DNA of 49,093 nucleotides from a virus, in the IMG/VR virus record IMGVR_UViG_3300044691_000182, positions 1 to 49,093 of that record. One strand, given 5' to 3'. The translations under genes were made by a program, and so were the position numbers. This document shows positions 1 to 49,093 of this stretch, piece by piece. How positions within the stretch are numbered: the first letter of the stretch is position 1; the number at the start of each line of letters is the position of its first letter. Below the pieces are notes generated by a model. That model saw only the letters and a program-made list of their open reading frames with translations. It had not been told where the DNA came from and searched no databases.

Positions 1-1
1 C

Positions 2-1039
2 CTGCAACGGCGCTTTTGCTACAGCCTCACCGCGCAGACCGGCGTCGGCAAGACCACCATAGCGATGCGCCTCGCCGCACATGTAGCGATCGGTAAAGCT
101 CTCGGCACCCTCGACGTTGAACGCGGCACCGTTATCTATTTTGCGGGCGAGAATCCCACCGACGTCACAATGAGGTGGATCGGTCTTTGTCGTGAGATGA
201 ACCTCGATCCCGATACACTCGACGTTCATATAATCGAAGGTTCGATGCACCTTTCCAAGGTTGCAGAGCGAATCACACAGGAAGTGCTCGCCCTCGGGCT
301 TACTGTGGCGCTTGTCGTGGTCGATACGGCTGCCGCCTACTTTGAAGAGGATAACGATAACGACAACGTGCAGGCCGGCAATCATGCGCGGCGCTTGCGT
401 GCACTCTGTCTATTGCCGGGTGGTCCGTGCGTCCTGGTGCTTTGCCATCCTACCAAGAACGCCACGGATGAAAATCTTGTGCCCCGCGGCGGCGGAGCGT
501 TTTTGAACGAGGTCGATGGCAACATAGCGGCCAGACGCGACGGTGATACGGTGATTGCGTTCGCCCTTGGAAAGTTCCGCGGTCCCGAATTTACCCCGAT
601 CAACTTCGCGCTGAAAGTCATTCGCGACCATCCCGCGCTCAAGGACACCAAAGGGCGGCAAATCCCGACAATCGTTGCGGTGCCGATCAGCGCGGCGGAA
701 CGCGAGCGCGCCGAAGGCGTCACGCAAGGCAACGAGCGCAAGATATTAGAGGCGCTGTGCGATTCGTCCGGCATGCGGCAAGCCGATATCGCCAAGGCAA
801 TCGGAATCAATGCTTCCACGGTGAGCCGGACCATTCCGGGGCTATTGGTAAGAAAGCTGGTCGAGGAGTCGCTCGGCGTTCTGACCGCTACCAGCAAGGC
901 GCAGAAGGCGTTGAATGCCGTGGCTAATGTTGCGGTGCCAAAACCTACCCCGTCGCTGGTGCCTATGGTGTTGGGTGATGCTGCGTTCCCCACGCCGAGC
1001 CGACCTGTCGCTGGTCCGCCGATGCCTCCGCCTTATTAG
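2..1039 (+). CDS. AAA+ / RepA-like ATPase, 5' end outside window
   Basis: The frame is open from base 2, so the gene starts to the left of the window; the first ATG at 65 lies inside the ATPase core and is not the start. A Walker A motif (AQTGVGKTT) is at about bases 32-58, a Walker B strand (LVVVDT) near 310-330, and a sensor-like segment ending in CHPTKN near 430-460. The C-terminal part (about bases 735-870) reads as a winged-helix DNA-binding domain with a clear turn around DIAKAIGINASTVS. This order fits RepA-like hexameric helicase/ATPases (AAA_25) of phages and plasmids, acting in DNA replication. A role as replicative helicase or loader is inferred; no polymerase or primase is visible to confirm it. 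Confidence 0.8.
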   Translation: MQRRFCYSLTAQTGVGKTTIAMRLAAHVAIGKALGTLDVERGTVIYFAGENPTDVTMRWIGLCREMNLDPDTLDVHIIEGSMHLSKVAERITQEVLALGLTVALVVVDTAAAYFEEDNDNDNVQAGNHARRLRALCLLPGGPCVLVLCHPTKNATDENLVPRGGGAFLNEVDGNIAARRDGDTVIAFALGKFRGPEFTPINFALKVIRDHPALKDTKGRQIPTIVAVPISAAERERAEGVTQGNERKILEALCDSSGMRQADIAKAIGINASTVSRTIPGLLVRKLVEESLGVLTATSKAQKALNAVANVAVPKPTPSLVPMVLGDAAFPTPSRPVAGPPMPPPY

Positions 1040-1049
1040 GAACCCCATC

Positions 1050-1169
1050 ATGAAACGCTTTTGGTGCTGGCTTCGCGGATACCACCGCTTTCGAATAGAC
1101 GACCAGCTTGAACACTTCTGGCACTGCGACACCTGCCGCAAACGCAACTACGTTCCGGACACCAAATGA
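1050..1169 (+). CDS. Small zinc-ribbon-like phage protein (39 aa)
   Basis: This ORF of 39 residues begins MKRFWCWLRGYHRF and ends with HCDTCRKR, a CxxC knuckle. The layout resembles the short phage/prophage family DUF1660, in which aromatic residues precede a CxxC pair. It sits 10 bases after the ATPase, and its TGA overlaps the ATG of the methyltransferase gene (ATGA), so it is probably translated in an operon with both. Function unknown; a structural zinc site is inferred from the cysteines and nearby histidines. Confidence 0.6.
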   Translation: MKRFWCWLRGYHRFRIDDQLEHFWHCDTCRKRNYVPDTK

Positions 1170-2248
1170 AAAATGGAAAAGCCTGCTATGTCGAGATCGA
1201 TCCTTACGCTGCGGCTTGGCTCCGAAATCTTGTGGCAAGGGGAGTCATTGCAGACGGAGACGTCATCAATCAATCAGTCGTTGATATCAGACCAAAAGAC
1301 CTGGCGGGATACAATCAGGTTCATCTATATGCAGGTGTCGGCGTCTGGTCCTATGGGCTCCGACGTGCGGGAATCCCTGACACTGCGAACGTGTGGACGT
1401 TCTCAGAGCCTTGCCAACCTTTCAGCGCGGCAGGCAAAGGACTTGGATTTGCTGACGAGCGATATCTCCGCCCCTATACGCACCATCTCGTCACTCAGTG
1501 CCGCCCTGCAATCTGCCTTGGCGAGCAAGTCGCGTCAAACGACGGATTGGGCTGGCTCGACGTTGTTCAATCTGACATGGAAAGAGCGCGTTACGCCGGC
1601 GGGGCGCAAGATACCTGCTCTGCGGGCTTCGGTGCGCCGCACATCCGGCAACGGCTCCGAATCGCCTACGCTTCCGAAGAGTGGCTGGCCAACGCCACAG
1701 AGTCGCGACGGGAGTCACGGGGGCGGTTCGCCGGCGCGAGCGATGGGCGAGACGCGCCACGGGTCGAATCTGGACGACTTTGCGATCTTGGCCAGTTGGG
1801 TGACGCCGAGCGCGCGGGATTGGAAGGACTCGGCCGGCATGGCGACAACGGGAATCAATCCGGATGGCTCGGAGCGGACCAGGCTGGATATGCTACCGCG
1901 CCAAGCGACTTTGACCAGTTGGCCAACGCCGCGCAGCCTGGACGGGGAGAATGGTGCCATGACATTGCAGGGAGCGGAGAACGAAGCGATCCGCAAGGGC
2001 TGGAACAACGACTTGGGCACAACAGCCTTTGCGGCAGGCCCGGCCCGACTAACGGTTTCTGGGGCTCTTGCGATTGGCTCTACTGCCGAGATGGCAAGTG
2101 GCGGCCAGTTGAGCCCGGCACATTCCCGCTGGCTCATGGCGTTGCCTCCCGTGTGGGACGACTGCGCGCCTATGGTAACGCGGTCGACGCGGAAGTCACG
2201 ACTGATTTCTGCCGATCCGTCGGCGAAGTCTTAGGGCTTCTCGATTAG
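1166..2248 (+). CDS. DNA (cytosine-5) methyltransferase
   Basis: 360 aa. It should transfer a methyl group from S-adenosylmethionine to C5 of cytosine in DNA, protecting phage DNA from host restriction. Motif I (AGVGVW) is at residues 56-61, the catalytic PCQPFS loop at 82-87 with Cys83, a GEQV version of the ENV motif at about 119-122, an APHIRQRL segment near 157-164, and a C-terminal GNAV near 338. The middle third (about 170-300) is low in recognisable motifs and rich in LANA/LGDA repeats; this is the part that overlaps another well-conserved frame. The ATG overlaps the previous stop. The target sequence cannot be read from the protein. Confidence 0.88.
   Translation: MKNGKACYVEIDPYAAAWLRNLVARGVIADGDVINQSVVDIRPKDLAGYNQVHLYAGVGVWSYGLRRAGIPDTANVWTFSEPCQPFSAAGKGLGFADERYLRPYTHHLVTQCRPAICLGEQVASNDGLGWLDVVQSDMERARYAGGAQDTCSAGFGAPHIRQRLRIAYASEEWLANATESRRESRGRFAGASDGRDAPRVESGRLCDLGQLGDAERAGLEGLGRHGDNGNQSGWLGADQAGYATAPSDFDQLANAAQPGRGEWCHDIAGSGERSDPQGLEQRLGHNSLCGRPGPTNGFWGSCDWLYCRDGKWRPVEPGTFPLAHGVASRVGRLRAYGNAVDAEVTTDFCRSVGEVLGLLD
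1173..2234 (+). CDS. Overlapping second-frame ORF inside the methyltransferase gene
   Basis: A 353-codon open frame lies almost wholly within the methyltransferase gene. It is reported because its product looks like a real phage protein family: it contains LFNLTWKERVTPAG and LRASVRRTSGNG, three spaced repeats GWPTPQSRDG (1683), SWVTPSARDW (1794) and SWPTPRSLDG (1917), and an ending with GGQLSPAHSRWLMALPPVWDDC. From memory, proteins with these repeats and the PAHSRWLMGLPPEWDDCA ending are common next to or over phage cytosine methyltransferases. The repeats fall where the methyltransferase frame reads LANATE, LGDAER and LANAAQ. The start is uncertain: the true N-terminus may be near 1390, and the 5' third is less convincing. 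Function unknown. Confidence 0.5.
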   Translation: MEKPAMSRSILTLRLGSEILWQGESLQTETSSINQSLISDQKTWRDTIRFIYMQVSASGPMGSDVRESLTLRTCGRSQSLANLSARQAKDLDLLTSDISAPIRTISSLSAALQSALASKSRQTTDWAGSTLFNLTWKERVTPAGRKIPALRASVRRTSGNGSESPTLPKSGWPTPQSRDGSHGGGSPARAMGETRHGSNLDDFAILASWVTPSARDWKDSAGMATTGINPDGSERTRLDMLPRQATLTSWPTPRSLDGENGAMTLQGAENEAIRKGWNNDLGTTAFAAGPARLTVSGALAIGSTAEMASGGQLSPAHSRWLMALPPVWDDCAPMVTRSTRKSRLISADPSAKS

Positions 2249-2443
2249 GCGCGCGACACCCTCCCGAATGGCATAAGCAGTTAATCCGGTCGAAGCGTCA
2301 TACTTCGTTTCTTCAAAATGATGAACGCCGCGAAACGTCTTTCCGGCGAGCACCACGATTCGCACGGTGTCGGGTTGCTGAATTGGATTGCGCTTGCGCG
2401 CTGCACGCTGTTGAGCGCGCAGAATTTTGGTTCGAACATTCAT
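2231..2443 (-). CDS. Hypothetical protein (70 aa), leftward operon gene 3
   Basis: A basic N-terminus (MNVRTKILRAQQRAARKR) is followed by a small beta-rich part (VRIVVLAGKTFRGVHHFEET). I do not recognise the family. Its ATG overlaps the stop of the upstream leftward gene (ATGA), and its own stop lies 18 bases inside the convergent methyltransferase gene. The basic head suggests nucleic-acid contact, which is inference only. It belongs to the three-gene operon read from the leftward promoter at 2869-2896. Confidence 0.6.
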   Translation of the reverse strand: MNVRTKILRAQQRAARKRNPIQQPDTVRIVVLAGKTFRGVHHFEETKYDASTGLTAYAIREGVARLIEKP

Positions 2444-2655
2444 TTCACATACGCCTCAACATAGGCGCGCGCTTCGTCGGTCAGGCGGCCGGCCTTGAGC
2501 ATGAGGCGAGCTATCGACAGATCGATACGATCGCCTTTTTTGCTTCGCTTCTTGTCTCGCGCAAGCGTGTCGCGAACTTGTTCCAGCGTGCGGAGCGGGA
2601 TGCCCGCTTTAGCGGCTTCTGCGTGCAGCCACTCTGCGTTGGTTCGGTAGGTCAT
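2440..2655 (-). CDS. Hypothetical protein (71 aa), leftward operon gene 2
   Basis: Charged, mostly helical small protein (MTYRTNAEWLHAEAAKAGIP, then a KRSKKGDR basic patch). No known family is recognised. It begins three bases after the stop of the upstream gene and overlaps the next gene by four bases, so translational coupling is likely. Its length, start codon and operon position support a real gene. Confidence 0.62.
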   Translation of the reverse strand: MTYRTNAEWLHAEAAKAGIPLRTLEQVRDTLARDKKRSKKGDRIDLSIARLMLKAGRLTDEARAYVEAYVK

Positions 2656-2658
2656 GTC

Positions 2659-2841
2659 TCAGCCCTCGATCTTTCCAACGACAACCGACACGGCACCGCG
2701 AAAGCGCATGTGCTCGGCATAGTTTTGAGCAGACGCCTCGTTGCGGGTCGTGTGCTCGTGCGTGGTGCCGTCCTCTTGGATAACCGTAACCTTGTGGGTG
2801 TGGGGCATGGCGGCGATGCGGGCGAGAAGTTGTTCGGTCAT
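2659..2841 (-). CDS. Hypothetical protein (60 aa), leftward operon gene 1
   Basis: The open frame runs further upstream, but the ATG at 2841 is chosen because the leftward promoter at 2869-2896 would start RNA close to 2862, so upstream codons would not be in the message. The product (MTEQLLARIAAMPHTHKVTV, then an acidic turn and beta strands) looks like a compact soluble protein. Family not recognised. First gene of the only leftward operon in the early region, so probably controlled separately from the rightward early genes. Confidence 0.6.
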   Translation of the reverse strand: MTEQLLARIAAMPHTHKVTVIQEDGTTHEHTTRNEASAQNYAEHMRFRGAVSVVVGKIEG

Positions 2842-2868
2842 GTGCGTAACTCCGTGGTTGATGTCGTC

Positions 2869-2896
2869 AACATACAACGTTTTAGATGCACGTCAA
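2869..2896 (-). promoter_or_regulatory. Leftward copy of the phage promoter/operator family
   Basis: On the minus strand: TTGACG (2896-2891), 16-nt spacer, TATGTT (2874-2869). The sequence just after the -35 (TGCATC) and the AACGTT in the spacer match the family consensus. It serves the 2841-2231 operon. Confidence 0.65.
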
Positions 2897-2943
2897 CAGT
2901 TATTTGCACCTTTTACCAAGATTGTGATTTTTACCCCCAAAAA

Positions 2944-3254
2944 CCCGTGCGCACGATGCGTGCACGGCTCTGCACGGCTGCACGAACCGGCCAAATTCTC
3001 CAATGATTTCAAATATAACACTACGATTTTACCCGTGCACGAATGATGCAAGACCATAATAGAATAGGGGGTCGCCTCGGCCCCTTCTATGGTGAGCCGT
3101 GCACGAATATATATCTCTAGGGGGTGCAACGTGCACGGCCGGGTATGCAAGCATTTGAAAACACTTGGAAAAAGTCCGAAAAAGGCCCGTGCACGGAGGC
3201 CTCGAAATTGCACGGTCTTGCGCAACGAATCTATAACGAGGTGTTAACGTGCAA
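2944..3254. repeat. CGTGCACG palindrome cluster, possible replication origin or control region
   Basis: The longest non-coding stretch in the window. CGTGCACG or a one-base variant recurs at 2946-2955 (with GC insert), 2959-2966, 3034-3041, 3098-3105, 3130-3137 and 3188-3195. Half copies TGCACGG lie at 2971 and 3209, and others near 2979 and 3248. At 2961-2984 the copies are spaced by 10 and 8-10 bases, about one helical turn. AT-rich stretches (3001-3030, 3105-3118) lie between copies. The cluster sits between a leftward and a rightward operon. Iteron-type origins and multi-site operators look like this; which one this is cannot be decided from sequence. Not a CRISPR: units are too short and spacers irregular. 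Confidence 0.55.
3059..3090. other. Stem-loop inside the CGTGCACG cluster
   Basis: ATAGAA (3059-3064) plus GGGG (3067-3070) pair with CCCC (3081-3084) plus TTCTAT (3085-3090), a 10-bp stem with a two-base TA bulge and a 10-nt loop. No T-run follows in either direction, so a simple intrinsic terminator is unlikely; it may be an origin structure or RNA hairpin. Confidence 0.4.
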
Positions 3255-3374
3255 ACCGACGCAAACGGGTCATACGAAGAGAATCGCAACGAGCGACAGG
3301 CCGAGCGACTAGCGGAAGATGGACCAGGCCCGTCGCTGCTCGAACAACAAATGGCTACGCTGCGCTTCAAGTAA
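3249..3374 (+). CDS. Small acidic protein (41 aa) at the edge of the repeat region
   Basis: GTG start at 3249 with a GAGG ribosome site seven bases upstream (3238-3241). The product is polar and acidic, with NRNERQAERLAED in the middle and MATLRFK at the end. The first CGTGCA-like repeat overlaps its start. It ends just before the rightward promoter at 3378. The good ribosome site and composition favour it over the longer basic ORF in another frame across the same bases. Family not recognised. Confidence 0.45.
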   Translation: MQTDANGSYEENRNERQAERLAEDGPGPSLLEQQMATLRFK

Positions 3375-3377
3375 CTG

Positions 3378-3405
3378 TTGACATGCAACGATTGTGTTGT
3401 ATGGT
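3378..3405 (+). promoter_or_regulatory. Early rightward promoter, family copy
   Basis: TTGACA (3378-3383), 16-nt spacer starting TGCAACG, TATGGT (3400-3405). It lies 33 bases before the ATG at 3439 and probably drives the first rightward early genes. Confidence 0.75.
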
Positions 3406-3438
3406 GGCGCTACAACCCCGAACCAAGGAGAACCACAC

Positions 3439-3723
3439 ATGGCATATTCGGTTCAACACGCGCAATGCAAAGGGGCTCGCCCCTACTGGTATCAGCTTGA
3501 GGCTTACAGCGATCGCGAAAAGGCGATGCATCGCGCCCGCAACTACGCCCTCGATAACGGCGGCTATGTTTGCGTGAAAGACGCGAGCGGCAAAACGATT
3601 TGGGGCAGTGATCCGGGCGACCTTGAGCGCTCAATCGCTTCTGGATCGAATCACTATTGGCGGGCGCCGCATGTCTGCGATGGCGAGTGCATCATGTCTA
3701 ACTGCCCTCCGGTGCAACGGTGA
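3439..3723 (+). CDS. Hypothetical early protein (94 aa)
   Basis: ATG at 3439 preceded by AAGGAG (3425-3430), a strong ribosome site; codons further upstream are rejected because the promoter lies there. The product has an aromatic-rich N-terminus and an acidic middle, with cysteines in the last quarter (HVCDGECIMSNCPP) that may bind a metal. No family recognised. Its stop overlaps the GTG start of the next gene. Confidence 0.68.
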   Translation: MAYSVQHAQCKGARPYWYQLEAYSDREKAMHRARNYALDNGGYVCVKDASGKTIWGSDPGDLERSIASGSNHYWRAPHVCDGECIMSNCPPVQR

Positions 3724-4211
3724 GCCCCGCCGAGCTCGCCCATCGCATCGCCGCCCTCGATTGGTCCGCGACGTCCCTCCAGCACCAATTGGCCATGTCA
3801 TGCGCCGTGGAGGCTCTGAGGGGCGCCGACGCACCCACGGCCACGGCTGGCCCGCCTAGCGTGCCTCCAGGCACGCCCGACCCGCTCACCGCCGCGGAGC
3901 TCGCCATCGGCGCAGCGTATCGCCTCGACGGCAAGGCGGTGGAAGTGAGCAACGTGGTCGCCCTACCGGTGCGCCCCCGCACTTGCTGGACAACGCTGCA
4001 CCAACTGGACGGGCGCGCGTGGGCCACATCGTCGCATTTCGGTGCCGGCGGCGCATGGGCCTGGATCGTCGAGACGGTAGCGACGGAGTGGAGCGTTGAA
4101 GAGGACGCGGTGCATTGTACGGAAAGTGATTCCGAGGGCATCTATGACGGCGACGATCTTGTGACGATTGACGGGTTGCCGGTGTATCGGATACGGCACC
4201 TGGTGCGATGA
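3720..4211 (+). CDS. Hypothetical early protein (163 aa)
   Basis: GTG start overlapping the previous stop (GTGA). Two parts are visible: an alanine-rich helical N-terminal half ending in a proline/alanine linker (about residues 40-55), then a globular part rich in tryptophan and acidic residues. I do not recognise it. Last gene of the first rightward early cluster; a new promoter follows at 4228. Confidence 0.6.
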   Translation: MSPAELAHRIAALDWSATSLQHQLAMSCAVEALRGADAPTATAGPPSVPPGTPDPLTAAELAIGAAYRLDGKAVEVSNVVALPVRPRTCWTTLHQLDGRAWATSSHFGAGGAWAWIVETVATEWSVEEDAVHCTESDSEGIYDGDDLVTIDGLPVYRIRHLVR

Positions 4212-4227
4212 TGTGCGCAATTATCTG

Positions 4228-4256
4228 TTGACATGCAACGTTGATCGTTCTAGGTT
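4228..4256 (+). promoter_or_regulatory. Early rightward promoter, family copy
   Basis: TTGACA (4228-4233), 17-nt spacer beginning TGCAACGTTG, TAGGTT (4251-4256), 30 bases before the next ATG. Confidence 0.72.
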
Positions 4257-4285
4257 TACGCATCGAACGAAACGGAGTGACGCAT

Positions 4286-4558
4286 ATGACCATTGCGCCA
4301 GATGGTGAATGCGGTAATTGCGTGCGGAACCGCGCAGACCAGTTCCATGAAGCGCTTGTCGATCGCGCAACTTATCAAGATGGAACGCACATGAAACCGG
4401 GATGCACAGCGGAAGTCTGCGAGCGTGCGCTGGAGGTATATCTGGCGCGATACATTCTCACTTTGGTACCCAAGCCCGCCGGCCCGTCGCTTGTGTGCTG
4501 GGAAACGCAGGACGGCGCCGAGCCGGTTCGGCTGTCTTTTGCCGTGAAGGTGTTTTGA
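4286..4558 (+). CDS. Cysteine-containing hypothetical protein (90 aa)
   Basis: ATG at 4286 with GGAG nine bases upstream; the longer upstream frame would begin in the promoter. CGNC near residue 10 and further cysteines later suggest a small zinc-binding protein. Single-gene transcription unit between two family promoters. Family not recognised. Confidence 0.62.
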   Translation: MTIAPDGECGNCVRNRADQFHEALVDRATYQDGTHMKPGCTAEVCERALEVYLARYILTLVPKPAGPSLVCWETQDGAEPVRLSFAVKVF

Positions 4559-4561
4559 CCG

Positions 4562-4589
4562 TTGACATACACCGTTTCCCGTGTATGTT
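4562..4589 (+). promoter_or_regulatory. Early rightward promoter, family copy
   Basis: TTGACA (4562-4567), 16-nt spacer starting TACACCG, TATGTT (4584-4589) with TG just ahead of the -10. It serves the 4620-6435 operon. Confidence 0.75.
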
Positions 4590-4619
4590 TGCGACATCGC
4601 TGCCAGACACGGAGTACCG

Positions 4620-4841
4620 ATGAGCAAGCCGCTGTATCCGACGCTGATTGTTGCACTGAACCCCACTACAATTGCCGCACGCCTCGCATCCCTTGACGTG
4701 ACCAACGAGCTCGCCGCGGAACGTGACCGCGCGCGGCAGGAACGCGACGCCGCACGGCGCCAGGTCCAGACGCTCGAAACGCAACTGCGCGTGGCGATCA
4801 ACGAGCGCGACGATGCGCGGGCATTGGGGAGGATGGCGTGA
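4620..4841 (+). CDS. Coiled-coil small protein (73 aa)
   Basis: ATG at 4620 with GGAG at 4611-4614. After a short hydrophobic head the second half is a continuous charged helix (ERDRARQERDAARRQVQTL) with heptad spacing, so a coiled-coil dimer is expected. First gene of an operon that includes the RNA ligase. Function unknown. Confidence 0.62.
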   Translation: MSKPLYPTLIVALNPTTIAARLASLDVTNELAAERDRARQERDAARRQVQTLETQLRVAINERDDARALGRMA

Positions 4842-5041
4842 TCGCACCGCTCGCCTCGCTGCTGGAACTCCGCCCCGGCACCAAAGACCTTGAAGCGTTC
4901 AACATCGAACGGGTGCGCGGCTTTCTGGAACGCAATTTGGGCTGCTCGCGCAAAGAGGTGATCGGCGCGTTGCGGCTGCATCCGCGCACCGTGGCGAAGG
5001 CGATTACCAGGATACGTGACAGCAACAGGAGCGTGGCGTGA
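4838..5041 (+). CDS. Small helix-turn-helix protein (67 aa)
   Basis: GTG start overlapping the previous gene. The C-terminal half (CSRKEVIGALRLHPRTVAKA) has the spacing of a helix-turn-helix, with a basic tail. It could be an early regulator, perhaps of the repeated promoter family, but that is only a guess. It overlaps the RNA ligase start by four bases. Confidence 0.62.
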   Translation: MIAPLASLLELRPGTKDLEAFNIERVRGFLERNLGCSRKEVIGALRLHPRTVAKAITRIRDSNRSVA

Positions 5042-5586
5042 GTTTAGAATTTCAAGCGTTTCCAAAGATCGCTCGTCTCAACCGTGACTGTATCATTACG
5101 GAAAAGTTAGACGGCACCAATGCGCAGGTTCACATTGACGATGACGGCGTGGTGAGCGCCGGCAGTCGCACTCGGTGGATCACGCCCGGCAAGTCAACCG
5201 ATAACTTCGGGTTCGCAGCGTGGGTCGAGAGCAACGCCGATGAGTTACGCAAACTCGGATCAGGTATCCATTTCGGCGAATGGTGGGGCTTGGGCATTCA
5301 GCGCGGCTATGGATTACATGAGTGCCGATTTTCGCTGTTCAACGCCGAGCGTTGGTTGGACAATCCAGAGCGTCCGTCATGCTGCGGTGTGGTCCCGGTG
5401 CTCTATCGTGGTTCGTTTTCCACGCTTGACGTCGAGGATGCAGTGCATCGGCTGCGCGAACATGGATCGGTTGCCGCTCCGGGGTTCATGAGGCCGGAAG
5501 GCGTGATCGTGTGGCATTGCGCGGCGCGATCGATGTTCAAAGTTACCCTGGAAAAAGACAGCGAGCCGAAGGGCGCTGCTGCATGA
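5038..5586 (+). CDS. ATP-dependent RNA ligase, Rnl2-like
   Basis: 182 aa, GTG start. Covalent nucleotidyltransferase fold: motif I is EKLDGTN with the AMP-accepting lysine at residue 23, a GEWWG motif III-like strand at 80-84, EGVIV (motif IV) at 154-158, and FKV (motif V) with Lys168. These enzymes seal 3'-OH/5'-phosphate breaks in RNA in three AMP-transfer steps. The protein is little more than the adenylation domain, lacking the C-terminal domain of T4 Rnl2. In an operon of small early genes, a plausible job is repair of host or phage tRNA cut by defence nucleases. The phage also carries RtcB, which uses different chemistry. Confidence 0.82.
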   Translation: MSLEFQAFPKIARLNRDCIITEKLDGTNAQVHIDDDGVVSAGSRTRWITPGKSTDNFGFAAWVESNADELRKLGSGIHFGEWWGLGIQRGYGLHECRFSLFNAERWLDNPERPSCCGVVPVLYRGSFSTLDVEDAVHRLREHGSVAAPGFMRPEGVIVWHCAARSMFKVTLEKDSEPKGAAA

Positions 5587-5822
5587 CGTTAAGTGTTGAC
5601 CAAGCCAACTTCCTCGCCCTGCACGTCAAGCGCATCGTCTTCATGTGGCAATGGGTCTTTAGCGACGCCATGCTGCGGGCGAGCTCCGGGCGCCGCTCGA
5701 TCGCCATACGCCGCGCCGAGCTTGACGATCTGATCGAACGCGGGCTGATGATACGGGGCTCGGGAGCGGCTGATGTGCACCCCACAGCGGATGGTGTTGC
5801 GGCTTTGGAGGGAACGACGTGA
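5583..5822 (+). CDS. Winged-helix-like small protein (79 aa)
   Basis: ATG overlaps the RNA ligase stop (ATGA). The pattern of helices followed by LDDLIERGLMIRGSG and TADGVAALEG resembles a winged-helix fold, as in small phage regulators. Assignment is by pattern only. Coupled to both neighbours. Confidence 0.55.
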   Translation: MTLSVDQANFLALHVKRIVFMWQWVFSDAMLRASSGRRSIAIRRAELDDLIERGLMIRGSGAADVHPTADGVAALEGTT

Positions 5823-6028
5823 GCGCCAACCGAGACGAACCATGGCTTTCCGCGATCAAGAACGATCCACGTTCCGAAGCGGAGTTGTGGTTGCTCACGC
5901 GACCGGTTCCGCGATTATTCTCGCCTGGATGGTTTCGACAACCGCTTGAGCCGGGTGCGCCGGTCGTTTTGCATATCCCCAATCGGTTGCACGGTGCGAC
6001 CATCAACGCAGAAGGTGACGTGATATGA
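5819..6028 (+). CDS. Hypothetical protein (69 aa)
   Basis: GTG start overlapping the upstream stop; its own stop overlaps the next gene. Tryptophan- and proline-rich (EPWLSAIK, LFSPGWFRQPLEPGAP). Family not recognised. Kept because of precise coupling on both sides. Confidence 0.55.
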   Translation: MSANRDEPWLSAIKNDPRSEAELWLLTRPVPRLFSPGWFRQPLEPGAPVVLHIPNRLHGATINAEGDVI

Positions 6029-6435
6029 GTTCCCCACCCGTCGCGCTGGCGCTATACCTCGCCGCTCCGTTCGGCGATCGCGAAAAGATGGAATTGGTGG
6101 CGATCGCCCTTCAATCGCGCGGCTACACCATCACAGCGCGATGGGTGTTCGGCGGCGAATCGGGGCTTACGCGCGAAGACATCGCCAAGCTGGACTTGGA
6201 CAACGTTGACGCGGCCGATGCGGTTGTGTCGTTCACGTTTCCGCGCGGTACGCTTTCCAGCGGTGGCGGCCGGCATGTCGAGTTTGGCTACGGCCTTGCG
6301 CGCGGCAAGCGTATGATTGTCATTGGCCACCGAGAGAACGTGTTCCACCATTTCCCCGGTGTCGAAGTGTATCCGACGCTGGAATCGTGGCTGGATGGTG
6401 CGTCCGCTGCGCCGGCAGATGTTGAGACGGTCTAA
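6025..6435 (+). CDS. Nucleoside 2-deoxyribosyltransferase-like protein
   Basis: 136 aa. The fold signature is good: an N-terminal strand ALYLAAPF, LDLDNVDAADAVVSF in the middle, then GGGRHVEFGYGLARGKRMIV. Members of the nucleoside 2-deoxyribosyltransferase/DUF4406 superfamily exchange bases on deoxyribose or cleave N-glycosidic bonds in nucleotides. In a phage this could serve nucleotide salvage, base modification, or removal of a nucleotide defence signal; sequence does not choose between them. Last gene of the RNA ligase operon, with ATG overlapping the previous stop. Confidence 0.7.
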   Translation: MSSPPVALALYLAAPFGDREKMELVAIALQSRGYTITARWVFGGESGLTREDIAKLDLDNVDAADAVVSFTFPRGTLSSGGGRHVEFGYGLARGKRMIVIGHRENVFHHFPGVEVYPTLESWLDGASAAPADVETV

Positions 6436-6443
6436 AAGAATCG

Positions 6444-6471
6444 TTGACATGCATCGTTTTGGCTGTACGTT
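6444..6471 (+). promoter_or_regulatory. Early rightward promoter, family copy
   Basis: TTGACA (6444-6449), 16-nt spacer starting TGCATCG, TACGTT (6466-6471) with TG in front. It begins eight bases after the previous stop codon. Confidence 0.75.
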
Positions 6472-6503
6472 GGCGACATGACCTACCGCGGAGGGCCCCG
6501 CCC

Positions 6504-6749
6504 ATGACTGAGATCGAACGCCTACAGGACGCCAAGCGCCGCGCTCTGGCCATTGCTGACGAGCGGGCGAAGGAAAATGTACGGCTGCTGGCCGAGCGTG
6601 ACCTTCTAGTGAAGGCGTTGGAGGACATCAAGCAGGCGACGATCGACGGTCGCGTTTGCGACGACGTGGCTTGGTTCGATACCATCACGACGCTGTATGA
6701 CTTCTGCGATATCACTCTCGCTGCTGTATCCGGAGCGGTGAAGTCATGA
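6504..6749 (+). CDS. Coiled-coil hypothetical protein (81 aa)
   Basis: ATG at 6504 with GGAGGG (6490-6495). The first half is a charged helix with heptads (ERLQDAKRRALAIADERAKE), as in the protein at 4620, followed by a short hydrophobic C-terminus. Phages often carry such proteins with an unknown role. Confidence 0.62.
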   Translation: MTEIERLQDAKRRALAIADERAKENVRLLAERDLLVKALEDIKQATIDGRVCDDVAWFDTITTLYDFCDITLAAVSGAVKS

Positions 6750-6940
6750 CCTGCACCGCCCGCCCCGATCGCTACGGCGTGATGCGCTGCGTTGCGTGCC
6801 GTGTCTCGTGGGATCGCGACGACGTGGCGGCATGTCCTCACCAGGCCCCGCCCCTCGCCCCGGAACGAGAGCCGTTCGTGTCGGGATTGGCGCCGGATTA
6901 TTTTGGCCCCGCAGGCCGAGTTGGTACATTTAATCGTTGA
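6746..6940 (+). CDS. Zinc-ribbon protein (64 aa)
   Basis: ATG overlaps the previous stop. CVAC followed 13 residues later by CPH, with another cysteine near the N-terminus, fits a small zinc ribbon. The rest is proline-rich. No function assigned. It ends right before the next promoter copy. Confidence 0.58.
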   Translation: MTCTARPDRYGVMRCVACRVSWDRDDVAACPHQAPPLAPEREPFVSGLAPDYFGPAGRVGTFNR

Positions 6941-6964
6941 CATGCAACGTTGATGGTGTAGGTT
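6937..6964 (+). promoter_or_regulatory. Early rightward promoter, family copy
   Basis: TTGACA (6937-6942), 16-nt spacer TGCAACGTTGATGGTG, TAGGTT (6959-6964). The closest copy to the family consensus; its -35 overlaps the upstream stop codon. Confidence 0.78.
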
Positions 6965-6992
6965 GGCAACGTCGAAACACGGAGTCAAGTCA

Positions 6993-7097
6993 ATGAAGTT
7001 CCTCATGCTGTTTTTCATTCTCATTGCCCTATTGGGAATCAGTTCCGACTTAGAGGCGATTAACCGCACGCTTCAAACGATCGCGGTGAAGCCATGA
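6993..7097 (+). CDS. Single-pass membrane microprotein (34 aa)
   Basis: ATG at 6993 with GGAG at 6981-6984. One hydrophobic segment (FLMLFFILIALLGI) follows a single lysine, then a short polar tail. First gene after a strong promoter copy, so likely well expressed. Role unknown; one of several tiny membrane proteins in the early region. Confidence 0.55.
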   Translation: MKFLMLFFILIALLGISSDLEAINRTLQTIAVKP

Positions 7098-7192
7098 AAC
7101 GCGACTACTCATACCTGCTGACGCTGCTGCTCAACGCCGGCTTGCCGCTGGTCGAGGCGGACGCGATTGCTCGGGAGATTGCCCATGTTTAG
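7094..7192 (+). CDS. Hypothetical microprotein (32 aa)
   Basis: ATG overlaps the previous stop (ATGA), and its end overlaps the start of the next gene at 7185. The sequence is an amphipathic leucine-rich helix (YLLTLLLNAGLPLVEADAIA). Kept because of coupling on both sides; function unknown. Confidence 0.5.
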   Translation: MKRDYSYLLTLLLNAGLPLVEADAIAREIAHV

Positions 7193-7478
7193 GGTTGGTC
7201 AGAAGGTCGTTTGCATAAACAATCGAAACCTTGTTTACGCGGTCGCACCAGTCTTGGGTCGAATTTATACGATCCGAATTATCCAGGGTAAGGTTTTAAA
7301 ACCTCATCGCGGAGTCGGCATCATTCTCGACGAGATTGTAAACGGTCTTCATTCGAATGGTCGCGAATACGGTTATTACTCCGATCGCTTCCGCCCCGTG
7401 GTCGAGCGCAAGACCGACATATCTGTTTTCACGGAAATGCTTACCCGTGCACCGCTGCTGTCGGAGCTCGCGCTGTGA
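7185..7478 (+). CDS. Conserved phage protein with FRPVVERKTDIS motif (97 aa)
   Basis: ATG at 7185 inside the end of the previous gene. An SH3-like beta part (VGQKVVCINN, YTIRIIQG) precedes a C-terminal segment FRPVVERKTDISVFTEML. From memory this ending is widespread in phages and prophages of Alphaproteobacteria, which supports the host guess. Function unknown. Confidence 0.7.
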   Translation: MFRVGQKVVCINNRNLVYAVAPVLGRIYTIRIIQGKVLKPHRGVGIILDEIVNGLHSNGREYGYYSDRFRPVVERKTDISVFTEMLTRAPLLSELAL

Positions 7479-7687
7479 CCAACTGGAATCGCATGTACGG
7501 CTTTGAAGGCCATCGCTGGGTCGCCTATTTTTGGTTCGTCGGTTGGGACTGTGTTTCGTTCGGGTTTCACATCTGCGCATCCGCGCCGAACGTCGAAATA
7601 CACATGCCTTTCGGATTCTTGCGCATCGGTCGCCACACAAACCAGCGTCCGAACCCGATTCGCATTTGGGATTGGGGGCGGATGTGA
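7475..7687 (+). CDS. Aromatic-rich hypothetical protein (70 aa)
   Basis: GTG start overlapping the upstream stop. Very rich in Trp and Phe (WVAYFWFVGWDCVSFGF), with a predicted beta-sheet layout and no clear membrane topology. Family not recognised. Its stop overlaps the next gene start. Confidence 0.58.
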   Translation: MTNWNRMYGFEGHRWVAYFWFVGWDCVSFGFHICASAPNVEIHMPFGFLRIGRHTNQRPNPIRIWDWGRM

Positions 7688-7887
7688 CGCTTCCTCTCCG
7701 CTCCTGTTCCAACTGCGCCAAATGGTCCGCGCACAGCACGTTCGACAAGGACAGTGGCACCCTTGTCAGCGCGTGCGCCCTGGATGGCGTGGCGAAGCGC
7801 GGATCGGACAAGTGCTCGCGGTGGGCGAGGAAAGTTGCGGTCGTGGTCGCGGCGCCGTCGGATGAGGATTGGATGTATTTCGGTTAG
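7684..7887 (+). CDS. Four-cysteine zinc-binding protein (67 aa)
   Basis: GTG start (GTGA overlap). CSNCAKW near the N-terminus, then two spaced cysteines (SACALDG, DKCSRW), gives a Cys4 arrangement expected to bind zinc. Similar short proteins occur in many phage early regions. Role unknown. Confidence 0.6.
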   Translation: MTLPLRSCSNCAKWSAHSTFDKDSGTLVSACALDGVAKRGSDKCSRWARKVAVVVAAPSDEDWMYFG

Positions 7888-7905
7888 GCGTGCCTCACTT
7901 AGCCG

Positions 7906-7933
7906 TTGACATGCAGCGTCATCGTTGTACATT
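7906..7933 (+). promoter_or_regulatory. Early rightward promoter, family copy
   Basis: TTGACA (7906-7911), 16-nt spacer starting TGCAGCG, TACATT (7928-7933) with TG in front. It drives the microprotein and helicase genes. Confidence 0.73.
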
Positions 7934-7958
7934 CTCGCATCACCTGGAGACGGTCGCC

Positions 7959-8084
7959 ATGAAAACGCTTCGCATTGATACCTGGATTTACAACGCCGCA
8001 ATGGTCATTAGCGCCTTGGTTGTCGCAGTGGCCATTCCCGTCGGCGTGATCGCGCTGCTCATGGTGGCGCTAGGCCTTCTGTGA
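7959..8084 (+). CDS. Single-pass membrane microprotein (41 aa)
   Basis: ATG at 7959 after GGAG (7945-7948). A polar head (MKTLRIDTWIYN) leads into a long hydrophobic helix covering most of the rest (VVAVAIPVGVIALLMVALG). Its stop overlaps the helicase start, so the two are co-translated. Function unknown. Confidence 0.6.
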   Translation: MKTLRIDTWIYNAAMVISALVVAVAIPVGVIALLMVALGLL

Positions 8085-9736
8085 CTATCATTCTCCGTCC
8101 AAACCAAATCGAAGCGGCCGACGCCGTAGAGCAAGCCTATCGCGATGGCTGCAATCGCCCGCTCGTGGATAGCTGCGTCGGGTCGGGCAAGTCGCTGATC
8201 ATGGCAGAACTCGCGCGGCGGGCTTGGGCGCGCGGTGAGCGCTCGATCATCTATGCCCATACCCGCGAGCTCGTGGAACAGAACGCCGCGGCGTGTCGCT
8301 CGCTCGGTTTGACGTGCGGCATCAACGCTGCTGCGCTTGGTGAACGCACCTGGCGAGCTCCGGTCATCAGCGCATCGATTCAATCGGTCTTCAAAGACGC
8401 GCTATCGTTCGGTCATGTCGAGAATCTGTTCACGGACGAAGCGCATCTCGTGCCGCATTCCGAAGCGGGAATGTATCGCGAGATGCAACGCGGCTTTCCG
8501 AACGCTCGCATGCCCGGTTTCTCTGGAACAACGTTCCGGCTGCAAGGCGGTTCCCTGGTCGAGGGCGAGGAAGCGCCATTTGAGCGCGTCGTCTATACCT
8601 ATTCGATCCTTGACGGCATTCGTGACGAATACCTGGTGCCAGCATTCTCCGCGCCAGCCGATGACATAATCGACGCCACCAAGCTTCGGACGGCGCAAGG
8701 CGACTTCACGGGCGCATCGCAAGACGCGCAGATGATCGACCTCATTGATAACCACATCGCGCAAATGGTGCACCACGGCGCGACCAGGCGCGCATGGCTC
8801 GTATTCGAAGCATCCAAGAAAGCCGCCACGGCAATGTGCAAGCGGCTCAATGAGTGGAATATCCCGTCCGGGCTGGTGCTCGGCGATACGCCCGCTGCGG
8901 AGCGCAAAGCGACGATCGCAGCGTATCGCGCGGGGCGGTTGCGCTGCCTGGTCAATGTCGCGGCGCTTACCACGGGCTTTGACGATCAGCGCGTTGACTT
9001 GCTCGTGATGCGTCGCAAAACCAAATCACTCGGCCTGTACATTCAGATGGTCGGACGCCTGTTACGCACCATTGGCGGCAATTTGAGCACAAGCATCTTG
9101 GCTGGCAAATCTGATGGACTCGTTTTGGACTTTGCTGCGAATATCGACGAACATGGTCCGTTGGACGACGTGATCCAGCCCTCCGAGAGCAAATCCCGTC
9201 TCGTATCCTGCGAAGAGTGTGGCAAGCGTAACGGTGCGGCCGCGGCGCGTTGTTGGTCATGCGACGCGCTGATGACGAAACTTTGCCCATTGTGCCTTGG
9301 CGGTCCGGAGCACATCGGCATCCCGAAAGCGGCGTTAGATTGTCCCTTGTGCAAACACAATATGCGTACGGGCGGGGCTGGCGCCGAGCCAGTTGCCCAG
9401 AAGCTACTGGATCGCCCCACGGGCGCGGCGCTGATATCGAGTTTCGGTGCGGTCGCGCCACGGGCCGGCGGCTGGATACCGGTTCGCAAGGTGTGGCGCG
9501 GCGACGGCGTGACGATCCTGGACGGCAACGGCGATCGCTGGACCGTACCGCCGGGACTGGAAGCGCACGCCGACAAGGCGCGCTGGATTCGTGGCTCTGA
9601 CGGGACGGTCGCGGCGGTGTTGAAGCGCAACGGATCGTCGCAGAGCTCGGCGTTGCAAGTGACGGCGGATGGCGGGAGTATGGTGGTGCCGTTGCCGGTG
9701 GCCGAGAACGGCGTGGTCGCGGTGCGGGTTGGTTGA
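8081..9736 (+). CDS. Superfamily 2 DEAH-box helicase with C-terminal zinc ribbons
   Basis: 551 aa, GTG start overlapping the microprotein. An ATP-driven helicase/translocase: motif I GSGKS at 34-38, DEAH (motif II) at 119-122, SGTTFR as motif III near 149, and QMVGRLLRT (motif VI) near 324. Beyond the two RecA-like domains, about residues 372-430 hold four cysteine pairs (CEECG, CWSC, CPLC, CPLCK), two likely zinc ribbons. The last 120 residues are beta-rich and not recognised. The order resembles the UvsW/type III restriction-like helicases of phages that remodel forks and start recombination-dependent replication. Largest early gene; replication role inferred. Confidence 0.85.
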   Translation: MTIILRPNQIEAADAVEQAYRDGCNRPLVDSCVGSGKSLIMAELARRAWARGERSIIYAHTRELVEQNAAACRSLGLTCGINAAALGERTWRAPVISASIQSVFKDALSFGHVENLFTDEAHLVPHSEAGMYREMQRGFPNARMPGFSGTTFRLQGGSLVEGEEAPFERVVYTYSILDGIRDEYLVPAFSAPADDIIDATKLRTAQGDFTGASQDAQMIDLIDNHIAQMVHHGATRRAWLVFEASKKAATAMCKRLNEWNIPSGLVLGDTPAAERKATIAAYRAGRLRCLVNVAALTTGFDDQRVDLLVMRRKTKSLGLYIQMVGRLLRTIGGNLSTSILAGKSDGLVLDFAANIDEHGPLDDVIQPSESKSRLVSCEECGKRNGAAAARCWSCDALMTKLCPLCLGGPEHIGIPKAALDCPLCKHNMRTGGAGAEPVAQKLLDRPTGAALISSFGAVAPRAGGWIPVRKVWRGDGVTILDGNGDRWTVPPGLEAHADKARWIRGSDGTVAAVLKRNGSSQSSALQVTADGGSMVVPLPVAENGVVAVRVG

Positions 9737-9744
9737 AATAGTTG

Positions 9745-9772
9745 TTGACATGCACCATTGACGTTGTATGGT
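9745..9772 (+). promoter_or_regulatory. Early rightward promoter, family copy
   Basis: TTGACA (9745-9750), 16-nt spacer starting TGCACCATTG, TATGGT (9767-9772). It begins eight bases after the helicase stop and serves the 9799-12268 group. Confidence 0.75.
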
Positions 9773-9798
9773 GACAATATCAACAACGGGAGGCTCTG

Positions 9799-10050
9799 AT
9801 GGGCTACTGCAACTGTCGCTTCTGCAAAGGGTATTCGACCGACGGAGCAGGTATGGTGAAATATGGCGTTCGCCATTACGCTCATTTCAAATGTTATCTC
9901 GATGCTGGCAAGACCTTGGACGATTTACACGCATGGCAGGTTGGAGAATTTCCGTTCCGTCTGCTCAAGGAACACGGGTTGGAAGCGCAGGCTTTCGCGG
10001 CGCACGCCGAAGTAGCACGAAGCCAACGCACCACGGGAGATGAATCATGA
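9799..10050 (+). CDS. Cysteine-rich N-terminal hypothetical protein (83 aa)
   Basis: ATG at 9799 with GGGAGG eight bases upstream. CNCRFCKGY at the start and HFKCYL later could form a zinc site. The C-terminal half is helical. Family not recognised. First gene of the operon that ends with rtcB. Confidence 0.65.
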   Translation: MGYCNCRFCKGYSTDGAGMVKYGVRHYAHFKCYLDAGKTLDDLHAWQVGEFPFRLLKEHGLEAQAFAAHAEVARSQRTTGDES

Positions 10051-10238
10051 GCGACAAGATAATCGCCCAGGCAAAGCTCGAAATGGACACGCTGGATTTG
10101 ATGGATTTCTTGAACAAATATGTCGGGGAAAACCATAGCATCGTCAACTGCCCGATTTTCAGCGAGTCGGGCGAATGCTTTACGATCGTCACGCTTAAAC
10201 AAGACGAAGACGGTGAATATTCGTTGGAGTTGAGTTGA
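10047..10238 (+). CDS. Acidic hypothetical protein (63 aa)
   Basis: ATG overlaps the upstream stop (ATGA). Acidic, with a helical first half (EMDTLDLMDFLNKY) and strands after. No family recognised. Its TGA overlaps the next ATG. Confidence 0.6.
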   Translation: MSDKIIAQAKLEMDTLDLMDFLNKYVGENHSIVNCPIFSESGECFTIVTLKQDEDGEYSLELS

Positions 10239-10351
10239 TGCCGATCGAACTGGTTTGTTTCGGCTTCGGCATTTTCGGCGGTTTGATTGGCATGCTGCTC
10301 TTTTGCATCATTTGGGATGATGGCTTTCGCGTAGGTCGAATGAAGTCATGA
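10238..10351 (+). CDS. Single-pass membrane microprotein (37 aa)
   Basis: ATG in a TGATG overlap with the previous gene, and a stop overlapping the next ATG. A glycine-rich hydrophobic stretch (FGFGIFGGLIGMLLFCIIW) spans the membrane, followed by a basic tail. Function unknown. Confidence 0.58.
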   Translation: MPIELVCFGFGIFGGLIGMLLFCIIWDDGFRVGRMKS

Positions 10352-10641
10352 CCACCCTAGACGCCATCCTCACCCACGCAGACCGCGGCGAATCGGTCGC
10401 AACCATCGCCGCCGCCCTGTCCGTCTCGCCCGGCTTCGTGTACGGAGTCCTTAGGGCACACCGCCCCGATCGCCCCAGGCAGCCCCGCACGCGCACGTCG
10501 AAGAAGCGGCAACTGATCTTGGGGCTGCTGGCGCGAGGGCATCAGGCGCCGCGGGTGGCGTTTCTGGCGGGGTGTTCGGCGGCGTATGTCTATAGGCTTT
10601 TGGGCGAGAGTGTTGCAGTGACGAATGGAGATCGCCAGTGA
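10348..10641 (+). CDS. Double helix-turn-helix protein (97 aa)
   Basis: Two similar helix-turn-helix units are visible: SVATIAAALSVSPGFVYGVL (about residues 16-35) and APRVAFLAGCSAAYVYRLL (about 66-84), joined by a basic linker rich in Arg. It probably binds DNA with two recognition helices. A regulator or a small terminase-like role are both possible; its place in the early region favours a regulator. Confidence 0.65.
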   Translation: MTTLDAILTHADRGESVATIAAALSVSPGFVYGVLRAHRPDRPRQPRTRTSKKRQLILGLLARGHQAPRVAFLAGCSAAYVYRLLGESVAVTNGDRQ

Positions 10642-10742
10642 CCCTCGCTTTTGCGGCCTTTGCGGCCATCATGTCTCTCGTCAACCTCGTTGCGTTGACG
10701 TGTATCCATTACAATCTGAGGAATGGCTACTACCGCTCCTGA
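10638..10742 (+). CDS. Single-pass membrane microprotein (34 aa)
   Basis: GTG start overlapping the previous stop. A hydrophobic N-terminal helix (LAFAAFAAIMSLVNLVAL) is followed by a basic polar tail. No function assigned. The GTG start with no strong ribosome site implies coupled translation. Confidence 0.5.
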   Translation: MTLAFAAFAAIMSLVNLVALTCIHYNLRNGYYRS

Positions 10743-10763
10743 CCGACTACCGAGGATGAGACC

Positions 10764-10916
10764 GTGAAAAAAGAAGCGCAATTTCTTCTCGACCGCCTTG
10801 AGGAATATGACCCCGAGGACGAAGATCACGTCAGGGATTTTCACGGCCACGTCGCGCCGGCGATAGCGCGTCTGCGCCATGCGCTGGCTGACAAGCCGAA
10901 CCCTGCGGCGAAATAG
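10764..10916 (+). CDS. Acidic helical protein (50 aa)
   Basis: GTG at 10764 after GAGG (10752-10755). Charged helix with an acidic centre (EEYDPEDEDHVRDF) and an alanine-rich C-terminus. Eight bases separate it from rtcB, whose ribosome site overlaps its stop. Family not recognised. Confidence 0.52.
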   Translation: MKKEAQFLLDRLEEYDPEDEDHVRDFHGHVAPAIARLRHALADKPNPAAK

Positions 10917-10924
10917 GAGGTAAA

Positions 10925-12268
10925 ATGCGAACCGACCCATATCAGACCCGAGCCCGCGACTTATGCTTGGCTGCCGGTATTGATCCCGATTCCCGCACTG
11001 GCGAGGGTCGTGGGCAGCCTGCGTGGTGCGCGTACCGGGACGCGGCGAGGAAAGAGCATGTCGCCGCCGAACAGGCTGCTACGGCTCTGGAAATGGCGGC
11101 GAACACCATCGCGCCTCAAGCCGAGAAATACCAGAACAGCCCGCTCAAGATTTTCGGCCAGCACGACGACAACACGATTGCGCAGATGCGTAACTGCATG
11201 TCGATCGGCAACGCCGTGGCTGGCGTGATCTGTGCGGACGGACATCTCGGTTATGCCCAGCCGGTCGGCGGCGTCATCGCCTATGAGAAGCAGATCAGCA
11301 TCTCCGGTGTCGGATTCGATATCGGTTGCGGCAACATGGCCGTCCGGCTGGATACGCCTTACGAGGATATCAGCGAGCTTGCCGGCACGATCATCAAAGA
11401 CGTGCACAGGATCATTTCATTCGGCGTCGGCCGGACCAATGACGAGCGGGTCGAACACGCGATGTTTGATGACGCGGACGCGTGGCGCGAAGCGGACCGG
11501 GAGGACTATCGGGCCAAGGCCGTGACCCAACTCGGCACGGTCGGCTCCGGTAACCACTACATAGACCTGATGCGCGACGAAGAGGGTTTCGTTTGGATCG
11601 GCGTGCACTTCGGCAGCCGCGGACTTGGCCATTCTAGCGCAACCAAATATCTCAAAGCTGCAGGTGGCAAAGACGGCATGAACGTCCCGCCCGCCGTGGT
11701 AGACGAGGATTCCGAGATCGGCCGGCGCTACATCGCAGCTATGGAATTGGCCGGTCGGTATTCCTACGCGGGCCGCGAATGGGTCGTGGAGCGCGTCCGC
11801 AAGATCATCGGCGGCAACGTGACCGAGATGATTCACAATCATCACAACTACGCTTGGCGTGAGAATCACAGCGGCAGAGACTTATGGGTTGTCCGCAAGG
11901 GCGCAACGCCAGCCTTTCCAGGGCAGCGAGGTTTCGTCGGCGGTTCAATGGGCGATGATGCTGTGATCCTGGAGGGCGTCGATAGCGAGGAAGCCAAAGC
12001 GTCGCTGTATTCGACCGTACATGGTGCCGGCAGGTTGTTCGGGCGCAAAGAGGCCAAGCGCCGCTTCGACCGCAAAACAATGGATGCATGGTTGCAGGAT
12101 CGAGGCGTGACGCTGGTTGGCGCGGACCTTGATGAAAGTCCGATGGCTTATCGGTCTCTGCCTGACGTTCTGGCAGAACATGCCGGATCAACTAAAGTGC
12201 TTCACACATTGCGCCCGTTCGCGGTCGCGATGGCTGGCGAAGGGGAGTTCGACCCGTGGAAAGACTAG
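10925..12268 (+). CDS. rtcB: RNA-splicing ligase RtcB
   Basis: 447 aa, full length, with an excellent ribosome site (AGGAGG at 10915-10920). RtcB joins a 3'-phosphate or 2',3'-cyclic phosphate RNA end to a 5'-OH end using GTP and Mn2+. The family motifs are present: ADGHLGY at 104-110, DIGCGN at 132-137 with the metal-binding cysteine, GSGNHY, a GVHFGSRG strand, HNHHNY, a VVRKGATPAFPG block, and HGAGR with the guanylated histidine at about 366. In phages it would re-seal RNAs cut by ribotoxins, which leave exactly these ends. It ends within a tRNA-Pro-like sequence. Confidence 0.93.
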   Translation: MRTDPYQTRARDLCLAAGIDPDSRTGEGRGQPAWCAYRDAARKEHVAAEQAATALEMAANTIAPQAEKYQNSPLKIFGQHDDNTIAQMRNCMSIGNAVAGVICADGHLGYAQPVGGVIAYEKQISISGVGFDIGCGNMAVRLDTPYEDISELAGTIIKDVHRIISFGVGRTNDERVEHAMFDDADAWREADREDYRAKAVTQLGTVGSGNHYIDLMRDEEGFVWIGVHFGSRGLGHSSATKYLKAAGGKDGMNVPPAVVDEDSEIGRRYIAAMELAGRYSYAGREWVVERVRKIIGGNVTEMIHNHHNYAWRENHSGRDLWVVRKGATPAFPGQRGFVGGSMGDDAVILEGVDSEEAKASLYSTVHGAGRLFGRKEAKRRFDRKTMDAWLQDRGVTLVGADLDESPMAYRSLPDVLAEHAGSTKVLHTLRPFAVAMAGEGEFDPWKD

Positions 12269-12432
12269 GCGTAGCGCAGTCCGGTAGCGCACCTGATTTG
12301 GAGTCAGGGGGTCGCAGGTTCGAAGTTTACGTATTCTTGGCCGGCATGGTCCTTATGTTCGCTCTGGAGCGATTCTACCGGGTATGGGAAGCCTATAGGG
12401 GCTCTCGCGCTGCTGGCCAACCACCGGGCTAG
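12256..12432 (+). CDS. Short ORF running through the tRNA-Pro fragment (58 aa)
   Basis: From a GTG inside the end of rtcB the frame is open through the whole tRNA-Pro-like sequence and on to 12432. The last 35 residues contain a plausible membrane helix (VYVFLAGMVLMFALERF), as in neighbouring microproteins. The N-terminal third is simply the translation of the tRNA fragment, so the real protein may begin at ATG 12343 or be a chance frame. No good ribosome site is seen at 12256. Confidence 0.35.
   Translation: MERLGVAQSGSAPDLESGGRRFEVYVFLAGMVLMFALERFYRVWEAYRGSRAAGQPPG
12265..12325 (+). pseudogene. Truncated tRNA-Pro (anticodon TGG), 5' part only
   Basis: Bases 12265-12325 match a bacterial tRNA-Pro from the acceptor strand to the T-loop: T8-A9, D-arm GCGC/GCGC, anticodon stem CCTGA/TCAGG with loop TTTGGAG (anticodon TGG at 12299-12301), variable loop GGGTC, T-stem 5' strand GCAGG and TTCGAA. 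The 3' strands of the T-stem and acceptor are missing: the next bases (TTTAC) pair at only two of five positions. It overlaps the rtcB stop. It may be a relic of recombination at a host tRNA gene or a functional tRNA-like RNA. Confidence 0.75.
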
Positions 12433-12448
12433 GCCCCACATATTTCCG

Positions 12449-12477
12449 TTGACATACACCGTTTTTCGTTGCACACT
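12449..12477 (+). promoter_or_regulatory. Family promoter/operator copy with weak -10
   Basis: TTGACA (12449-12454) and TACACCGTTT match the family; the -10 position reads CACACT after a 17-nt spacer, so this copy may be weak or act mainly as a binding site. It is 26 bases ahead of the ATG at 12503. Confidence 0.6.
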
Positions 12478-12502
12478 ACCGCCCGACAAGCAAAGGACCA
12501 CC

Positions 12503-12721
12503 ATGCCAACGACACTAGACGTCACGGACCTCTACTCCCGCAAAGGCGCGCGGCTGCTTGCCGAAGTGATCGCCGAATATTGGCTCACTCGGGGTCATAT
12601 CGTGTTCGTCGAGAGCTATCAGGTTGCGGACACGCAGTCGTGGGGCGTGCGGTCGAACCTGGTCAATGGGTTGCCAGTCCTCGCGGGACCGCGCCGCAAC
12701 GCTAGGGGCGCCCGATGCTGA
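12503..12721 (+). CDS. Hypothetical protein (72 aa)
   Basis: ATG at 12503 with AGGA about six bases upstream. Globular in character (DLYSRKGARLLAEVIAEYW, then beta strands) with a basic C-terminus. Its end overlaps the next gene start. Similar short phage proteins exist, but I cannot name the family. Confidence 0.6.
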   Translation: MPTTLDVTDLYSRKGARLLAEVIAEYWLTRGHIVFVESYQVADTQSWGVRSNLVNGLPVLAGPRRNARGARC

Positions 12722-12852
12722 CATGGGCAATCGCGTGGTTCTGCGTTCGACAGGGTGGATATAACGGCCTCTGGTTCGTCGCATCGATCATTGGCGACGT
12801 CTATCTTGCTTATTACGTCGCTTGTGCGGTTACGGGGCACGCACCGAGATGA
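12715..12852 (+). CDS. Membrane microprotein (45 aa)
   Basis: ATG at 12715 within the end of the previous gene. Aromatic-rich hydrophobic stretches (WAIAWFCV and VASIIGDVYLAYYVACAV) suggest one or two membrane passes. The stop overlaps the next ATG. Function unknown. Confidence 0.52.
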   Translation: MLTWAIAWFCVRQGGYNGLWFVASIIGDVYLAYYVACAVTGHAPR

Positions 12853-13043
12853 TCCCCGACATTCAAAATAACACACTGCGTCGCGTGGTGCTCGTGCTCA
12901 CGGTCTTGGCGATCATCGTCGTAATTGGGCCAATTTTCTTGATTGGCATGGCGCTCGACCGCACGCTTTATTGGGTGGAAAACGAATTTGAAGTCAATTT
13001 AGCCGCCGCGTGGCGCGGCAAATCAAAGAGGAGCGCCCAATGA
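12849..13043 (+). CDS. Single-pass membrane protein (64 aa)
   Basis: ATG overlaps the previous stop. A clear hydrophobic helix (VVLVLTVLAIIVVIGPIFLI, about residues 13-32) is followed by a charged cytoplasmic-type tail ending in basic residues. Function unknown; coupled to the next gene. Confidence 0.6.
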   Translation: MIPDIQNNTLRRVVLVLTVLAIIVVIGPIFLIGMALDRTLYWVENEFEVNLAAAWRGKSKRSAQ

Positions 13044-13369
13044 CCAACCAATCCAAGCCCACGTTTCGTTTGCCAGGTGGCGCACCGCCGCCCCCTCCCG
13101 CTCCACCTGCGCCAACTGCCCCGCTCGCCGCGCCGGCCGCCGCCATCCTTGCGGCATTCCCCCTGCCGTGGTGCGTCGGGCCGTTTGGCGACATTTGGGT
13201 CGCGGCTGACGTCGAGATTGTCGATCCAGACGTGGTTGGTCCGCGCGGCGTCGTTGACGGCAAGTGGCGCGCGACCGGCGACAAGGCCCGCATGGTCATG
13301 GAGCACCCGGCCGGCGAAGGTATCGCCGCGCTGATCGTACATGCTGTGAATAGGTTAGCGGGGGCGTGA
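13040..13369 (+). CDS. Proline-rich hypothetical protein (109 aa)
   Basis: ATG in an ATGA overlap. The N-terminal third is a proline/alanine linker, followed by a compact beta-rich part (GDIWVAADVEIVDPDVV, then MVMEHP and ALIVHAVNRL). No family recognised. Confidence 0.58.
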   Translation: MTNQSKPTFRLPGGAPPPPPAPPAPTAPLAAPAAAILAAFPLPWCVGPFGDIWVAADVEIVDPDVVGPRGVVDGKWRATGDKARMVMEHPAGEGIAALIVHAVNRLAGA

Positions 13370-13626
13370 TGAGTATTTGGTACGGTTCGGCGCTGCCTCC
13401 GTTGAGCGAAGAGGCATTGGAGCAACTTCGTAACGGAGCGAATCAAATAAGACCCGGCGGCATCGTCCATTGCACCGACAAGCGCACGTCCGAACAAATC
13501 ATGGTCGATATCATTCGCGCCGATCTTGGCGTGATCATTGAGCCGCAAGCGTGGCGCATGTTCCTCCGGCATCGGTTCGACCGCATGTCGACGCTCGCGC
13601 ATCGCATTCACGACGGGAAGCGTTGA
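13369..13626 (+). CDS. Hypothetical protein (85 aa)
   Basis: ATG at 13369; a GTG three bases earlier is an equal alternative. Mostly helical, ending with MSTLAHRIHDGKR. Family not recognised. Two bases separate its stop from the next gene. Confidence 0.58.
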   Translation: MSIWYGSALPPLSEEALEQLRNGANQIRPGGIVHCTDKRTSEQIMVDIIRADLGVIIEPQAWRMFLRHRFDRMSTLAHRIHDGKR

Positions 13627-13627
13627 C

Positions 13628-13885
13628 ATGACACGAGACGAAGCCAAATCCAAACTGATGGCAGAAACCGCCAATCACTGCACCGAGCGGTTCATGGAAG
13701 ATTTTCTGGATTCTGCCGTCGCACTCGGAATGCTCATACTGACCGAACCACAATGCGTCTCTGAACGAGCCGTAGATGCGATGTTCTGTCACCCAGGATC
13801 ATTGGGCGGAATGATTACGCCGCGTGGCGCGCTGGCTGCTCTAGAAGCTGCCGGTCTCAAAATCGTCGAAGTGGGAGCGCGGTGA
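13628..13885 (+). CDS. Hypothetical protein (85 aa)
   Basis: ATG at 13628. Starts with a charged helix (TRDEAKSKLMAETANHC), then LGMLILTEPQCVSER and a C-terminal alpha/beta part. No family recognised. Its end overlaps the next gene. Confidence 0.58.
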   Translation: MTRDEAKSKLMAETANHCTERFMEDFLDSAVALGMLILTEPQCVSERAVDAMFCHPGSLGGMITPRGALAALEAAGLKIVEVGAR

Positions 13886-14118
13886 TGCAACTAACCGTCG
13901 TCGTCTCGATTTGTCACACCCTGGCCAACCTCCCTGTAAGTAGTCCCGTTTGCCACGAGGAAATCGTGGTCAAGGACGACATGCCGATGCAGGCTTGCCT
14001 CATTTCGCAAGCCGCGATCGCCGATTGGAAGTCGCGATCGATTTACCGCGGCGACCAGTGGACTATCGGTCGCATTCGTTGCGTTCCGGGGGACTATGTG
14101 CTGCGGGATGCCATATGA
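13882..14118 (+). CDS. Hypothetical protein (78 aa)
   Basis: GTG at 13882 or ATG at 13885; both fit. Beta-rich, with two Cys-His pairs near the N-terminus (ICHTL, VCHEE) and a basic middle. No function assigned. Overlaps the next gene by four bases. Confidence 0.55.
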   Translation: MMQLTVVVSICHTLANLPVSSPVCHEEIVVKDDMPMQACLISQAAIADWKSRSIYRGDQWTIGRIRCVPGDYVLRDAI

Positions 14119-14240
14119 ACAAGCGTGTGTGGATCGTCACCGACATGTGGGAGATCGAGATCACGCATGATGAGCACATTTTGCGGAACTTGAATTGGTC
14201 AAATCACCGCGTTCTGGTGCGATACGAAGTAAAGCGTTGA
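14115..14240 (+). CDS. Small hypothetical protein (41 aa)
   Basis: ATG overlaps the upstream stop. The product is a single alpha/beta unit (KRVWIVTDMWEIEITHDEHI). Its stop codon lies inside the -35 region of the promoter copy at 14237, so it closes the early block. Confidence 0.55.
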   Translation: MNKRVWIVTDMWEIEITHDEHILRNLNWSNHRVLVRYEVKR

Positions 14241-14265
14241 CATGCACCGTTTTTGGTGATATGGA
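14237..14265 (+). promoter_or_regulatory. Promoter copy directly ahead of the tRNA-like gene
   Basis: TTGACA (14237-14242), 17-nt spacer starting TGCACCG, TATGGA (14260-14265). Transcription would start near 14272, five bases before the tRNA-like acceptor stem, so it looks dedicated to the structured RNAs and perhaps the terminase genes. Confidence 0.75.
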
Positions 14266-14276
14266 ACGGTCTACAC

Positions 14277-14365
14277 GTCATTGTAGCTCAGTCAGTAGAG
14301 CAGTCGGCCCCGTAACACCGGGTACACCCGACAGGTCGGCGGTTCATATCCGTCCAATGACTCCA
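14277..14365 (+). tRNA. tRNA-like gene with encoded CCA and a 20-nt anticodon loop
   Basis: Acceptor stem GTCATTG/CAATGAC pairs perfectly (14277-14283 with 14355-14361), followed by T and encoded CCA (14363-14365). D-arm GCTC/GAGC (14286-14289, 14298-14301), anticodon stem GTCGG/CCGAC (14303-14307, 14328-14332), variable loop AGGTC, T-arm GGCGG/CCGTC with loop TTCATAT. The anticodon loop is 20 nt instead of 7 and holds an inner 4-bp stem CCCG/CGGG (14309-14312 with 14319-14322). G18 and A58 equivalents are changed. No normal anticodon can be read. It may be a pre-tRNA with a 13-nt insert, a decoy substrate, or a decaying gene. Total 89 nt. Confidence 0.7.
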
Positions 14366-14378
14366 AATTCAAGACTTT

Positions 14379-14452
14379 GCCGTCTCGCGTCAACGAGCGG
14401 CAACGCGGGACTCAGCCCCGCGAGCGGTCCCCACGGGGATAGGCTTGACGGC
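14379..14452 (+). ncRNA. Possible cloverleaf-like RNA after the tRNA-like gene
   Basis: The outer helix GCCGTC/GACGGC (14379-14384 with 14447-14452) encloses three hairpins in a row: CTCG/CGAG around a 6-nt loop (its first base shared with the outer helix), CGCGGG/CCCGCG (14404-14409 with 14417-14422) around a 7-nt loop, and TCCC/GGGA (14428-14431 with 14436-14439) around CACG. A further hairpin follows at 14459-14477. No tRNA consensus loops are present and there is no good ORF. The region lies downstream of the promoter at 14237. A folding prediction by eye only. Confidence 0.35.
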
Positions 14453-14520
14453 CGAAAACGTCTGCCTCTAGGCGACGTGCCGCATATTTCTTTCCGCGTC
14501 TCGGGGCGCTCGTGAATTGC

Positions 14521-14551
14521 GTTGTAACTCCCTTAACCTCCACGCCGGACA
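14521..14551 (+). repeat. 31-bp late-block repeat, copy 1
   Basis: GTTGTAACTCCCTTAACCT, five variable bases, then CCGGACA, ending two bases before the ATG at 14554. The same arrangement occurs at 19172-19202. It lies where a ribosome site would be expected for the first terminase-block gene. A late promoter or regulator site is possible. Confidence 0.6.
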
Positions 14552-14553
14552 CT

Positions 14554-15114
14554 ATGCCCGAACTTAGCGAAAACGACATGCGTTGGTTCGCGGCGCGGCT
14601 CTCGATTGCGGTCGAGGATGTTAGAAGATCGGGCGGAATGTCAGTCAACGAAATGAAGCAAGCCTTGCGCGCCATTCCCGGCGTCGAAGGATTGACAGTC
14701 GGATACGCGGCGTCCGGTAACCAGGTGCTTACGATCGCCGGTCGTACCGTCGAAGTCGCCCCGACCGCAAGCAATGACGACATCGTTGCGGCGTTCGCTG
14801 CAACTCCACTCTCAGCAATTACGGTGCCTATCGCCACGCCCATGCCGCCGCCCATCGCGTTCACCACGCCCAAATCCACTGGAACCACGTCAATGTCCAT
14901 CACAGGCGCCGCTCCCGCTACGCTTTCAGTCAAGGACCTCATCGCCAACAGCCGCGCGCTCGTGCAGTCGGCTCATGACAAGTTGACCGTGAACGCCGCC
15001 AAGGTGGCGCAGGCCGCCGCCGCGCTCGACGGGCTCGGCGACAGTCTCGGCAAGGAAGGCGACGACCTCATGGCAATGATCGGCCAGTTCACTAACGGCG
15101 CTCCTACGGGTTAG
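14554..15114 (+). CDS. Hypothetical protein ahead of the terminase genes (186 aa)
   Basis: ATG at 14554 is used; an upstream GTG at 14512 would put the 31-bp repeat in the coding sequence. The N-terminal half is compact (ENDMRWFAARLSIAVEDVRR), the centre is a Pro/Thr-rich linker, and the C-terminal third is a long alanine-rich helix (NAAKVAQAAAALDGLGDSLG). It may be a virion or packaging accessory; I do not recognise it. No Shine-Dalgarno is visible. Confidence 0.6.
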   Translation: MPELSENDMRWFAARLSIAVEDVRRSGGMSVNEMKQALRAIPGVEGLTVGYAASGNQVLTIAGRTVEVAPTASNDDIVAAFAATPLSAITVPIATPMPPPIAFTTPKSTGTTSMSITGAAPATLSVKDLIANSRALVQSAHDKLTVNAAKVAQAAAALDGLGDSLGKEGDDLMAMIGQFTNGAPTG

Positions 15115-15116
15115 GC

Positions 15117-15368
15117 ATGACGACCAGCGCCACCAAAGTAGCTTCCTTCGCGCGCAGTTTCACCGAAACCATGGTCAAGGTGCTTGCGGGCATCGCCACA
15201 AGCGAGGAAGCGCCCCACGCGGCGCGCGTAACCGCGGCGAATAGCCTGCTCGATCGCGGATGGGGCAAGCCTGCGCAGCCGATTTCGGGTGATCCTGAGA
15301 ACCCCCTGCAATTGGTGACGCGCATCGAGCTCGTCGGTGTCAAACCGGCGCCCCCGCCGCCCTACTGA
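15117..15368 (+). CDS. Putative terminase small subunit (83 aa)
   Basis: ATG at 15117. Helical protein with AARVTAANSLLDRGWGKPAQ, a signature I associate with small proteins directly upstream of large terminases in proteobacterial phages. Its stop overlaps the terminase large subunit ATG. It is shorter than usual for a small terminase (100-200 aa) and lacks an obvious helix-turn-helix, so the role rests on position plus the motif. Confidence 0.55.
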   Translation: MTTSATKVASFARSFTETMVKVLAGIATSEEAPHAARVTAANSLLDRGWGKPAQPISGDPENPLQLVTRIELVGVKPAPPPPY

Positions 15369-16672
15369 TGACCACGCTACAATTTCGAATCCCTGACAAA
15401 TTGGTTCCGGTTTTCACCGGTCCGGCAATGTATCGCGGCGCATTCGGAGGCCGTGGCTCGGGGAAAACGAGAACATTCGCCACGATGGCCGCTGTTCACG
15501 GCGCGCGCTGCGCTGCCGCTGGTAAAGACGGCGTGATCGTGTGCGGCCGCGAATTCATGAACTCCCTCGCCGACAGTTCATTCGCCGAAGTCAAGGCGGG
15601 CATTCAATCCGATGCTTGGCTCACGTCGCAATATGACGTCGGCGAAAAGTACATCCGCACCCGAGATGGCCGAATCGATTTCGCATTTGCCGGTCTGCGT
15701 CACAACCTCGATTCGCTGAAATCCAAGTCGCGCATTCGCCTGCTTTGGATCGACGAAGCCGAGCCGACCAGCGAAACGGCTTGGCAAAAGATCGACCCGA
15801 CGGTCCGCGAAGAGGAAGCGGAAATCTGGGTCACATGGAACCCGGAAAGCGAAAAAAGCCCGACGCACAAGCGTTTTCGCGACAAGCCGCCGCCGTTCTC
15901 CAAGATCACCGAAATGAACTGGCGCGACAATCCGTGGTTCCCGAGCACGCTGCACGTCAAGCGCCTCAATGACCAGGCTGCGCGCCCCGAGCAATACGAT
16001 CACATTTGGGAAGGCGGCTTTCGAACAGCTATGGAAGGTGCTTATTTTGCGCAACTGCTCGCGGTCGCCAAGGAAAAGGGCCGCATCGGCGCCGTCGAGG
16101 CCGATCCGCTATTGCCGATCCGCGCATTTCACGATTTGGGCGGATCGAGCGCGAACGCCGACGCCTATACGATTTGGGTTGTCCAATGGGTCGGGCAAGA
16201 GATTCGCGTGTTGAATTATTACGAATCGGTTGGCCAGGTGCTCGCGCATCACGTCGGTTGGATGCGAAAGAACGGATATGAAGACGCGATAAACTATCTG
16301 CCGCACGACGGTTCGCGTCCCGACGGCATCGTTGGCAAACGATATGAGGATCACTGGCGAGAGGCCGGGTTCAAGGTCGAGCCGTCCATCAAAAACCAAG
16401 GCCCCGGCGCCGCGACAATCCGTATCGAAGCCGTGCGCCGGCTCGGCGGAAAGTTCTGGTTCAACGAAAAGACGACCAAAGCTGGGCGGGATGCCCTTGG
16501 GCATTACCACGAAAAACGTGACGAAATCCGGCTTGTCGGATTGGGGCCGAATCACGATTGGGCCTCGCACGCCGCAGACTCGTTCGGCCTGATGGCGTGT
16601 TGCTACGAGGAACCGGGGCGCGCGGCGGGATTCGGGCGTGCGTTAAAATATCCGAATATGGGCTATGCGTGA
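15368..16672 (+). CDS. terL: Terminase large subunit
   Basis: 434 aa. DNA-packaging motor: an N-terminal ATPase with Walker A GGRGSGKT (27-34) and Walker B LLWIDEAE (125-132), and a C-terminal RNase H-like nuclease with DLGGSSANADA near 252 and DWASHAADS near 411. These features place it in the Terminase_3/Terminase_6 group, which cuts concatemers and pumps DNA through the portal. Start ATG overlaps the previous stop. Its last ten bases overlap the end of a leftward gene. Confidence 0.93.
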   Translation: MTTLQFRIPDKLVPVFTGPAMYRGAFGGRGSGKTRTFATMAAVHGARCAAAGKDGVIVCGREFMNSLADSSFAEVKAGIQSDAWLTSQYDVGEKYIRTRDGRIDFAFAGLRHNLDSLKSKSRIRLLWIDEAEPTSETAWQKIDPTVREEEAEIWVTWNPESEKSPTHKRFRDKPPPFSKITEMNWRDNPWFPSTLHVKRLNDQAARPEQYDHIWEGGFRTAMEGAYFAQLLAVAKEKGRIGAVEADPLLPIRAFHDLGGSSANADAYTIWVVQWVGQEIRVLNYYESVGQVLAHHVGWMRKNGYEDAINYLPHDGSRPDGIVGKRYEDHWREAGFKVEPSIKNQGPGAATIRIEAVRRLGGKFWFNEKTTKAGRDALGHYHEKRDEIRLVGLGPNHDWASHAADSFGLMACCYEEPGRAAGFGRALKYPNMGYA

Positions 16673-16839
16673 GAAACGATCGCCAGGTTCGATCTACCGC
16701 AATTAACGCTTCGCCAGCCTTGCGCTTTGCAAAGTCTACCGAACCAATATGCCGATAAAAAGTCCTTGCGAGCTTTCATTGCTTCGCGCAATTGCTCGGA
16801 TATATCGTCGACACTTTCGATAGTTGTCGGGTCTATCAT
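16663..16839 (-). CDS. Small leftward protein (58 aa), last gene of the cassette
   Basis: ATG (16839) overlaps the stop of the upstream leftward gene (ATGA) and the stop lies 10 bases inside the 3' end of terL. The product is a small alpha protein (MIDPTTIESVDDISEQLREA, then FLSAYWFGRLCKAQGW). It fills the otherwise empty space after terL. Family not recognised. Confidence 0.55.
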   Translation of the reverse strand: MIDPTTIESVDDISEQLREAMKARKDFLSAYWFGRLCKAQGWRSVNCGRSNLAIVSHA

Positions 16840-17186
16840 TTTGCTTCCCCTTCAAACGCCGCATTCAACACTCGCAGATTCAGCGCCCAGCGGCCTGCAA
16901 TCTTTTTCGCGCCGGGCACCTTACCGCCCTCAAGGGCACCAAACGCGCCCCTGGTTGTGCGTCCCAAGTATGGGGCGATGTTTTCGGCACCCCAAACAAT
17001 CTCATCGGCGACCGCTGCAGGTATCGGCTCGCGGCGACGTTCCGAGAGTTGTCGGGCAGCTTGCGAAATGGAAAGATCGTCGCCCTTCCCAGTTCGAATA
17101 ATGGCCGGTTCGCTGGCGTCAATTGGTGATTGCAGCGAGATGCGGCTAAACTCTTCTTCGTGGTTTTTAGCAGTTGATCGCGTCAT
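16836..17186 (-). CDS. Excisionase-like HTH protein with a scaffold N-terminal motif (116 aa)
   Basis: Residues 70-110 (IAPYLGRTTRGAFGALEGG, then PGAKKIAGRWAL) have the pattern of an AlpA/excisionase-type helix-turn-helix. The first part is different: at 37-54 it reads DLSISQAARQLSERRREP, closely matching residues 50-67 of the phage's own scaffold protein (DISISQAARALSNARRKP). The start is set at the ATG at 17186, which overlaps the previous gene by 20 bases; upstream codons look like another frame's shadow. It could regulate the cassette or bind DNA while interacting with a scaffold partner. Confidence is for the gene; the function is inferred. Confidence 0.65.
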   Translation of the reverse strand: MTRSTAKNHEEEFSRISLQSPIDASEPAIIRTGKGDDLSISQAARQLSERRREPIPAAVADEIVWGAENIAPYLGRTTRGAFGALEGGKVPGAKKIAGRWALNLRVLNAAFEGEAK

Positions 17187-17388
17187 TGATTTTCTCCGGT
17201 AGGCCGAGTTTCTTGCGAAGGGGAATGGTGAGAACCAAAATCTGGCCACCAATTCGGATCACATCGAATTCGCCGCTTTTTATTGCGTTATAAGATGCGG
17301 CGCGTGACAGTCCGAATATCTTTCTAAGTTCCGACACACGAATTGTCGGCTTGGATAGCAGTTCCTCGATTTCGGGCGAGAAGGTCAT
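17167..17388 (-). CDS. Helix-turn-helix protein (73 aa)
   Basis: ATG at 17388 overlaps the previous stop. IRVSELRKIFGLSRAASYNA followed by a basic strand region (IRIGGQILVLTIPLRKKLG) is a typical small excisionase/MerR-like DNA-binding domain covering nearly the whole protein. Unlike its two HTH neighbours it has no scaffold-like peptide. Confidence 0.65.
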   Translation of the reverse strand: MTFSPEIEELLSKPTIRVSELRKIFGLSRAASYNAIKSGEFDVIRIGGQILVLTIPLRKKLGLPEKINDAINC

Positions 17389-17723
17389 GACGTCACCGCC
17401 TCTCGCGCCGCGATGTAATCCGCGTTTGCCTTTTCGCTGATCCGCGTGGAGGCACCGATTTTGAATGTTCTCGGACCGATGCCTTGCTTGGCGAGTTTGT
17501 AATAAAACGAGCGCGAGACGCTGTGCATCTCGCACCATTGGTTGATGGAAAGTGAGCGTCCACCATAGTAGTCTGCAATTTCCCCGAATGTGACAAAGGG
17601 GAGCGCATTGGGATATTTCTTGACGATAGCGTCGCGCAGCGAACCACTCGCTTTCAGCTTTTCATTGAGAGCTTTGATTGCCTCAGATTGCGCACTGCCG
17701 CGGATTGGTGGGATGCGGGTCAT
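17385..17723 (-). CDS. AlpA-like HTH protein with a scaffold C-terminal motif (112 aa)
   Basis: The C-terminal two thirds are a helix-turn-helix (LSINQWCEMHSVSRSFYYKL, then a GASTRIS wing). Residues 8-35 begin RGSAQSEAIKAL and continue KL, SGS, DA in register with the last 39 residues of the scaffold protein, about 19 identities in 28. The nucleotide sequences differ at many third positions, so the similarity is not a recent copy. Start ATG 17723 overlaps the upstream gene. Confidence 0.68.
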   Translation of the reverse strand: MTRIPPIRGSAQSEAIKALNEKLKASGSLRDAIVKKYPNALPFVTFGEIADYYGGRSLSINQWCEMHSVSRSFYYKLAKQGIGPRTFKIGASTRISEKANADYIAAREAVTS

Positions 17724-18256
17724 GCGTGCAATTCCCGATCTGCGTTGCGATGCTTCTTTTCGAACTGTGAATAAAGGTTCCTGATGTCCGCCTCATTCAA
17801 CTCGTTGCCGACAGTTTGAGTAGGCTTCCCATGCTTGGATAGTTTGCCAAAGAACCCTTCAAAGCGCTTCGTCTCGGCGAACGTACAATGACGAAGCTTC
17901 TTGCCGTTTGGCATGGGCAGGTCCAGCATGACGACCTGATGAACCTTTGCCACGAGACCTTGAACGCGGTCATCGCGATCTTTCTTGGCACTTTCGCGGG
18001 CTTCGCGTCGCGCAACGACGTCTTCGATGCGTTGGCGTTCGGGTGCCGAAAATACAACGGAATGACTGTCGCCGATCTTCTCGATTTTTCGTGTCGCATA
18101 TACGCGATCAAAATAGTCGGCGATAATGTCATCGATTGCGGTTGGATGCGCTTTCACTTCGTCTCGAAACGTCGCAAAATGCTCCTTACGTGAACCATCT
18201 GGGTTGTTTTTTAGAACTCGCTCAAAAAGAGCGGTAAGGTTTAGTTTCCGGATCAT
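17720..18256 (-). CDS. Hypothetical cassette protein (178 aa)
   Basis: Helical N-terminal domain, a charged linker (about 88-97), and a C-terminal segment LDLPMPNGKKLRHCTFAET that recalls a conserved ending (MPNGK followed by a DCTG-like turn) of prophage proteins in Alphaproteobacteria. No enzyme motif is visible. Coupled by overlaps on both sides. Function unknown. Confidence 0.6.
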   Translation of the reverse strand: MIRKLNLTALFERVLKNNPDGSRKEHFATFRDEVKAHPTAIDDIIADYFDRVYATRKIEKIGDSHSVVFSAPERQRIEDVVARREARESAKKDRDDRVQGLVAKVHQVVMLDLPMPNGKKLRHCTFAETKRFEGFFGKLSKHGKPTQTVGNELNEADIRNLYSQFEKKHRNADRELHA

Positions 18257-18837
18257 ATTTCGATTCCTAGTTGTTTGAGGGTTTTGAGAGCGTTAGAACA
18301 TTCCGTGTATCTGCGTCGAATGATGTCTCGACTTTTCGCCGCGTATTTGCGATCTGCTTCATGTTTTTTATCGGGGTTTTTTGCAGACCATTGACGCATG
18401 TATGCGGCATGTTTAGCACGTCGATTTTTTGTTACCTCCGGTACTTCGGGTGAGGGATTATCAATTATGCGACTGAGAACTTCCGCAGCAAGCCTCATTC
18501 GCTTACTGCTTTCCCTATTTTTTCGACGTTTTTTTACTTGATCTTCTTTGTTTCGTCGTGTTGCGAGGATGATTTCGCGATTACTCTCATATCGCAATAG
18601 ACTGTTATGTCTGCATTTCTCTTCGGCGCATTTCGCGGAGCATGTAATTTTATTTGCACTAGAGGTTTGGAAGATTACACCGCATCGGCATGAACGCTCA
18701 GCAAATTTCCGGTTTCGCAGTCTTTTTCGACTCTCCAACCTTGCGTTCTTTATTTTCCTGCATTTTGCCGAGCACGTCGTTCTGCGACCAACCGCCACAA
18801 AATCTCCGCCGCAAACGACACACTGCTTGATCGCCAT
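18253..18837 (-). CDS. Zinc-finger basic protein (194 aa)
   Basis: The N-terminus has paired cysteine knuckles CVVCGGDF and CSAKCRK, then CRCG and CSAKCAEEKC, giving two zinc-finger units with the CSAKC signature seen in phage HNH-associated and DUF2116-like proteins. The rest is a very basic helical region (VKKRRKNRESSKRM) suited to DNA or RNA binding. No HNH catalytic motif is visible. The gene is clearly AT-richer than its surroundings, with T-runs on the plus strand, a sign of recent acquisition. Confidence 0.65.
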   Translation of the reverse strand: MAIKQCVVCGGDFVAVGRRTTCSAKCRKIKNARLESRKRLRNRKFAERSCRCGVIFQTSSANKITCSAKCAEEKCRHNSLLRYESNREIILATRRNKEDQVKKRRKNRESSKRMRLAAEVLSRIIDNPSPEVPEVTKNRRAKHAAYMRQWSAKNPDKKHEADRKYAAKSRDIIRRRYTECSNALKTLKQLGIEI

Positions 18838-18852
18838 TGGTCCGGTCCCTGA

Positions 18853-19089
18853 TTAGATCAGCGCCAGCGCCATTTTGCGCGCTTCCGCGATCGACGATGC
18901 CGGAAGGGTGTAGGGGTCGCCGTCTTTACAGAAGCGATACTTAACCGGACCATCCCTGTAGACGATGACCCGAAGGCGCGGCACCTGGCAATCTGCGATC
19001 ATCTGGCGCTCTAGCGGTATTCTGCCGGACTTCAGGTCGCGAGCGAAGGCAGATATCATTTTGTCGGTTACTCGGAATTCCCTTGTCAT
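18853..19089 (-). CDS. Stand-alone integrase arm-type DNA-binding-like domain (78 aa)
   Basis: First gene of the leftward cassette, with AGGAG upstream. PRLRVIVYRDGPVKYRFCKDG followed by LPASSIAEARKMALALI matches the layout of the N-terminal arm-binding domain (DUF4102-like) of tyrosine integrases: three strands and a helix starting with an AEAR turn. No catalytic R-H-R-Y domain follows. It may be a remnant, or a free DNA-binding domain working with the excisionase-like proteins downstream. Confidence 0.6.
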   Translation of the reverse strand: MTREFRVTDKMISAFARDLKSGRIPLERQMIADCQVPRLRVIVYRDGPVKYRFCKDGDPYTLPASSIAEARKMALALI

Positions 19090-19119
19090 CTCTCATTCTC
19101 CTTTGTTGTACCAGAGACT

Positions 19120-19147
19120 AACCTACACCACCAACGTTGCATGTCAA
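19120..19147 (-). promoter_or_regulatory. Leftward promoter of the regulator cassette
   Basis: On the minus strand: TTGACA (19147-19142), 16-nt spacer starting TGCAACGTTGG, TAGGTT (19125-19120). Nearly identical to the early promoter at 6937, so the cassette shares control with the early genes. Confidence 0.75.
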
Positions 19148-19171
19148 CACCTATTTTGCGCCCAAAATCGT

Positions 19172-19202
19172 GTTGTAACTCCCTTAACCTGCCTCCCGGA
19201 CA
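19172..19202 (+). repeat. 31-bp late-block repeat, copy 2
   Basis: GTTGTAACTCCCTTAACCT, five variable bases, CCGGACA, as at 14521-14551. Here it precedes the portal block and lies back-to-back with the leftward cassette promoter. Confidence 0.6.
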
Positions 19203-19242
19203 GTGGTTGCGATCTAGTTCCGAGAGTAACGCACCCGTGCAC

Positions 19243-19410
19243 ATGAGCCCCATACAGCTACGCAGCGCGATCGATTCGGCTGACGGTCCTATTCGGGCCG
19301 CACTACGCGATGGCGACATGGACATGGCGCAGACCCTTGTGTCCCGCAAGGTCGGCTGGCGCATCCTGCTCGGCGAAGTGCCGGTCAAGTTGAAGCGGCA
19401 TCGCCTGTGA
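19243..19410 (+). CDS. Small hypothetical protein (55 aa)
   Basis: ATG at 19243; the longer upstream frame would cross the repeat and the leftward promoter. Helical (IQLRSAIDSADGPIRAALRD, then LVSRKVGWRILLGEVPV). First gene of the portal block. No ribosome site is obvious. Family not recognised. Confidence 0.52.
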   Translation: MSPIQLRSAIDSADGPIRAALRDGDMDMAQTLVSRKVGWRILLGEVPVKLKRHRL

Positions 19411-19628
19411 TATTTTACGTCCTCATAGCAACGATTTGGAGCGCTTATGGCACCGGGTCGATTGACGCTGGACGGCGAGAGTTCGTCAGTTACGGCGATT
19501 GCGTTCACGCCGCCAAGATGTTTTTTTACGAAAACGTTAAGGACGAACCGATGCCGGATGATCGGCGGCGTGGAGTTCTGCCCGGAGGCATCGAGTTTTC
19601 TTGGCGCTGCGAAGGTTACGTTCGATGA
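19407..19628 (+). CDS. Hypothetical protein with N-terminal hydrophobic segment (73 aa)
   Basis: GTG start overlapping the previous stop. A short hydrophobic start (MIFYVLIATIWSAYG) could be a signal or anchor; two cysteines follow. Function unknown. Overlaps the next gene by four bases. Confidence 0.52.
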   Translation: MIFYVLIATIWSAYGTGSIDAGRREFVSYGDCVHAAKMFFYENVKDEPMPDDRRRGVLPGGIEFSWRCEGYVR

Positions 19629-19948
19629 CCGACGTCAAAAGGGTTTTCATCACCCTCGGACTGAACCGCGTTGAAGAAGGCTTTTATCGCTACTCAGACG
19701 GCGTGGTGACGATGACCTATTTCAACGGCGAAACGTTCCTGACGGAAGACGATACTCCAGTGACGGCAACCGCCGCGCTTGACATGGTTGAGCCGGTCGC
19801 CCGCGCGCTGACCAAGCGCATTCGCAAATGGGCGCTTGGCGATTCCGTTCCAGGATTTGAACGCGGCGCATCGATCGGTGGCCGTGATCCAGGCACGTCC
19901 GACGGCTTCGGGCGATCCCTCACCTACTCGTCGGACGGCTGGATGTAA
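19625..19948 (+). CDS. Hypothetical protein (107 aa)
   Basis: ATG in an overlap with the upstream gene. Beta-rich first half (KRVFITLGLNRVEEGFYRYS) and a polar C-terminus rich in Gly and Ser. Directly upstream of the portal gene, with a one-base stop/start overlap. Family not recognised. Confidence 0.55.
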   Translation: MTDVKRVFITLGLNRVEEGFYRYSDGVVTMTYFNGETFLTEDDTPVTATAALDMVEPVARALTKRIRKWALGDSVPGFERGASIGGRDPGTSDGFGRSLTYSSDGWM

Positions 19949-20568
19949 TGGCCAAACCCAAGAAAATGTCACTGATGGACCTCAAGCCGTTACTCGCGGC
20001 TGAAAAGACCAATGCGCTTGCAGGCATGACCGCGGCGTATCTGATGGACGAGCGCGCCCGCGCCATGGACTATTACCTTGGTCACATGGACGAGGACATG
20101 CCGGTTCCGGCCGGTCGATCGCGCGCCGTCTCAACCGACGTTTCCGACACGATCGAAGGGCTGATGCCTAGCCTCATGGACATCTTCGCGGGGTCGGACG
20201 AAGTGGTTCGCTTTGAACCGATTGGCCCGGATGACGAAGAGGCGGCGCAGCAAGAGACGGATTACGTCAATCACGTCTTCATGCAGCAAAACCCCGGCTT
20301 CATGGTGCTTTATTCGTTCATCAAGGATTCGCTGCTCTCCAAAACCGGCATCGTCAAGGTGTGGTGGGAAGAGCGAGAAGAGGAAGAGCGCGAGACGTAT
20401 TACGACATCACCGACGACCAGTTCATGATCCTGGTGCAGGAAGTCCAAGAGTCGGACGGCGCGCTGCGCATCGCCGAGCACACGATTCACAACGGACCGG
20501 ATTCGGACGACGCAGACGAGCCCGAGGCAGACCACGACAAAGACGACGCATCGGAGATGACATCGTAA
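19948..20568 (+). CDS. Portal protein, N-terminal part (206 aa)
   Basis: The first 160 residues match the start of P22-like portal (head-tail connector) proteins: ERARAMDYYLGHMDEDMP, GRSRAVSTDVSDTIEGLMP, then a DEEAAQQETDYVNHVFMQQN segment and LLSKTGIVKVWWEE. The frame then runs into an acidic tail (DDADEPEADHDKDDASEM) and stops. The rest of the portal continues from a TAATG overlap in the next frame. Portals usually form a dodecameric ring from one 600-750 aa chain; here the chain is broken within the clip/crown-side insertion. Confidence 0.75.
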   Translation: MAKPKKMSLMDLKPLLAAEKTNALAGMTAAYLMDERARAMDYYLGHMDEDMPVPAGRSRAVSTDVSDTIEGLMPSLMDIFAGSDEVVRFEPIGPDDEEAAQQETDYVNHVFMQQNPGFMVLYSFIKDSLLSKTGIVKVWWEEREEEERETYYDITDDQFMILVQEVQESDGALRIAEHTIHNGPDSDDADEPEADHDKDDASEMTS

Positions 20569-22469
20569 TGGCCGGCGCAGGACTCATCTCGGACCAACAG
20601 AAAGCCGCGCTGCTCGCCGCAGCCGCCCAAGCCAAAGGCCCCGTCGGCGCCGGTCCGATCGACTTGCAGGGCATGGCCGCGCAGCGCATGCAGCAACCCG
20701 GTTTCCAAGGCGTTCCCCAACCCTCCCAGCCCGGCGCCGCTCCCGGCCTGATACCCCCAGCCGCTACGCTCCCGCCTCCCCCGCCGCCGACCACGCACGA
20801 CGTTGTTGTGATCAGCACCAAGAAGCTCAAGAGCGCGAAGGTGCTCGGCGTTCCGCCCGAAGAGTGGGGTATCGAGCGCGGCGCGCGTGACATCAAGACG
20901 TGCAATTACTGCTTTCATGACGTCGTGACCAAGACCGCTGGCCAGTTGATCGCGGAAGGTTTCGACGCCGATCAAATCAACGGCCTCACCGACTACACTG
21001 GCTTGACCGAAATCGAGACGCTGGAACGCGACACCGTTGCAGAGCATCTTTCGGGCGATTCGGCCGGTGGCGTGGCGAATGCCGCGGGACGCCTGGTCAA
21101 GATTACCGAGCACTACATTCGGATGGATTACGAGGGCAACGGGCGCCCATGTCTGTATCAGGTGGTGACCGGCGGCGATCAGGGCGAAATCCTGCGCAAG
21201 GACGGCAAAGATTGTATCACGCCGTTTGACGCGATTCCGTTCGCCGCGACCACACCGGTTCCGCAGACGCACCGCTTCTTTGGTCGCTCGATCGCAGACC
21301 TCGTGATGCCGGTGCAGCGCGAAAAGACCGCACTCAAACGTGGCGCCTTGGACAACATCTATTTGCGCAACAATGCGCGCGTCGAAGTCTCCGAAAAATT
21401 CGCCGGGCCGAATACGCTCGACGATCTTTTGGTCTCGCGGCCGGGCGGCGTAATCCGTACCATGCAGCCGGGCGGCATCAACTGGCAAGTCGTGCCGGAC
21501 GTTTCGTCGTCGGTCTTTCCAATGATGCAATACCTCGACGCGGAACTTGAGTCGCGCACGGGCGCCTCGAAGCAGTCGCAGGGCATTGACGCCAACGCGC
21601 TCCAAAATCAATCGGCGACAGCCGTTGCGCAGGTTTTTTCGTCCTCTCAGATGCGCATGAAGCTTGTCGCGCGCATCACGGCCGAAGGCGTTCGCGATAT
21701 CTTTTCGCTGCTGCACGCCACGATCCGCAAGCATGGCCAAGAGAAACAGACCGTCCAGCTTCGCAAGAAGTGGGTCGACGTCGATCCGCGCGGCTGGAAG
21801 GCCCGCAACGACATGACCATCAACGTCGGGCTTGGAACCGGCGGCAAGGCGCAGCAATTCGCGCAGACCATGGCCATTGGCAACGTCCAGAAGGAAATGA
21901 TTCAGGCCGGCAAAACGAACCTGGTCGGCGACGCGGAGCTTTACAACACGGCCGCCGAGCTCACCAAGATCATGGGCCACAAGAGCCCCGATCAGTTTTT
22001 CAAGAACCCGGAAGCCAAGAACCCCGACGGTTCCCTGGTCAATCCGCCGCCCCCGCCCCCGCCCGATCCGAAAGCCGCTGCCATCGCGGCAAAAGGCCAA
22101 GTTGATCAGCAAGCCGCGCAGACCAAGGCGCAACTCGACCAACAGAAAGCATCGCATCAGGCTCAGTTGGATCAGCAGAAAGCCGCAGCCGATCAGATGC
22201 ATCAGCAGATAGCGGCCGCAGTCGAACAAGCGACGGTCAAACTGAAAGCCACTCTTGACGCAAAATTGAAGATTTTGGACGCACATATCAAGGCAGCGTC
22301 CGCGGCGCAGACTGCGCAACATACGCAGGAAGCGCACCACGCCGACCTACATCACGAAGACCAAAGCCATCGAATGGACATGGCTCGCGGTGCGCTCGAC
22401 ATGATTGCGACCGCGCATACCCACGATACGGCACAAGAAGCCCAAACGGAGAAACACAAAGATGACTGA
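20568..22469 (+). CDS. Portal protein, C-terminal part (633 aa)
   Basis: ATG at 20568 sits in TAATG, overlapping the stop of the N-terminal part; the frame is -1 relative to it and open back to 20361. A glutamine/proline-rich leader (about 1-80) precedes the portal core (GVPPEEWGIERGARDIKTC, later FGRSIADLVMPVQREKTAL and QGIDANALQNQSA). After a poly-proline turn near 500 there is a long Gln/Ala/His-rich coiled coil, probably the barrel helix. Either two chains assemble together or a -1 frameshift fuses them; re-initiation at TAATG seems simplest. Confidence 0.78.
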   Translation: MAGAGLISDQQKAALLAAAAQAKGPVGAGPIDLQGMAAQRMQQPGFQGVPQPSQPGAAPGLIPPAATLPPPPPPTTHDVVVISTKKLKSAKVLGVPPEEWGIERGARDIKTCNYCFHDVVTKTAGQLIAEGFDADQINGLTDYTGLTEIETLERDTVAEHLSGDSAGGVANAAGRLVKITEHYIRMDYEGNGRPCLYQVVTGGDQGEILRKDGKDCITPFDAIPFAATTPVPQTHRFFGRSIADLVMPVQREKTALKRGALDNIYLRNNARVEVSEKFAGPNTLDDLLVSRPGGVIRTMQPGGINWQVVPDVSSSVFPMMQYLDAELESRTGASKQSQGIDANALQNQSATAVAQVFSSSQMRMKLVARITAEGVRDIFSLLHATIRKHGQEKQTVQLRKKWVDVDPRGWKARNDMTINVGLGTGGKAQQFAQTMAIGNVQKEMIQAGKTNLVGDAELYNTAAELTKIMGHKSPDQFFKNPEAKNPDGSLVNPPPPPPPDPKAAAIAAKGQVDQQAAQTKAQLDQQKASHQAQLDQQKAAADQMHQQIAAAVEQATVKLKATLDAKLKILDAHIKAASAAQTAQHTQEAHHADLHHEDQSHRMDMARGALDMIATAHTHDTAQEAQTEKHKDD

Positions 22470-22791
22470 TAGCGATCTCGCCCTTTTGCTGCGTTCCAAA
22501 AGCGCCCTCGTGCGCCTGTCCGACGCGGAAGTTCTTGAAGCCCTGAAATACCTCGAATCACTCGGCGCCGACTTTTCCAAGGTTGCCGTGCCAGTCGTGG
22601 CTCCCGTGGTTGCGCCCGCGCCCGTTCTGACACCCGTCACCGCACAGGCTGCTCAGATTGCACAGGTGCTTCCGCCCGCTCCCGCCGCCCCGGTGCCGCC
22701 CGCTCCCGCCGCGCCCTCGACCCTGGCCAGCCTCGAAGCCACGATCGAAAAGGACGTTGCGGCGTTCTTTCACCCCGCCGCGCCCAAGTAA
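22462..22791 (+). CDS. Hypothetical late protein with Pro/Ala linker (109 aa)
   Basis: ATG at 22462, eight bases inside the portal gene. A helical head (LALLLRSKSALVRLSDAEVL) is followed by a Val/Pro/Ala linker and a short amphipathic C-terminal helix. It may be a portal-associated or scaffold-assisting factor; unrecognised. Confidence 0.55.
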   Translation: MTDSDLALLLRSKSALVRLSDAEVLEALKYLESLGADFSKVAVPVVAPVVAPAPVLTPVTAQAAQIAQVLPPAPAAPVPPAPAAPSTLASLEATIEKDVAAFFHPAAPK

Positions 22792-22794
22792 CAC

Positions 22795-22983
22795 TTGAGC
22801 ACCGGCCTAACCAAGACGCGCGAAGAGATGCAGGGCCTTTCGGACCTGCATACTCTCGTGATGCGCTACGAAGACGGCGGCCGAACGGAAGTTTGGTCGA
22901 CGGTGAACAAGACGGTTCGCGTCCGCGGCGGCGCGAAACCGGCTGAAATTCGGGCCGCGTTTGAAAGCACGCCCACGCCATGA
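22795..22983 (+). CDS. Small hypothetical protein (62 aa)
   Basis: TTG start at 22795, three bases after the previous stop. Compact alpha/beta sequence (LHTLVMRYEDGGRTEVWSTV). The rare start codon lowers confidence, but overlap with the next ATG supports it. Family not recognised. Confidence 0.45.
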   Translation: MSTGLTKTREEMQGLSDLHTLVMRYEDGGRTEVWSTVNKTVRVRGGAKPAEIRAAFESTPTP

Positions 22984-23201
22984 ACAACTGTTGCTGTTCC
23001 TCGCCAGACTGCCGCATGAACGGATGCGCCCAACATCGCGCCAATCGAATGACCATGGGACAATCAATCGTGCAGCACGGCTGCGTTTGTCCGGCTGGTG
23101 CCGAAAAGACGTGTCAGGGCCTTTCGTGCCCGCGTCGCAATCCGTTCGCGCCCGGCGGTCCGTCGCTTAGTGACAATGCCACGTATCAGGGGCCATGCTG
23201 A
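22980..23201 (+). CDS. Cysteine-rich small protein (73 aa)
   Basis: ATG overlaps the previous stop. Eleven cysteines, many in the first 15 residues (NNCCCSSPDCRMNGC) and CVCPAG later, suggest zinc or iron-sulphur binding. Short proteins of this composition occur in other phages near the portal; role unknown. Confidence 0.52.
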   Translation: MNNCCCSSPDCRMNGCAQHRANRMTMGQSIVQHGCVCPAGAEKTCQGLSCPRRNPFAPGGPSLSDNATYQGPC

Positions 23202-23500
23202 TGACCAATCTCGACAACCTTACCCGCGACACCGGCCGCGCCGTCCGAGCTCGCCAGTTGCTTGAAGACGAAATGCTGGTCGACGGCTTCAAGGTGCTTG
23301 AAGACGCGTATACGCTCGGCTGGCGAAGCTCCAAGCCCAGCGACACCGCCGGACGCGAAAAGCTGTTCTTGGCCATCAACATTATCGGCATCGTTCGCGA
23401 GCATCTGCAATTGGCCGTGACCAATGGCAAAATAGCCGAAGTCGAATTGAAAGAAATTGCCCAAGCCGCCGAGCGCAAGAAGCGCTTTGGCGTGTTCTAG
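23195..23500 (+). CDS. Conserved helical phage protein (101 aa)
   Basis: ATG at 23195 (an alternative at 23201). Entirely helical: RARQLLEDEMLVDGFKVLED, then a DTAGREKLFLAINIIGIVRE helix and a basic tail. Helical proteins of this pattern are common between portal and capsid genes of podoviruses and siphoviruses; exact role unknown. Confidence 0.62.
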   Translation: MLMTNLDNLTRDTGRAVRARQLLEDEMLVDGFKVLEDAYTLGWRSSKPSDTAGREKLFLAINIIGIVREHLQLAVTNGKIAEVELKEIAQAAERKKRFGVF

Positions 23501-23520
23501 CCCGGCCCGGCCCCGAGACG

Positions 23521-23566
23521 CATTATATAATTGTTGACATACACCGTTCACTGTGCTTGTCAACGT
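23521..23566. promoter_or_regulatory. Late palindromic operator/promoter, copy 1
   Basis: GTTGACATACA and TGTGCTTGTCAAC form an inverted repeat (GTTGACA/TGTCAAC arms) within 23533-23564. On the plus strand TTGACA (23534-23539) is followed after 16 nt by CTTGTC; on the minus strand TTGACA is followed by TATGTC. With the flanking CATTATAT it matches 29273-29317 at all but a few positions. Confidence 0.65.
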
Positions 23567-23579
23567 TGGAGACGACCAT

Positions 23580-23861
23580 ATGCAGTATGTTGGCGTAGGT
23601 AGAATTGGCGTAACGCAGAGTGTCGCCTTTAGCGCGACGCCGGGCGCCGTGACGAATGGCGTCTCGATTGGCGTCACCAAGGTCCGCATCCTGGTCACCG
23701 CCGACGCCTTTGTGACGACCGACGGCACCACGCCGAGCGCAACGAATGGCGCATATGTTCCCGGCCTCTCGCCCGAGTATTTCACCGTGACGCAGGGCCA
23801 GAAGCCGGCCGCCGTGGAAGTTACCGCTTCCGGCACGATGTACGTCAACGAGATTTCGTAA
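23580..23861 (+). CDS. Beta-rich virion-type protein (93 aa)
   Basis: ATG at 23580, 16 bases after the palindrome. A small all-beta protein (VRILVTADAFVTTDGTTPS, later YFTVTQGQKPAAVEV), typical of capsid decoration or fibre-base proteins. First of four consecutive beta-rich genes. Assignment by composition only. Confidence 0.58.
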   Translation: MQYVGVGRIGVTQSVAFSATPGAVTNGVSIGVTKVRILVTADAFVTTDGTTPSATNGAYVPGLSPEYFTVTQGQKPAAVEVTASGTMYVNEIS

Positions 23862-24217
23862 TGCTCGGGCGGCTCGGAGCGCGCGGAGGGTTCGGCCGCC
23901 TCGGGATCGTTGGTGGACTTTCCGCCGGAATCAGTCTTTCCAGCGCGACAATAGCCAGTTCCGCAGCCATCGGCGCGACCGTCGGCACATTCTCCGTCCA
24001 CGGCGCATCCGGTACATTCACCTATTCGTTGACCAGCAATCCCGGCACTTTGTTTTCAGTGAGTGGCACATCGCTCCAAGTCGCGGCCGCGCTCAGCGCT
24101 GGCGTTCACGCGATCACCGTGCAGGCGACCAACGGCACGAAAACCATATCAACTCCGTTCCTGATCGTCGTGACCAATAGCGGATTCGTTCCAACCTTCT
24201 ACTTTTTAGGATTCTAA
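23861..24217 (+). CDS. Ig/cadherin-like virion surface protein (118 aa)
   Basis: ATG overlaps the previous stop. After a glycine/arginine-rich head, the sequence repeats a cadherin-like pattern (GTFSVHGASGTFTYSLTSNP, then FSVSGTSLQVAAALSAGVH). Such Ig-like domains on phage heads or tails bind cell-surface sugars weakly. Attachment to the virion is inferred. Confidence 0.6.
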   Translation: MLGRLGARGGFGRLGIVGGLSAGISLSSATIASSAAIGATVGTFSVHGASGTFTYSLTSNPGTLFSVSGTSLQVAAALSAGVHAITVQATNGTKTISTPFLIVVTNSGFVPTFYFLGF

Positions 24218-24221
24218 AAAC

Positions 24222-25019
24222 ATGAGCAACGCGACGACTGTCACTCTTACCGCAGGCGTTCCGACGGCGCCGAGTGGCACCGTTTCGACGCTGGATAATC
24301 TAATCGGCATTGCAGGCACGCCTTCGGCGCAGGTGCAATCGGTGCAGGGCGTAGCGGGCGGCACGGCCGTTCCGGTGTCGATCGCATCGCTCCCGTCTGC
24401 GGCCGTGACCAACGCAGGCACGTTTGCCGTACAGGTTACAGCGGCGACGCCCGCCGGCACGAACGTCATTGGTCATGTGATCGTGGATACGGCCCCCACC
24501 ACTGCTGTCACGCTTGCCACGGCCCCCGCGCTTGTGGCGGGCTCGGCAATCATCGGCAAGGTCGGCATTGATCAGACCACGCCGGGAACGACTAATGGTG
24601 TCGCGATCAATGCGGCGCTGCCGGCCGGAACGAATGCGATCGGGTCGGTTACGATTTCCAACGCGAACGCGAACGGTCGCGCCCTTCCCGCGTCGAGCGC
24701 GCCCGTCGTTCTCAACTCTCAGACCTACAAGGCCGTGGCGGCGTCCGCTACCGCGACCCTATTCGGTACGACCGGCGCGTCCGGCGACTATCTCGACGGC
24801 GTTCTGATCATCCCAGCGACCGCTGCGGCTGGCGTGGTGTCGATCACGGATGGCTCGGGTTCGGCTATTACGATCTTTGCCGGCGGCGGTACCACAGCCC
24901 TTCCGACCCTGGCACCGTTCTATGTTCCGATCGGTGCCGTATCGAGCGGCGGCGCGGGCGGCTGGAAAGTCACCACTGGCGCAAATGTCTCAGTCATCGG
25001 CGTTGGAAACTTCACGTAA
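24222..25019 (+). CDS. Repeat-containing beta-rich virion protein (265 aa)
   Basis: ATG at 24222. Repeats of the form AGTN-x-IG-x-V-x-I occur (TNVIGHVIVDT, SAIIGKVGIDQT, TNAIGSVTISN), giving a stacked beta arrangement, followed by a more globular C-terminus. Proteins like this are found among decoration and fibre proteins. Function otherwise unknown. Confidence 0.6.
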   Translation: MSNATTVTLTAGVPTAPSGTVSTLDNLIGIAGTPSAQVQSVQGVAGGTAVPVSIASLPSAAVTNAGTFAVQVTAATPAGTNVIGHVIVDTAPTTAVTLATAPALVAGSAIIGKVGIDQTTPGTTNGVAINAALPAGTNAIGSVTISNANANGRALPASSAPVVLNSQTYKAVAASATATLFGTTGASGDYLDGVLIIPATAAAGVVSITDGSGSAITIFAGGGTTALPTLAPFYVPIGAVSSGGAGGWKVTTGANVSVIGVGNFT

Positions 25020-25684
25020 TGTTGCGCCGGGTTAGACGATTTACGAACGTCGCTGCAATGGGGAAGGCTGCCGGCGGGGGAACTCTAGCAGCAAGCTTTC
25101 GCGGTGCCGCAAGCGCAGATAACAACGCGACCACCCGCATTTTTAGCATTGACTTGGGGCCGGCCACATCGGATCGGCTGATCGTCGCCGCCGTTGGTAT
25201 TCAAGCTTCTGGCTTGTCAAGTAGTATCGTAATTGCAGGAACTACCATAACGACCCCGGATGTTTCAGGAAGTAACGGCGGGGCAAATTCTCTTTCCTTC
25301 TATAGTTCGCTCATACCTGCGGGCTCTGGCGTCCAGACAATTACCGTCAATGGTGTAACGATTTTTGAAGAGGTTGGTATCTCCGTTTGGGCATGCACCG
25401 GTCTATCTTCAAATACGGTGAAAAATAGCAACTACCAATCAAATTCACTCCTTTCAATCAACGTTTCTGCTGGGGATTTTCTGTTCGCCATGGATGCAAG
25501 CGCATCGGCGACGACCACTTTTTCAGGGTCGACACAAACTCCCACGGCATCGCATGTCGTGGACTCTGTTAACCCAAACTATAATTCCGCAGATTGGATT
25601 TCCATCGCTGCGACGAATGCTGCGTTCAGTGTTGTCGGCACCGCCGTACAGACAACGGGCCTTATAGCTGCGACGTACCGATGA
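25019..25684 (+). CDS. Beta-rich virion-associated protein (221 aa)
   Basis: ATG overlaps the upstream stop. Jelly-roll-like alternation of strands (TRIFSIDLGPATSDRLIVAA, later ISVWACTGLSSNTV), Ser/Thr/Asn-rich, no catalytic motif. It resembles phage proteins that accompany tailspikes. Overlaps the start of the 914-aa gene. Confidence 0.58.
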   Translation: MLRRVRRFTNVAAMGKAAGGGTLAASFRGAASADNNATTRIFSIDLGPATSDRLIVAAVGIQASGLSSSIVIAGTTITTPDVSGSNGGANSLSFYSSLIPAGSGVQTITVNGVTIFEEVGISVWACTGLSSNTVKNSNYQSNSLLSINVSAGDFLFAMDASASATTTFSGSTQTPTASHVVDSVNPNYNSADWISIAATNAAFSVVGTAVQTTGLIAATYR

Positions 25685-28425
25685 CCGTAGGACTTTTGTC
25701 TTTCGCTTCGTTTTCGTTAACTGGAACGTCAGTCGTCGGCGGTTTTGGTCCCAACGCATTCGTCTACATGAATTTCGCCAAGCAGGCATCTAGCCTGTCA
25801 GGTGGGACAGCAGCGTGGCCCGGCATATTGTCGGCGGACGGATATCCGACATCCGCTCCGTCTTCTACCCTGTCCGGAAATTACTCGCTGCCTATCGAGT
25901 ACTTTGGACGGCATCGTCTGTCGTTTTCTGGCCAAGGCAGCTTTGCCTTGTCGGGACCTCCGATCATCATCTATAGCGGTGGCGCTTCGGTCAACGGAAT
26001 CGGTACGCCGACCGGCAGCGTAGCTTTCGGAATTGCGATCCTTGGGCAATCGAACCCGAATGTAGAATTTGCTTTCGGTGCGCTGATTGCCAGCGTAACA
26101 AACAATGGCTCTGGTTTGGTTCGTCTGACGGGATCGATCGCGCTTGCGTTCGTGAATGTGGTCAATGGCAACGTCGTTCAGATCAACAACGTTGCCAATC
26201 TAACCGGCCAGTTTGTTGTCGCGAACCAGACAAACACCACGATCGATCTCGTAGGATCGACCTTCTCTGCATCAATGGTGCCTGCCACGGGTGGTCCCGG
26301 CCCCCAAGCAGAAGCCATTCTTTCGATGGACTCTGTAACGTTCCAGTTTCCGACAATTGGACCGTATGCATCGATGAGCAATCTTATCCAATGCATGAAG
26401 TCTGATATCGATGGCACAAACCCATTCGGACTTCAAAATGGTTACCAGTGCAATGCTGATCTTGTTGCGCAGATCAAGCAACTAAATCCAAAATATCTCA
26501 GGCTGATGGAATCAAGCGCTGTCATCAACAGCACGGAGACTAACTACACTTACCGACCGAAGGTAACGAACTTCTCGAACGCATCATCTAATGAGAAATG
26601 GTATCCCGATTATTGGGTTGGGGCACTCACCAACGGCGGTTCAAGTGCCTTCACCTGCTCAAATCCGACAGCTTCCGGCAGCGGAGCCTATGTTGATGGC
26701 GAAGTCGTTCAAGGGCAATTGAACGCCGCCAATACCAATGTAAACCCGACGATAAATGTCAACAGTCGCGGCGCTGCTCCGATCTTCGATCAGAATGCCA
26801 CGTTGCAGAACCTTGTGATCTCAGGGTCTCCGACAACGGGCGACGTGATCTCGATTACGTTCACTGGATCATATATCAGCGGCAGCCCGCATGTTCTCCA
26901 TTACACGGTATTGAGCAGCGATAATTCGCTGAACGCTCTCGGGATCAGCCTCACGACTGCGATCGACAATGACACGACGCTTGCTGCGGCGGGGATCACT
27001 GCCACTTGGTCAACGAATCAAGTAGTCGGAACAATCCTCTACAATGTGAATGCCGGATCAGGAACGACGTTCAGCGTATCGGTTAGTGGTGCCGCGACCG
27101 AAACTATCACTCTCGGTAGGTTTGCGGTCGGCGCGCTTGCGACAAGCCAACTCGTGACGCTGACTTATAGTGCCGTCCTTGGCGGTTGGATATTAGCTAC
27201 CCCACCGATTAGTTTGCAAGGCGGCGGCCTGAACGGTGGCATGCCGACCGAGACGATGTGTGAGCTTTGCAACCGCGCCAACGTCGGGCTGTGGGTGAAT
27301 ATTCCGCTGCTCTACACCAACACTTCTGTCACGTCTCTCATTTCGAACGTCGTGACCAATCTTAACGCTTCACTCCCTCTCAGCGTAGAATATTCCAACG
27401 AAGTCTGGAATTTCTCACAGGGTCTTACTTTCGTGACCCAAAATATGGGTCTTGCGCTGGGCTTTCCAGCCGACTCTCTGCGATCCATTTACGGTTTCTA
27501 CGCTCTGCGGGTTCGCCAGTTCATGCAAACCGTGGCGAGCACATGGACAGGAGTAGGGCGAAGCCGGTCACTGCTGAACTGCGCGATGTTGAGCCAAGCG
27601 GCAGGCAATACGTCGCTCAACAACACATACCGTTTTCAGGGCACAGACCTAACTACCACGAACGCTTTCTATGCCGCCAAGGGCGGCCCCGGCGCGACGG
27701 CGGGTACGACATACACCAGCGTCGGAAGCCGCCCGATTGATTTTTGTGACTCCGTTGGATACGCAACGTATTGGTATGGCGCGTGCTTTGGGCAAGGTGC
27801 ATCGGAGTGGACCGGGACGCTTAGTAACTTCGCGGCTGCCTTGCAGGCGGGTGCCGACTATGCAAGCGGAAATACGACATCAATGGCGAATGCCCTCACT
27901 GCCGTCTTCAACGACGTTGTGTCTGGAACACTGGGAACCGGCAATGATGCTTCTCAGACGATTAATGCACTGATTTCCGAAGCGGCAGGCTGGTACACGA
28001 TTATCTCGGGATACGACTCAGCAAGATCGGGACTAAGTTTGTCGCCGCTCAATACGGTGCTCTATGAAGGTGGCAATCAAGTCAGCTTCCAAGTCGGCGC
28101 TCAAGGCTTCACGACCTCACCGGCCCCCTTGGCCACGCAATTTGGCAACAACGGTTGGAATACGACCCCTTACGGCGCGAGCAACACCATCGTCGCGCAG
28201 CAAATTCTTAATCTATGGTTTGCCTTCTTGAATAGCAGCGTTGGCGGGAGCGCGCTGACGACCCTCTACAACGGGATACTGGCGCAAAATCCGGGTCGTA
28301 AAGTGAGCCCCGCGCAGTTCCAGTACGAGGGTCCAGCGCTATGGTCGCTCTTTCCGGGCGATCCGTCCACGACGCCGTTTCAAACCTATAACGCAATTCA
28401 GGCGTTCAACTCGGTGGCGCATTAG
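25681..28425 (+). CDS. Large glycosidase-like virion protein (914 aa)
   Basis: ATG at 25681 overlaps the previous stop (ATGA). An N-terminal anchor (about 1-130) is followed by an FCCH-like beta domain (about 135-205: VTNNGSGLVRLTG through TIDLVGSTF), a linker domain, and from about 540 a TIM-barrel-like part with LSVEYSNEVWN near residue 569 and YEGGNQVSF later. The EYSNE-W signature with flanking NIPLLYTN resembles putative glycoside hydrolases of environmental bacteria, with the Glu as candidate catalytic residue. A role in cutting host surface polysaccharide is inferred. Confidence 0.65.
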   Translation: MTVGLLSFASFSLTGTSVVGGFGPNAFVYMNFAKQASSLSGGTAAWPGILSADGYPTSAPSSTLSGNYSLPIEYFGRHRLSFSGQGSFALSGPPIIIYSGGASVNGIGTPTGSVAFGIAILGQSNPNVEFAFGALIASVTNNGSGLVRLTGSIALAFVNVVNGNVVQINNVANLTGQFVVANQTNTTIDLVGSTFSASMVPATGGPGPQAEAILSMDSVTFQFPTIGPYASMSNLIQCMKSDIDGTNPFGLQNGYQCNADLVAQIKQLNPKYLRLMESSAVINSTETNYTYRPKVTNFSNASSNEKWYPDYWVGALTNGGSSAFTCSNPTASGSGAYVDGEVVQGQLNAANTNVNPTINVNSRGAAPIFDQNATLQNLVISGSPTTGDVISITFTGSYISGSPHVLHYTVLSSDNSLNALGISLTTAIDNDTTLAAAGITATWSTNQVVGTILYNVNAGSGTTFSVSVSGAATETITLGRFAVGALATSQLVTLTYSAVLGGWILATPPISLQGGGLNGGMPTETMCELCNRANVGLWVNIPLLYTNTSVTSLISNVVTNLNASLPLSVEYSNEVWNFSQGLTFVTQNMGLALGFPADSLRSIYGFYALRVRQFMQTVASTWTGVGRSRSLLNCAMLSQAAGNTSLNNTYRFQGTDLTTTNAFYAAKGGPGATAGTTYTSVGSRPIDFCDSVGYATYWYGACFGQGASEWTGTLSNFAAALQAGADYASGNTTSMANALTAVFNDVVSGTLGTGNDASQTINALISEAAGWYTIISGYDSARSGLSLSPLNTVLYEGGNQVSFQVGAQGFTTSPAPLATQFGNNGWNTTPYGASNTIVAQQILNLWFAFLNSSVGGSALTTLYNGILAQNPGRKVSPAQFQYEGPALWSLFPGDPSTTPFQTYNAIQAFNSVAH

Positions 28426-29204
28426 GCCTCCGAAGGCACCTTCATATGGCTGGGGCGCGGTTGTAGTTCTTTTTCGACCACGATCATTCCCTGATAAAAG
28501 TGCAGGCCGCTAATCTCACGATGAGCGTTGGGCACGCTTGGCGATCGATCGTGGAAGTCAGCGTTCATGTCGTCGGCAATGTTCTTTGCAACTTCGATGA
28601 AGTTGGTCTTTCGCCTGAAACCACCACCATAATATCCGCGGGCGTAAGCGGTGGTGGTGTCCTCGCAAATATAGACACCCTTGTCCGCCAGAAGCGGGAA
28701 CAGCGCTTGGAAGCTGGCGCGCTGGTGTGATGCAACATGGCTACCGTCATCGATCACTACGTCAACGCCGCCTATCTCGGCAACGACACCCTGCAAAAAA
28801 GTGGTGTCGGCCTGAGAGCCGATACGAACATGGCCGGCAATGCCGTCGTACTTCTGGCACGCCGGATCGATATCGACCCCGAAGATTGTCGCAGCGTCCC
28901 CGAAGTAAGTGCGCCAGAGGTGCAGGGAGCCGCCACGATAAACGCCTAGTTCAAGGATTCGAACAGGTGTGTTTCGGAATCGAGACAGGTGGCGATCGTA
29001 CTTATCGAGATAGCCGCGCCATTTGTGGACCGTCGATCCTTGGTTGCCGTAGAAGGCCTTATGCATCGGCGTGGCGCGCTTTTCGCAATCTGGGATATCG
29101 GCAGGATCGATTGCGAATGGAGCGATGTCGGGACCGCTAAACTTGATGCCGACTTTGGCGGCGTAACCCTGAAAACGCATGATGAGATCGTCAGAAAACG
29201 GCAT
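28422..29204 (-). CDS. Class I SAM-dependent methyltransferase (260 aa)
   Basis: Rossmann motif I is ILELGVYRGGSLHLW (about 93-107), with VDIDP as motif II and DVVIDDGSHVASHQ as the motif IV region, a layout of the macrocin/MycE O-methyltransferase group that methylates sugar hydroxyls. It is read leftwards against all its neighbours and converges with the large glycosidase-like gene (stops overlap). It may methylate a host or virion glycan, or a small molecule. It looks like an independently acquired gene. The divergent palindrome at 29273-29317 could supply its promoter. Confidence 0.75.
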   Translation of the reverse strand: MPFSDDLIMRFQGYAAKVGIKFSGPDIAPFAIDPADIPDCEKRATPMHKAFYGNQGSTVHKWRGYLDKYDRHLSRFRNTPVRILELGVYRGGSLHLWRTYFGDAATIFGVDIDPACQKYDGIAGHVRIGSQADTTFLQGVVAEIGGVDVVIDDGSHVASHQRASFQALFPLLADKGVYICEDTTTAYARGYYGGGFRRKTNFIEVAKNIADDMNADFHDRSPSVPNAHREISGLHFYQGMIVVEKELQPRPSHMKVPSEA

Positions 29205-29272
29205 TCGAAGCTCCAGTTTTACAAGGTCTTCACGCTACCCCACGTTGTCCCTCCCAACAACCCCACAAATCA

Positions 29273-29317
29273 CATTATATTTTTGTTGACATACAGCGTT
29301 CACTGTGCATGTCAACG
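29273..29317. promoter_or_regulatory. Late palindromic operator/promoter, copy 2
   Basis: GTTGACATACAG (29285-29296) and CTGTGCATGTCAAC (29303-29316) are near-perfect inverted repeats. The plus strand has TTGACA-16-CATGTC toward the scaffold gene; the minus strand has TTGACA-16-TATGTC, plus TATAAT further on, toward the methyltransferase. It looks like a shared, bidirectional control site. Confidence 0.7.
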
Positions 29318-29337
29318 CCATTTTTATGGGACCATTT

Positions 29338-30588
29338 ATGACGCTCGCCTCCGACTACGTTGGCCACATCTCCGCATTCTCCCGTCCGTTCGGTGCGCCG
29401 CGCATGCACATGGACGAGGACGCCGCCAGCGCCCCGCCCGACTCGGGTGCGGTAGTTCGTGAAGCTTCGGCCGACACCGGCCACGATATTTCGATTTCGC
29501 AGGCTGCGCGGGCATTGTCCAACGCGCGCCGCAAGCCAGCCGCACCCGCGGCCGAACCAACACCTGCCGAGAGCCCCGAGGCGCCGGCAGAACCAGAATT
29601 GTCCGATGAGGGCAGCGCCGCCCCTGACGAAAGTCAGGCTACCGGCGAGACGACGGAGCAGAACCAGGCCGAAACGCCTCCAATTCCGCTTCCGAAGTCT
29701 TGGACGAAGGAACAGGCCGAGCACTGGAACGCTCTACCCCGCGCGACTCAGGAATACCTGACGGAACGGGCCAGCAAAGACAGTCTCGAAGTGCGCCGGG
29801 TCCAAAACGAGGCCGCCGCAAAGGTCCAAGGCTTAACCGCCAAGGAACAGGCAGCGGAGCAGGCACGCACTCAATACGAGACCAAGATCAAATCTGTCGT
29901 TGAAGTACTGGAAAACGAACAGCTTCGCGAATTCCCCGACATTCGGACTCAGGCCGATCTCGACAAACTGTCGTCGGAATATTCGAAGCTGGCGCTAGAG
30001 GCTGAAAGGCTCAGTGAAACCGATCCGTTTGCGGCTCTCCAAGCACAAACGAAAGCGAATCGGGTTCAAGCCAAACTTTCCGCTTGGAACATCCATCAGC
30101 AAAAATTGGTGGCGGCCACAGGCGAATTGAAGGCAGCCGAAACACGCAAGTCGCAGGAAAGCAAAAACGCTTGGGCAAAGCATGTCCAGGACGAATCCAA
30201 GCTTGCGGCTGAAAAAATTCCAGAACTGGCAGACCCGATCAAGGCCAAAGCATTGATGGAACGCGTGGTCCCTCGCCTTTCGGAACTAGGCTTTACGCAA
30301 GACGAATTGACCAAACTGAACTCCGGTGACGAAAAGATTTCGATCCACGATCACCGCATGCAGCAGTTGATTTATTCCGATTTGCGCCTTGCCGAAATTC
30401 TTAAAGCACCGAAGGCCATCGCAGCAAAACCTGTCCCGCCCGTGCAGCGACCCGGAACGCCCGCGCCCCGTGGCTCGGCGCAGTCCGAAGCGATCAAGGC
30501 CCTCACAAACAAACTCAACTCTTCCGGCTCATTCAAGGACGCCGTTGCGCTGCGCCTCGCGCAGCAACGGGCCGCAAGCCGGGCATAG
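29338..30588 (+). CDS. Scaffold protein (416 aa)
   Basis: Directly upstream of the capsid gene, acidic and proline/alanine-rich at the N-terminus, then long coiled coils (about 130-330), as expected of a capsid scaffold that shapes the procapsid and leaves on maturation. A PLPKSWTKEQAEHWNALP block near 120 is typical of such proteins in related phages. Residues 50-67 (DISISQAARALS...) and the last 39 residues (starting RGSAQSEAIKAL) recur in two leftward HTH proteins. In P22 the extreme C-terminus of the scaffold binds the coat protein. The start is uncertain: ATG 29326, 29338 or 29404. Confidence 0.75.
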   Translation: MTLASDYVGHISAFSRPFGAPRMHMDEDAASAPPDSGAVVREASADTGHDISISQAARALSNARRKPAAPAAEPTPAESPEAPAEPELSDEGSAAPDESQATGETTEQNQAETPPIPLPKSWTKEQAEHWNALPRATQEYLTERASKDSLEVRRVQNEAAAKVQGLTAKEQAAEQARTQYETKIKSVVEVLENEQLREFPDIRTQADLDKLSSEYSKLALEAERLSETDPFAALQAQTKANRVQAKLSAWNIHQQKLVAATGELKAAETRKSQESKNAWAKHVQDESKLAAEKIPELADPIKAKALMERVVPRLSELGFTQDELTKLNSGDEKISIHDHRMQQLIYSDLRLAEILKAPKAIAAKPVPPVQRPGTPAPRGSAQSEAIKALTNKLNSSGSFKDAVALRLAQQRAASRA

Positions 30589-30603
30589 CAAGGACTTAAT
30601 TCG

Positions 30604-31560
30604 ATGGCTCTCCCGACCAACACTCTCGCCACCTACAACGAAGTGGGCAACCGCGAAGACCTGTCCGACATGATCTATCGGATCGACCCGACCGACACCC
30701 CGTTCATGAGCGGCGCCGACAAGGCGAAAGCTACCGCCGTCAATCACGAATGGCAGACCCAGGCCCTCGCCGCTGCTGGCGTCAACGCGGCGCTCGAAGG
30801 GGACGATCCGGTTTCGGGCGCGATCACTCCGACCGTGCGTCTCGGCAACATCTGCCAGATTTCCACCAAGACCGCGCAGGTTTCCGGCACCGCACAGGCC
30901 GTTGACCACGCCGGCCGCGACAACGAACTGGCCTACCAGGAAATGCTCAAGGGCCTGGAGCTCAAGCGCGACATGGAATTCAACCTTGTCGGCACCAACC
31001 AGGCGAAGAATACCGGCAACACCGCGACCGCGCGCACGTTCGCGTCCGTCGTTTCGTGGATCAAGTCCAACACCGACTTTGCTGCTGGCGGCGCGAACCC
31101 GGCGGCTGCGGACGGCACCGGTACCCGTACCGATGCGACCACGTTGACCCAGTTCACCGAGAATCGGCTCAAGAACGTGCTCCAGAGCATCTGGATCAAC
31201 GGCGGCAAGCCCAACAAGATCATGACCGGCGCATTCAACAAGCAGGTGTTTTCGACCTTCACCGGCCGTTCATCGCCGATCGAGGAAGCCAAGTCCAAGA
31301 AGATCGTTGCGTCGGTTGACGCCTACGATTCGGATTTCGGCGAGCTCAAGGTGGTTGCCAACCGTTTTCAGCGTGCGCGCGACGTGCTCGTGCTGGAAGA
31401 CGACAAGTGGTCGGTCGCCTACCTCAACGGCCGTAAGCTGGTTTCGCTCGTGCTGGCCAAGACCGGCGACAGCGACAAGCGCCAGATTCTTTCGGAGTAC
31501 ACCCTCGAAGCTCGCAACGAGAAGTCCTCGGGCGGCGTCTTCGATTGCGTGAACAGCTAG
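30604..31560 (+). CDS. Major capsid protein, DUF5309/SU10-like
   Basis: 318 aa. The N-terminus (NREDLSDMIYRIDPTDTPFM) and the segment AVNHEWQTQALAAA are hallmarks of DUF5309 major head proteins (HK97 fold; phage SU10 group). It follows the scaffold by 15 bases and ends at a strong hairpin. High use of C-ending codons fits strong expression. The C-terminal part GELKVVANRFQRARDVLVLE also fits the family. Confidence 0.9.
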   Translation: MALPTNTLATYNEVGNREDLSDMIYRIDPTDTPFMSGADKAKATAVNHEWQTQALAAAGVNAALEGDDPVSGAITPTVRLGNICQISTKTAQVSGTAQAVDHAGRDNELAYQEMLKGLELKRDMEFNLVGTNQAKNTGNTATARTFASVVSWIKSNTDFAAGGANPAAADGTGTRTDATTLTQFTENRLKNVLQSIWINGGKPNKIMTGAFNKQVFSTFTGRSSPIEEAKSKKIVASVDAYDSDFGELKVVANRFQRARDVLVLEDDKWSVAYLNGRKLVSLVLAKTGDSDKRQILSEYTLEARNEKSSGGVFDCVNS

Positions 31561-31573
31561 TAGCCAATCAACG

Positions 31574-31598
31574 GGGCGACTCTCAGTGAGGGTCGCCC
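31574..31598 (+). terminator. Hairpin after the capsid gene
   Basis: GGGCGACTCTC pairs with GAGGGTCGCCC (11 bp including one G-T pair) around AGT. No T-run follows, so it may work as a partial terminator or as an mRNA 3' stabiliser. It closely resembles the hairpin at 32012-32040. Confidence 0.55.
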
Positions 31599-31625
31599 AC
31601 ATTTACAAGCTGAAAGGCTCACACA

Positions 31626-32003
31626 ATGTCTCTTCCCGCAAATAAGCCTCCGATGGGCGACGTCTTCCTTGCAGAAGGCACGACCTCGATTGCTACCACT
31701 CCCATTGCTGCCGTCGCCGTTGCGCCTGCCTCCGGCATTCTGCGCAAAGTCTACGCCGCGACCAGTGGCGCCACGACCGGCACGATTACCGTTGCCGTTT
31801 CCATCAACGGCGGTGCCGATGTCACGGGTGGCAAACTCACGATCGCAGCGGGTGCCGGTGGCAACAATCCCGGTCTCGATCTGCCCAAGGTCGGCGCCAG
31901 CGTCGTCTACGTCAACGAAGGCGACGTGATTGCCTTCACGCCGTCCGGCGGCACGGGCGCCTCGATCTCCGGCGCTTTCGCCGCGGTCATTCGCCCGCAG
32001 TAA
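31626..32003 (+). CDS. Capsid decoration-type protein (125 aa)
   Basis: ATG at 31626 after GAAAGG. An all-beta sequence (GTITVAVSINGGADVTGGKL) with a hydrophobic start, between the capsid hairpin and the next hairpin: the usual place for a decoration or head-fibre protein. High expression is suggested by codon use similar to the capsid gene. Confidence 0.62.
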   Translation: MSLPANKPPMGDVFLAEGTTSIATTPIAAVAVAPASGILRKVYAATSGATTGTITVAVSINGGADVTGGKLTIAAGAGGNNPGLDLPKVGASVVYVNEGDVIAFTPSGGTGASISGAFAAVIRPQ

Positions 32004-32011
32004 CGAACAGC

Positions 32012-32040
32012 CGGCGCGGCTCTCAGCGAGGGTCGCGCCG
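32012..32040 (+). terminator. Hairpin after the decoration gene
   Basis: CGGCGCGGCTCTC pairs with GAGGGTCGCGCCG (13 bp with two G-T pairs) around AGC. The loop and upper stem are the same as in 31574-31598. No T-run follows. Confidence 0.55.
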
Positions 32041-32072
32041 CCCACATACACCGTCTACGTTGTGAGTTGCGT

Positions 32073-32390
32073 ATGCTGGACGTCAAGGTTCATCTCGACC
32101 CCAATGGCAAAGACATCACCATTGAGCAGTCGCAAGACGTAGAGCCGATCCTTGATTGGAACGCGGAAGCGCGCCGCGACGAACAGCGCAGCGAGTGGGG
32201 CCGCCATGTCGCGCGCATCCCGAACGTGATCTATGTGCGCTGGCTGGACGATGAGCACCGTAAGGGCAACACGTCGCTCCGCCTGTTCACGCCCGAATTT
32301 GACCAGATCGTGCGCAAGCATCTTCACGACCCGGATTGGGCTTATCTTCGGACCGATCGCCCCGCCCTCACCGCCGGGTGGTCAAAGTGA
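32073..32390 (+). CDS. Hypothetical late protein (105 aa)
   Basis: ATG at 32073. Alpha/beta protein with VIYVRWLDDEHRKGNTSLR. The upstream bases contain a degenerate trace of the promoter family (ACATACACCGTCTACGTT at about 32044) without a -35. Located where head completion proteins are found. Family not recognised. Confidence 0.58.
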   Translation: MLDVKVHLDPNGKDITIEQSQDVEPILDWNAEARRDEQRSEWGRHVARIPNVIYVRWLDDEHRKGNTSLRLFTPEFDQIVRKHLHDPDWAYLRTDRPALTAGWSK

Positions 32391-33040
32391 CCATTCAGAC
32401 CACAAATGATTTGCAGGCTGCGGTAACGGAGTGGCTGGCGCGCGATCAGGACGCGACGCTGATTGCCCGTATTCCGACGTTCTTTCAGCTTTTCGAAGCG
32501 AAGATGAATCGGTCGCTGTTCGTTCGCCAGATGGAATCGCGAACGCAGGCGATCACCGATCCCGGCGCCACGACCGAACCGGAATATGTCGCCCTACCGG
32601 CCGACTTCCAATCGATGCGCCGCATTCGCGTTTCGAGCGAAGCTGGCAAGCCGTCGCTTCAATTCTTGTCCGGTGTCCAAATGGACGAAATGCGGACCAA
32701 TCGGCAGGACGTCGCGGGATGTCCGCGCTACTTCTCGGTCTTTGGTAACGAAATCGAATTGCTGCCGACGCCCGCCGCCGTAACCACGCTGGAAATGATC
32801 TATCGCCAGAACTTGCCCAGCGTGAACAGCAACAGCACGAATTGGCTCTTGGCGCTTGCGCCCGATGCGTACCTCTACGGCGCGCTGCTCGAATCGGCGC
32901 CGTACATCAAGCAGGACGAACGAATTCAAATTTGGGGAGCGGCGGTGCAATCCGCGCTCGCCGATCTCAACAGCTTGGGCAGCAACTCGGCGTTTAACGC
33001 TGGACCGGTCCAGGTGCGCATTGACGGAAGGGCTTGGTAA
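32387..33040 (+). CDS. Head-tail adaptor protein, SU10-like
   Basis: 217 aa, GTG overlapping the previous stop. The pattern (RIPTFFQLFEAKMNRSLFVR, then ALPADFQSMRRIRV, and NSTNWLLALAPDAYLYGALL) fits the SU10-type adaptor family, which forms a ring below the portal. Its neighbours (DUF5309 capsid, nozzle) agree. The C-terminal helix carries the conserved AP-x-LYLYGALLE-like motif. Confidence 0.82.
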   Translation: MTIQTTNDLQAAVTEWLARDQDATLIARIPTFFQLFEAKMNRSLFVRQMESRTQAITDPGATTEPEYVALPADFQSMRRIRVSSEAGKPSLQFLSGVQMDEMRTNRQDVAGCPRYFSVFGNEIELLPTPAAVTTLEMIYRQNLPSVNSNSTNWLLALAPDAYLYGALLESAPYIKQDERIQIWGAAVQSALADLNSLGSNSAFNAGPVQVRIDGRAW

Positions 33041-33046
33041 AGTCAC

Positions 33047-33466
33047 ATGGCGGTATTTAATAAATTCAACGTGTTCGTTTCGGACTTGGCGCAGGGTGTC
33101 CACAACCTCAACACCAACACGCTCAAGGTCATGTTGAGTGACACCGCGCCGGTCGCAACGAACACCGTCAAAGCCAACATCACTGAAATTGCGGCTGGCA
33201 ACGGCTACACGGCGGGCGGTGCGACCGCGACGTTCGTTTCGGGTGCCGATACTGCGGGCCTCTACAAGCTCATCTTGGCGGCCGTGTCGTGGACAGCTTC
33301 GGGCGGATCGATCGCGCAGTTCCGCTATGCGGTGCTCTACAACGCAACGCCCGCAGCCGGCAACCTGATTGGGTTTTGGGATTTCGGTGCCGAAGTCAAT
33401 TTGACCAATGGCAATACTTTCACTGAGAATCTTGACGCCACGAATGGCGTGTTGCAGTTGCAGTAA
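33047..33466 (+). CDS. Conserved beta-rich virion protein (139 aa)
   Basis: ATG at 33047. Starts MAVFNKFNVFVSDLAQGVHN and contains LKVMLSDTAPVATNTV, a phage protein type often found beside adaptors or major tail-tip genes. The C-terminal strands end with an aromatic turn (LIGFWDFGAEVNL). Exact role unknown. Confidence 0.65.
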   Translation: MAVFNKFNVFVSDLAQGVHNLNTNTLKVMLSDTAPVATNTVKANITEIAAGNGYTAGGATATFVSGADTAGLYKLILAAVSWTASGGSIAQFRYAVLYNATPAAGNLIGFWDFGAEVNLTNGNTFTENLDATNGVLQLQ

Positions 33467-34980
33467 TGTCAGCATTCGCCGATCTCGTTAGGTTCGTTCC
33501 TACCCTTGGTGGCACGACTGATTGGGTGTTTTCCGGTGCGGTTGGTGGCTGTCAAAGCCCCGCCGCTGCCGGTGCGGTCAATGGCGTTTCGTATAAGGTC
33601 TATGCTGTATCGAATGACTTGACGCAGTGGGAAGTTTCGACCGGTATCTATAGTTCGGCGTCAGGTACATTTCCGCGGACAACAGTGCTCTACAATTCGT
33701 TAGGCACCGGTACCGCCGCAGGACAATCTGGCGCTGGAACGAAGATATCGTTCTCGACGGTGCCGCAGGTTTCGGTTGTTGCGCTCGCGGAAGATTTGGC
33801 ACGAAAAAATGGTCCGCTGAATATTCTCGACTTTGGCGGTGTCGCGGATGGCACAACCGCTAACGACACGGCTTTCGCTGCGGCATGGACCGCGCTCGGA
33901 ACGAAAGGCGGCTGCATTTATTTTCCCGGCAACAGCGGGATCGGGAAGTATTCGTTCACGTCGCAGATCACCAAGACGCTACCGAACACGCAGTTCTCCA
34001 TTCAGTTGGCTGGCGATGGAATCGGAGCGACAACGCTCTATTGGCCAAACGCATCGGGCGGCATCCAACTGACGGCTGGAAGCGGAAACAACAGCTTCAA
34101 CATTCACGATCTTTCGATGACCACCGCGCAGGTCAACAGTGGAAACACGCTCCATTTTATCGGCGTGGCGCAGGGCAACAACCCGACCTCCGTCATTCAG
34201 AACGTGCAGATCAACGGCGATGATCTCAACGGGGTAGCGACTTCTACTAAATATTGGGCGATAGGCATTTGGATCCATGGCTGGTCCGCTATTAACCTCG
34301 TGAACGTTAATACCTATGGTCCATTCAATCCAACTCCGGGCGGGGCCGGAGGTGGCGTTGGTCTAGTGATTGAAGGTGATGCTCCGACATCGCTTTACGC
34401 CACGCTGATCAACGTCCAGATGTCCTCTTTCAACGCCCATCAATACGGCATCAGTCTCGGCGGATTTTGGCAGGGCATCGCAGTTGGTGGAGCAACGCAG
34501 TTCAACGGCGGTGAGGCGGGAAGCGCCGCTATCCATCAGGTGTCAGGCGCTTCCGGTGTTTTAACTGATCTCAACATCTCAAATTGCGAATTTGCCTACG
34601 GCGGCAATCAAATCCTTATCGAAAGTGGCATATCTAACGTTCAAATCATTGGCAATCAGATAGGCGCCACCGCTGGAAATTACGCCGTTCAGATAACGAC
34701 GGGCATCTTCTACAACATTACCGGAAACTTTATCACGGGGCCAGCCACTGGCGGCGGTATAGGCGCGACCGGAGGTGCCTCCAGTTACGGAGTCATAACT
34801 GGAAACGTCTTCCAGGGATTTGGAAGCAATATTGCCGTGCTGTTAAATACGGGCGCAACGCATTGGACCGTTGCAATAAATACGTATAACGGACCGGCTA
34901 CAAACGTAGCCAATGCTGGCGGCACGTCCAACTCGATCGGCACCGCGGCAGCCGGCAACATGACTGGAGTTGTGCCGTAA
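33466..34980 (+). CDS. Tailspike with pectate-lyase-like beta-helix (504 aa)
   Basis: The N-terminal anchor (about 1-115) is followed by NILDFGGVADGTTANDTAFA, the start of the Pectate_lyase_3 right-handed beta-helix, and then repeated rungs (FNIHDLSMT, SVIQNVQINGDD, VQIIGNQIGA, FYNITGNFITG). Proteins of this type trimerise and bind or cleave host polysaccharide. Catalytic residues cannot be assigned by eye. Its stop is adjacent to the next ATG. Confidence 0.78.
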   Translation: MSAFADLVRFVPTLGGTTDWVFSGAVGGCQSPAAAGAVNGVSYKVYAVSNDLTQWEVSTGIYSSASGTFPRTTVLYNSLGTGTAAGQSGAGTKISFSTVPQVSVVALAEDLARKNGPLNILDFGGVADGTTANDTAFAAAWTALGTKGGCIYFPGNSGIGKYSFTSQITKTLPNTQFSIQLAGDGIGATTLYWPNASGGIQLTAGSGNNSFNIHDLSMTTAQVNSGNTLHFIGVAQGNNPTSVIQNVQINGDDLNGVATSTKYWAIGIWIHGWSAINLVNVNTYGPFNPTPGGAGGGVGLVIEGDAPTSLYATLINVQMSSFNAHQYGISLGGFWQGIAVGGATQFNGGEAGSAAIHQVSGASGVLTDLNISNCEFAYGGNQILIESGISNVQIIGNQIGATAGNYAVQITTGIFYNITGNFITGPATGGGIGATGGASSYGVITGNVFQGFGSNIAVLLNTGATHWTVAINTYNGPATNVANAGGTSNSIGTAAAGNMTGVVP

Positions 34981-35565
34981 ATGTCCCTTCTCGGCTTTGA
35001 TGCGATTGGGCGTCTGACACTTGGTCAAAATCCGAGCAACGGCAACGTCGCGTTTTCGGGTGCACCGGGCGCGTTTGTTCTAACGGGCGTTGCGGCCACA
35101 TGTGCGATCGGGGCAACGGCGAGCGCAGGTTCATTCGCGCTCACGCTCAGTATCTCTACGCTATTTTCCATCGGACAAGCCGCGAACACAGGTGCTTTCA
35201 CGTTCACCGGAAATGCCGCCCCGTACACGATCAAAGCAGCGGCAAGCGACGGTAGTTTCGTCTTAACCGGAAGCGCAGCATCATTCCAAAGCGGCGGAGT
35301 GGTTCAAGGGTTCGGAACGTTTGCTCTCATTGGTCTCCCCATATCGTTCGTAATCAGTCACAACGTTGCGGCAGGCACCTACGCACTCACTGGTCAGGTC
35401 GAGTCAAACATCCGCGATTTCGTCAATTGGGCTGCGCTCGCCAAGCCGTCCGACATCTGGTCCGCCGATGCTGCGCCTTCTTCCAACTGGACACCGGTTG
35501 TCCCTCCTTCCTCAATCTGGATCGTTGATCCCCATCAATCTATTCCCGCTCCGGTGGTCGAGTAA
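34981..35565 (+). CDS. Repeat-rich tail-associated protein (194 aa)
   Basis: Five or six repeats of about 22 residues with the core G-x-F-x-LTG (GAFVLTG, GSFALT, GAFTFTG, GSFVLTG, GTYALTG) make a stacked beta region, followed by a Trp/Pro-rich C-terminus (PSDIWSADAAPSSNWTPVVP). Found next to tailspikes in related phages; probably a short fibre or adaptor to the nozzle. Confidence 0.62.
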   Translation: MSLLGFDAIGRLTLGQNPSNGNVAFSGAPGAFVLTGVAATCAIGATASAGSFALTLSISTLFSIGQAANTGAFTFTGNAAPYTIKAAASDGSFVLTGSAASFQSGGVVQGFGTFALIGLPISFVISHNVAAGTYALTGQVESNIRDFVNWAALAKPSDIWSADAAPSSNWTPVVPPSSIWIVDPHQSIPAPVVE

Positions 35566-37319
35566 TGCCCCTGCTCAAGTTCACCGAGTTCAAACCGGAT
35601 ATCAGCGACTACGAAGGCAGTTCAACCAAGAACATCCTCAACGTTGTTCCGCAGGGCGACGGCTACGGTCCGTTCTCATCCTTCGCGGGTTTCACCAAGA
35701 CGCTCCCCGGTCCATGCCGCGGCGGCTTCTATGCGCTGAATTCCGACGGAACGGTTTCGATCTTTGCCGGGACCGCGACCGATCTTTACCAACTCAACAA
35801 CACGAATTTCATCTGGACAAAGGTTTCGGCGGGCGGCGTATCTTACAGCGGCCTCAGCGCGACGGCTCAGTGGCAATTCGCCCAAACCGGCAACCTCGTA
35901 TGGGCAACGCAGGCGAATGCGGTCCTGCAAGTCTTCACGGTTGGCACGTCCAGTGCCTTTAGCGCGGCGCTGGGTTCGCCGCCGCAAGCGGCCTATATCA
36001 GCGTCATCGGCCAGTTTCTCGTGCTGTCCGGGCTTCTCTCGCAGCCCTTCCGTATCCAGTGGTCGGGTTTGGCGAATTTCAACTCGTCGACGGCGTGGAC
36101 CGCTGGTCTCAGTTCATCCGATTTCCAGGATTTCCCCGACGGTGGCGTTGTGCGCGGCGTGGCGGGCGGCGATCAGTCTGGTATCGTCTTCCAGGATCAG
36201 GTCATTCGGACCATGGCCTATATCGCAGGCTCGCCGGTCATCTTCCAAATTGACAGGGTGACGCAGGGATTGGGGCTGCAAGTGGCCTCTTCGCTCGTGC
36301 AGTCCGCTGGCAATATCCTGTTCTATTCGGGCAAGGGTTTCTACATCATTCCGCCCGGTGGCCAGCCGACGCAAATCGGTCGCGAGCGCATCGATCGAAT
36401 GTTCGCCAAGGATTACGACATTGCCAATCCGCAACTGTTCATGGCGGCGGCCGATCCGCGCTCATCGCGCGTCTATTGGGCCTACAAATCCGTAGCCGGT
36501 GCGGCTGGACTCTTCGACAAGGCATTGGGTTACGATCCGCTGCTAGATCGCTGGTTTCCGGTCCAGATGTCCGGGCAGTTCCTTTTGGGGCTTTCGCAAT
36601 CGGGCGTCACGCTCGAAGACCTTGACCCGATCGCGCCGACGCCATTGACGATCACGGGCGCCGCAGCCTCGCCGACCAGCAACGGCTCGGGTGGTCATCT
36701 CATTCGGCTCACACTGGCGAACGAGGCGAACGCTAATTTCTCGATCCTCACGCAGCCGTCGATCGTCGTTTACAACGTGATCGGCACAACCGAAGCGAAT
36801 AGTGTGATCACCAATCCCGCGTCAATGGATTGGAAATTCACAGTCATCAGCCCTACCACCATAGACCTTGTAGGTTCGACCTTCACCAACGCTTACGTGA
36901 GCGGTGGCCAAATCGGCGGTTCGGTCGACGCGATGACGCTTTCGTTCGACGACTACCCGACGGCGGTGCAGCCGCAATTGGCGCAATTCAATTCGACCGG
37001 AACCTTGGGGTTCTTTTCCGGACCGGCGCTCGAAGCGTCACTTCAAACCGCCGAGCAAGGCACCGATGAGCAGCGACTAGACGTCCGCGGCTTCCGGCCG
37101 ATCACGGACGCTCAAGGCGTGCTCGGGTCGATTTGGTATCGCGACACGCAACAGGCAACGTCAATCCAAAGTGCGGCGGTGGGGCTAAGCCGAATCGGTC
37201 GGTGCGACCTGATGCGCGATGCCAGATATGTGCGTTTCCAGTGTGACATTCCGGCCGGTGAGGTCTGGACGTTTATCGGCGGCGTCGTGCCTGATACCGG
37301 CGCGGGATCGTCGATATGA
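35565..37319 (+). CDS. Tail nozzle / hub protein (584 aa)
   Basis: Starts MPLLKFTEFKPDISDYEGSS and shows beta-propeller-like repeats over 450 residues (GGFYALNSDGTVSIFAGTAT, later FLVLSGLLSQPFRIQWS), as in P22 gp10/SU10 nozzle proteins that close the tail tube. Around residues 365-460 lies an FCCH-like beta domain ending TIDLVGSTF, also seen in the 914-aa protein. The stop overlaps the next gene. Confidence 0.78.
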   Translation: MPLLKFTEFKPDISDYEGSSTKNILNVVPQGDGYGPFSSFAGFTKTLPGPCRGGFYALNSDGTVSIFAGTATDLYQLNNTNFIWTKVSAGGVSYSGLSATAQWQFAQTGNLVWATQANAVLQVFTVGTSSAFSAALGSPPQAAYISVIGQFLVLSGLLSQPFRIQWSGLANFNSSTAWTAGLSSSDFQDFPDGGVVRGVAGGDQSGIVFQDQVIRTMAYIAGSPVIFQIDRVTQGLGLQVASSLVQSAGNILFYSGKGFYIIPPGGQPTQIGRERIDRMFAKDYDIANPQLFMAAADPRSSRVYWAYKSVAGAAGLFDKALGYDPLLDRWFPVQMSGQFLLGLSQSGVTLEDLDPIAPTPLTITGAAASPTSNGSGGHLIRLTLANEANANFSILTQPSIVVYNVIGTTEANSVITNPASMDWKFTVISPTTIDLVGSTFTNAYVSGGQIGGSVDAMTLSFDDYPTAVQPQLAQFNSTGTLGFFSGPALEASLQTAEQGTDEQRLDVRGFRPITDAQGVLGSIWYRDTQQATSIQSAAVGLSRIGRCDLMRDARYVRFQCDIPAGEVWTFIGGVVPDTGAGSSI

Positions 37320-37627
37320 CCGCATTCGTCCCCGGTACCGGCGGCACGCTTACAGACGCGATTCGCTCAATTCAGCAACTTTCGCAGGGCCGATCCAACG
37401 GCGTCGGCACCGTTACGCTCGCGGTCTCCGCGACAAGCACGACGGTCACCGATCCGAATTGCGCCGCTGGCACCGTTCCGATTCTAGTCCCGACGACAGC
37501 GAACGCAGCGGCCGCGCTCGCTACCACATTCATTCCGACGGCGACGATCGCCAATGGTTCGTTCGTCATTCAACACGGTTCGGCGATCAGCGTCGATCGC
37601 ATCTTTCTGTACGCTTTCCATGGATAG
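37316..37627 (+). CDS. Small beta-rich late protein (103 aa)
   Basis: ATG overlaps the nozzle stop. Thr/Ala-rich strands (GTVTLAVSATSTTVTDPNC, then an ATIANGSFVIQH motif) suggest a small beta-sandwich in the virion. Function unknown. Overlaps the next gene. Confidence 0.58.
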   Translation: MTAFVPGTGGTLTDAIRSIQQLSQGRSNGVGTVTLAVSATSTTVTDPNCAAGTVPILVPTTANAAAALATTFIPTATIANGSFVIQHGSAISVDRIFLYAFHG

Positions 37628-38033
37628 CCCCGTCCAGCTACTCGCGGTCGACCCGTCGCTTGTGGCGGGGATTTGGCCGCACACGCGCCCCTTGGTCAAA
37701 AGAGCGATCGATCGCACCGATCTCTGCGACTTTGACCATATCGAGCGGGAGGTGTTGTCGGGGCTGCAACAGCTTTGGATCGGCTGGAACGGCACCGCGA
37801 TTCAAGTCGCCGCGGTGACGCAACTCGTGATCGTCGCCAACACCAAAGTTTGCATCCTGGTCGCGTGCGCCGGCGCGAATAGGAAGGGATGGCTACCGCT
37901 TCTCGCCGGTTTGGAGCAATTCGCCAGAAATGAGGGCTGTGCCGCCCTCCGCATCATCGGCCGCAAAGGCTGGTCACGGGTTCTTGAGGATTATCCCGTG
38001 AAGTATGTGGTTATGGAAAAGGAACTAAGTTAA
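37620..38033 (+). CDS. GNAT-like phage protein (137 aa)
   Basis: ATG at 37620. An acyltransferase-like layout: first helix PHTRPLVKRAID, strands TQLVIVANTKVCILVAC, then LEQFARNEGCAALRIIGRKG with the (G)R-x-GW turn and a final strand. Related proteins are widespread among podovirus virion genes, where they may be structural rather than enzymatic. Confidence 0.65.
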   Translation: MDSPVQLLAVDPSLVAGIWPHTRPLVKRAIDRTDLCDFDHIEREVLSGLQQLWIGWNGTAIQVAAVTQLVIVANTKVCILVACAGANRKGWLPLLAGLEQFARNEGCAALRIIGRKGWSRVLEDYPVKYVVMEKELS

Positions 38034-38944
38034 TGGGTCAGTCGAGTTCAAACACCCAACAGTCGCAGCAAAGCACCACGGCGCCGGGCGCAGCTGCCCA
38101 GCCGATCGTCCAAGGCATCACTGGCGCGCTCAACCCACTGATCGCGAATTCCGGCGTAACGGCACCCGAAACGAGCGCCATTAACCAGCTTACGGCCAAT
38201 GGACAGGCAGGCAACCCCTACGCGGCGGCCGAAGGCGCCAACGCGACCAACCTGCTCAATGGCGGCGGCGCGACCAGCCAGAACGGGGCGCTTTCCAGCA
38301 ACCTTTCCACGCTGCAACAGACCCTTGGCCAGTACACCGATCCGAACTATTCCACGGTCAATTCGCCCGCCGTGCAGCAGGCGATGCAGCAGGCCAATAT
38401 CGGCATCAGCAACGGTGTGAATGGCCAGTTTGCCGCAGCCGGACGAACCGGTTCAGGCATGAACAGCCAGACGCTCGCGCAGGGCATGGAAGCGGCCGAT
38501 GCGCCGATCCTACTCAACCAAGCCAACGCCGACACCGCGACGCGCATGGGTGCGGCAAATACGCTGTACGGCGCCGGTAACACCACGTCGGGCGCGATCA
38601 CCGGCAACAATCAGACGGCTCTGAGCAACGAACAGGCCGGTTCGACCGCGGCGACCAGTGCGCTCAACGCCGCCAATTGGGGACCGCAACAGGTACTTGC
38701 CGCGCAGCAGTTGGGGCAGAGCATTCCCGCGCAAAACTTGGGGATGCTTGCCCAGATCGGCATTCCCTTGGCAGGACTCAACACGACCACGAGCGGCACG
38801 GGAACGTCGAACACGACGAACGACCCATCAATGCTTCAAGACATTACGGGCATCGCTGGCGCGCTGGGGTCGCGCGCAGGTACGAACGCTGCCGGCGCGA
38901 CGACGGGCGGTTCCGGGGTGCTTGGCCTGTTGGGGATGCTCTGA
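38033..38944 (+). CDS. Internal virion / DNA ejection-like protein (303 aa)
   Basis: Gln/Asn/Ala/Gly-rich protein with no cysteine, starting MGQSSSNTQQSQQSTTAPGA; INGQFAAAGRTGSGMNSQTLA-like turns and repeated NxLYGAG segments match a protein class found upstream of ejection proteins in many podoviruses. It probably forms part of the internal core or trans-envelope channel. Confidence 0.65.
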   Translation: MGQSSSNTQQSQQSTTAPGAAAQPIVQGITGALNPLIANSGVTAPETSAINQLTANGQAGNPYAAAEGANATNLLNGGGATSQNGALSSNLSTLQQTLGQYTDPNYSTVNSPAVQQAMQQANIGISNGVNGQFAAAGRTGSGMNSQTLAQGMEAADAPILLNQANADTATRMGAANTLYGAGNTTSGAITGNNQTALSNEQAGSTAATSALNAANWGPQQVLAAQQLGQSIPAQNLGMLAQIGIPLAGLNTTTSGTGTSNTTNDPSMLQDITGIAGALGSRAGTNAAGATTGGSGVLGLLGML

Positions 38945-39423
38945 TGAGTTTCAACGACACCGGACTTTGCGTTCCCGAGAGCCCCGCGACGCTTGCGTAT
39001 CAGCAAGCACAGCTAATCGCTGGAAAACGAGACGTTCAAATGTTTCCCGTCGGCACCGCCGAGTTGCCTTTGCCGCCTGACATGCGACGGTTCCGGAACT
39101 CGCGTGGCATTTTCCACTACCGACCCGACGCAATCCATGCCGGTAAGATCGATGCTTTGAGCGGCGAAGGTCGTGAAAACGAATTTTTGATGTTGGGACC
39201 GGTTGCCAAGGCGGAGGTGGCCGAACGTGTTCTCGCGGGTGAAAGCCTGATTTGCGTGACGGAATACACGCCCGACGGGATCGAGGTTCGCAGCGCGGCC
39301 GGTACCAGCAATACCGCGGAATCGCAACGCGACTATTTCGAGCGCACCAAAGAACCCGGAAACACCGTCACCATCGGCACATTGCCGGAAGTGCTCGGCG
39401 CTCGCTTGGCGGAGTTGAATTGA
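38944..39423 (+). CDS. Conserved late protein (159 aa)
   Basis: ATG overlaps the previous stop. Alpha/beta protein with RNSRGIFHYRPDAIHAGKID and AERVLAGESLICVTEYTPDG. This pattern is common between ejection-protein genes of related phages; function unknown. Confidence 0.62.
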   Translation: MSFNDTGLCVPESPATLAYQQAQLIAGKRDVQMFPVGTAELPLPPDMRRFRNSRGIFHYRPDAIHAGKIDALSGEGRENEFLMLGPVAKAEVAERVLAGESLICVTEYTPDGIEVRSAAGTSNTAESQRDYFERTKEPGNTVTIGTLPEVLGARLAELN

Positions 39424-41279
39424 TGGCTGGACTTTTGGATGGTCTATTCGACCCGTCGTCCTACGGTGGCCAGCAGGGCGGTCTCCTGGCCATGATCCAG
39501 GCTGCGTTACAGGCGCAGCAGAACGCGCCCGCCGCCGCACCGGCTCCGCAAGTGGCTCCTGATCCGAGCGTTTTCAATACGGGCGCGCAGCCTGATCCGA
39601 TGACGGCTAACGCCCCGAGCGCGGGCGCGATTCCCCAAGGGTTGCCGATGGCTGCACCGCCGACGCCCGCAGCCCCGGCCGCGTCATTCGCCGATCGGTT
39701 CAATGCTGCGCCGACCTCCCCCGCCTTTGGTGCGGGTGCGGCGCCAATCTTTGCCACGCCAGCAGGCGTACCCGGTAACCCGGCCCTCCCCGCTCCCGCC
39801 GCAGCGCCACCTGTTGTCGCGCAGGACGATGACGAAGAGGATACGCCAGTCGCACCCAAGGCGGCCTCGCCAATAGCTGTCGGCAATGTCCAGATGCCGC
39901 GCGTCGGTCCCGCTGCGGCATTCACGCCCGATCCGGCCGCGCTGCCTGCCAATTCCCAGCCGACGCAGGGACAAGGCTTGCCGAATGTCGCCCCGCCGAC
40001 GCCGCCTGACTTGGGCGATCGCTTCATGACGGGCCTAAAGAATTTCGAGCACGGCGGAAGTCTGCTCGGCAGCATCATTGCCGGCACCACTGGCAAACGA
40101 AACGACGCCTATGGCGAGGCGCAGGACCAAGCCGCACAGTCCGCGAACGTGACCGAGCGCGCACTGCTGACCAAGGGCGTTGATCCGGCAGTAGCACATG
40201 CGGCCGTGCAACCCGGCAATACCGAATTGCTTAAGACCCTCGTCGATCAGAATTTCGGTCCGAAGACTCTGACATCGCTCGGCGAAGGCTACGTTACGGA
40301 CAAGCGTGGCAACGTCACGCGAGCCTACACGCCCGAAGACAAAACACCGGCAAGCGTGCTGGAATACAACTATTACAAGGACAATCTGGCGCCCGGTCAG
40401 AAGCCGATGGACTACGCAACGTTCTCCGATGCGAAGGCTAGAGCGGCAGCACAGAACCCCGGAACAACGCAAGTTCTCGGTCGCGGCGGCGAACTCTTTC
40501 ACAAGGACGCAGACGGCAAGATCGTCATCGATCACAAAAACACTGTAACTGCGCCCGCCGACGACGTTTCGCAAGAGACCATCGATTATCTCGCGGACCG
40601 AACGCGCATGGGTGATCCGGCAGTCAAGATTGGTTACGGCCGCAATCCGGGCATGATCGCTCGAATCGATGCCACTGCGCAGCAGCGAGAAGCGGCGGGC
40701 ATTCCCGTGAGTGACGCGGCCAAGAACGTCACGGACAACAAAGTAACGCTGAGCGCACGCGGATCGGCGGAACGCAAACTTGGCACCATCAACACCAACA
40801 ACGAATTTTACGGTAACAACGCGCTCGGTGCCTTGGACATCGCCGAAAAAGCATCGGCAGACGTTCCGCGAACCGATTACCCATCGGTCAACAAGGCGCT
40901 CAACGCCTATCGCACCGGCACGGGCGATCCCAAGACGGTTGCGCTCGGCGCTGCGCTCAACACGGTAGTCAACGACTACGCCAAGTTCACAGGCGGTGGC
41001 GTCGGAACCGACTCGCTGCGTGGCCACGCCGAAGAGATTCTAAATGGTGCGCATAGCCCCGAACAGTTGAGCGCAATCGTCCACATGATGCGCTTGGAAA
41101 TCAAGCGCGGTCAGCAGTCCCCGGAAATGGTGCGTAGCACATTTGATAAACTATATGCGCCAGCCGGTTCGGCTGCCCCCGCCGCGCCGCAAGCCGCGGC
41201 ACCTGCCACACCGTCCGCCCCGCGGATTGATCCCGCAGCCGTCGAAATGGAAATGAAGCGGCGGGGATTGTTGAAATGA
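39423..41279 (+). CDS. Internal virion protein (618 aa)
   Basis: TGATG overlap with the previous gene. The first 200 residues are Pro/Ala-rich and disordered, followed by helices (about 215-330) and an alpha-helical C-terminal domain rich in charged residues with a second Pro/Ala tail. Amphipathic, unstructured-then-helical proteins here are typical DNA-ejection proteins. No enzymatic motif visible. Confidence 0.65.
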   Translation: MAGLLDGLFDPSSYGGQQGGLLAMIQAALQAQQNAPAAAPAPQVAPDPSVFNTGAQPDPMTANAPSAGAIPQGLPMAAPPTPAAPAASFADRFNAAPTSPAFGAGAAPIFATPAGVPGNPALPAPAAAPPVVAQDDDEEDTPVAPKAASPIAVGNVQMPRVGPAAAFTPDPAALPANSQPTQGQGLPNVAPPTPPDLGDRFMTGLKNFEHGGSLLGSIIAGTTGKRNDAYGEAQDQAAQSANVTERALLTKGVDPAVAHAAVQPGNTELLKTLVDQNFGPKTLTSLGEGYVTDKRGNVTRAYTPEDKTPASVLEYNYYKDNLAPGQKPMDYATFSDAKARAAAQNPGTTQVLGRGGELFHKDADGKIVIDHKNTVTAPADDVSQETIDYLADRTRMGDPAVKIGYGRNPGMIARIDATAQQREAAGIPVSDAAKNVTDNKVTLSARGSAERKLGTINTNNEFYGNNALGALDIAEKASADVPRTDYPSVNKALNAYRTGTGDPKTVALGAALNTVVNDYAKFTGGGVGTDSLRGHAEEILNGAHSPEQLSAIVHMMRLEIKRGQQSPEMVRSTFDKLYAPAGSAAPAAPQAAAPATPSAPRIDPAAVEMEMKRRGLLK

Positions 41280-43060
41280 GCGATCTCAGTTCGCTTTCCG
41301 ATGACCAGTTGAAGGCGCTCTATCAGACGCCCGCGGCGGAGTCGTCCGACTTGTCCAAGATGTCGGACGCTGATTTGATGGCGGCGCATAAGGCGGCCGC
41401 ACCAAAGGTCGGCGTCGGCGAGGACATCGCCAAAAGCATCCTGCCGGACGTCGCGTCAATGGCGACCGGAACGCTTGGAATGCCTGGCGACGTAGGCTCC
41501 CTTATTGGCAAAGGCGTGGATTACGCAGGGTCGAAACTGGGTGTTGCGCCGGACAAAGTGCAGCAATTTAAGGATTTGGCGGGCGGTGCCTTGCGCAATA
41601 ATCCGATCACATCTTTACCAGCGAACATATTGAGCGGACCAACGTCAAAAGACCTACAGTCCAAGATCGAAGACGTGACCGGTCCGCTCTACCAGCCGCA
41701 AACCGTACCGGGTCAATATCTCAAGACCGGCGTTGATTTTCTTCCCGCCATGATTGGCGGTCCGGAGGGTCTGGCTGCAAAAGCGCTTACGCGCGTTGCG
41801 TTGCCTGCGGTCGCGAGCGAAACGGCTGGCCAGTTGACCAAGGGAACGGCCGCAGAACCCTATGCGCGCACTGCCGCCGCTCTGTTGTCGCCCGCAATCA
41901 CGGGCGCAGCGCGCCGCGCGATCACGCCATTTCCGAACGTTGCACCAGAGCGGCAAGCGCTTGCCGACACTCTACGCAACGAGGGTGTTGACCTCACTGC
42001 CGGACAAGCTACAGGCAATAAGCCGCTCCAGTGGATGGAAAGCGCGCTCGGCGACACGCCCGGCTCGGGTGCTCCTGCCGCTCGCGTTATGGAAAACCAA
42101 GGCGAACAATTTACCAGTGCGGCTTTGCGACGTGCAGGAATTGACGCGCCTCGCGCGACGCCAGAAGTGATCGACAACGCTTTCACTCGAATCGGAAATG
42201 ATTTCGAAGGTGTCGCGCAGCGCAACAATGTTCACGCTGACCAGCAACTAGGGAACGATCTCGCGCAAACCGAAAACGAATATAACAACGTCGTCAGTCC
42301 GTCGAACCGTGCGCCGGTCATCGCGAATACGTCGCGCGACATCGGCGATATGATGGCGGCAAACGGCGGTCATCTCACGGGCGAACAGTACAACGCCATC
42401 ACCTCCCGCTTAGCACGGCAGGCGCGCGGAGCCGTGAATGATCCGCAGCTACAAGAGGGATTGCAGGGAATTCGAACGTCGCTTGACGACGCGATGGAAC
42501 GAACGCTGTTTCGCACCAATAATCAGGCTGATTTCCGGGTTTTGCGAAACGCCCGCAATCAATATCGCAACATGATGGTTTTGGAAAAGGCTGCAACTGG
42601 AGCGGGTTCAAACGCTGCCGAAGGTCTCATTTCACCATCGGCGTTGCGGAACGCCGTCGTTCAACAAAGCCGCCGCGCCTATGGCCGTGGTCAAGGTGAT
42701 TTTGCTGATTTGTCTCGCGCGGGCGAAGCGCTCTTGAAGCCGCTTCCGAACTCCGGCACGTCGCCGCGGCACAACGTAACGCACATGATGCAGACCATCG
42801 GCGCGGTTGTCGGAGGCGGCGCAGGATCGGCGGGTGGACCGGCTGGAACGGCGCTTGGCGCCGCAGCGGGATTGGCTGCGCCCGCCGTCGCGGGTCGCGC
42901 GCTGCTCTCGCGCCCCATCCAAGCCTACCTGGGAAATCAGGTGTTGCAGGGGCGTCCGACGCCGGATCGGCTTCGCGACCTCTACAATTTGATGCTGTCG
43001 AGAAGTGCGATCAATAACGATTCGTCACCGAAACAACTGCCGCCACCCGCCGGTTCGTAG
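41276..43060 (+). CDS. Internal virion / ejection protein (594 aa)
   Basis: ATG overlaps the upstream stop. Begins with LSDDQLKALYQT and DLSKMSDADLMAAH repeats, then a hydrophobic middle (FLPAMIGGPEGLAAKALTRV), a charged helical core, and a glycine/alanine-rich membrane-type segment near 500 (GAVVGGGAGSAGG). Such proteins are injected with DNA and insert in the host membrane. A leftward gene overlaps its 3' end. Confidence 0.65.
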   Translation: MSDLSSLSDDQLKALYQTPAAESSDLSKMSDADLMAAHKAAAPKVGVGEDIAKSILPDVASMATGTLGMPGDVGSLIGKGVDYAGSKLGVAPDKVQQFKDLAGGALRNNPITSLPANILSGPTSKDLQSKIEDVTGPLYQPQTVPGQYLKTGVDFLPAMIGGPEGLAAKALTRVALPAVASETAGQLTKGTAAEPYARTAAALLSPAITGAARRAITPFPNVAPERQALADTLRNEGVDLTAGQATGNKPLQWMESALGDTPGSGAPAARVMENQGEQFTSAALRRAGIDAPRATPEVIDNAFTRIGNDFEGVAQRNNVHADQQLGNDLAQTENEYNNVVSPSNRAPVIANTSRDIGDMMAANGGHLTGEQYNAITSRLARQARGAVNDPQLQEGLQGIRTSLDDAMERTLFRTNNQADFRVLRNARNQYRNMMVLEKAATGAGSNAAEGLISPSALRNAVVQQSRRAYGRGQGDFADLSRAGEALLKPLPNSGTSPRHNVTHMMQTIGAVVGGGAGSAGGPAGTALGAAAGLAAPAVAGRALLSRPIQAYLGNQVLQGRPTPDRLRDLYNLMLSRSAINNDSSPKQLPPPAGS

Positions 43061-43198
43061 GGTGTTGATAATTGTGGTGAGACCATACGCAAGTCCAATG
43101 CCAACGAAACTCGCCAAGTAGCCGTTCGGCGTCCATTGCCAATGGATGTTTGACGACACGACCGCGAAAATGATTACGCCCTGAAATAGGAACCACAT
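43025..43198 (-). CDS. Leftward membrane protein (57 aa)
   Basis: ATG at 43198. Two hydrophobic helices separated by WQWTPNGY (FLFQGVIIFAVVSSNIHW and ASFVGIGLAYGLTTII). From memory, the SNIHWQWTPNGYLA turn is common in short phage membrane proteins. It fills the gap between two late genes, and its start shares the CATG of the next rightward gene. A lysis or exclusion role is possible but unproven. Confidence 0.6.
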   Translation of the reverse strand: MWFLFQGVIIFAVVSSNIHWQWTPNGYLASFVGIGLAYGLTTIINTLRTGGWRQLFR

Positions 43199-43925
43199 GG
43201 CTGATTCAACTGACTCCACTATCCAAGCCGAAAGCGGCGGCGATCCGACTGCGCACAATGCGCGATCGTCTGCCGCTGGCCTTGGTCAATTTATCGACCC
43301 GACATGGCTTGCGACCGTCAAGGCGCATGCGCCTGATGTCGCGGCCGGTAAGTCCGACGATGAAATTCTAGCGCTCAAGAACGACCCCACTTTGGCGGCG
43401 CAACCGCAGAATATGCAACTCGCCAAGAACATGACGGGTGCTTACGCCTCGGACAATCAGGCGATCCTATCAAAGGCCGGCCTCCCTGTCACCCCCGGAA
43501 CGACTTATTTGGCGCATTTTGCCGGCCCCGGTGGCGCCGTGAAGGTGCTCCAAGCCGACCCAGGCGCCGACGTGGGGGGCATTCTTGGGCCAGCCGCGGT
43601 CGCCGCGAACCCGTTCCTCAAGGGTATGACGGCGCAGGGCTTGCAGTCGTGGGCAGCCGGAAGGGTCGGCACGACATCACCGAGGGTCGCCCAAGGCGCA
43701 CCCGGAACGCCAGCCGCTCCGCCTGCCCCGCCCGCGCCTCCCGCTGCGCCGCCGATCTTTGCGGGCGCTGCGCCGGCCGCGCCGCCCGTGGCGGCTTACC
43801 AAGACCCTGCCGCGCCGCCGATGCAGCCGCTATTCGCGGCTCAGCATAAGCCGATTGATCTCTCCGGGTTGCGTGCGGCCTTGGCGGCGCGACAAGGGCC
43901 GATTTTTGCGAATTCTCAGAGCTAA
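43197..43925 (+). CDS. Virion lytic transglycosylase-like protein (242 aa)
   Basis: ATG at 43197. QAESGGDPTAHNARSSAAGL followed by GQFIDPTW is the soluble transglycosylase motif: Glu12 is the candidate catalytic acid, with the G-GQF turn next. The N-terminal 150 residues make a lysozyme-like domain; the rest is a Pro/Ala linker ending in a short helix. In podoviruses this enzyme enters with the DNA and opens peptidoglycan. Confidence 0.8.
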   Translation: MADSTDSTIQAESGGDPTAHNARSSAAGLGQFIDPTWLATVKAHAPDVAAGKSDDEILALKNDPTLAAQPQNMQLAKNMTGAYASDNQAILSKAGLPVTPGTTYLAHFAGPGGAVKVLQADPGADVGGILGPAAVAANPFLKGMTAQGLQSWAAGRVGTTSPRVAQGAPGTPAAPPAPPAPPAAPPIFAGAAPAAPPVAAYQDPAAPPMQPLFAAQHKPIDLSGLRAALAARQGPIFANSQS

Positions 43926-43928
43926 CCG

Positions 43929-43954
43929 TTGACATACAACGTTTTCGTCAACAT
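43929..43954 (+). promoter_or_regulatory. Late family operator copy with short inverted repeat
   Basis: TTGACA (43929-43934) then TACAACGTTTTC and GTCAAC: half-sites in opposite orientation with a shorter centre than in the 23533 and 29285 copies. No convincing -10 is seen, so it may act as an operator more than as a promoter. Confidence 0.5.
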
Positions 43955-43973
43955 CCGAACCATAAGGTAACTC

Positions 43974-44987
43974 ATGCCCGGCGTATTTCAATTTTCTCAG
44001 ACCGCAGCAAACAACGCTACTGCGGTTCCCACGATTTCATGGGCCGAAGGACAAGCGCCAAGTTCGATCAATGACTCGAGCCGTGCAGAAATGGCGGCCG
44101 TAGCGTGCTACCGCGACGACTTGTCGGGCATGCTCGTTACAACTGGTACGGGACAAAACTATCAGATCGCGGCGACGAACCAGGGCTTCGATACCCTTAC
44201 CAACTTCAATAACAAGACGATCGCCTTCACGCCGCATTTGACTCAAACCGGTTCGCCCGTAACGCTCTCGGTCGACGGCTTCGCAAACGTCCCGTTGCGT
44301 TCCTCTCCTGGCGTTGAACTTCCACCCGGCACGCTGATCAAGGGAACTCCATACGCCGCCATTTACAACCAAGCTGACAACGCGCTCTATTTGCAGGGCT
44401 TCTACGGTCAACCGAACAGCGTCCCGATCGGCGGTACAATCATCTGGTGGACACCCACGCTTCCGAACAGCAATTCGACATGGTGCAACGGTGCCGCGAT
44501 CAGTCGCACCACATACGCGACACTGTTTGCCATGTTCGGTACGGGGTTCGGATCGGGTGACGGTTCTACGACCTTCAATCTACCCGACATGCGCGAAGTC
44601 ACTCCCATCGGCGTCGCTGGAATGGGAGGCACAGCCGGTCGCGGACTCACGAGCTTCCCCGGTTACAATGTCCTCAATACCGTGTTCGGACTCCAGAGCG
44701 AGACCATCGCGCAAAGCCAATTGCCTAATGTGGGGCTGGCAGTCGGAGGAAGTGCAAGCGGCAGCATCAGCGGCTTGGCAGCTATGAACCAAGTTGCCAT
44801 CAATGCCGGAAGCAGCCTTCTTGCGTACACACCGGCTGGTGGATCATTCTCTCCGGCCGCTGTTTCTGGCACGTTTTCGGGATCGATTTCCGGCGGAACG
44901 TCTTCACTGAACGGAGGCGTCGGGCAAGCCCCCCTGAATGTAATGCAGCCTTCGATAACATGCGGATACATTATAAGGGTGCTGTAA
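43974..44987 (+). CDS. Tail fibre / collar-domain protein (337 aa)
   Basis: ATG at 43974 with TAAGGT upstream. The central part contains the phage tail collar domain (GTIIWWTPTLPNSNSTWCNG, then YATLFAMFGTGFGSGDGSTT and LPDMR). The C-terminal half is Gly/Ser-rich beta. Probably a short receptor-binding fibre or a fibre-tip protein. Its stop overlaps a leftward membrane gene. Confidence 0.78.
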   Translation: MPGVFQFSQTAANNATAVPTISWAEGQAPSSINDSSRAEMAAVACYRDDLSGMLVTTGTGQNYQIAATNQGFDTLTNFNNKTIAFTPHLTQTGSPVTLSVDGFANVPLRSSPGVELPPGTLIKGTPYAAIYNQADNALYLQGFYGQPNSVPIGGTIIWWTPTLPNSNSTWCNGAAISRTTYATLFAMFGTGFGSGDGSTTFNLPDMREVTPIGVAGMGGTAGRGLTSFPGYNVLNTVFGLQSETIAQSQLPNVGLAVGGSASGSISGLAAMNQVAINAGSSLLAYTPAGGSFSPAAVSGTFSGSISGGTSSLNGGVGQAPLNVMQPSITCGYIIRVL

Positions 44988-45192
44988 ATGGGAGGCGCTT
45001 CACGCCGTATCCAGCCAACCAGATCGCCGCGCCAATAACGAAAAAGACTGAGGACGCGATATATGCGTCATCGATCGGCGGCTGTGCCAGCAATATATAG
45101 GCTCCGAACTCGACGTGTATCGCGGCTATAAGGTAGCATGTCCAGTAGGCGGCGGTAACTACCCTCACGGCTGAATCTTTCCAAATGTACAA
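44971..45192 (-). CDS. Leftward membrane protein (73 aa)
   Basis: Two hydrophobic stretches (AAYWTCYLIAAIHVEFGAYI and IASSVFFVIGAAIWLAGYG) separated by an acidic proline turn, with positive residues at the C-terminus. Convergent with the tail fibre gene (17-base overlap) and divergent from the lysis promoter. A moron-like gene; function unknown. Confidence 0.58.
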   Translation of the reverse strand: MYIWKDSAVRVVTAAYWTCYLIAAIHVEFGAYILLAQPPIDDAYIASSVFFVIGAAIWLAGYGVKRLPFTAPL

Positions 45193-45234
45193 CAGACGCT
45201 ATCCCCTCCCGTCCCGGTTGTCTAGCCCTTTTCG

Positions 45235-45263
45235 TTGACATACAACGTTTTGTGGTGTACGTT
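45235..45263 (+). promoter_or_regulatory. Promoter of the lysis cassette, family copy
   Basis: TTGACA (45235-45240), 17-nt spacer starting TACAACG, TACGTT (45258-45263) with TG just ahead. It lies 20 bases before the holin-like ATG. Confidence 0.75.
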
Positions 45264-45282
45264 TACGGCCGCGAGGGAAAGC

Positions 45283-45573
45283 ATGTTGAAATTGCATAAA
45301 GACGCCGGTTGGATCGTCAGTCACGCATGGTCATTCCGGTTTTTGGTGCTTGCCGCCGCTTTGAGCGGCGCAGAGGCCGCTTTGCCGCTGTTTACGGAAC
45401 ATCCGCCCCTCCCGCGGCGCATTTTTGCCGTGGTGATTTTCGTCGTCGTAGCCGGGGCGCTCGTTGCGCGCCTGATCGTGCAGCGCCATCCGCCGACGCT
45501 GTTTGAAGCGCCCAATGCGGTCGTGGTTGCCACTGCACCCGACCCGACGCCGGTTCCCGTGGTCCCCGCATGA
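45283..45573 (+). CDS. Holin-like membrane protein (96 aa)
   Basis: ATG at 45283. Two hydrophobic segments (WSFRFLVLAAALSGAEAALP and FAVVIFVVVAGALVARLIV) with a basic head, as in the DUF7940-type holin-like proteins of proteobacterial phages. First in the lysis cassette, overlapping the endolysin start. It should form lesions that release or activate the endolysin. Confidence 0.7.
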   Translation: MLKLHKDAGWIVSHAWSFRFLVLAAALSGAEAALPLFTEHPPLPRRIFAVVIFVVVAGALVARLIVQRHPPTLFEAPNAVVVATAPDPTPVPVVPA

Positions 45574-46118
45574 AGCCGGTCAGCCACGCCACCAAAACCG
45601 TCACATGGGCAGCGTCCTGTTGCATGCTGGTTGGCGCGTTCGAAGGCTGCGATCTTGTGGCCAAAAAGGACAATATCGGCACCGGTCACCCTCTGACATG
45701 GTGCCACGGTGAGACGATCGGCGACGCCCGGCCCGGTGAGCATTTTACCAAGGCCGAATGCGACGCGATGCTTGAGGCTCGTTTGCCAAGCTACTGGCAA
45801 CAGATCAAACCCTGCATCCATGTCGAGACGTCCGACAACGAAAAGATCGCCTATACGTCGACATCATACAATATCGGCTCGCGGGGCTTTTGCCATTCCG
45901 CGATGGTCCGCAAGCTCAACGCCGACGACCACAAAGGCGCTTGCAACGCGCTGATGCTCTACACGCATGCCAGCGGCCGCGTCGTCAAGGGCCTGGTCAA
46001 CCGCCGCACCGCGGAACGCAAGATTTGCCTGACACCCGATCCGGCGCCGGTCCCGGTCGTCGAGGCCCCCAAGCCCAAGCCGCGCGTCTTTTCCTATGAC
46101 TGGTGGATGGAAGCATAA
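45570..46118 (+). CDS. Endolysin, phage lysozyme (GH24) type (182 aa)
   Basis: ATG in an ATGA overlap. After a weakly hydrophobic N-terminus (about 8-24, perhaps a signal-arrest-release anchor) comes EGCDLVAKKDNIGTG with Glu25 and Asp34 spaced by eight residues as in T4 lysozyme, and LTWCHGET supplying the third residue (Thr43). The usual D-x5-T spacing is longer here by three residues. The C-terminal part has the GFCHSAMVRKLNADDHKGAC segment of the family. It cleaves the peptidoglycan backbone. Confidence 0.78.
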   Translation: MKPVSHATKTVTWAASCCMLVGAFEGCDLVAKKDNIGTGHPLTWCHGETIGDARPGEHFTKAECDAMLEARLPSYWQQIKPCIHVETSDNEKIAYTSTSYNIGSRGFCHSAMVRKLNADDHKGACNALMLYTHASGRVVKGLVNRRTAERKICLTPDPAPVPVVEAPKPKPRVFSYDWWMEA

Positions 46119-46198
46119 TGTTCTGGCCACTGTATATCGATCTTGCTGCGCTCACCATCGTTGCGATTTGTTGCGCGCTTGAACTGGAGCGGTCGTGA
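46118..46198 (+). CDS. Membrane microprotein in the lysis cassette (26 aa)
   Basis: TAATG overlap with the endolysin and TGATG overlap with the spanin gene. A single hydrophobic helix (LYIDLAALTIVAICCAL) with an acidic end. It may be a tiny antiholin or regulator, or a leader for translational coupling. Too short for a family assignment. Confidence 0.45.
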   Translation: MFWPLYIDLAALTIVAICCALELERS

Positions 46199-46566
46199 TG
46201 ACCCTGCTCGAATCCATCTGGCACTTCCTGTTCGGCTGGCCAAGCGTCGCGATCCTGATCGGCGTTGCTGCCACCGCCGTCGCCATCCTTGAGCCGCCTG
46301 CGATCGCGCTCGTGGTGCCCCGTCTTCGCTCACTCGCCATCATGGTCGCAGTGGTCGCCTTTTCACTCACCGCACTCATGGGGAAATTCTACAATGACGG
46401 GCTCGCCGAAAAGCAACACCAACTTGACGCGGGTCTGGCCCGAGAGGCGATTAACGGCGAAAAGGCTTATAGTGACGCTGTTCGCGCTCTTCGTTCTGCC
46501 GCTCCTAGCAGCGTGCGCGACGACCCAAGGAATCGTGACAACCGGAAGCTCCCCGTCAGTAAGTAA
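46198..46566 (+). CDS. i-spanin (Rz-like) (122 aa)
   Basis: ATG at 46198 (GTG at 46195 possible). Two hydrophobic segments near the N-terminus (VAILIGVAATAVAILEPPAI and LAIMVAVVAFSLTALM) precede a helical periplasmic part (AEKQHQLDAGLAREAINGE). The o-spanin gene is nested in its 3' half. i-spanins normally have one membrane helix; two here is unusual. Confidence 0.62.
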   Translation: MTLLESIWHFLFGWPSVAILIGVAATAVAILEPPAIALVVPRLRSLAIMVAVVAFSLTALMGKFYNDGLAEKQHQLDAGLAREAINGEKAYSDAVRALRSAAPSSVRDDPRNRDNRKLPVSK

Positions 46567-46693
46567 GGCGCGCTGCGCTGGCTGGCGAGCAATCACATTC
46601 TCTGCATCTGATGACACGGCCGAAACGGTTTCTGAAATTCGCATCCATAACCAAACCGGCGTCAATAAAAAATGCTGGCGGAAAGTGCCGTGA
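46394..46693 (+). CDS. o-spanin lipoprotein (Rz1-like), nested in the i-spanin gene (99 aa)
   Basis: Overlaps the i-spanin in another frame, the classical Rz/Rz1 arrangement. A basic stretch and hydrophobic helix (LIVTLFALFVLPLLAAC) end in a lipobox LLAAC, so the mature protein would be a lipoprotein in the outer membrane. The C-terminus (CAGWRAITFSASDDTAETVS, ending NKKCW) looks like the family. The start at 46394 gives a long n-region; a shorter start is possible. Confidence 0.68.
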   Translation: MTGSPKSNTNLTRVWPERRLTAKRLIVTLFALFVLPLLAACATTQGIVTTGSSPSVSKARCAGWRAITFSASDDTAETVSEIRIHNQTGVNKKCWRKVP

Positions 46694-46956
46694 GCATTCC
46701 CCTTTCCAGTAGCGAAATTCAGCACATTGCATCGGAAACGGCAAAGGCAGCCGTGCGCGAAACGCTCTTGACGCTTGGCGTCAATATCGAAAAACCGGAT
46801 GCAATCTTGAAAATGCAGCAGGATTTTGCCTATCTCCGTGACTGGCGCGAAGCCTCCGGAACGATCAAGGCGCGCACCATTACGACGCTGGTCGGCATCC
46901 TGGTAACGGGCCTTGTCGGCGCAGTATGGCTCGCTCTAACCGGCGGACGTCACTGA
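46690..46956 (+). CDS. DUF6127-like membrane-anchored protein (88 aa)
   Basis: GTG at 46690 in a GTGA overlap with the o-spanin; an ATG at 46672 would add six residues. A helical part (AAVRETLLTLGVNIEKPDAI, then KMQQDFAYLRDWREASG) is followed by one C-terminal membrane helix (LVGILVTGLVGAVWLALTG). Proteins of this layout are common next to phage lysis genes and may regulate the holin. Family match is by pattern. Confidence 0.6.
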   Translation: MSIPLSSSEIQHIASETAKAAVRETLLTLGVNIEKPDAILKMQQDFAYLRDWREASGTIKARTITTLVGILVTGLVGAVWLALTGGRH

Positions 46957-48194
46957 TGCCCACACCCGCGCTTTCGGATGAACTGGCCAAGGAAGCGGTC
47001 GACGCTTTCGAATTGTATGGCTCGCAAAGCGCCGCTGCCGCCGCGCTCGGTTTGCCACGCTGTACGTTGCAAAGTCGCCTGAAAGCGGCAGCGCTTCGCG
47101 GCATGATGCTCGACCACCCGCCCGCGATGCCGGGATTTCGCATCGCCGCCGTTACCACGCTGCCGAGCGGCAAACAGTCAATCCAACAGAAGCCGGAACA
47201 CGGCGAAGTGTTCGAGATACCGGCCGGACTGCGGCTCAAGGGTGTTACGGCCCTGGTCGACGCCGACGGTCGTGTCATGCACAAGCACGTCATGGCGCGC
47301 GCGGGTGGCGGTCCGGACCCCCTGGAGATCGCCGGATGGCTGAAAGAAGCCTTCGCCGAATACCCGCATTCTGCCGCGCCCGTTCCTGCGCCGGCCGCGC
47401 ACGCTCCCGATTTGCTCACGCTTTTTCCGGCGAATGATTGGCATGTCGGAATGTTCGCATGGCGAAAAGAAACCGGAACCGATTGGGACTTGAAGATTGC
47501 GGAGGAAACCATCGGTGCCGCGGTTGATGACATCATGGTCCGCTCGCCGGGTTCTGGACATTGCGTTGTGCTTGGTGGCGGTGACCTTCTTCACGCTGAT
47601 AATTCTGACAACAAGACGGCGAAGTCCGGCAACGCCCTCCAAGTCGACGGGCGCTATCAAAAGGTCATCAGCGTTGCCACCCGCCTGATGGTCCGCACCA
47701 CGGACGCAGCGTTGAGCCGACACAAGCACGTCACGCTACGCATTCTACCAGGCAACCACGATGAGCATAGCGCCGTCGCAATCGCGTATTTCTTACTCGC
47801 TTGGTATCGCAACGAACCGCGCGTGACGGTCGACGTCGACCCGTCGCTGTTCTGGTGGTTCCGGTTTGGCTTGGTCATGCTCGGCGCCACGCATGGTCAC
47901 ACCGTCAAGATTGCCCAGATGCCGGGAATTATGGCGGCACGGCGCGCGGAAGATTGGGGCGCGACGCGCTTCCGCTACGTCCACGGTTTCCACCTACATC
48001 ACTCGGCGAAAATCGTCACGACCGAAAACAGCGTCGTTTGTGAAATCCACGAGGCACCGATTCCACAGGATGCTTGGCACCACGGCGCTGGGTTCCTCTC
48101 GGGCCGCTCGCTACAGGCGATCACTTACCACAAGGATTTTGGCGAGATTGGCCGCGTTCGCACGGCGATCCTGGACGCGGAGACGGCGGCGTGA
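46956..48194 (+). CDS. Metallophosphoesterase with N-terminal HTH (412 aa)
   Basis: ATG in a TGATG overlap. Residues about 10-45 look like a helix-turn-helix (GSQSAAAAALGLPRCTLQSR), followed by a calcineurin-like core: NDWHVGM, GGGDLLHAD, LPGNHDEHS, ATHGHTVK and HGFHLHH supply the metal-binding Asp, His and Asn residues. The enzyme cleaves phosphomonoesters or phosphodiesters with two metal ions. HTH-phosphoesterase fusions are known in phages; the substrate is unknown. Confidence 0.82.
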   Translation: MPTPALSDELAKEAVDAFELYGSQSAAAAALGLPRCTLQSRLKAAALRGMMLDHPPAMPGFRIAAVTTLPSGKQSIQQKPEHGEVFEIPAGLRLKGVTALVDADGRVMHKHVMARAGGGPDPLEIAGWLKEAFAEYPHSAAPVPAPAAHAPDLLTLFPANDWHVGMFAWRKETGTDWDLKIAEETIGAAVDDIMVRSPGSGHCVVLGGGDLLHADNSDNKTAKSGNALQVDGRYQKVISVATRLMVRTTDAALSRHKHVTLRILPGNHDEHSAVAIAYFLLAWYRNEPRVTVDVDPSLFWWFRFGLVMLGATHGHTVKIAQMPGIMAARRAEDWGATRFRYVHGFHLHHSAKIVTTENSVVCEIHEAPIPQDAWHHGAGFLSGRSLQAITYHKDFGEIGRVRTAILDAETAA

Positions 48195-48553
48195 CCCTCC
48201 CTCTCACGCCCGAAACACTGGCGGCGGCGTATGACTTTTTACGCGCACTGCCGCCATTTTCGGGGATGAGGATTCCAGAATCCGACGACGTAGAATTTGC
48301 GGTTACACGCCGACACGACGAATTCGGTCGTTACCAGTGGACCGGCGAACGTCATCGCATATCGCTTTCGGAAAAGACCATCGGTAGCAGTCTCAAGCTT
48401 TTGCAGACCATGGCTCATGAAATGAACCACTTGTCGCTAGAGCAAGACGGCCTGGAAAGTTACTCGGGTGGCATGAACACCCACAACAGGCATTTCTGCC
48501 GGCGCGCCGTCCGCATCTGTAAGATTCACGGTTGGGACGCGAAGGCATTCTGA
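48191..48553 (+). CDS. SprT/minigluzincin-like HExxH metallopeptidase (120 aa)
   Basis: GTG overlaps the previous stop. MAHEMNHLSLEQDG contains HEMNH, the HExxH zinc/catalytic motif, and NTHNRHF further on may give the third ligand. The rest is a small alpha/beta domain. Single-domain HExxH peptidases of this size occur in phages; the target is unknown. Confidence 0.68.
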   Translation: MTLPLTPETLAAAYDFLRALPPFSGMRIPESDDVEFAVTRRHDEFGRYQWTGERHRISLSEKTIGSSLKLLQTMAHEMNHLSLEQDGLESYSGGMNTHNRHFCRRAVRICKIHGWDAKAF

Positions 48554-48783
48554 TGATCCTCCAAGCGCTCGTTGTGTTTGCCGCACTGTTCGCTCTCGAC
48601 ATCGTTTGGGCGCGCTACGCTTCCGCCGTGACCAACGCTCGCCGCTTACTGGCAAGTTCGTATGCGTCGGCGATCATCGCGCTCAGCGCGTTCGCCGCGA
48701 TCAATTATGTCGACGATCCGCGAATGATCGTTCCGGCGATGCTTGGCGCATTTTGCGGAACGTTCGTCGGCACCAAATCGTAA
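48553..48783 (+). CDS. Conserved phage membrane protein (76 aa)
   Basis: ATG in a TGATG overlap. Three hydrophobic stretches (LQALVVFAALFALDIVWARY, ASAIIALSAFAAI, VPAMLGAFCGTFVG) suggest a small polytopic membrane protein. The DIVWARY motif and GAFCGTFVG ending resemble a family common in phages of Proteobacteria. Function unknown. Confidence 0.65.
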   Translation: MILQALVVFAALFALDIVWARYASAVTNARRLLASSYASAIIALSAFAAINYVDDPRMIVPAMLGAFCGTFVGTKS

Positions 48784-48805
48784 CCACGAACCCCTGGACG
48801 ACACC

Positions 48806-49093
48806 ATGACCAAGAACGGATGCAATGTTACGACGTGCCCCGATCGCGAATGCAAGTCAGTGGGCAAGTGCCGCTACCCGGAGCGCGTTGAGGCGCCGTC
48901 GATTGTACCGACAGCCACGCCGATGCCGAGATATGAATATCAGAAAATCGATAATCGCACATACTCAATTGATTACAAGGAACCCGCGGCGATCGCATCC
49001 GCCGCTCCCAAAATGCGCGTGTTCGATACGGGCGCGAACCGTGACCTGGACGACTCCAAATTAGATTTTGACGGGTTTCTGTCGCCACTGGTT
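48806..49093 (+). CDS. dATP/dGTP diphosphohydrolase-like protein, 3' end outside window
   Basis: ATG at 48806; the frame is open to the window end (96 codons). The N-terminal zinc-binding-like part (CNVTTCPDREC, then a cysteine) is followed by MRVFDTGANRDLDDSKLDFD and GFLSPLV, the hallmark of the DUF5664/dGTP_diPhyd_N domain of phage dATP/dGTP diphosphohydrolases. These enzymes remodel the purine nucleotide pool, in some phages to favour a modified genome base. The catalytic part lies beyond the window. Confidence 0.72.
   Translation, partial: MTKNGCNVTTCPDRECKSVGKCRYPERVEAPSIVPTATPMPRYEYQKIDNRTYSIDYKEPAAIASAAPKMRVFDTGANRDLDDSKLDFDGFLSPLV

Follow-up and report, generated by a model that had tools for sequence, protein, structure and literature searches.

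In phage T4, two small stable RNAs, C and D, are made along with the tRNAs of the tRNA cluster. Phage tRNAs are now seen as weapons in the contest over tRNA-cutting defences, and two studies deal with phage tRNAs escaping the tRNases of the host (PMC10264068, PMC11555353), the former stressing changes in the anticodon loop. In Bacillus cereus, the pseudo-tRNA tRNAOther is reported (PMC3399842) as an RNA that stays off polysomes, has a role outside translation and flanks mobile DNA. The bacterial Y RNA YrlA (RF02553) is a tRNA mimic tied to RtcB repair operons, for which a function as a competitor of an anticodon nuclease is suggested in PMC7790460. By default, gene finders list only tRNAs whose anticodon can be read. 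A phage RNA combining a tRNA body with the loss of the anticodon would provide a clean test of the body alone, be it as a processing signal, a stability handle or a bait. No paper on anticodon-less phage tRNA-like RNAs was found in open-licence PubMed Central, which is weak evidence of absence.

The locus described here belongs to the virus record IMGVR_UViG_3300044691_000182, whose 49,093 bases were analysed as a whole and are called the window below. The terminase, the portal and the major head protein identify a tailed phage, and the nearest relatives of this terminase in named phages include those of Sulfitobacter, Rhizobium, Paracoccus and Bradyrhizobium phages. The record IMGVR_UViG_3300046518_000178 (G024 below) shares the gene order of the window on both sides of the locus. 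The portal protein is apparently split over two ORFs at a similar place in both genomes (window 19948-22469; G024, L418 1558-4073).

Features of the tRNA-like locus and its surroundings in the window
Feature	Position	Strand	Basis or remark
ATP-dependent type RNA ligase	5038..5586	+	PF09414, 57.3 bits; phrog_548
RtcB RNA ligase	10925..12268	+	PF01139, 221.8 bits
Truncated tRNA-Pro(TGG), directly 3' of rtcB, broken off in the T loop	12265..12324	+	23.9 bits, model 8-63 of 71
Phage-family promoter 5' of the tRNA-like gene (TTGACATGCACCGTT, then likely -10)	14237..14268	+	exact motif copy
tRNA-like gene with encoded CCA	14277..14365	+	RF00005 50.6 bits, E 5.2e-8 (whole window); folding z -3.3; 21/21 pairs
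G18 to A	14294..14294	+	sequence
20-nt anticodon loop, inner stem 14309-14312/14319-14322	14308..14327	+	sequence, fold
A58 to T	14347..14347	+	sequence
Structured RNA, hairpin and possible pseudoknot CGTCAA/TTGACG	14377..14457	+	conserved in G024 (L417 18014-18104)
Hairpin 3' of the structured RNA, possible transcript end	14458..14478	+	fold
Terminase large subunit, 3' of the tRNA slot	15368..16672	+	PF04466, 75.6 bits

An intact cloverleaf around a 20-base anticodon loop

The tRNA-like gene is overlooked by default ARAGORN (0 genes) and by Rfam with its default filter (0 matches), because its anticodon loop comprises 20 bases and not 7. As claimed in a previous sequence-only reading, all the arms of a tRNA, a perfect acceptor stem and an encoded CCA are present. 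The acceptor stem GTCATTG/CAATGAC (7/7 pairs), the D stem GCTC/GAGC (4/4), the anticodon stem GTCGG/CCGAC (5/5) and the T stem GGCGG/CCGTC (5/5, one of them G-U) are all closed, and T73 precedes the CCA. With stems of 7, 4, 5 and 5 bp and an RF00005 score above the gathering score of 29, the gene has the structure of a tRNA gene. In longer transcripts, too, the cloverleaf remains the fold of minimum energy, and only 1 of 200 shuffled sequences reached an equal stability. A detector requiring a 7-bp acceptor, a D arm and a T arm gave no match in 2.1 Mb of shuffled sequence. ARAGORN found no tmRNA.

The features expected of a decoding tRNA are, by contrast, missing: a 7-nt loop, U33, an anticodon and the full set of elbow bases. 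The two altered D- and T-loop bases pointed out earlier are indeed G18 and A58, while G19, U54, U55 and C56 are retained; altogether, 2 of the 13 invariant unpaired bases are changed. The expanded loop and its inner 4-bp stem (CCCG opposite CGGG) are present as previously reported, even if this stem is unexceptional, since a 4-bp Watson-Crick stem occurs in 11% of shuffled loops and an all-G/C one in 1.1%. The claim that no sensible anticodon can be seen is also right; no heptamer with U33 has more than one flanking pair. An antisense role of the loop was considered and rejected: the window offers it no complement longer than 10 nt, a length also reached by 81 of 200 shuffled loops.

Close homologues of the gene were sought in several collections. 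Phages yielded only short matches to the D and T arms (best E 0.08), plasmids yielded none, and an exact 25-base pattern of the gene had no match in viral contigs. The loci collected on the basis of rtcB, of the terminase and of the promoter motif contain no close homologue either. BLAST against 385 alphaproteobacterial genomes (E 1e-4) returned no homologue, an empty answer that carries no weight for this search, and a pattern for the expanded anticodon arm gave 0 matches in 289 alphaproteobacterial genomes and 0 in 31 phage records, these strict patterns missing other D arms.

Promoter, genomic slot and downstream RNA in related phages

A dedicated promoter five bases upstream of the gene had been proposed from the sequence. 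The promoter itself stands, its -35 side being an exact copy of a motif proper to this phage, and only the distance has to be revised: TTGACA lies from 14237 onwards, and the -10 is probably TATGGA, a hexamer assigned by reading, which ends 9-10 nt ahead of the gene. This motif has 19 sites in the window at no more than 2 mismatches (11 of them exact), with 1.16 expected from shuffled sequences, and most copies, in the window as in G024, are located roughly 45-65 nt 5' of a start codon. Its form TTGACATNCANCGTT recurs throughout both genomes (window 2867-45249; G024, L417-L419). The promoter at 14237 was not scored by a generic sigma-70 scan of the window. In G024, a copy of the phage motif lies 35 nt upstream of an intact tRNA-Pro, a spacing comparable with the 40 nt of the tRNA-like gene. 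The latter is therefore organised like an expressed unit with a single tRNA, and its expression can be inferred from this arrangement.

In the same slot, a copy of the promoter is present in G024 together with an ordinary tRNA-Met(CAT) (L417 17785-17860), one of the four intact tRNAs of this phage. A tiny ORF (ATGAAGAAGTAA) and a perfect 16-bp hairpin lie between the two (L417 17719-17763). A third phage, L546, has a tRNA-Met (15536-15612), and its terminase match follows about 0.9 kb further on. The first acceptor pair is mismatched in both tRNA-Mets, a mark of initiator tRNAs. The stretches fetched for four further helicase-based relatives (L543, L544, L545 and L547) contain no tRNA. The slot ahead of the terminase genes is thus occupied by a tRNA or a tRNA-like gene in 3 of 6 phages, the non-decoding form being confined to the window. 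No relative with the same expanded loop was found that would show random decay or its absence; two relatives carry the normal tRNA-Met in the slot. L546 also contains a YrlA-like RNA (4499-4564), whose 36.1 bits fall short of the gathering score (69).

Behind the gene lies a structured RNA that starts 11 nt after the CCA in the window and 153 nt after the tRNA in G024. Its ten-pair hairpin is conserved, three of the pairs being changed on both sides, and pairing is possible between the hairpin loop CGTCAA and a TTGACG situated downstream. Between these two sequences, 3 of 16 pairs covary and none is broken; sliding the pairing partners leaves at most one covarying pair, and 74 of 500 column shuffles match the observed covariation. 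The covariation of this hairpin, drawn from two sequences, is suggestive only. A 155-nt stretch of the window is more stable than its shuffled versions (z -2.84), whereas the G024 stretch by itself does not exceed its shuffled versions in stability (z -0.34). The structured RNA matches no Rfam family, viral contigs scanned with a pattern contained it in G024 alone, and a covariance model built from both sequences and run on 74 sources recovered only these two, the other hits having E 1.1 or worse. The terminator scan reported no intrinsic terminator at the hairpin that follows.

The two RNA ligases attributed to this phage are confirmed by their protein families (see table). The truncated tRNA-Pro behind rtcB is 96.7% identical over 60 nt to the intact tRNA-Pro of G024. 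More generally, ARAGORN finds a tRNA-Pro within about 0.9 kb of rtcB in 11 of 23 rtcB loci (L002-L024); in 5 of these 11 it lies immediately behind rtcB, once on the opposite strand.

Viral tRNA-like genes with abnormal anticodon arms

Viral contigs (L105-L223) contain many tRNA-like genes in which the acceptor and T stems are perfect and the anticodon arm is abnormal. They were collected by a pattern search allowing extra bases between the D arm and the variable loop, from which at least 120 matches were parsed. Among the 120 matches listed, 14 were discarded because their acceptor or T stem was weak, and 20 of the remaining 106 are long-variable-arm types. The final set drawn from the matches listed comprises 81 non-redundant genes with at least 6 of 7 acceptor pairs and no normal anticodon arm according to the author's rule; default ARAGORN makes no call for 31 of them, reports an undetermined anticodon for 25 and assigns an isotype to 25. 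Some of the 81 may be ordinary tRNAs with imperfect stems, and some of the contigs may come from archaeal or eukaryotic viruses.

Several arrangements can be observed. An 18-base loop is kept at 89-95% identity in L118, L157 and L182, the anticodon arm is capped by UUCG or GNRA-like loops in L172, L187 and L191, and a hairpin lies just 3' of the anticodon in L144, L149 and L223. An encoded CCA is rarer among the abnormal-arm genes (13/89 of the matches listed) than in an ordinary viral set (76/141), whereas C73 is commoner (26/89 of the matches listed versus 3/141). Together, these genes may be phage tRNA mimics of one class, differences between hosts or misreadings being possible instead. It is rather unlikely that phages recurrently keep a class of anticodon-less mimics with a long loop or a capped hairpin, to which the window gene would belong as a processing handle or decoy. 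If the wider set is real, one class of phage RNA has gone unnoticed.

Retention, decay and likeness to known systems

The tentatively preferred explanation is that a former tRNA gene has been retained as a non-decoding tRNA-like RNA. The phage would transcribe this RNA from its own promoter, and the acceptor helix, the D and T stems and the CCA would still be recognisable as those of a tRNA; since the expanded loop lacks an anticodon and splicing cannot restore one, the RNA would not decode. The leading guess for its job, doubtful when taken by itself, is that of a 5' handle for the processing and stability of the structured RNA downstream: RNase P and 3'-end maturation would excise the cloverleaf and release the RNA behind it. 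A handle is considered likeliest because promoter, tRNA body and structured RNA stay in both phages while the identity of the tRNA differs. The next guess, which has a smaller chance, is an uncleavable tRNA mimic occupying tRNA-cutting or tRNA-binding proteins. The sequences show the cloverleaf, the promoter motif, the tRNA slot of the relatives, the conserved RNA downstream and the lack of a usable splice register; transcription, processing, binding and function are inferred.

Retention is supported by the 21 intact pairs out of 21 that stand beside a lost anticodon and two changed invariant bases, by the phage-family promoter in a slot holding a tRNA-Met in G024 and L546, by a promoter placement much like that of the G024 tRNA-Pro, by the persistence of the cloverleaf fold in longer transcripts, and by the succession, in the window and G024, of a tRNA or tRNA-like gene and the same structured RNA with its covarying hairpin. 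Several observations point in the opposite direction. Without G18 and A58 the L-shape is weakened, and among the matches listed A58 is present in 89/89 and the D-loop GG in 87/89 abnormal-arm viral genes. The only other trace of a tRNA in the window is truncated, which fits a general loss of tRNAs. In addition, the unequal distances of the structured RNA, 153 nt in G024 versus 11 nt in the window, make a shared processing role not obvious.

The closest rival, nearly as probable as retention, is a decaying tRNA pseudogene in which an insertion broke the anticodon loop and the elbow bases are mutating, too little time having passed for the stems to break. The absence of an anticodon, the loss of G18 and A58 and the truncation of the tRNA-Pro in a phage whose relative has four intact tRNAs are all consistent with decay; the unbroken stems and the retained promoter and CCA argue against it. 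Neutral decay was simulated conditionally on two changed invariant unpaired bases, and the cloverleaf stayed unbroken with a probability of 0.030 under a wide prior, 0.083 under a log-uniform prior and 0.137 under a recent-decay prior. Recent decay thus leaves intact stems with a 14% chance, which suits a pseudogene, and the wider priors with a 3-8% chance, which does not; these values are too large to exclude decay. That the stems are perfect although decoding and elbow bases are lost weakly favours a kept RNA, a lean which, allowing for the common decay of phage tRNAs, is judged to amount to a factor of a few. Since no homologue of the loop was found, selection on it is not demonstrable by comparison and the pseudogene remains a close rival. 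If the gene is only decaying, it offers a dated snapshot of tRNA loss.

A distinctly less probable explanation, also counted within retention, is an uncleavable decoy whose body binds anticodon nucleases or tRNA-targeting defence proteins while its rebuilt loop stays uncut. The two RNA ligases and the use of phage tRNAs against tRNA-cutting defences (PMC10264068, PMC11555353) agree with this proposal; the lost elbow bases may harm the mimicry. A link between rtcB and abnormal anticodon arms was dropped, rtcB being present in 3/50 abnormal-arm contigs versus 0/50 ordinary-tRNA contigs, a difference that is not significant; the 50 + 50 contigs were hand-picked from 80 and 79 loci among the matches listed, excluding presumed long-variable-arm, intron-like and duplicate contigs. 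Both the decoy and the tRNA mimic with another job, as suggested in the sequence-only reading, are possible, yet neither is proven.

A tRNA interrupted by an intron, cut and then sealed by RtcB, is very improbable. ARAGORN with introns allowed does report a tRNA-Val(tac) with a 13-nt intron, and the phage does encode RtcB. However, U33 is restored by 0 of the 8 contiguous 13-nt excisions from the loop, which contradicts the intron-like insert suggested in the sequence-only reading. The control was composed of tRNAs with extra anticodon-arm bases from genome contigs, many of them archaeal, and among the matches listed 77 of 84 comparable tRNAs show a Y32-U33-R37 register, with 14.8 expected from shuffled loops. 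Viral tRNA-like genes with a closed anticodon stem show a splice register in 20 of 65 cases among the matches listed (11.2 expected), and the window gene shows none. No splicing endonuclease turned up among the scanned window proteins, and the intron was rejected on the register comparison. In the absence of a splice register restoring U33, and with G18 and A58 also lost, decoding by this RNA is very unlikely as judged from its sequence. The least probable account is a working tRNA whose loop is unusual, or else an error in the sequence, as complete stems and CCA are set against a 20-nt loop lacking U33 on a stem, for which no precedent as a decoding loop is known to us, and a 13-nt assembly error within a closed stem is itself unlikely.

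The known systems resemble this gene in part. Archaeal intron-containing tRNAs share with it a closed anticodon stem and extra loop bases, and differ by the U33 register found in the 77 of 84 genome matches listed. YrlA RNAs depart from it in their architecture, as the T arm precedes the D arm in the RF02553 alignment, whereas the window gene has the ordinary order; no YrlA match was found in the window up to E 10. The tRNase-evading phage tRNAs are phage-encoded like the window gene but have an anticodon, which the latter lacks. The likeness to tRNAOther resides in a tRNA-like form with a non-translational role, which is putative for the window gene; tRNAOther is bacterial and has a Trp anticodon, whereas the window gene is phage-borne and has no anticodon.

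Follow-up and report, generated by a model that had tools for sequence, protein, structure and literature searches.

Segments resembling the two ends of a phage head scaffolding protein are found on two small DNA-binding proteins of the same phage

The stretch of DNA analyzed here (referred to as the window; 49,093 nucleotides) is a virus record of 49 kb, the head genes of which form an SU10-like module. The genes and segments of interest are the following, where "tag" denotes a segment of a DNA-binding protein that resembles either the C-terminal (C-type) or the N-terminal (N-type) conserved segment of the scaffold.

15368-16672: terminase large subunit
16836-17186, reverse strand: DNA-binding protein of 116 amino acids; residues 37-54 are the N-type scaffold tag, and a small conserved DNA-binding domain spans residues 62-115 or so
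17025-17078, reverse strand: N-type tag, DLSISQAARQLSERRREP
17167-17388, reverse strand: third small HTH protein, untagged, lying between the two tagged genes and overlapping both
17385-17723, reverse strand: DNA-binding protein of 112 amino acids; residues 8-35 are the C-type scaffold tag, and an HTH_17-like domain spans residues 56-109 or so
17619-17702, reverse strand: C-type tag, RGSAQSEAIKALNEKLKASGSLRDAIVK
17720-18256, reverse strand: protein of 178 amino acids and unknown function in the overlapping chain; distantly related proteins are encoded in genomes of a single alphaproteobacterial family
18253-18837, reverse strand: Cys-rich cassette protein of 194 amino acids, overlapping 17720-18256
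18853-19089, reverse strand: cassette protein of 78 amino acids, sharing 43% identity over 47 amino acids with a protein encoded by the closest relative
19948-22469: portal, spread over two reading frames
29338-30588, forward strand: head scaffolding protein of 416 amino acids (phrog_3927, E 1e-17; structure hits to phage scaffolding proteins)
29485-29538, forward strand: scaffold N-terminal conserved segment, residues 50-67, with a predicted helix at 53-65
30469-30585, forward strand: scaffold C-terminal conserved segment, the last 39 residues, with predicted helices at 380-396 and 399-415
30604-31560, forward strand: major capsid protein (SU10_MCP; PF17236, E 5e-93), the presumed partner of the scaffold C-terminus

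The scaffold is assigned to its family both by the phrog_3927 profile and by its place immediately before the gene for the major capsid protein, an order that is retained in relatives. Elsewhere in the record, the portal consists of two overlapping frames (19948-20568 and 20361-22469), and the first frame also ends after about 164-213 codons in nine of the ten relatives checked, while that of relative G008 is a single frame; the arrangement represents either a split gene or a programmed frameshift. A methyltransferase-like gene (28422-29204) lies on the opposite strand within the late gene region, and two short forward-strand stretches, 23302-23595 and 29186-29338, the latter just upstream of the scaffold, resemble each other (12 of 17 residues in translation) and are possibly a repeated DNA element. 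The RtcB RNA ligase encoded at 10925-12268 is 89% identical to that of relative G005, whereas the structural genes of the two phages are only about 40-67% identical, which suggests a recent transfer; a second RNA ligase is encoded at 5038-5586. A scan that covered part of the phage's genes revealed no protease.

The interval between the terminase and portal genes is occupied by a leftward gene group (16836-19089), the last five genes of which overlap one another by 4-20 nt and form a single leftward chain, suggesting coupled translation. In the relatives that were checked, the terminase gene adjoins the portal gene, and no counterparts of the cassette were identified in them except for the partial match to the 18853-19089 protein. 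The G+C content of several cassette genes is 0.45-0.57, versus 0.586 for the genome as a whole. We regard the cassette as a probable insertion that took place in the lineage of this phage. By eye, the 18853-19089 protein, which has no Pfam match and has a longer homologue in relative G002, resembles the arm-DNA-binding part of integrases, without the catalytic part. Among virus records, we found no relative of either the 16836-17186 domain or the neighboring 178-residue protein.

A first-pass annotation of this DNA had claimed that two of the cassette proteins carry peptides of the phage's own scaffold, and both matches were confirmed, the coordinates and translations of the two proteins also being correct. 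In the 17385-17723 protein, RGSAQSEAIKALNEKLKASGSLRDAIVK aligns without gaps to scaffold RGSAQSEAIKALTNKLNSSGSFKDAVAL, with 19 of 28 residues identical, while in the 16836-17186 protein DLSISQAARQLSERRREP is identical to scaffold DISISQAARALSNARRKP at 13 of 18 positions. When the whole scaffold was compared with a six-frame translation of the window, its two best non-self matches were the C-tagged protein (E 9e-7) and the N-tagged protein (E 0.003), and for neither tag did any of 2000 shuffled scaffolds equal the real score. Furthermore, we built HMMs from the aligned ends of the relatives' scaffolds, excluding both the window phage and its closest relative. The C-terminal model detected the scaffold (6.9e-15) and the 17385-17723 protein (1e-6), with the next match at 0.57; the N-terminal model detected the scaffold (3.8e-5) and the 16836-17186 protein (1.2e-4), with the next match at 0.2. 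Thus, only the scaffold and the respective tagged protein are convincingly recovered by each model. The C tag, which lacks the scaffold's last ~13 basic residues, is most similar to the phage's own scaffold (19 of 27 positions), followed by that of the closest relative (17) and then by more distant scaffolds. In both tags, identical positions fall at family-conserved scaffold sites (mean consensus frequency 0.60 versus 0.36 for the C tag and 0.54 versus 0.39 for the N tag). Homology of the tag peptides to conserved scaffold segments is supported by these sequence comparisons.

It had also been proposed that the codons of the tags and the scaffold differ. This is clear for the C tag, in which only five of the 19 shared residues use the identical codon (6.6 expected by chance from codon usage), while the six of 13 observed for the N tag (4.2 expected) are not decisive. 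By comparison, the scaffold of this phage and that of its closest relative have identical codons at 17 of 23 residues in the C segment and at 182 of 299 in the whole gene, proportions that differ significantly from that of the C tag (Fisher p 0.005 and 0.004, respectively). As the silent sites of the C tag are randomised while the protein sequence has been retained, this tag is old and under long-term selection on the protein; a recent DNA duplication is ruled out for it by the same randomisation.

The DNA-binding domains themselves have homologues in bacteria. Of 297 genomes belonging to one bacterial family, 18 encode homologues of the 17385-17723 domain (best E 1e-17, per genome), as do seven virus-type contigs; nearly all of the alignments begin at residue 46-58, and the top-scoring homologues are only about 58-65 residues long. 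For 16836-17186, homologues were found in seven of the 297 genomes (best E 1e-14, per genome), the best of them aligning from about residue 51-62; one match (L105) begins earlier, yet its sequence does not contain an N-type segment. The 17385-17723 protein matches HTH_17 (PF12728) at E 7e-4 and 20.3 bits, under the curated cut-off of 27, while the 16836-17186 protein has no Pfam match and PHROG matches only at E 0.087 and above. Since untagged homologues of both domains occur in bacteria or prophages, the scaffold-like segments are N-terminal additions, and apart from this added stretch the two carriers would therefore be, as judged from these alignments, small DNA-binding proteins of an ordinary kind.

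To place the segments within the scaffold, we used an AlphaFold model computed with 19 aligned scaffolds as input (mean pLDDT 73). Its body is long and helical, its N-terminal tail is disordered, with residues 53-65 forming the sole helix there, and a C-terminal hairpin (380-396 and 399-415) follows a disordered linker. The counterparts of the tags are, in this model, the ordered terminal elements of the scaffold. A PDB fold search with the model returned nothing at E <= 0.001. The model of a tagged protein alone was of low confidence (pLDDT 46), and we therefore base no structural claim on it. In its predicted fold, a helical hairpin, the C segment is similar to the end of the P22 scaffold that binds coat; there, the coat-binding element is a helix-loop-helix made up of residues 271-300, and coat is no longer bound when the 11 C-terminal residues are removed (PMC9965877). 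The C tag retains the first helix, the loop and the start of the second helix, ending where the basic end of helix two begins. As it stops short of the stretch that is essential for coat binding in P22, the simplest coat-binding version of the hypothesis is weakened, and this truncation is the main weakness of a coat-docking reading.

We also determined how widespread such tags are. In 25 related phage records, many of them fragments, segments of the record's own scaffold were absent from all other proteins, barring a partial second scaffold in G007. The latter (2-415, L065), considered at first sight a second carrier of the N segment, proved to be a partial second scaffold gene, and differs in sequence from the full scaffold of G007 at 42686-43771. 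When each segment was searched against 397 order-level genomes, only scaffolds and weak matches to unrelated proteins were returned, and the similarity of an 818-residue protein from a different virus record (L003; 53% over 30 amino acids) was judged to be due to chance or too weak. A search of phage proteins, proposed in the first-pass annotation, was also run: neither peptide was matched in 50,697 phage records, a collection that holds two records of the scaffold family. Low complexity, a generic HTH linker and chance, which had been named as possible sources of the resemblance, were examined by means of the shuffles and the leave-out profiles and did not account for it; together with the absence of matches among the phage records, these analyses rule out a low-complexity or generic-linker origin. 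The combination of tag and DNA-binding protein rests on a single virus record.

The explanation that we tentatively favor is that the tags are co-opted scaffold docking elements that would bring DNA-binding proteins to assembling capsids, where these proteins may be retained as minor head proteins and be ejectable with the DNA. The observed basis of this proposal is the homology, the fusion architecture, the constraint on the C tag, the overlapping gene order, and the location of the corresponding segments at the scaffold's ends. Two small DNA-binding proteins would each have been extended at the N-terminus by one of the scaffold's two terminal docking elements. The C-type tag would bind the partner of the scaffold hairpin, i.e., the coat protein, while the N-type tag would bind a head partner of the scaffold's N-terminal helix, and this docking may recruit the DNA-binding proteins to the assembling procapsid. 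Once phage DNA enters, they could remain on it as minor head proteins, and could then leave the head together with the DNA at ejection. With much the same reserve, we suggest more generally that the phage may address its own DNA-binding proteins to the capsid via both scaffold docking elements, divided between two proteins that would be co-expressed, either for head incorporation together with the genome or for sensing of assembly, which would tie DNA binding to the making of the capsid. If the tags do dock, they would be natural scaffold-derived address peptides on DNA-binding proteins, serving virion delivery or a coupling of gene control to head assembly. The analysis also marks, for this scaffold family, two short segments as likely partner-binding parts and provides ready-made peptides for tests.

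Sequence cannot choose between building into heads, sensing and interference. Building into heads is given a slight preference because engineered scaffold fusions and T4 targeting peptides work in this way (cargo has been loaded into P22 shells by scaffold C-terminal fusions (PMC9962691), and internal proteins of T4 enter proheads via a short N-terminal targeting peptide (PMC7697877)), and because a DNA-binding protein could stay on the packaged genome. The homology and gene-order evidence also fits with the tagged proteins being sensors of the assembly state, in which case free coat or another head partner would bind the tags late in infection and alter the DNA binding of the regulators, thereby feeding back on transcription. 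The presence of a DNA-binding domain and a tag on one chain would permit this; however, 16600-20000 contains one promoter-like site, fewer than in shuffled sequence, and we consider such sensing unlikely. Somewhat less likely still is that the tags compete with the scaffold for coat, much as SaPI1 CpmB competes with the 80alpha scaffold, and thereby delay early assembly or hinder related phages. CpmB and the 80alpha scaffold do bind coat via the same C-terminal 16 residues (PMC5644958), and both the absence of the cassette between terminase and portal in relatives and the low G+C of several of its genes would suit an element of this kind, but it is the phage's own scaffold that the tags resemble most, so that self-interference would need timing, and the shared segment of CpmB is C-terminal and complete, whereas the tags are N-terminal and the C tag is truncated.

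It is improbable, in our estimation, that the segments drive association with themselves or with the scaffold rather than coat binding, so that the regulators form mixed oligomers with the scaffold. Both segments are predicted helices, and the C tag has the first helix and loop without the basic end expected to touch coat, as this explanation would have it, but the obvious association region in the scaffold model is the long helical body and not the terminal segments. We give equally little weight to the idea that the tags are inherited leftovers of fusions with scaffold fragments, now functionless. Their occurrence in a single genome would agree with this, as would the N tag taken alone, given its proportion of identical codons; against it, the silent sites of the C tag are saturated while its peptide is retained, with identities at family-conserved positions, and two distinct fusions lie within one gene chain. 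Finally, the N segment (SxSxAARxL) is similar to the generic helix starts of HTH proteins, as might be expected if the tags were unrelated look-alike helices that arose by convergence or chance. The shuffles, the leave-out profile matches, the lack of matches in the phage records, and the fact that non-scaffold proteins of the 25 related records and 397 order-level genomes give only weak, chance-like matches make this very improbable.

Components of this arrangement have counterparts in known systems. The DNA-binding domains are up to 52-58% identical to those of small HTH_17 or excisionase-type proteins of alphaproteobacteria and their prophages; while those proteins are untagged, the carriers in this phage add an N-terminal extension of about 55 residues that includes the scaffold segments. 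The likeness to the end of the P22 scaffold (PMC9965877) lies in the predicted C-terminal two-helix hairpin following a flexible linker. In P22 cargo fusions (PMC9962691), a scaffold segment is likewise fused to other proteins, but these fusions are engineered and keep the C-terminus intact, whereas the natural C tag lacks the last ~13 residues. The T4 capsid targeting sequence (PMC7697877) is likewise a short N-terminal peptide on otherwise unrelated proteins; it is about 10 residues long and is removed by the head maturation protease, while the tags described here span 18-28 residues and their addressing to proheads is putative. The 80alpha scaffold and SaPI1 CpmB have a common C-terminal helix and hook that binds coat, so that there, too, a second protein has the C-terminal segment of a scaffold (PMC5644958), a segment that is truncated in the C tag and whose coat-binding role in the present phage is putative, by analogy with P22. 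A satellite-encoded protein of the CpmB type is excluded here by the location of the tagged genes in the phage's own head-gene region. Moreover, CpmB serves the satellite as an internal scaffold, contains a dimerisation domain and has the full motif at its own C-terminus (PMC5644958), whereas the carriers in this phage are its own DNA-binding proteins, their tags are N-terminal, and the second carrier has the N-terminal segment of the scaffold.
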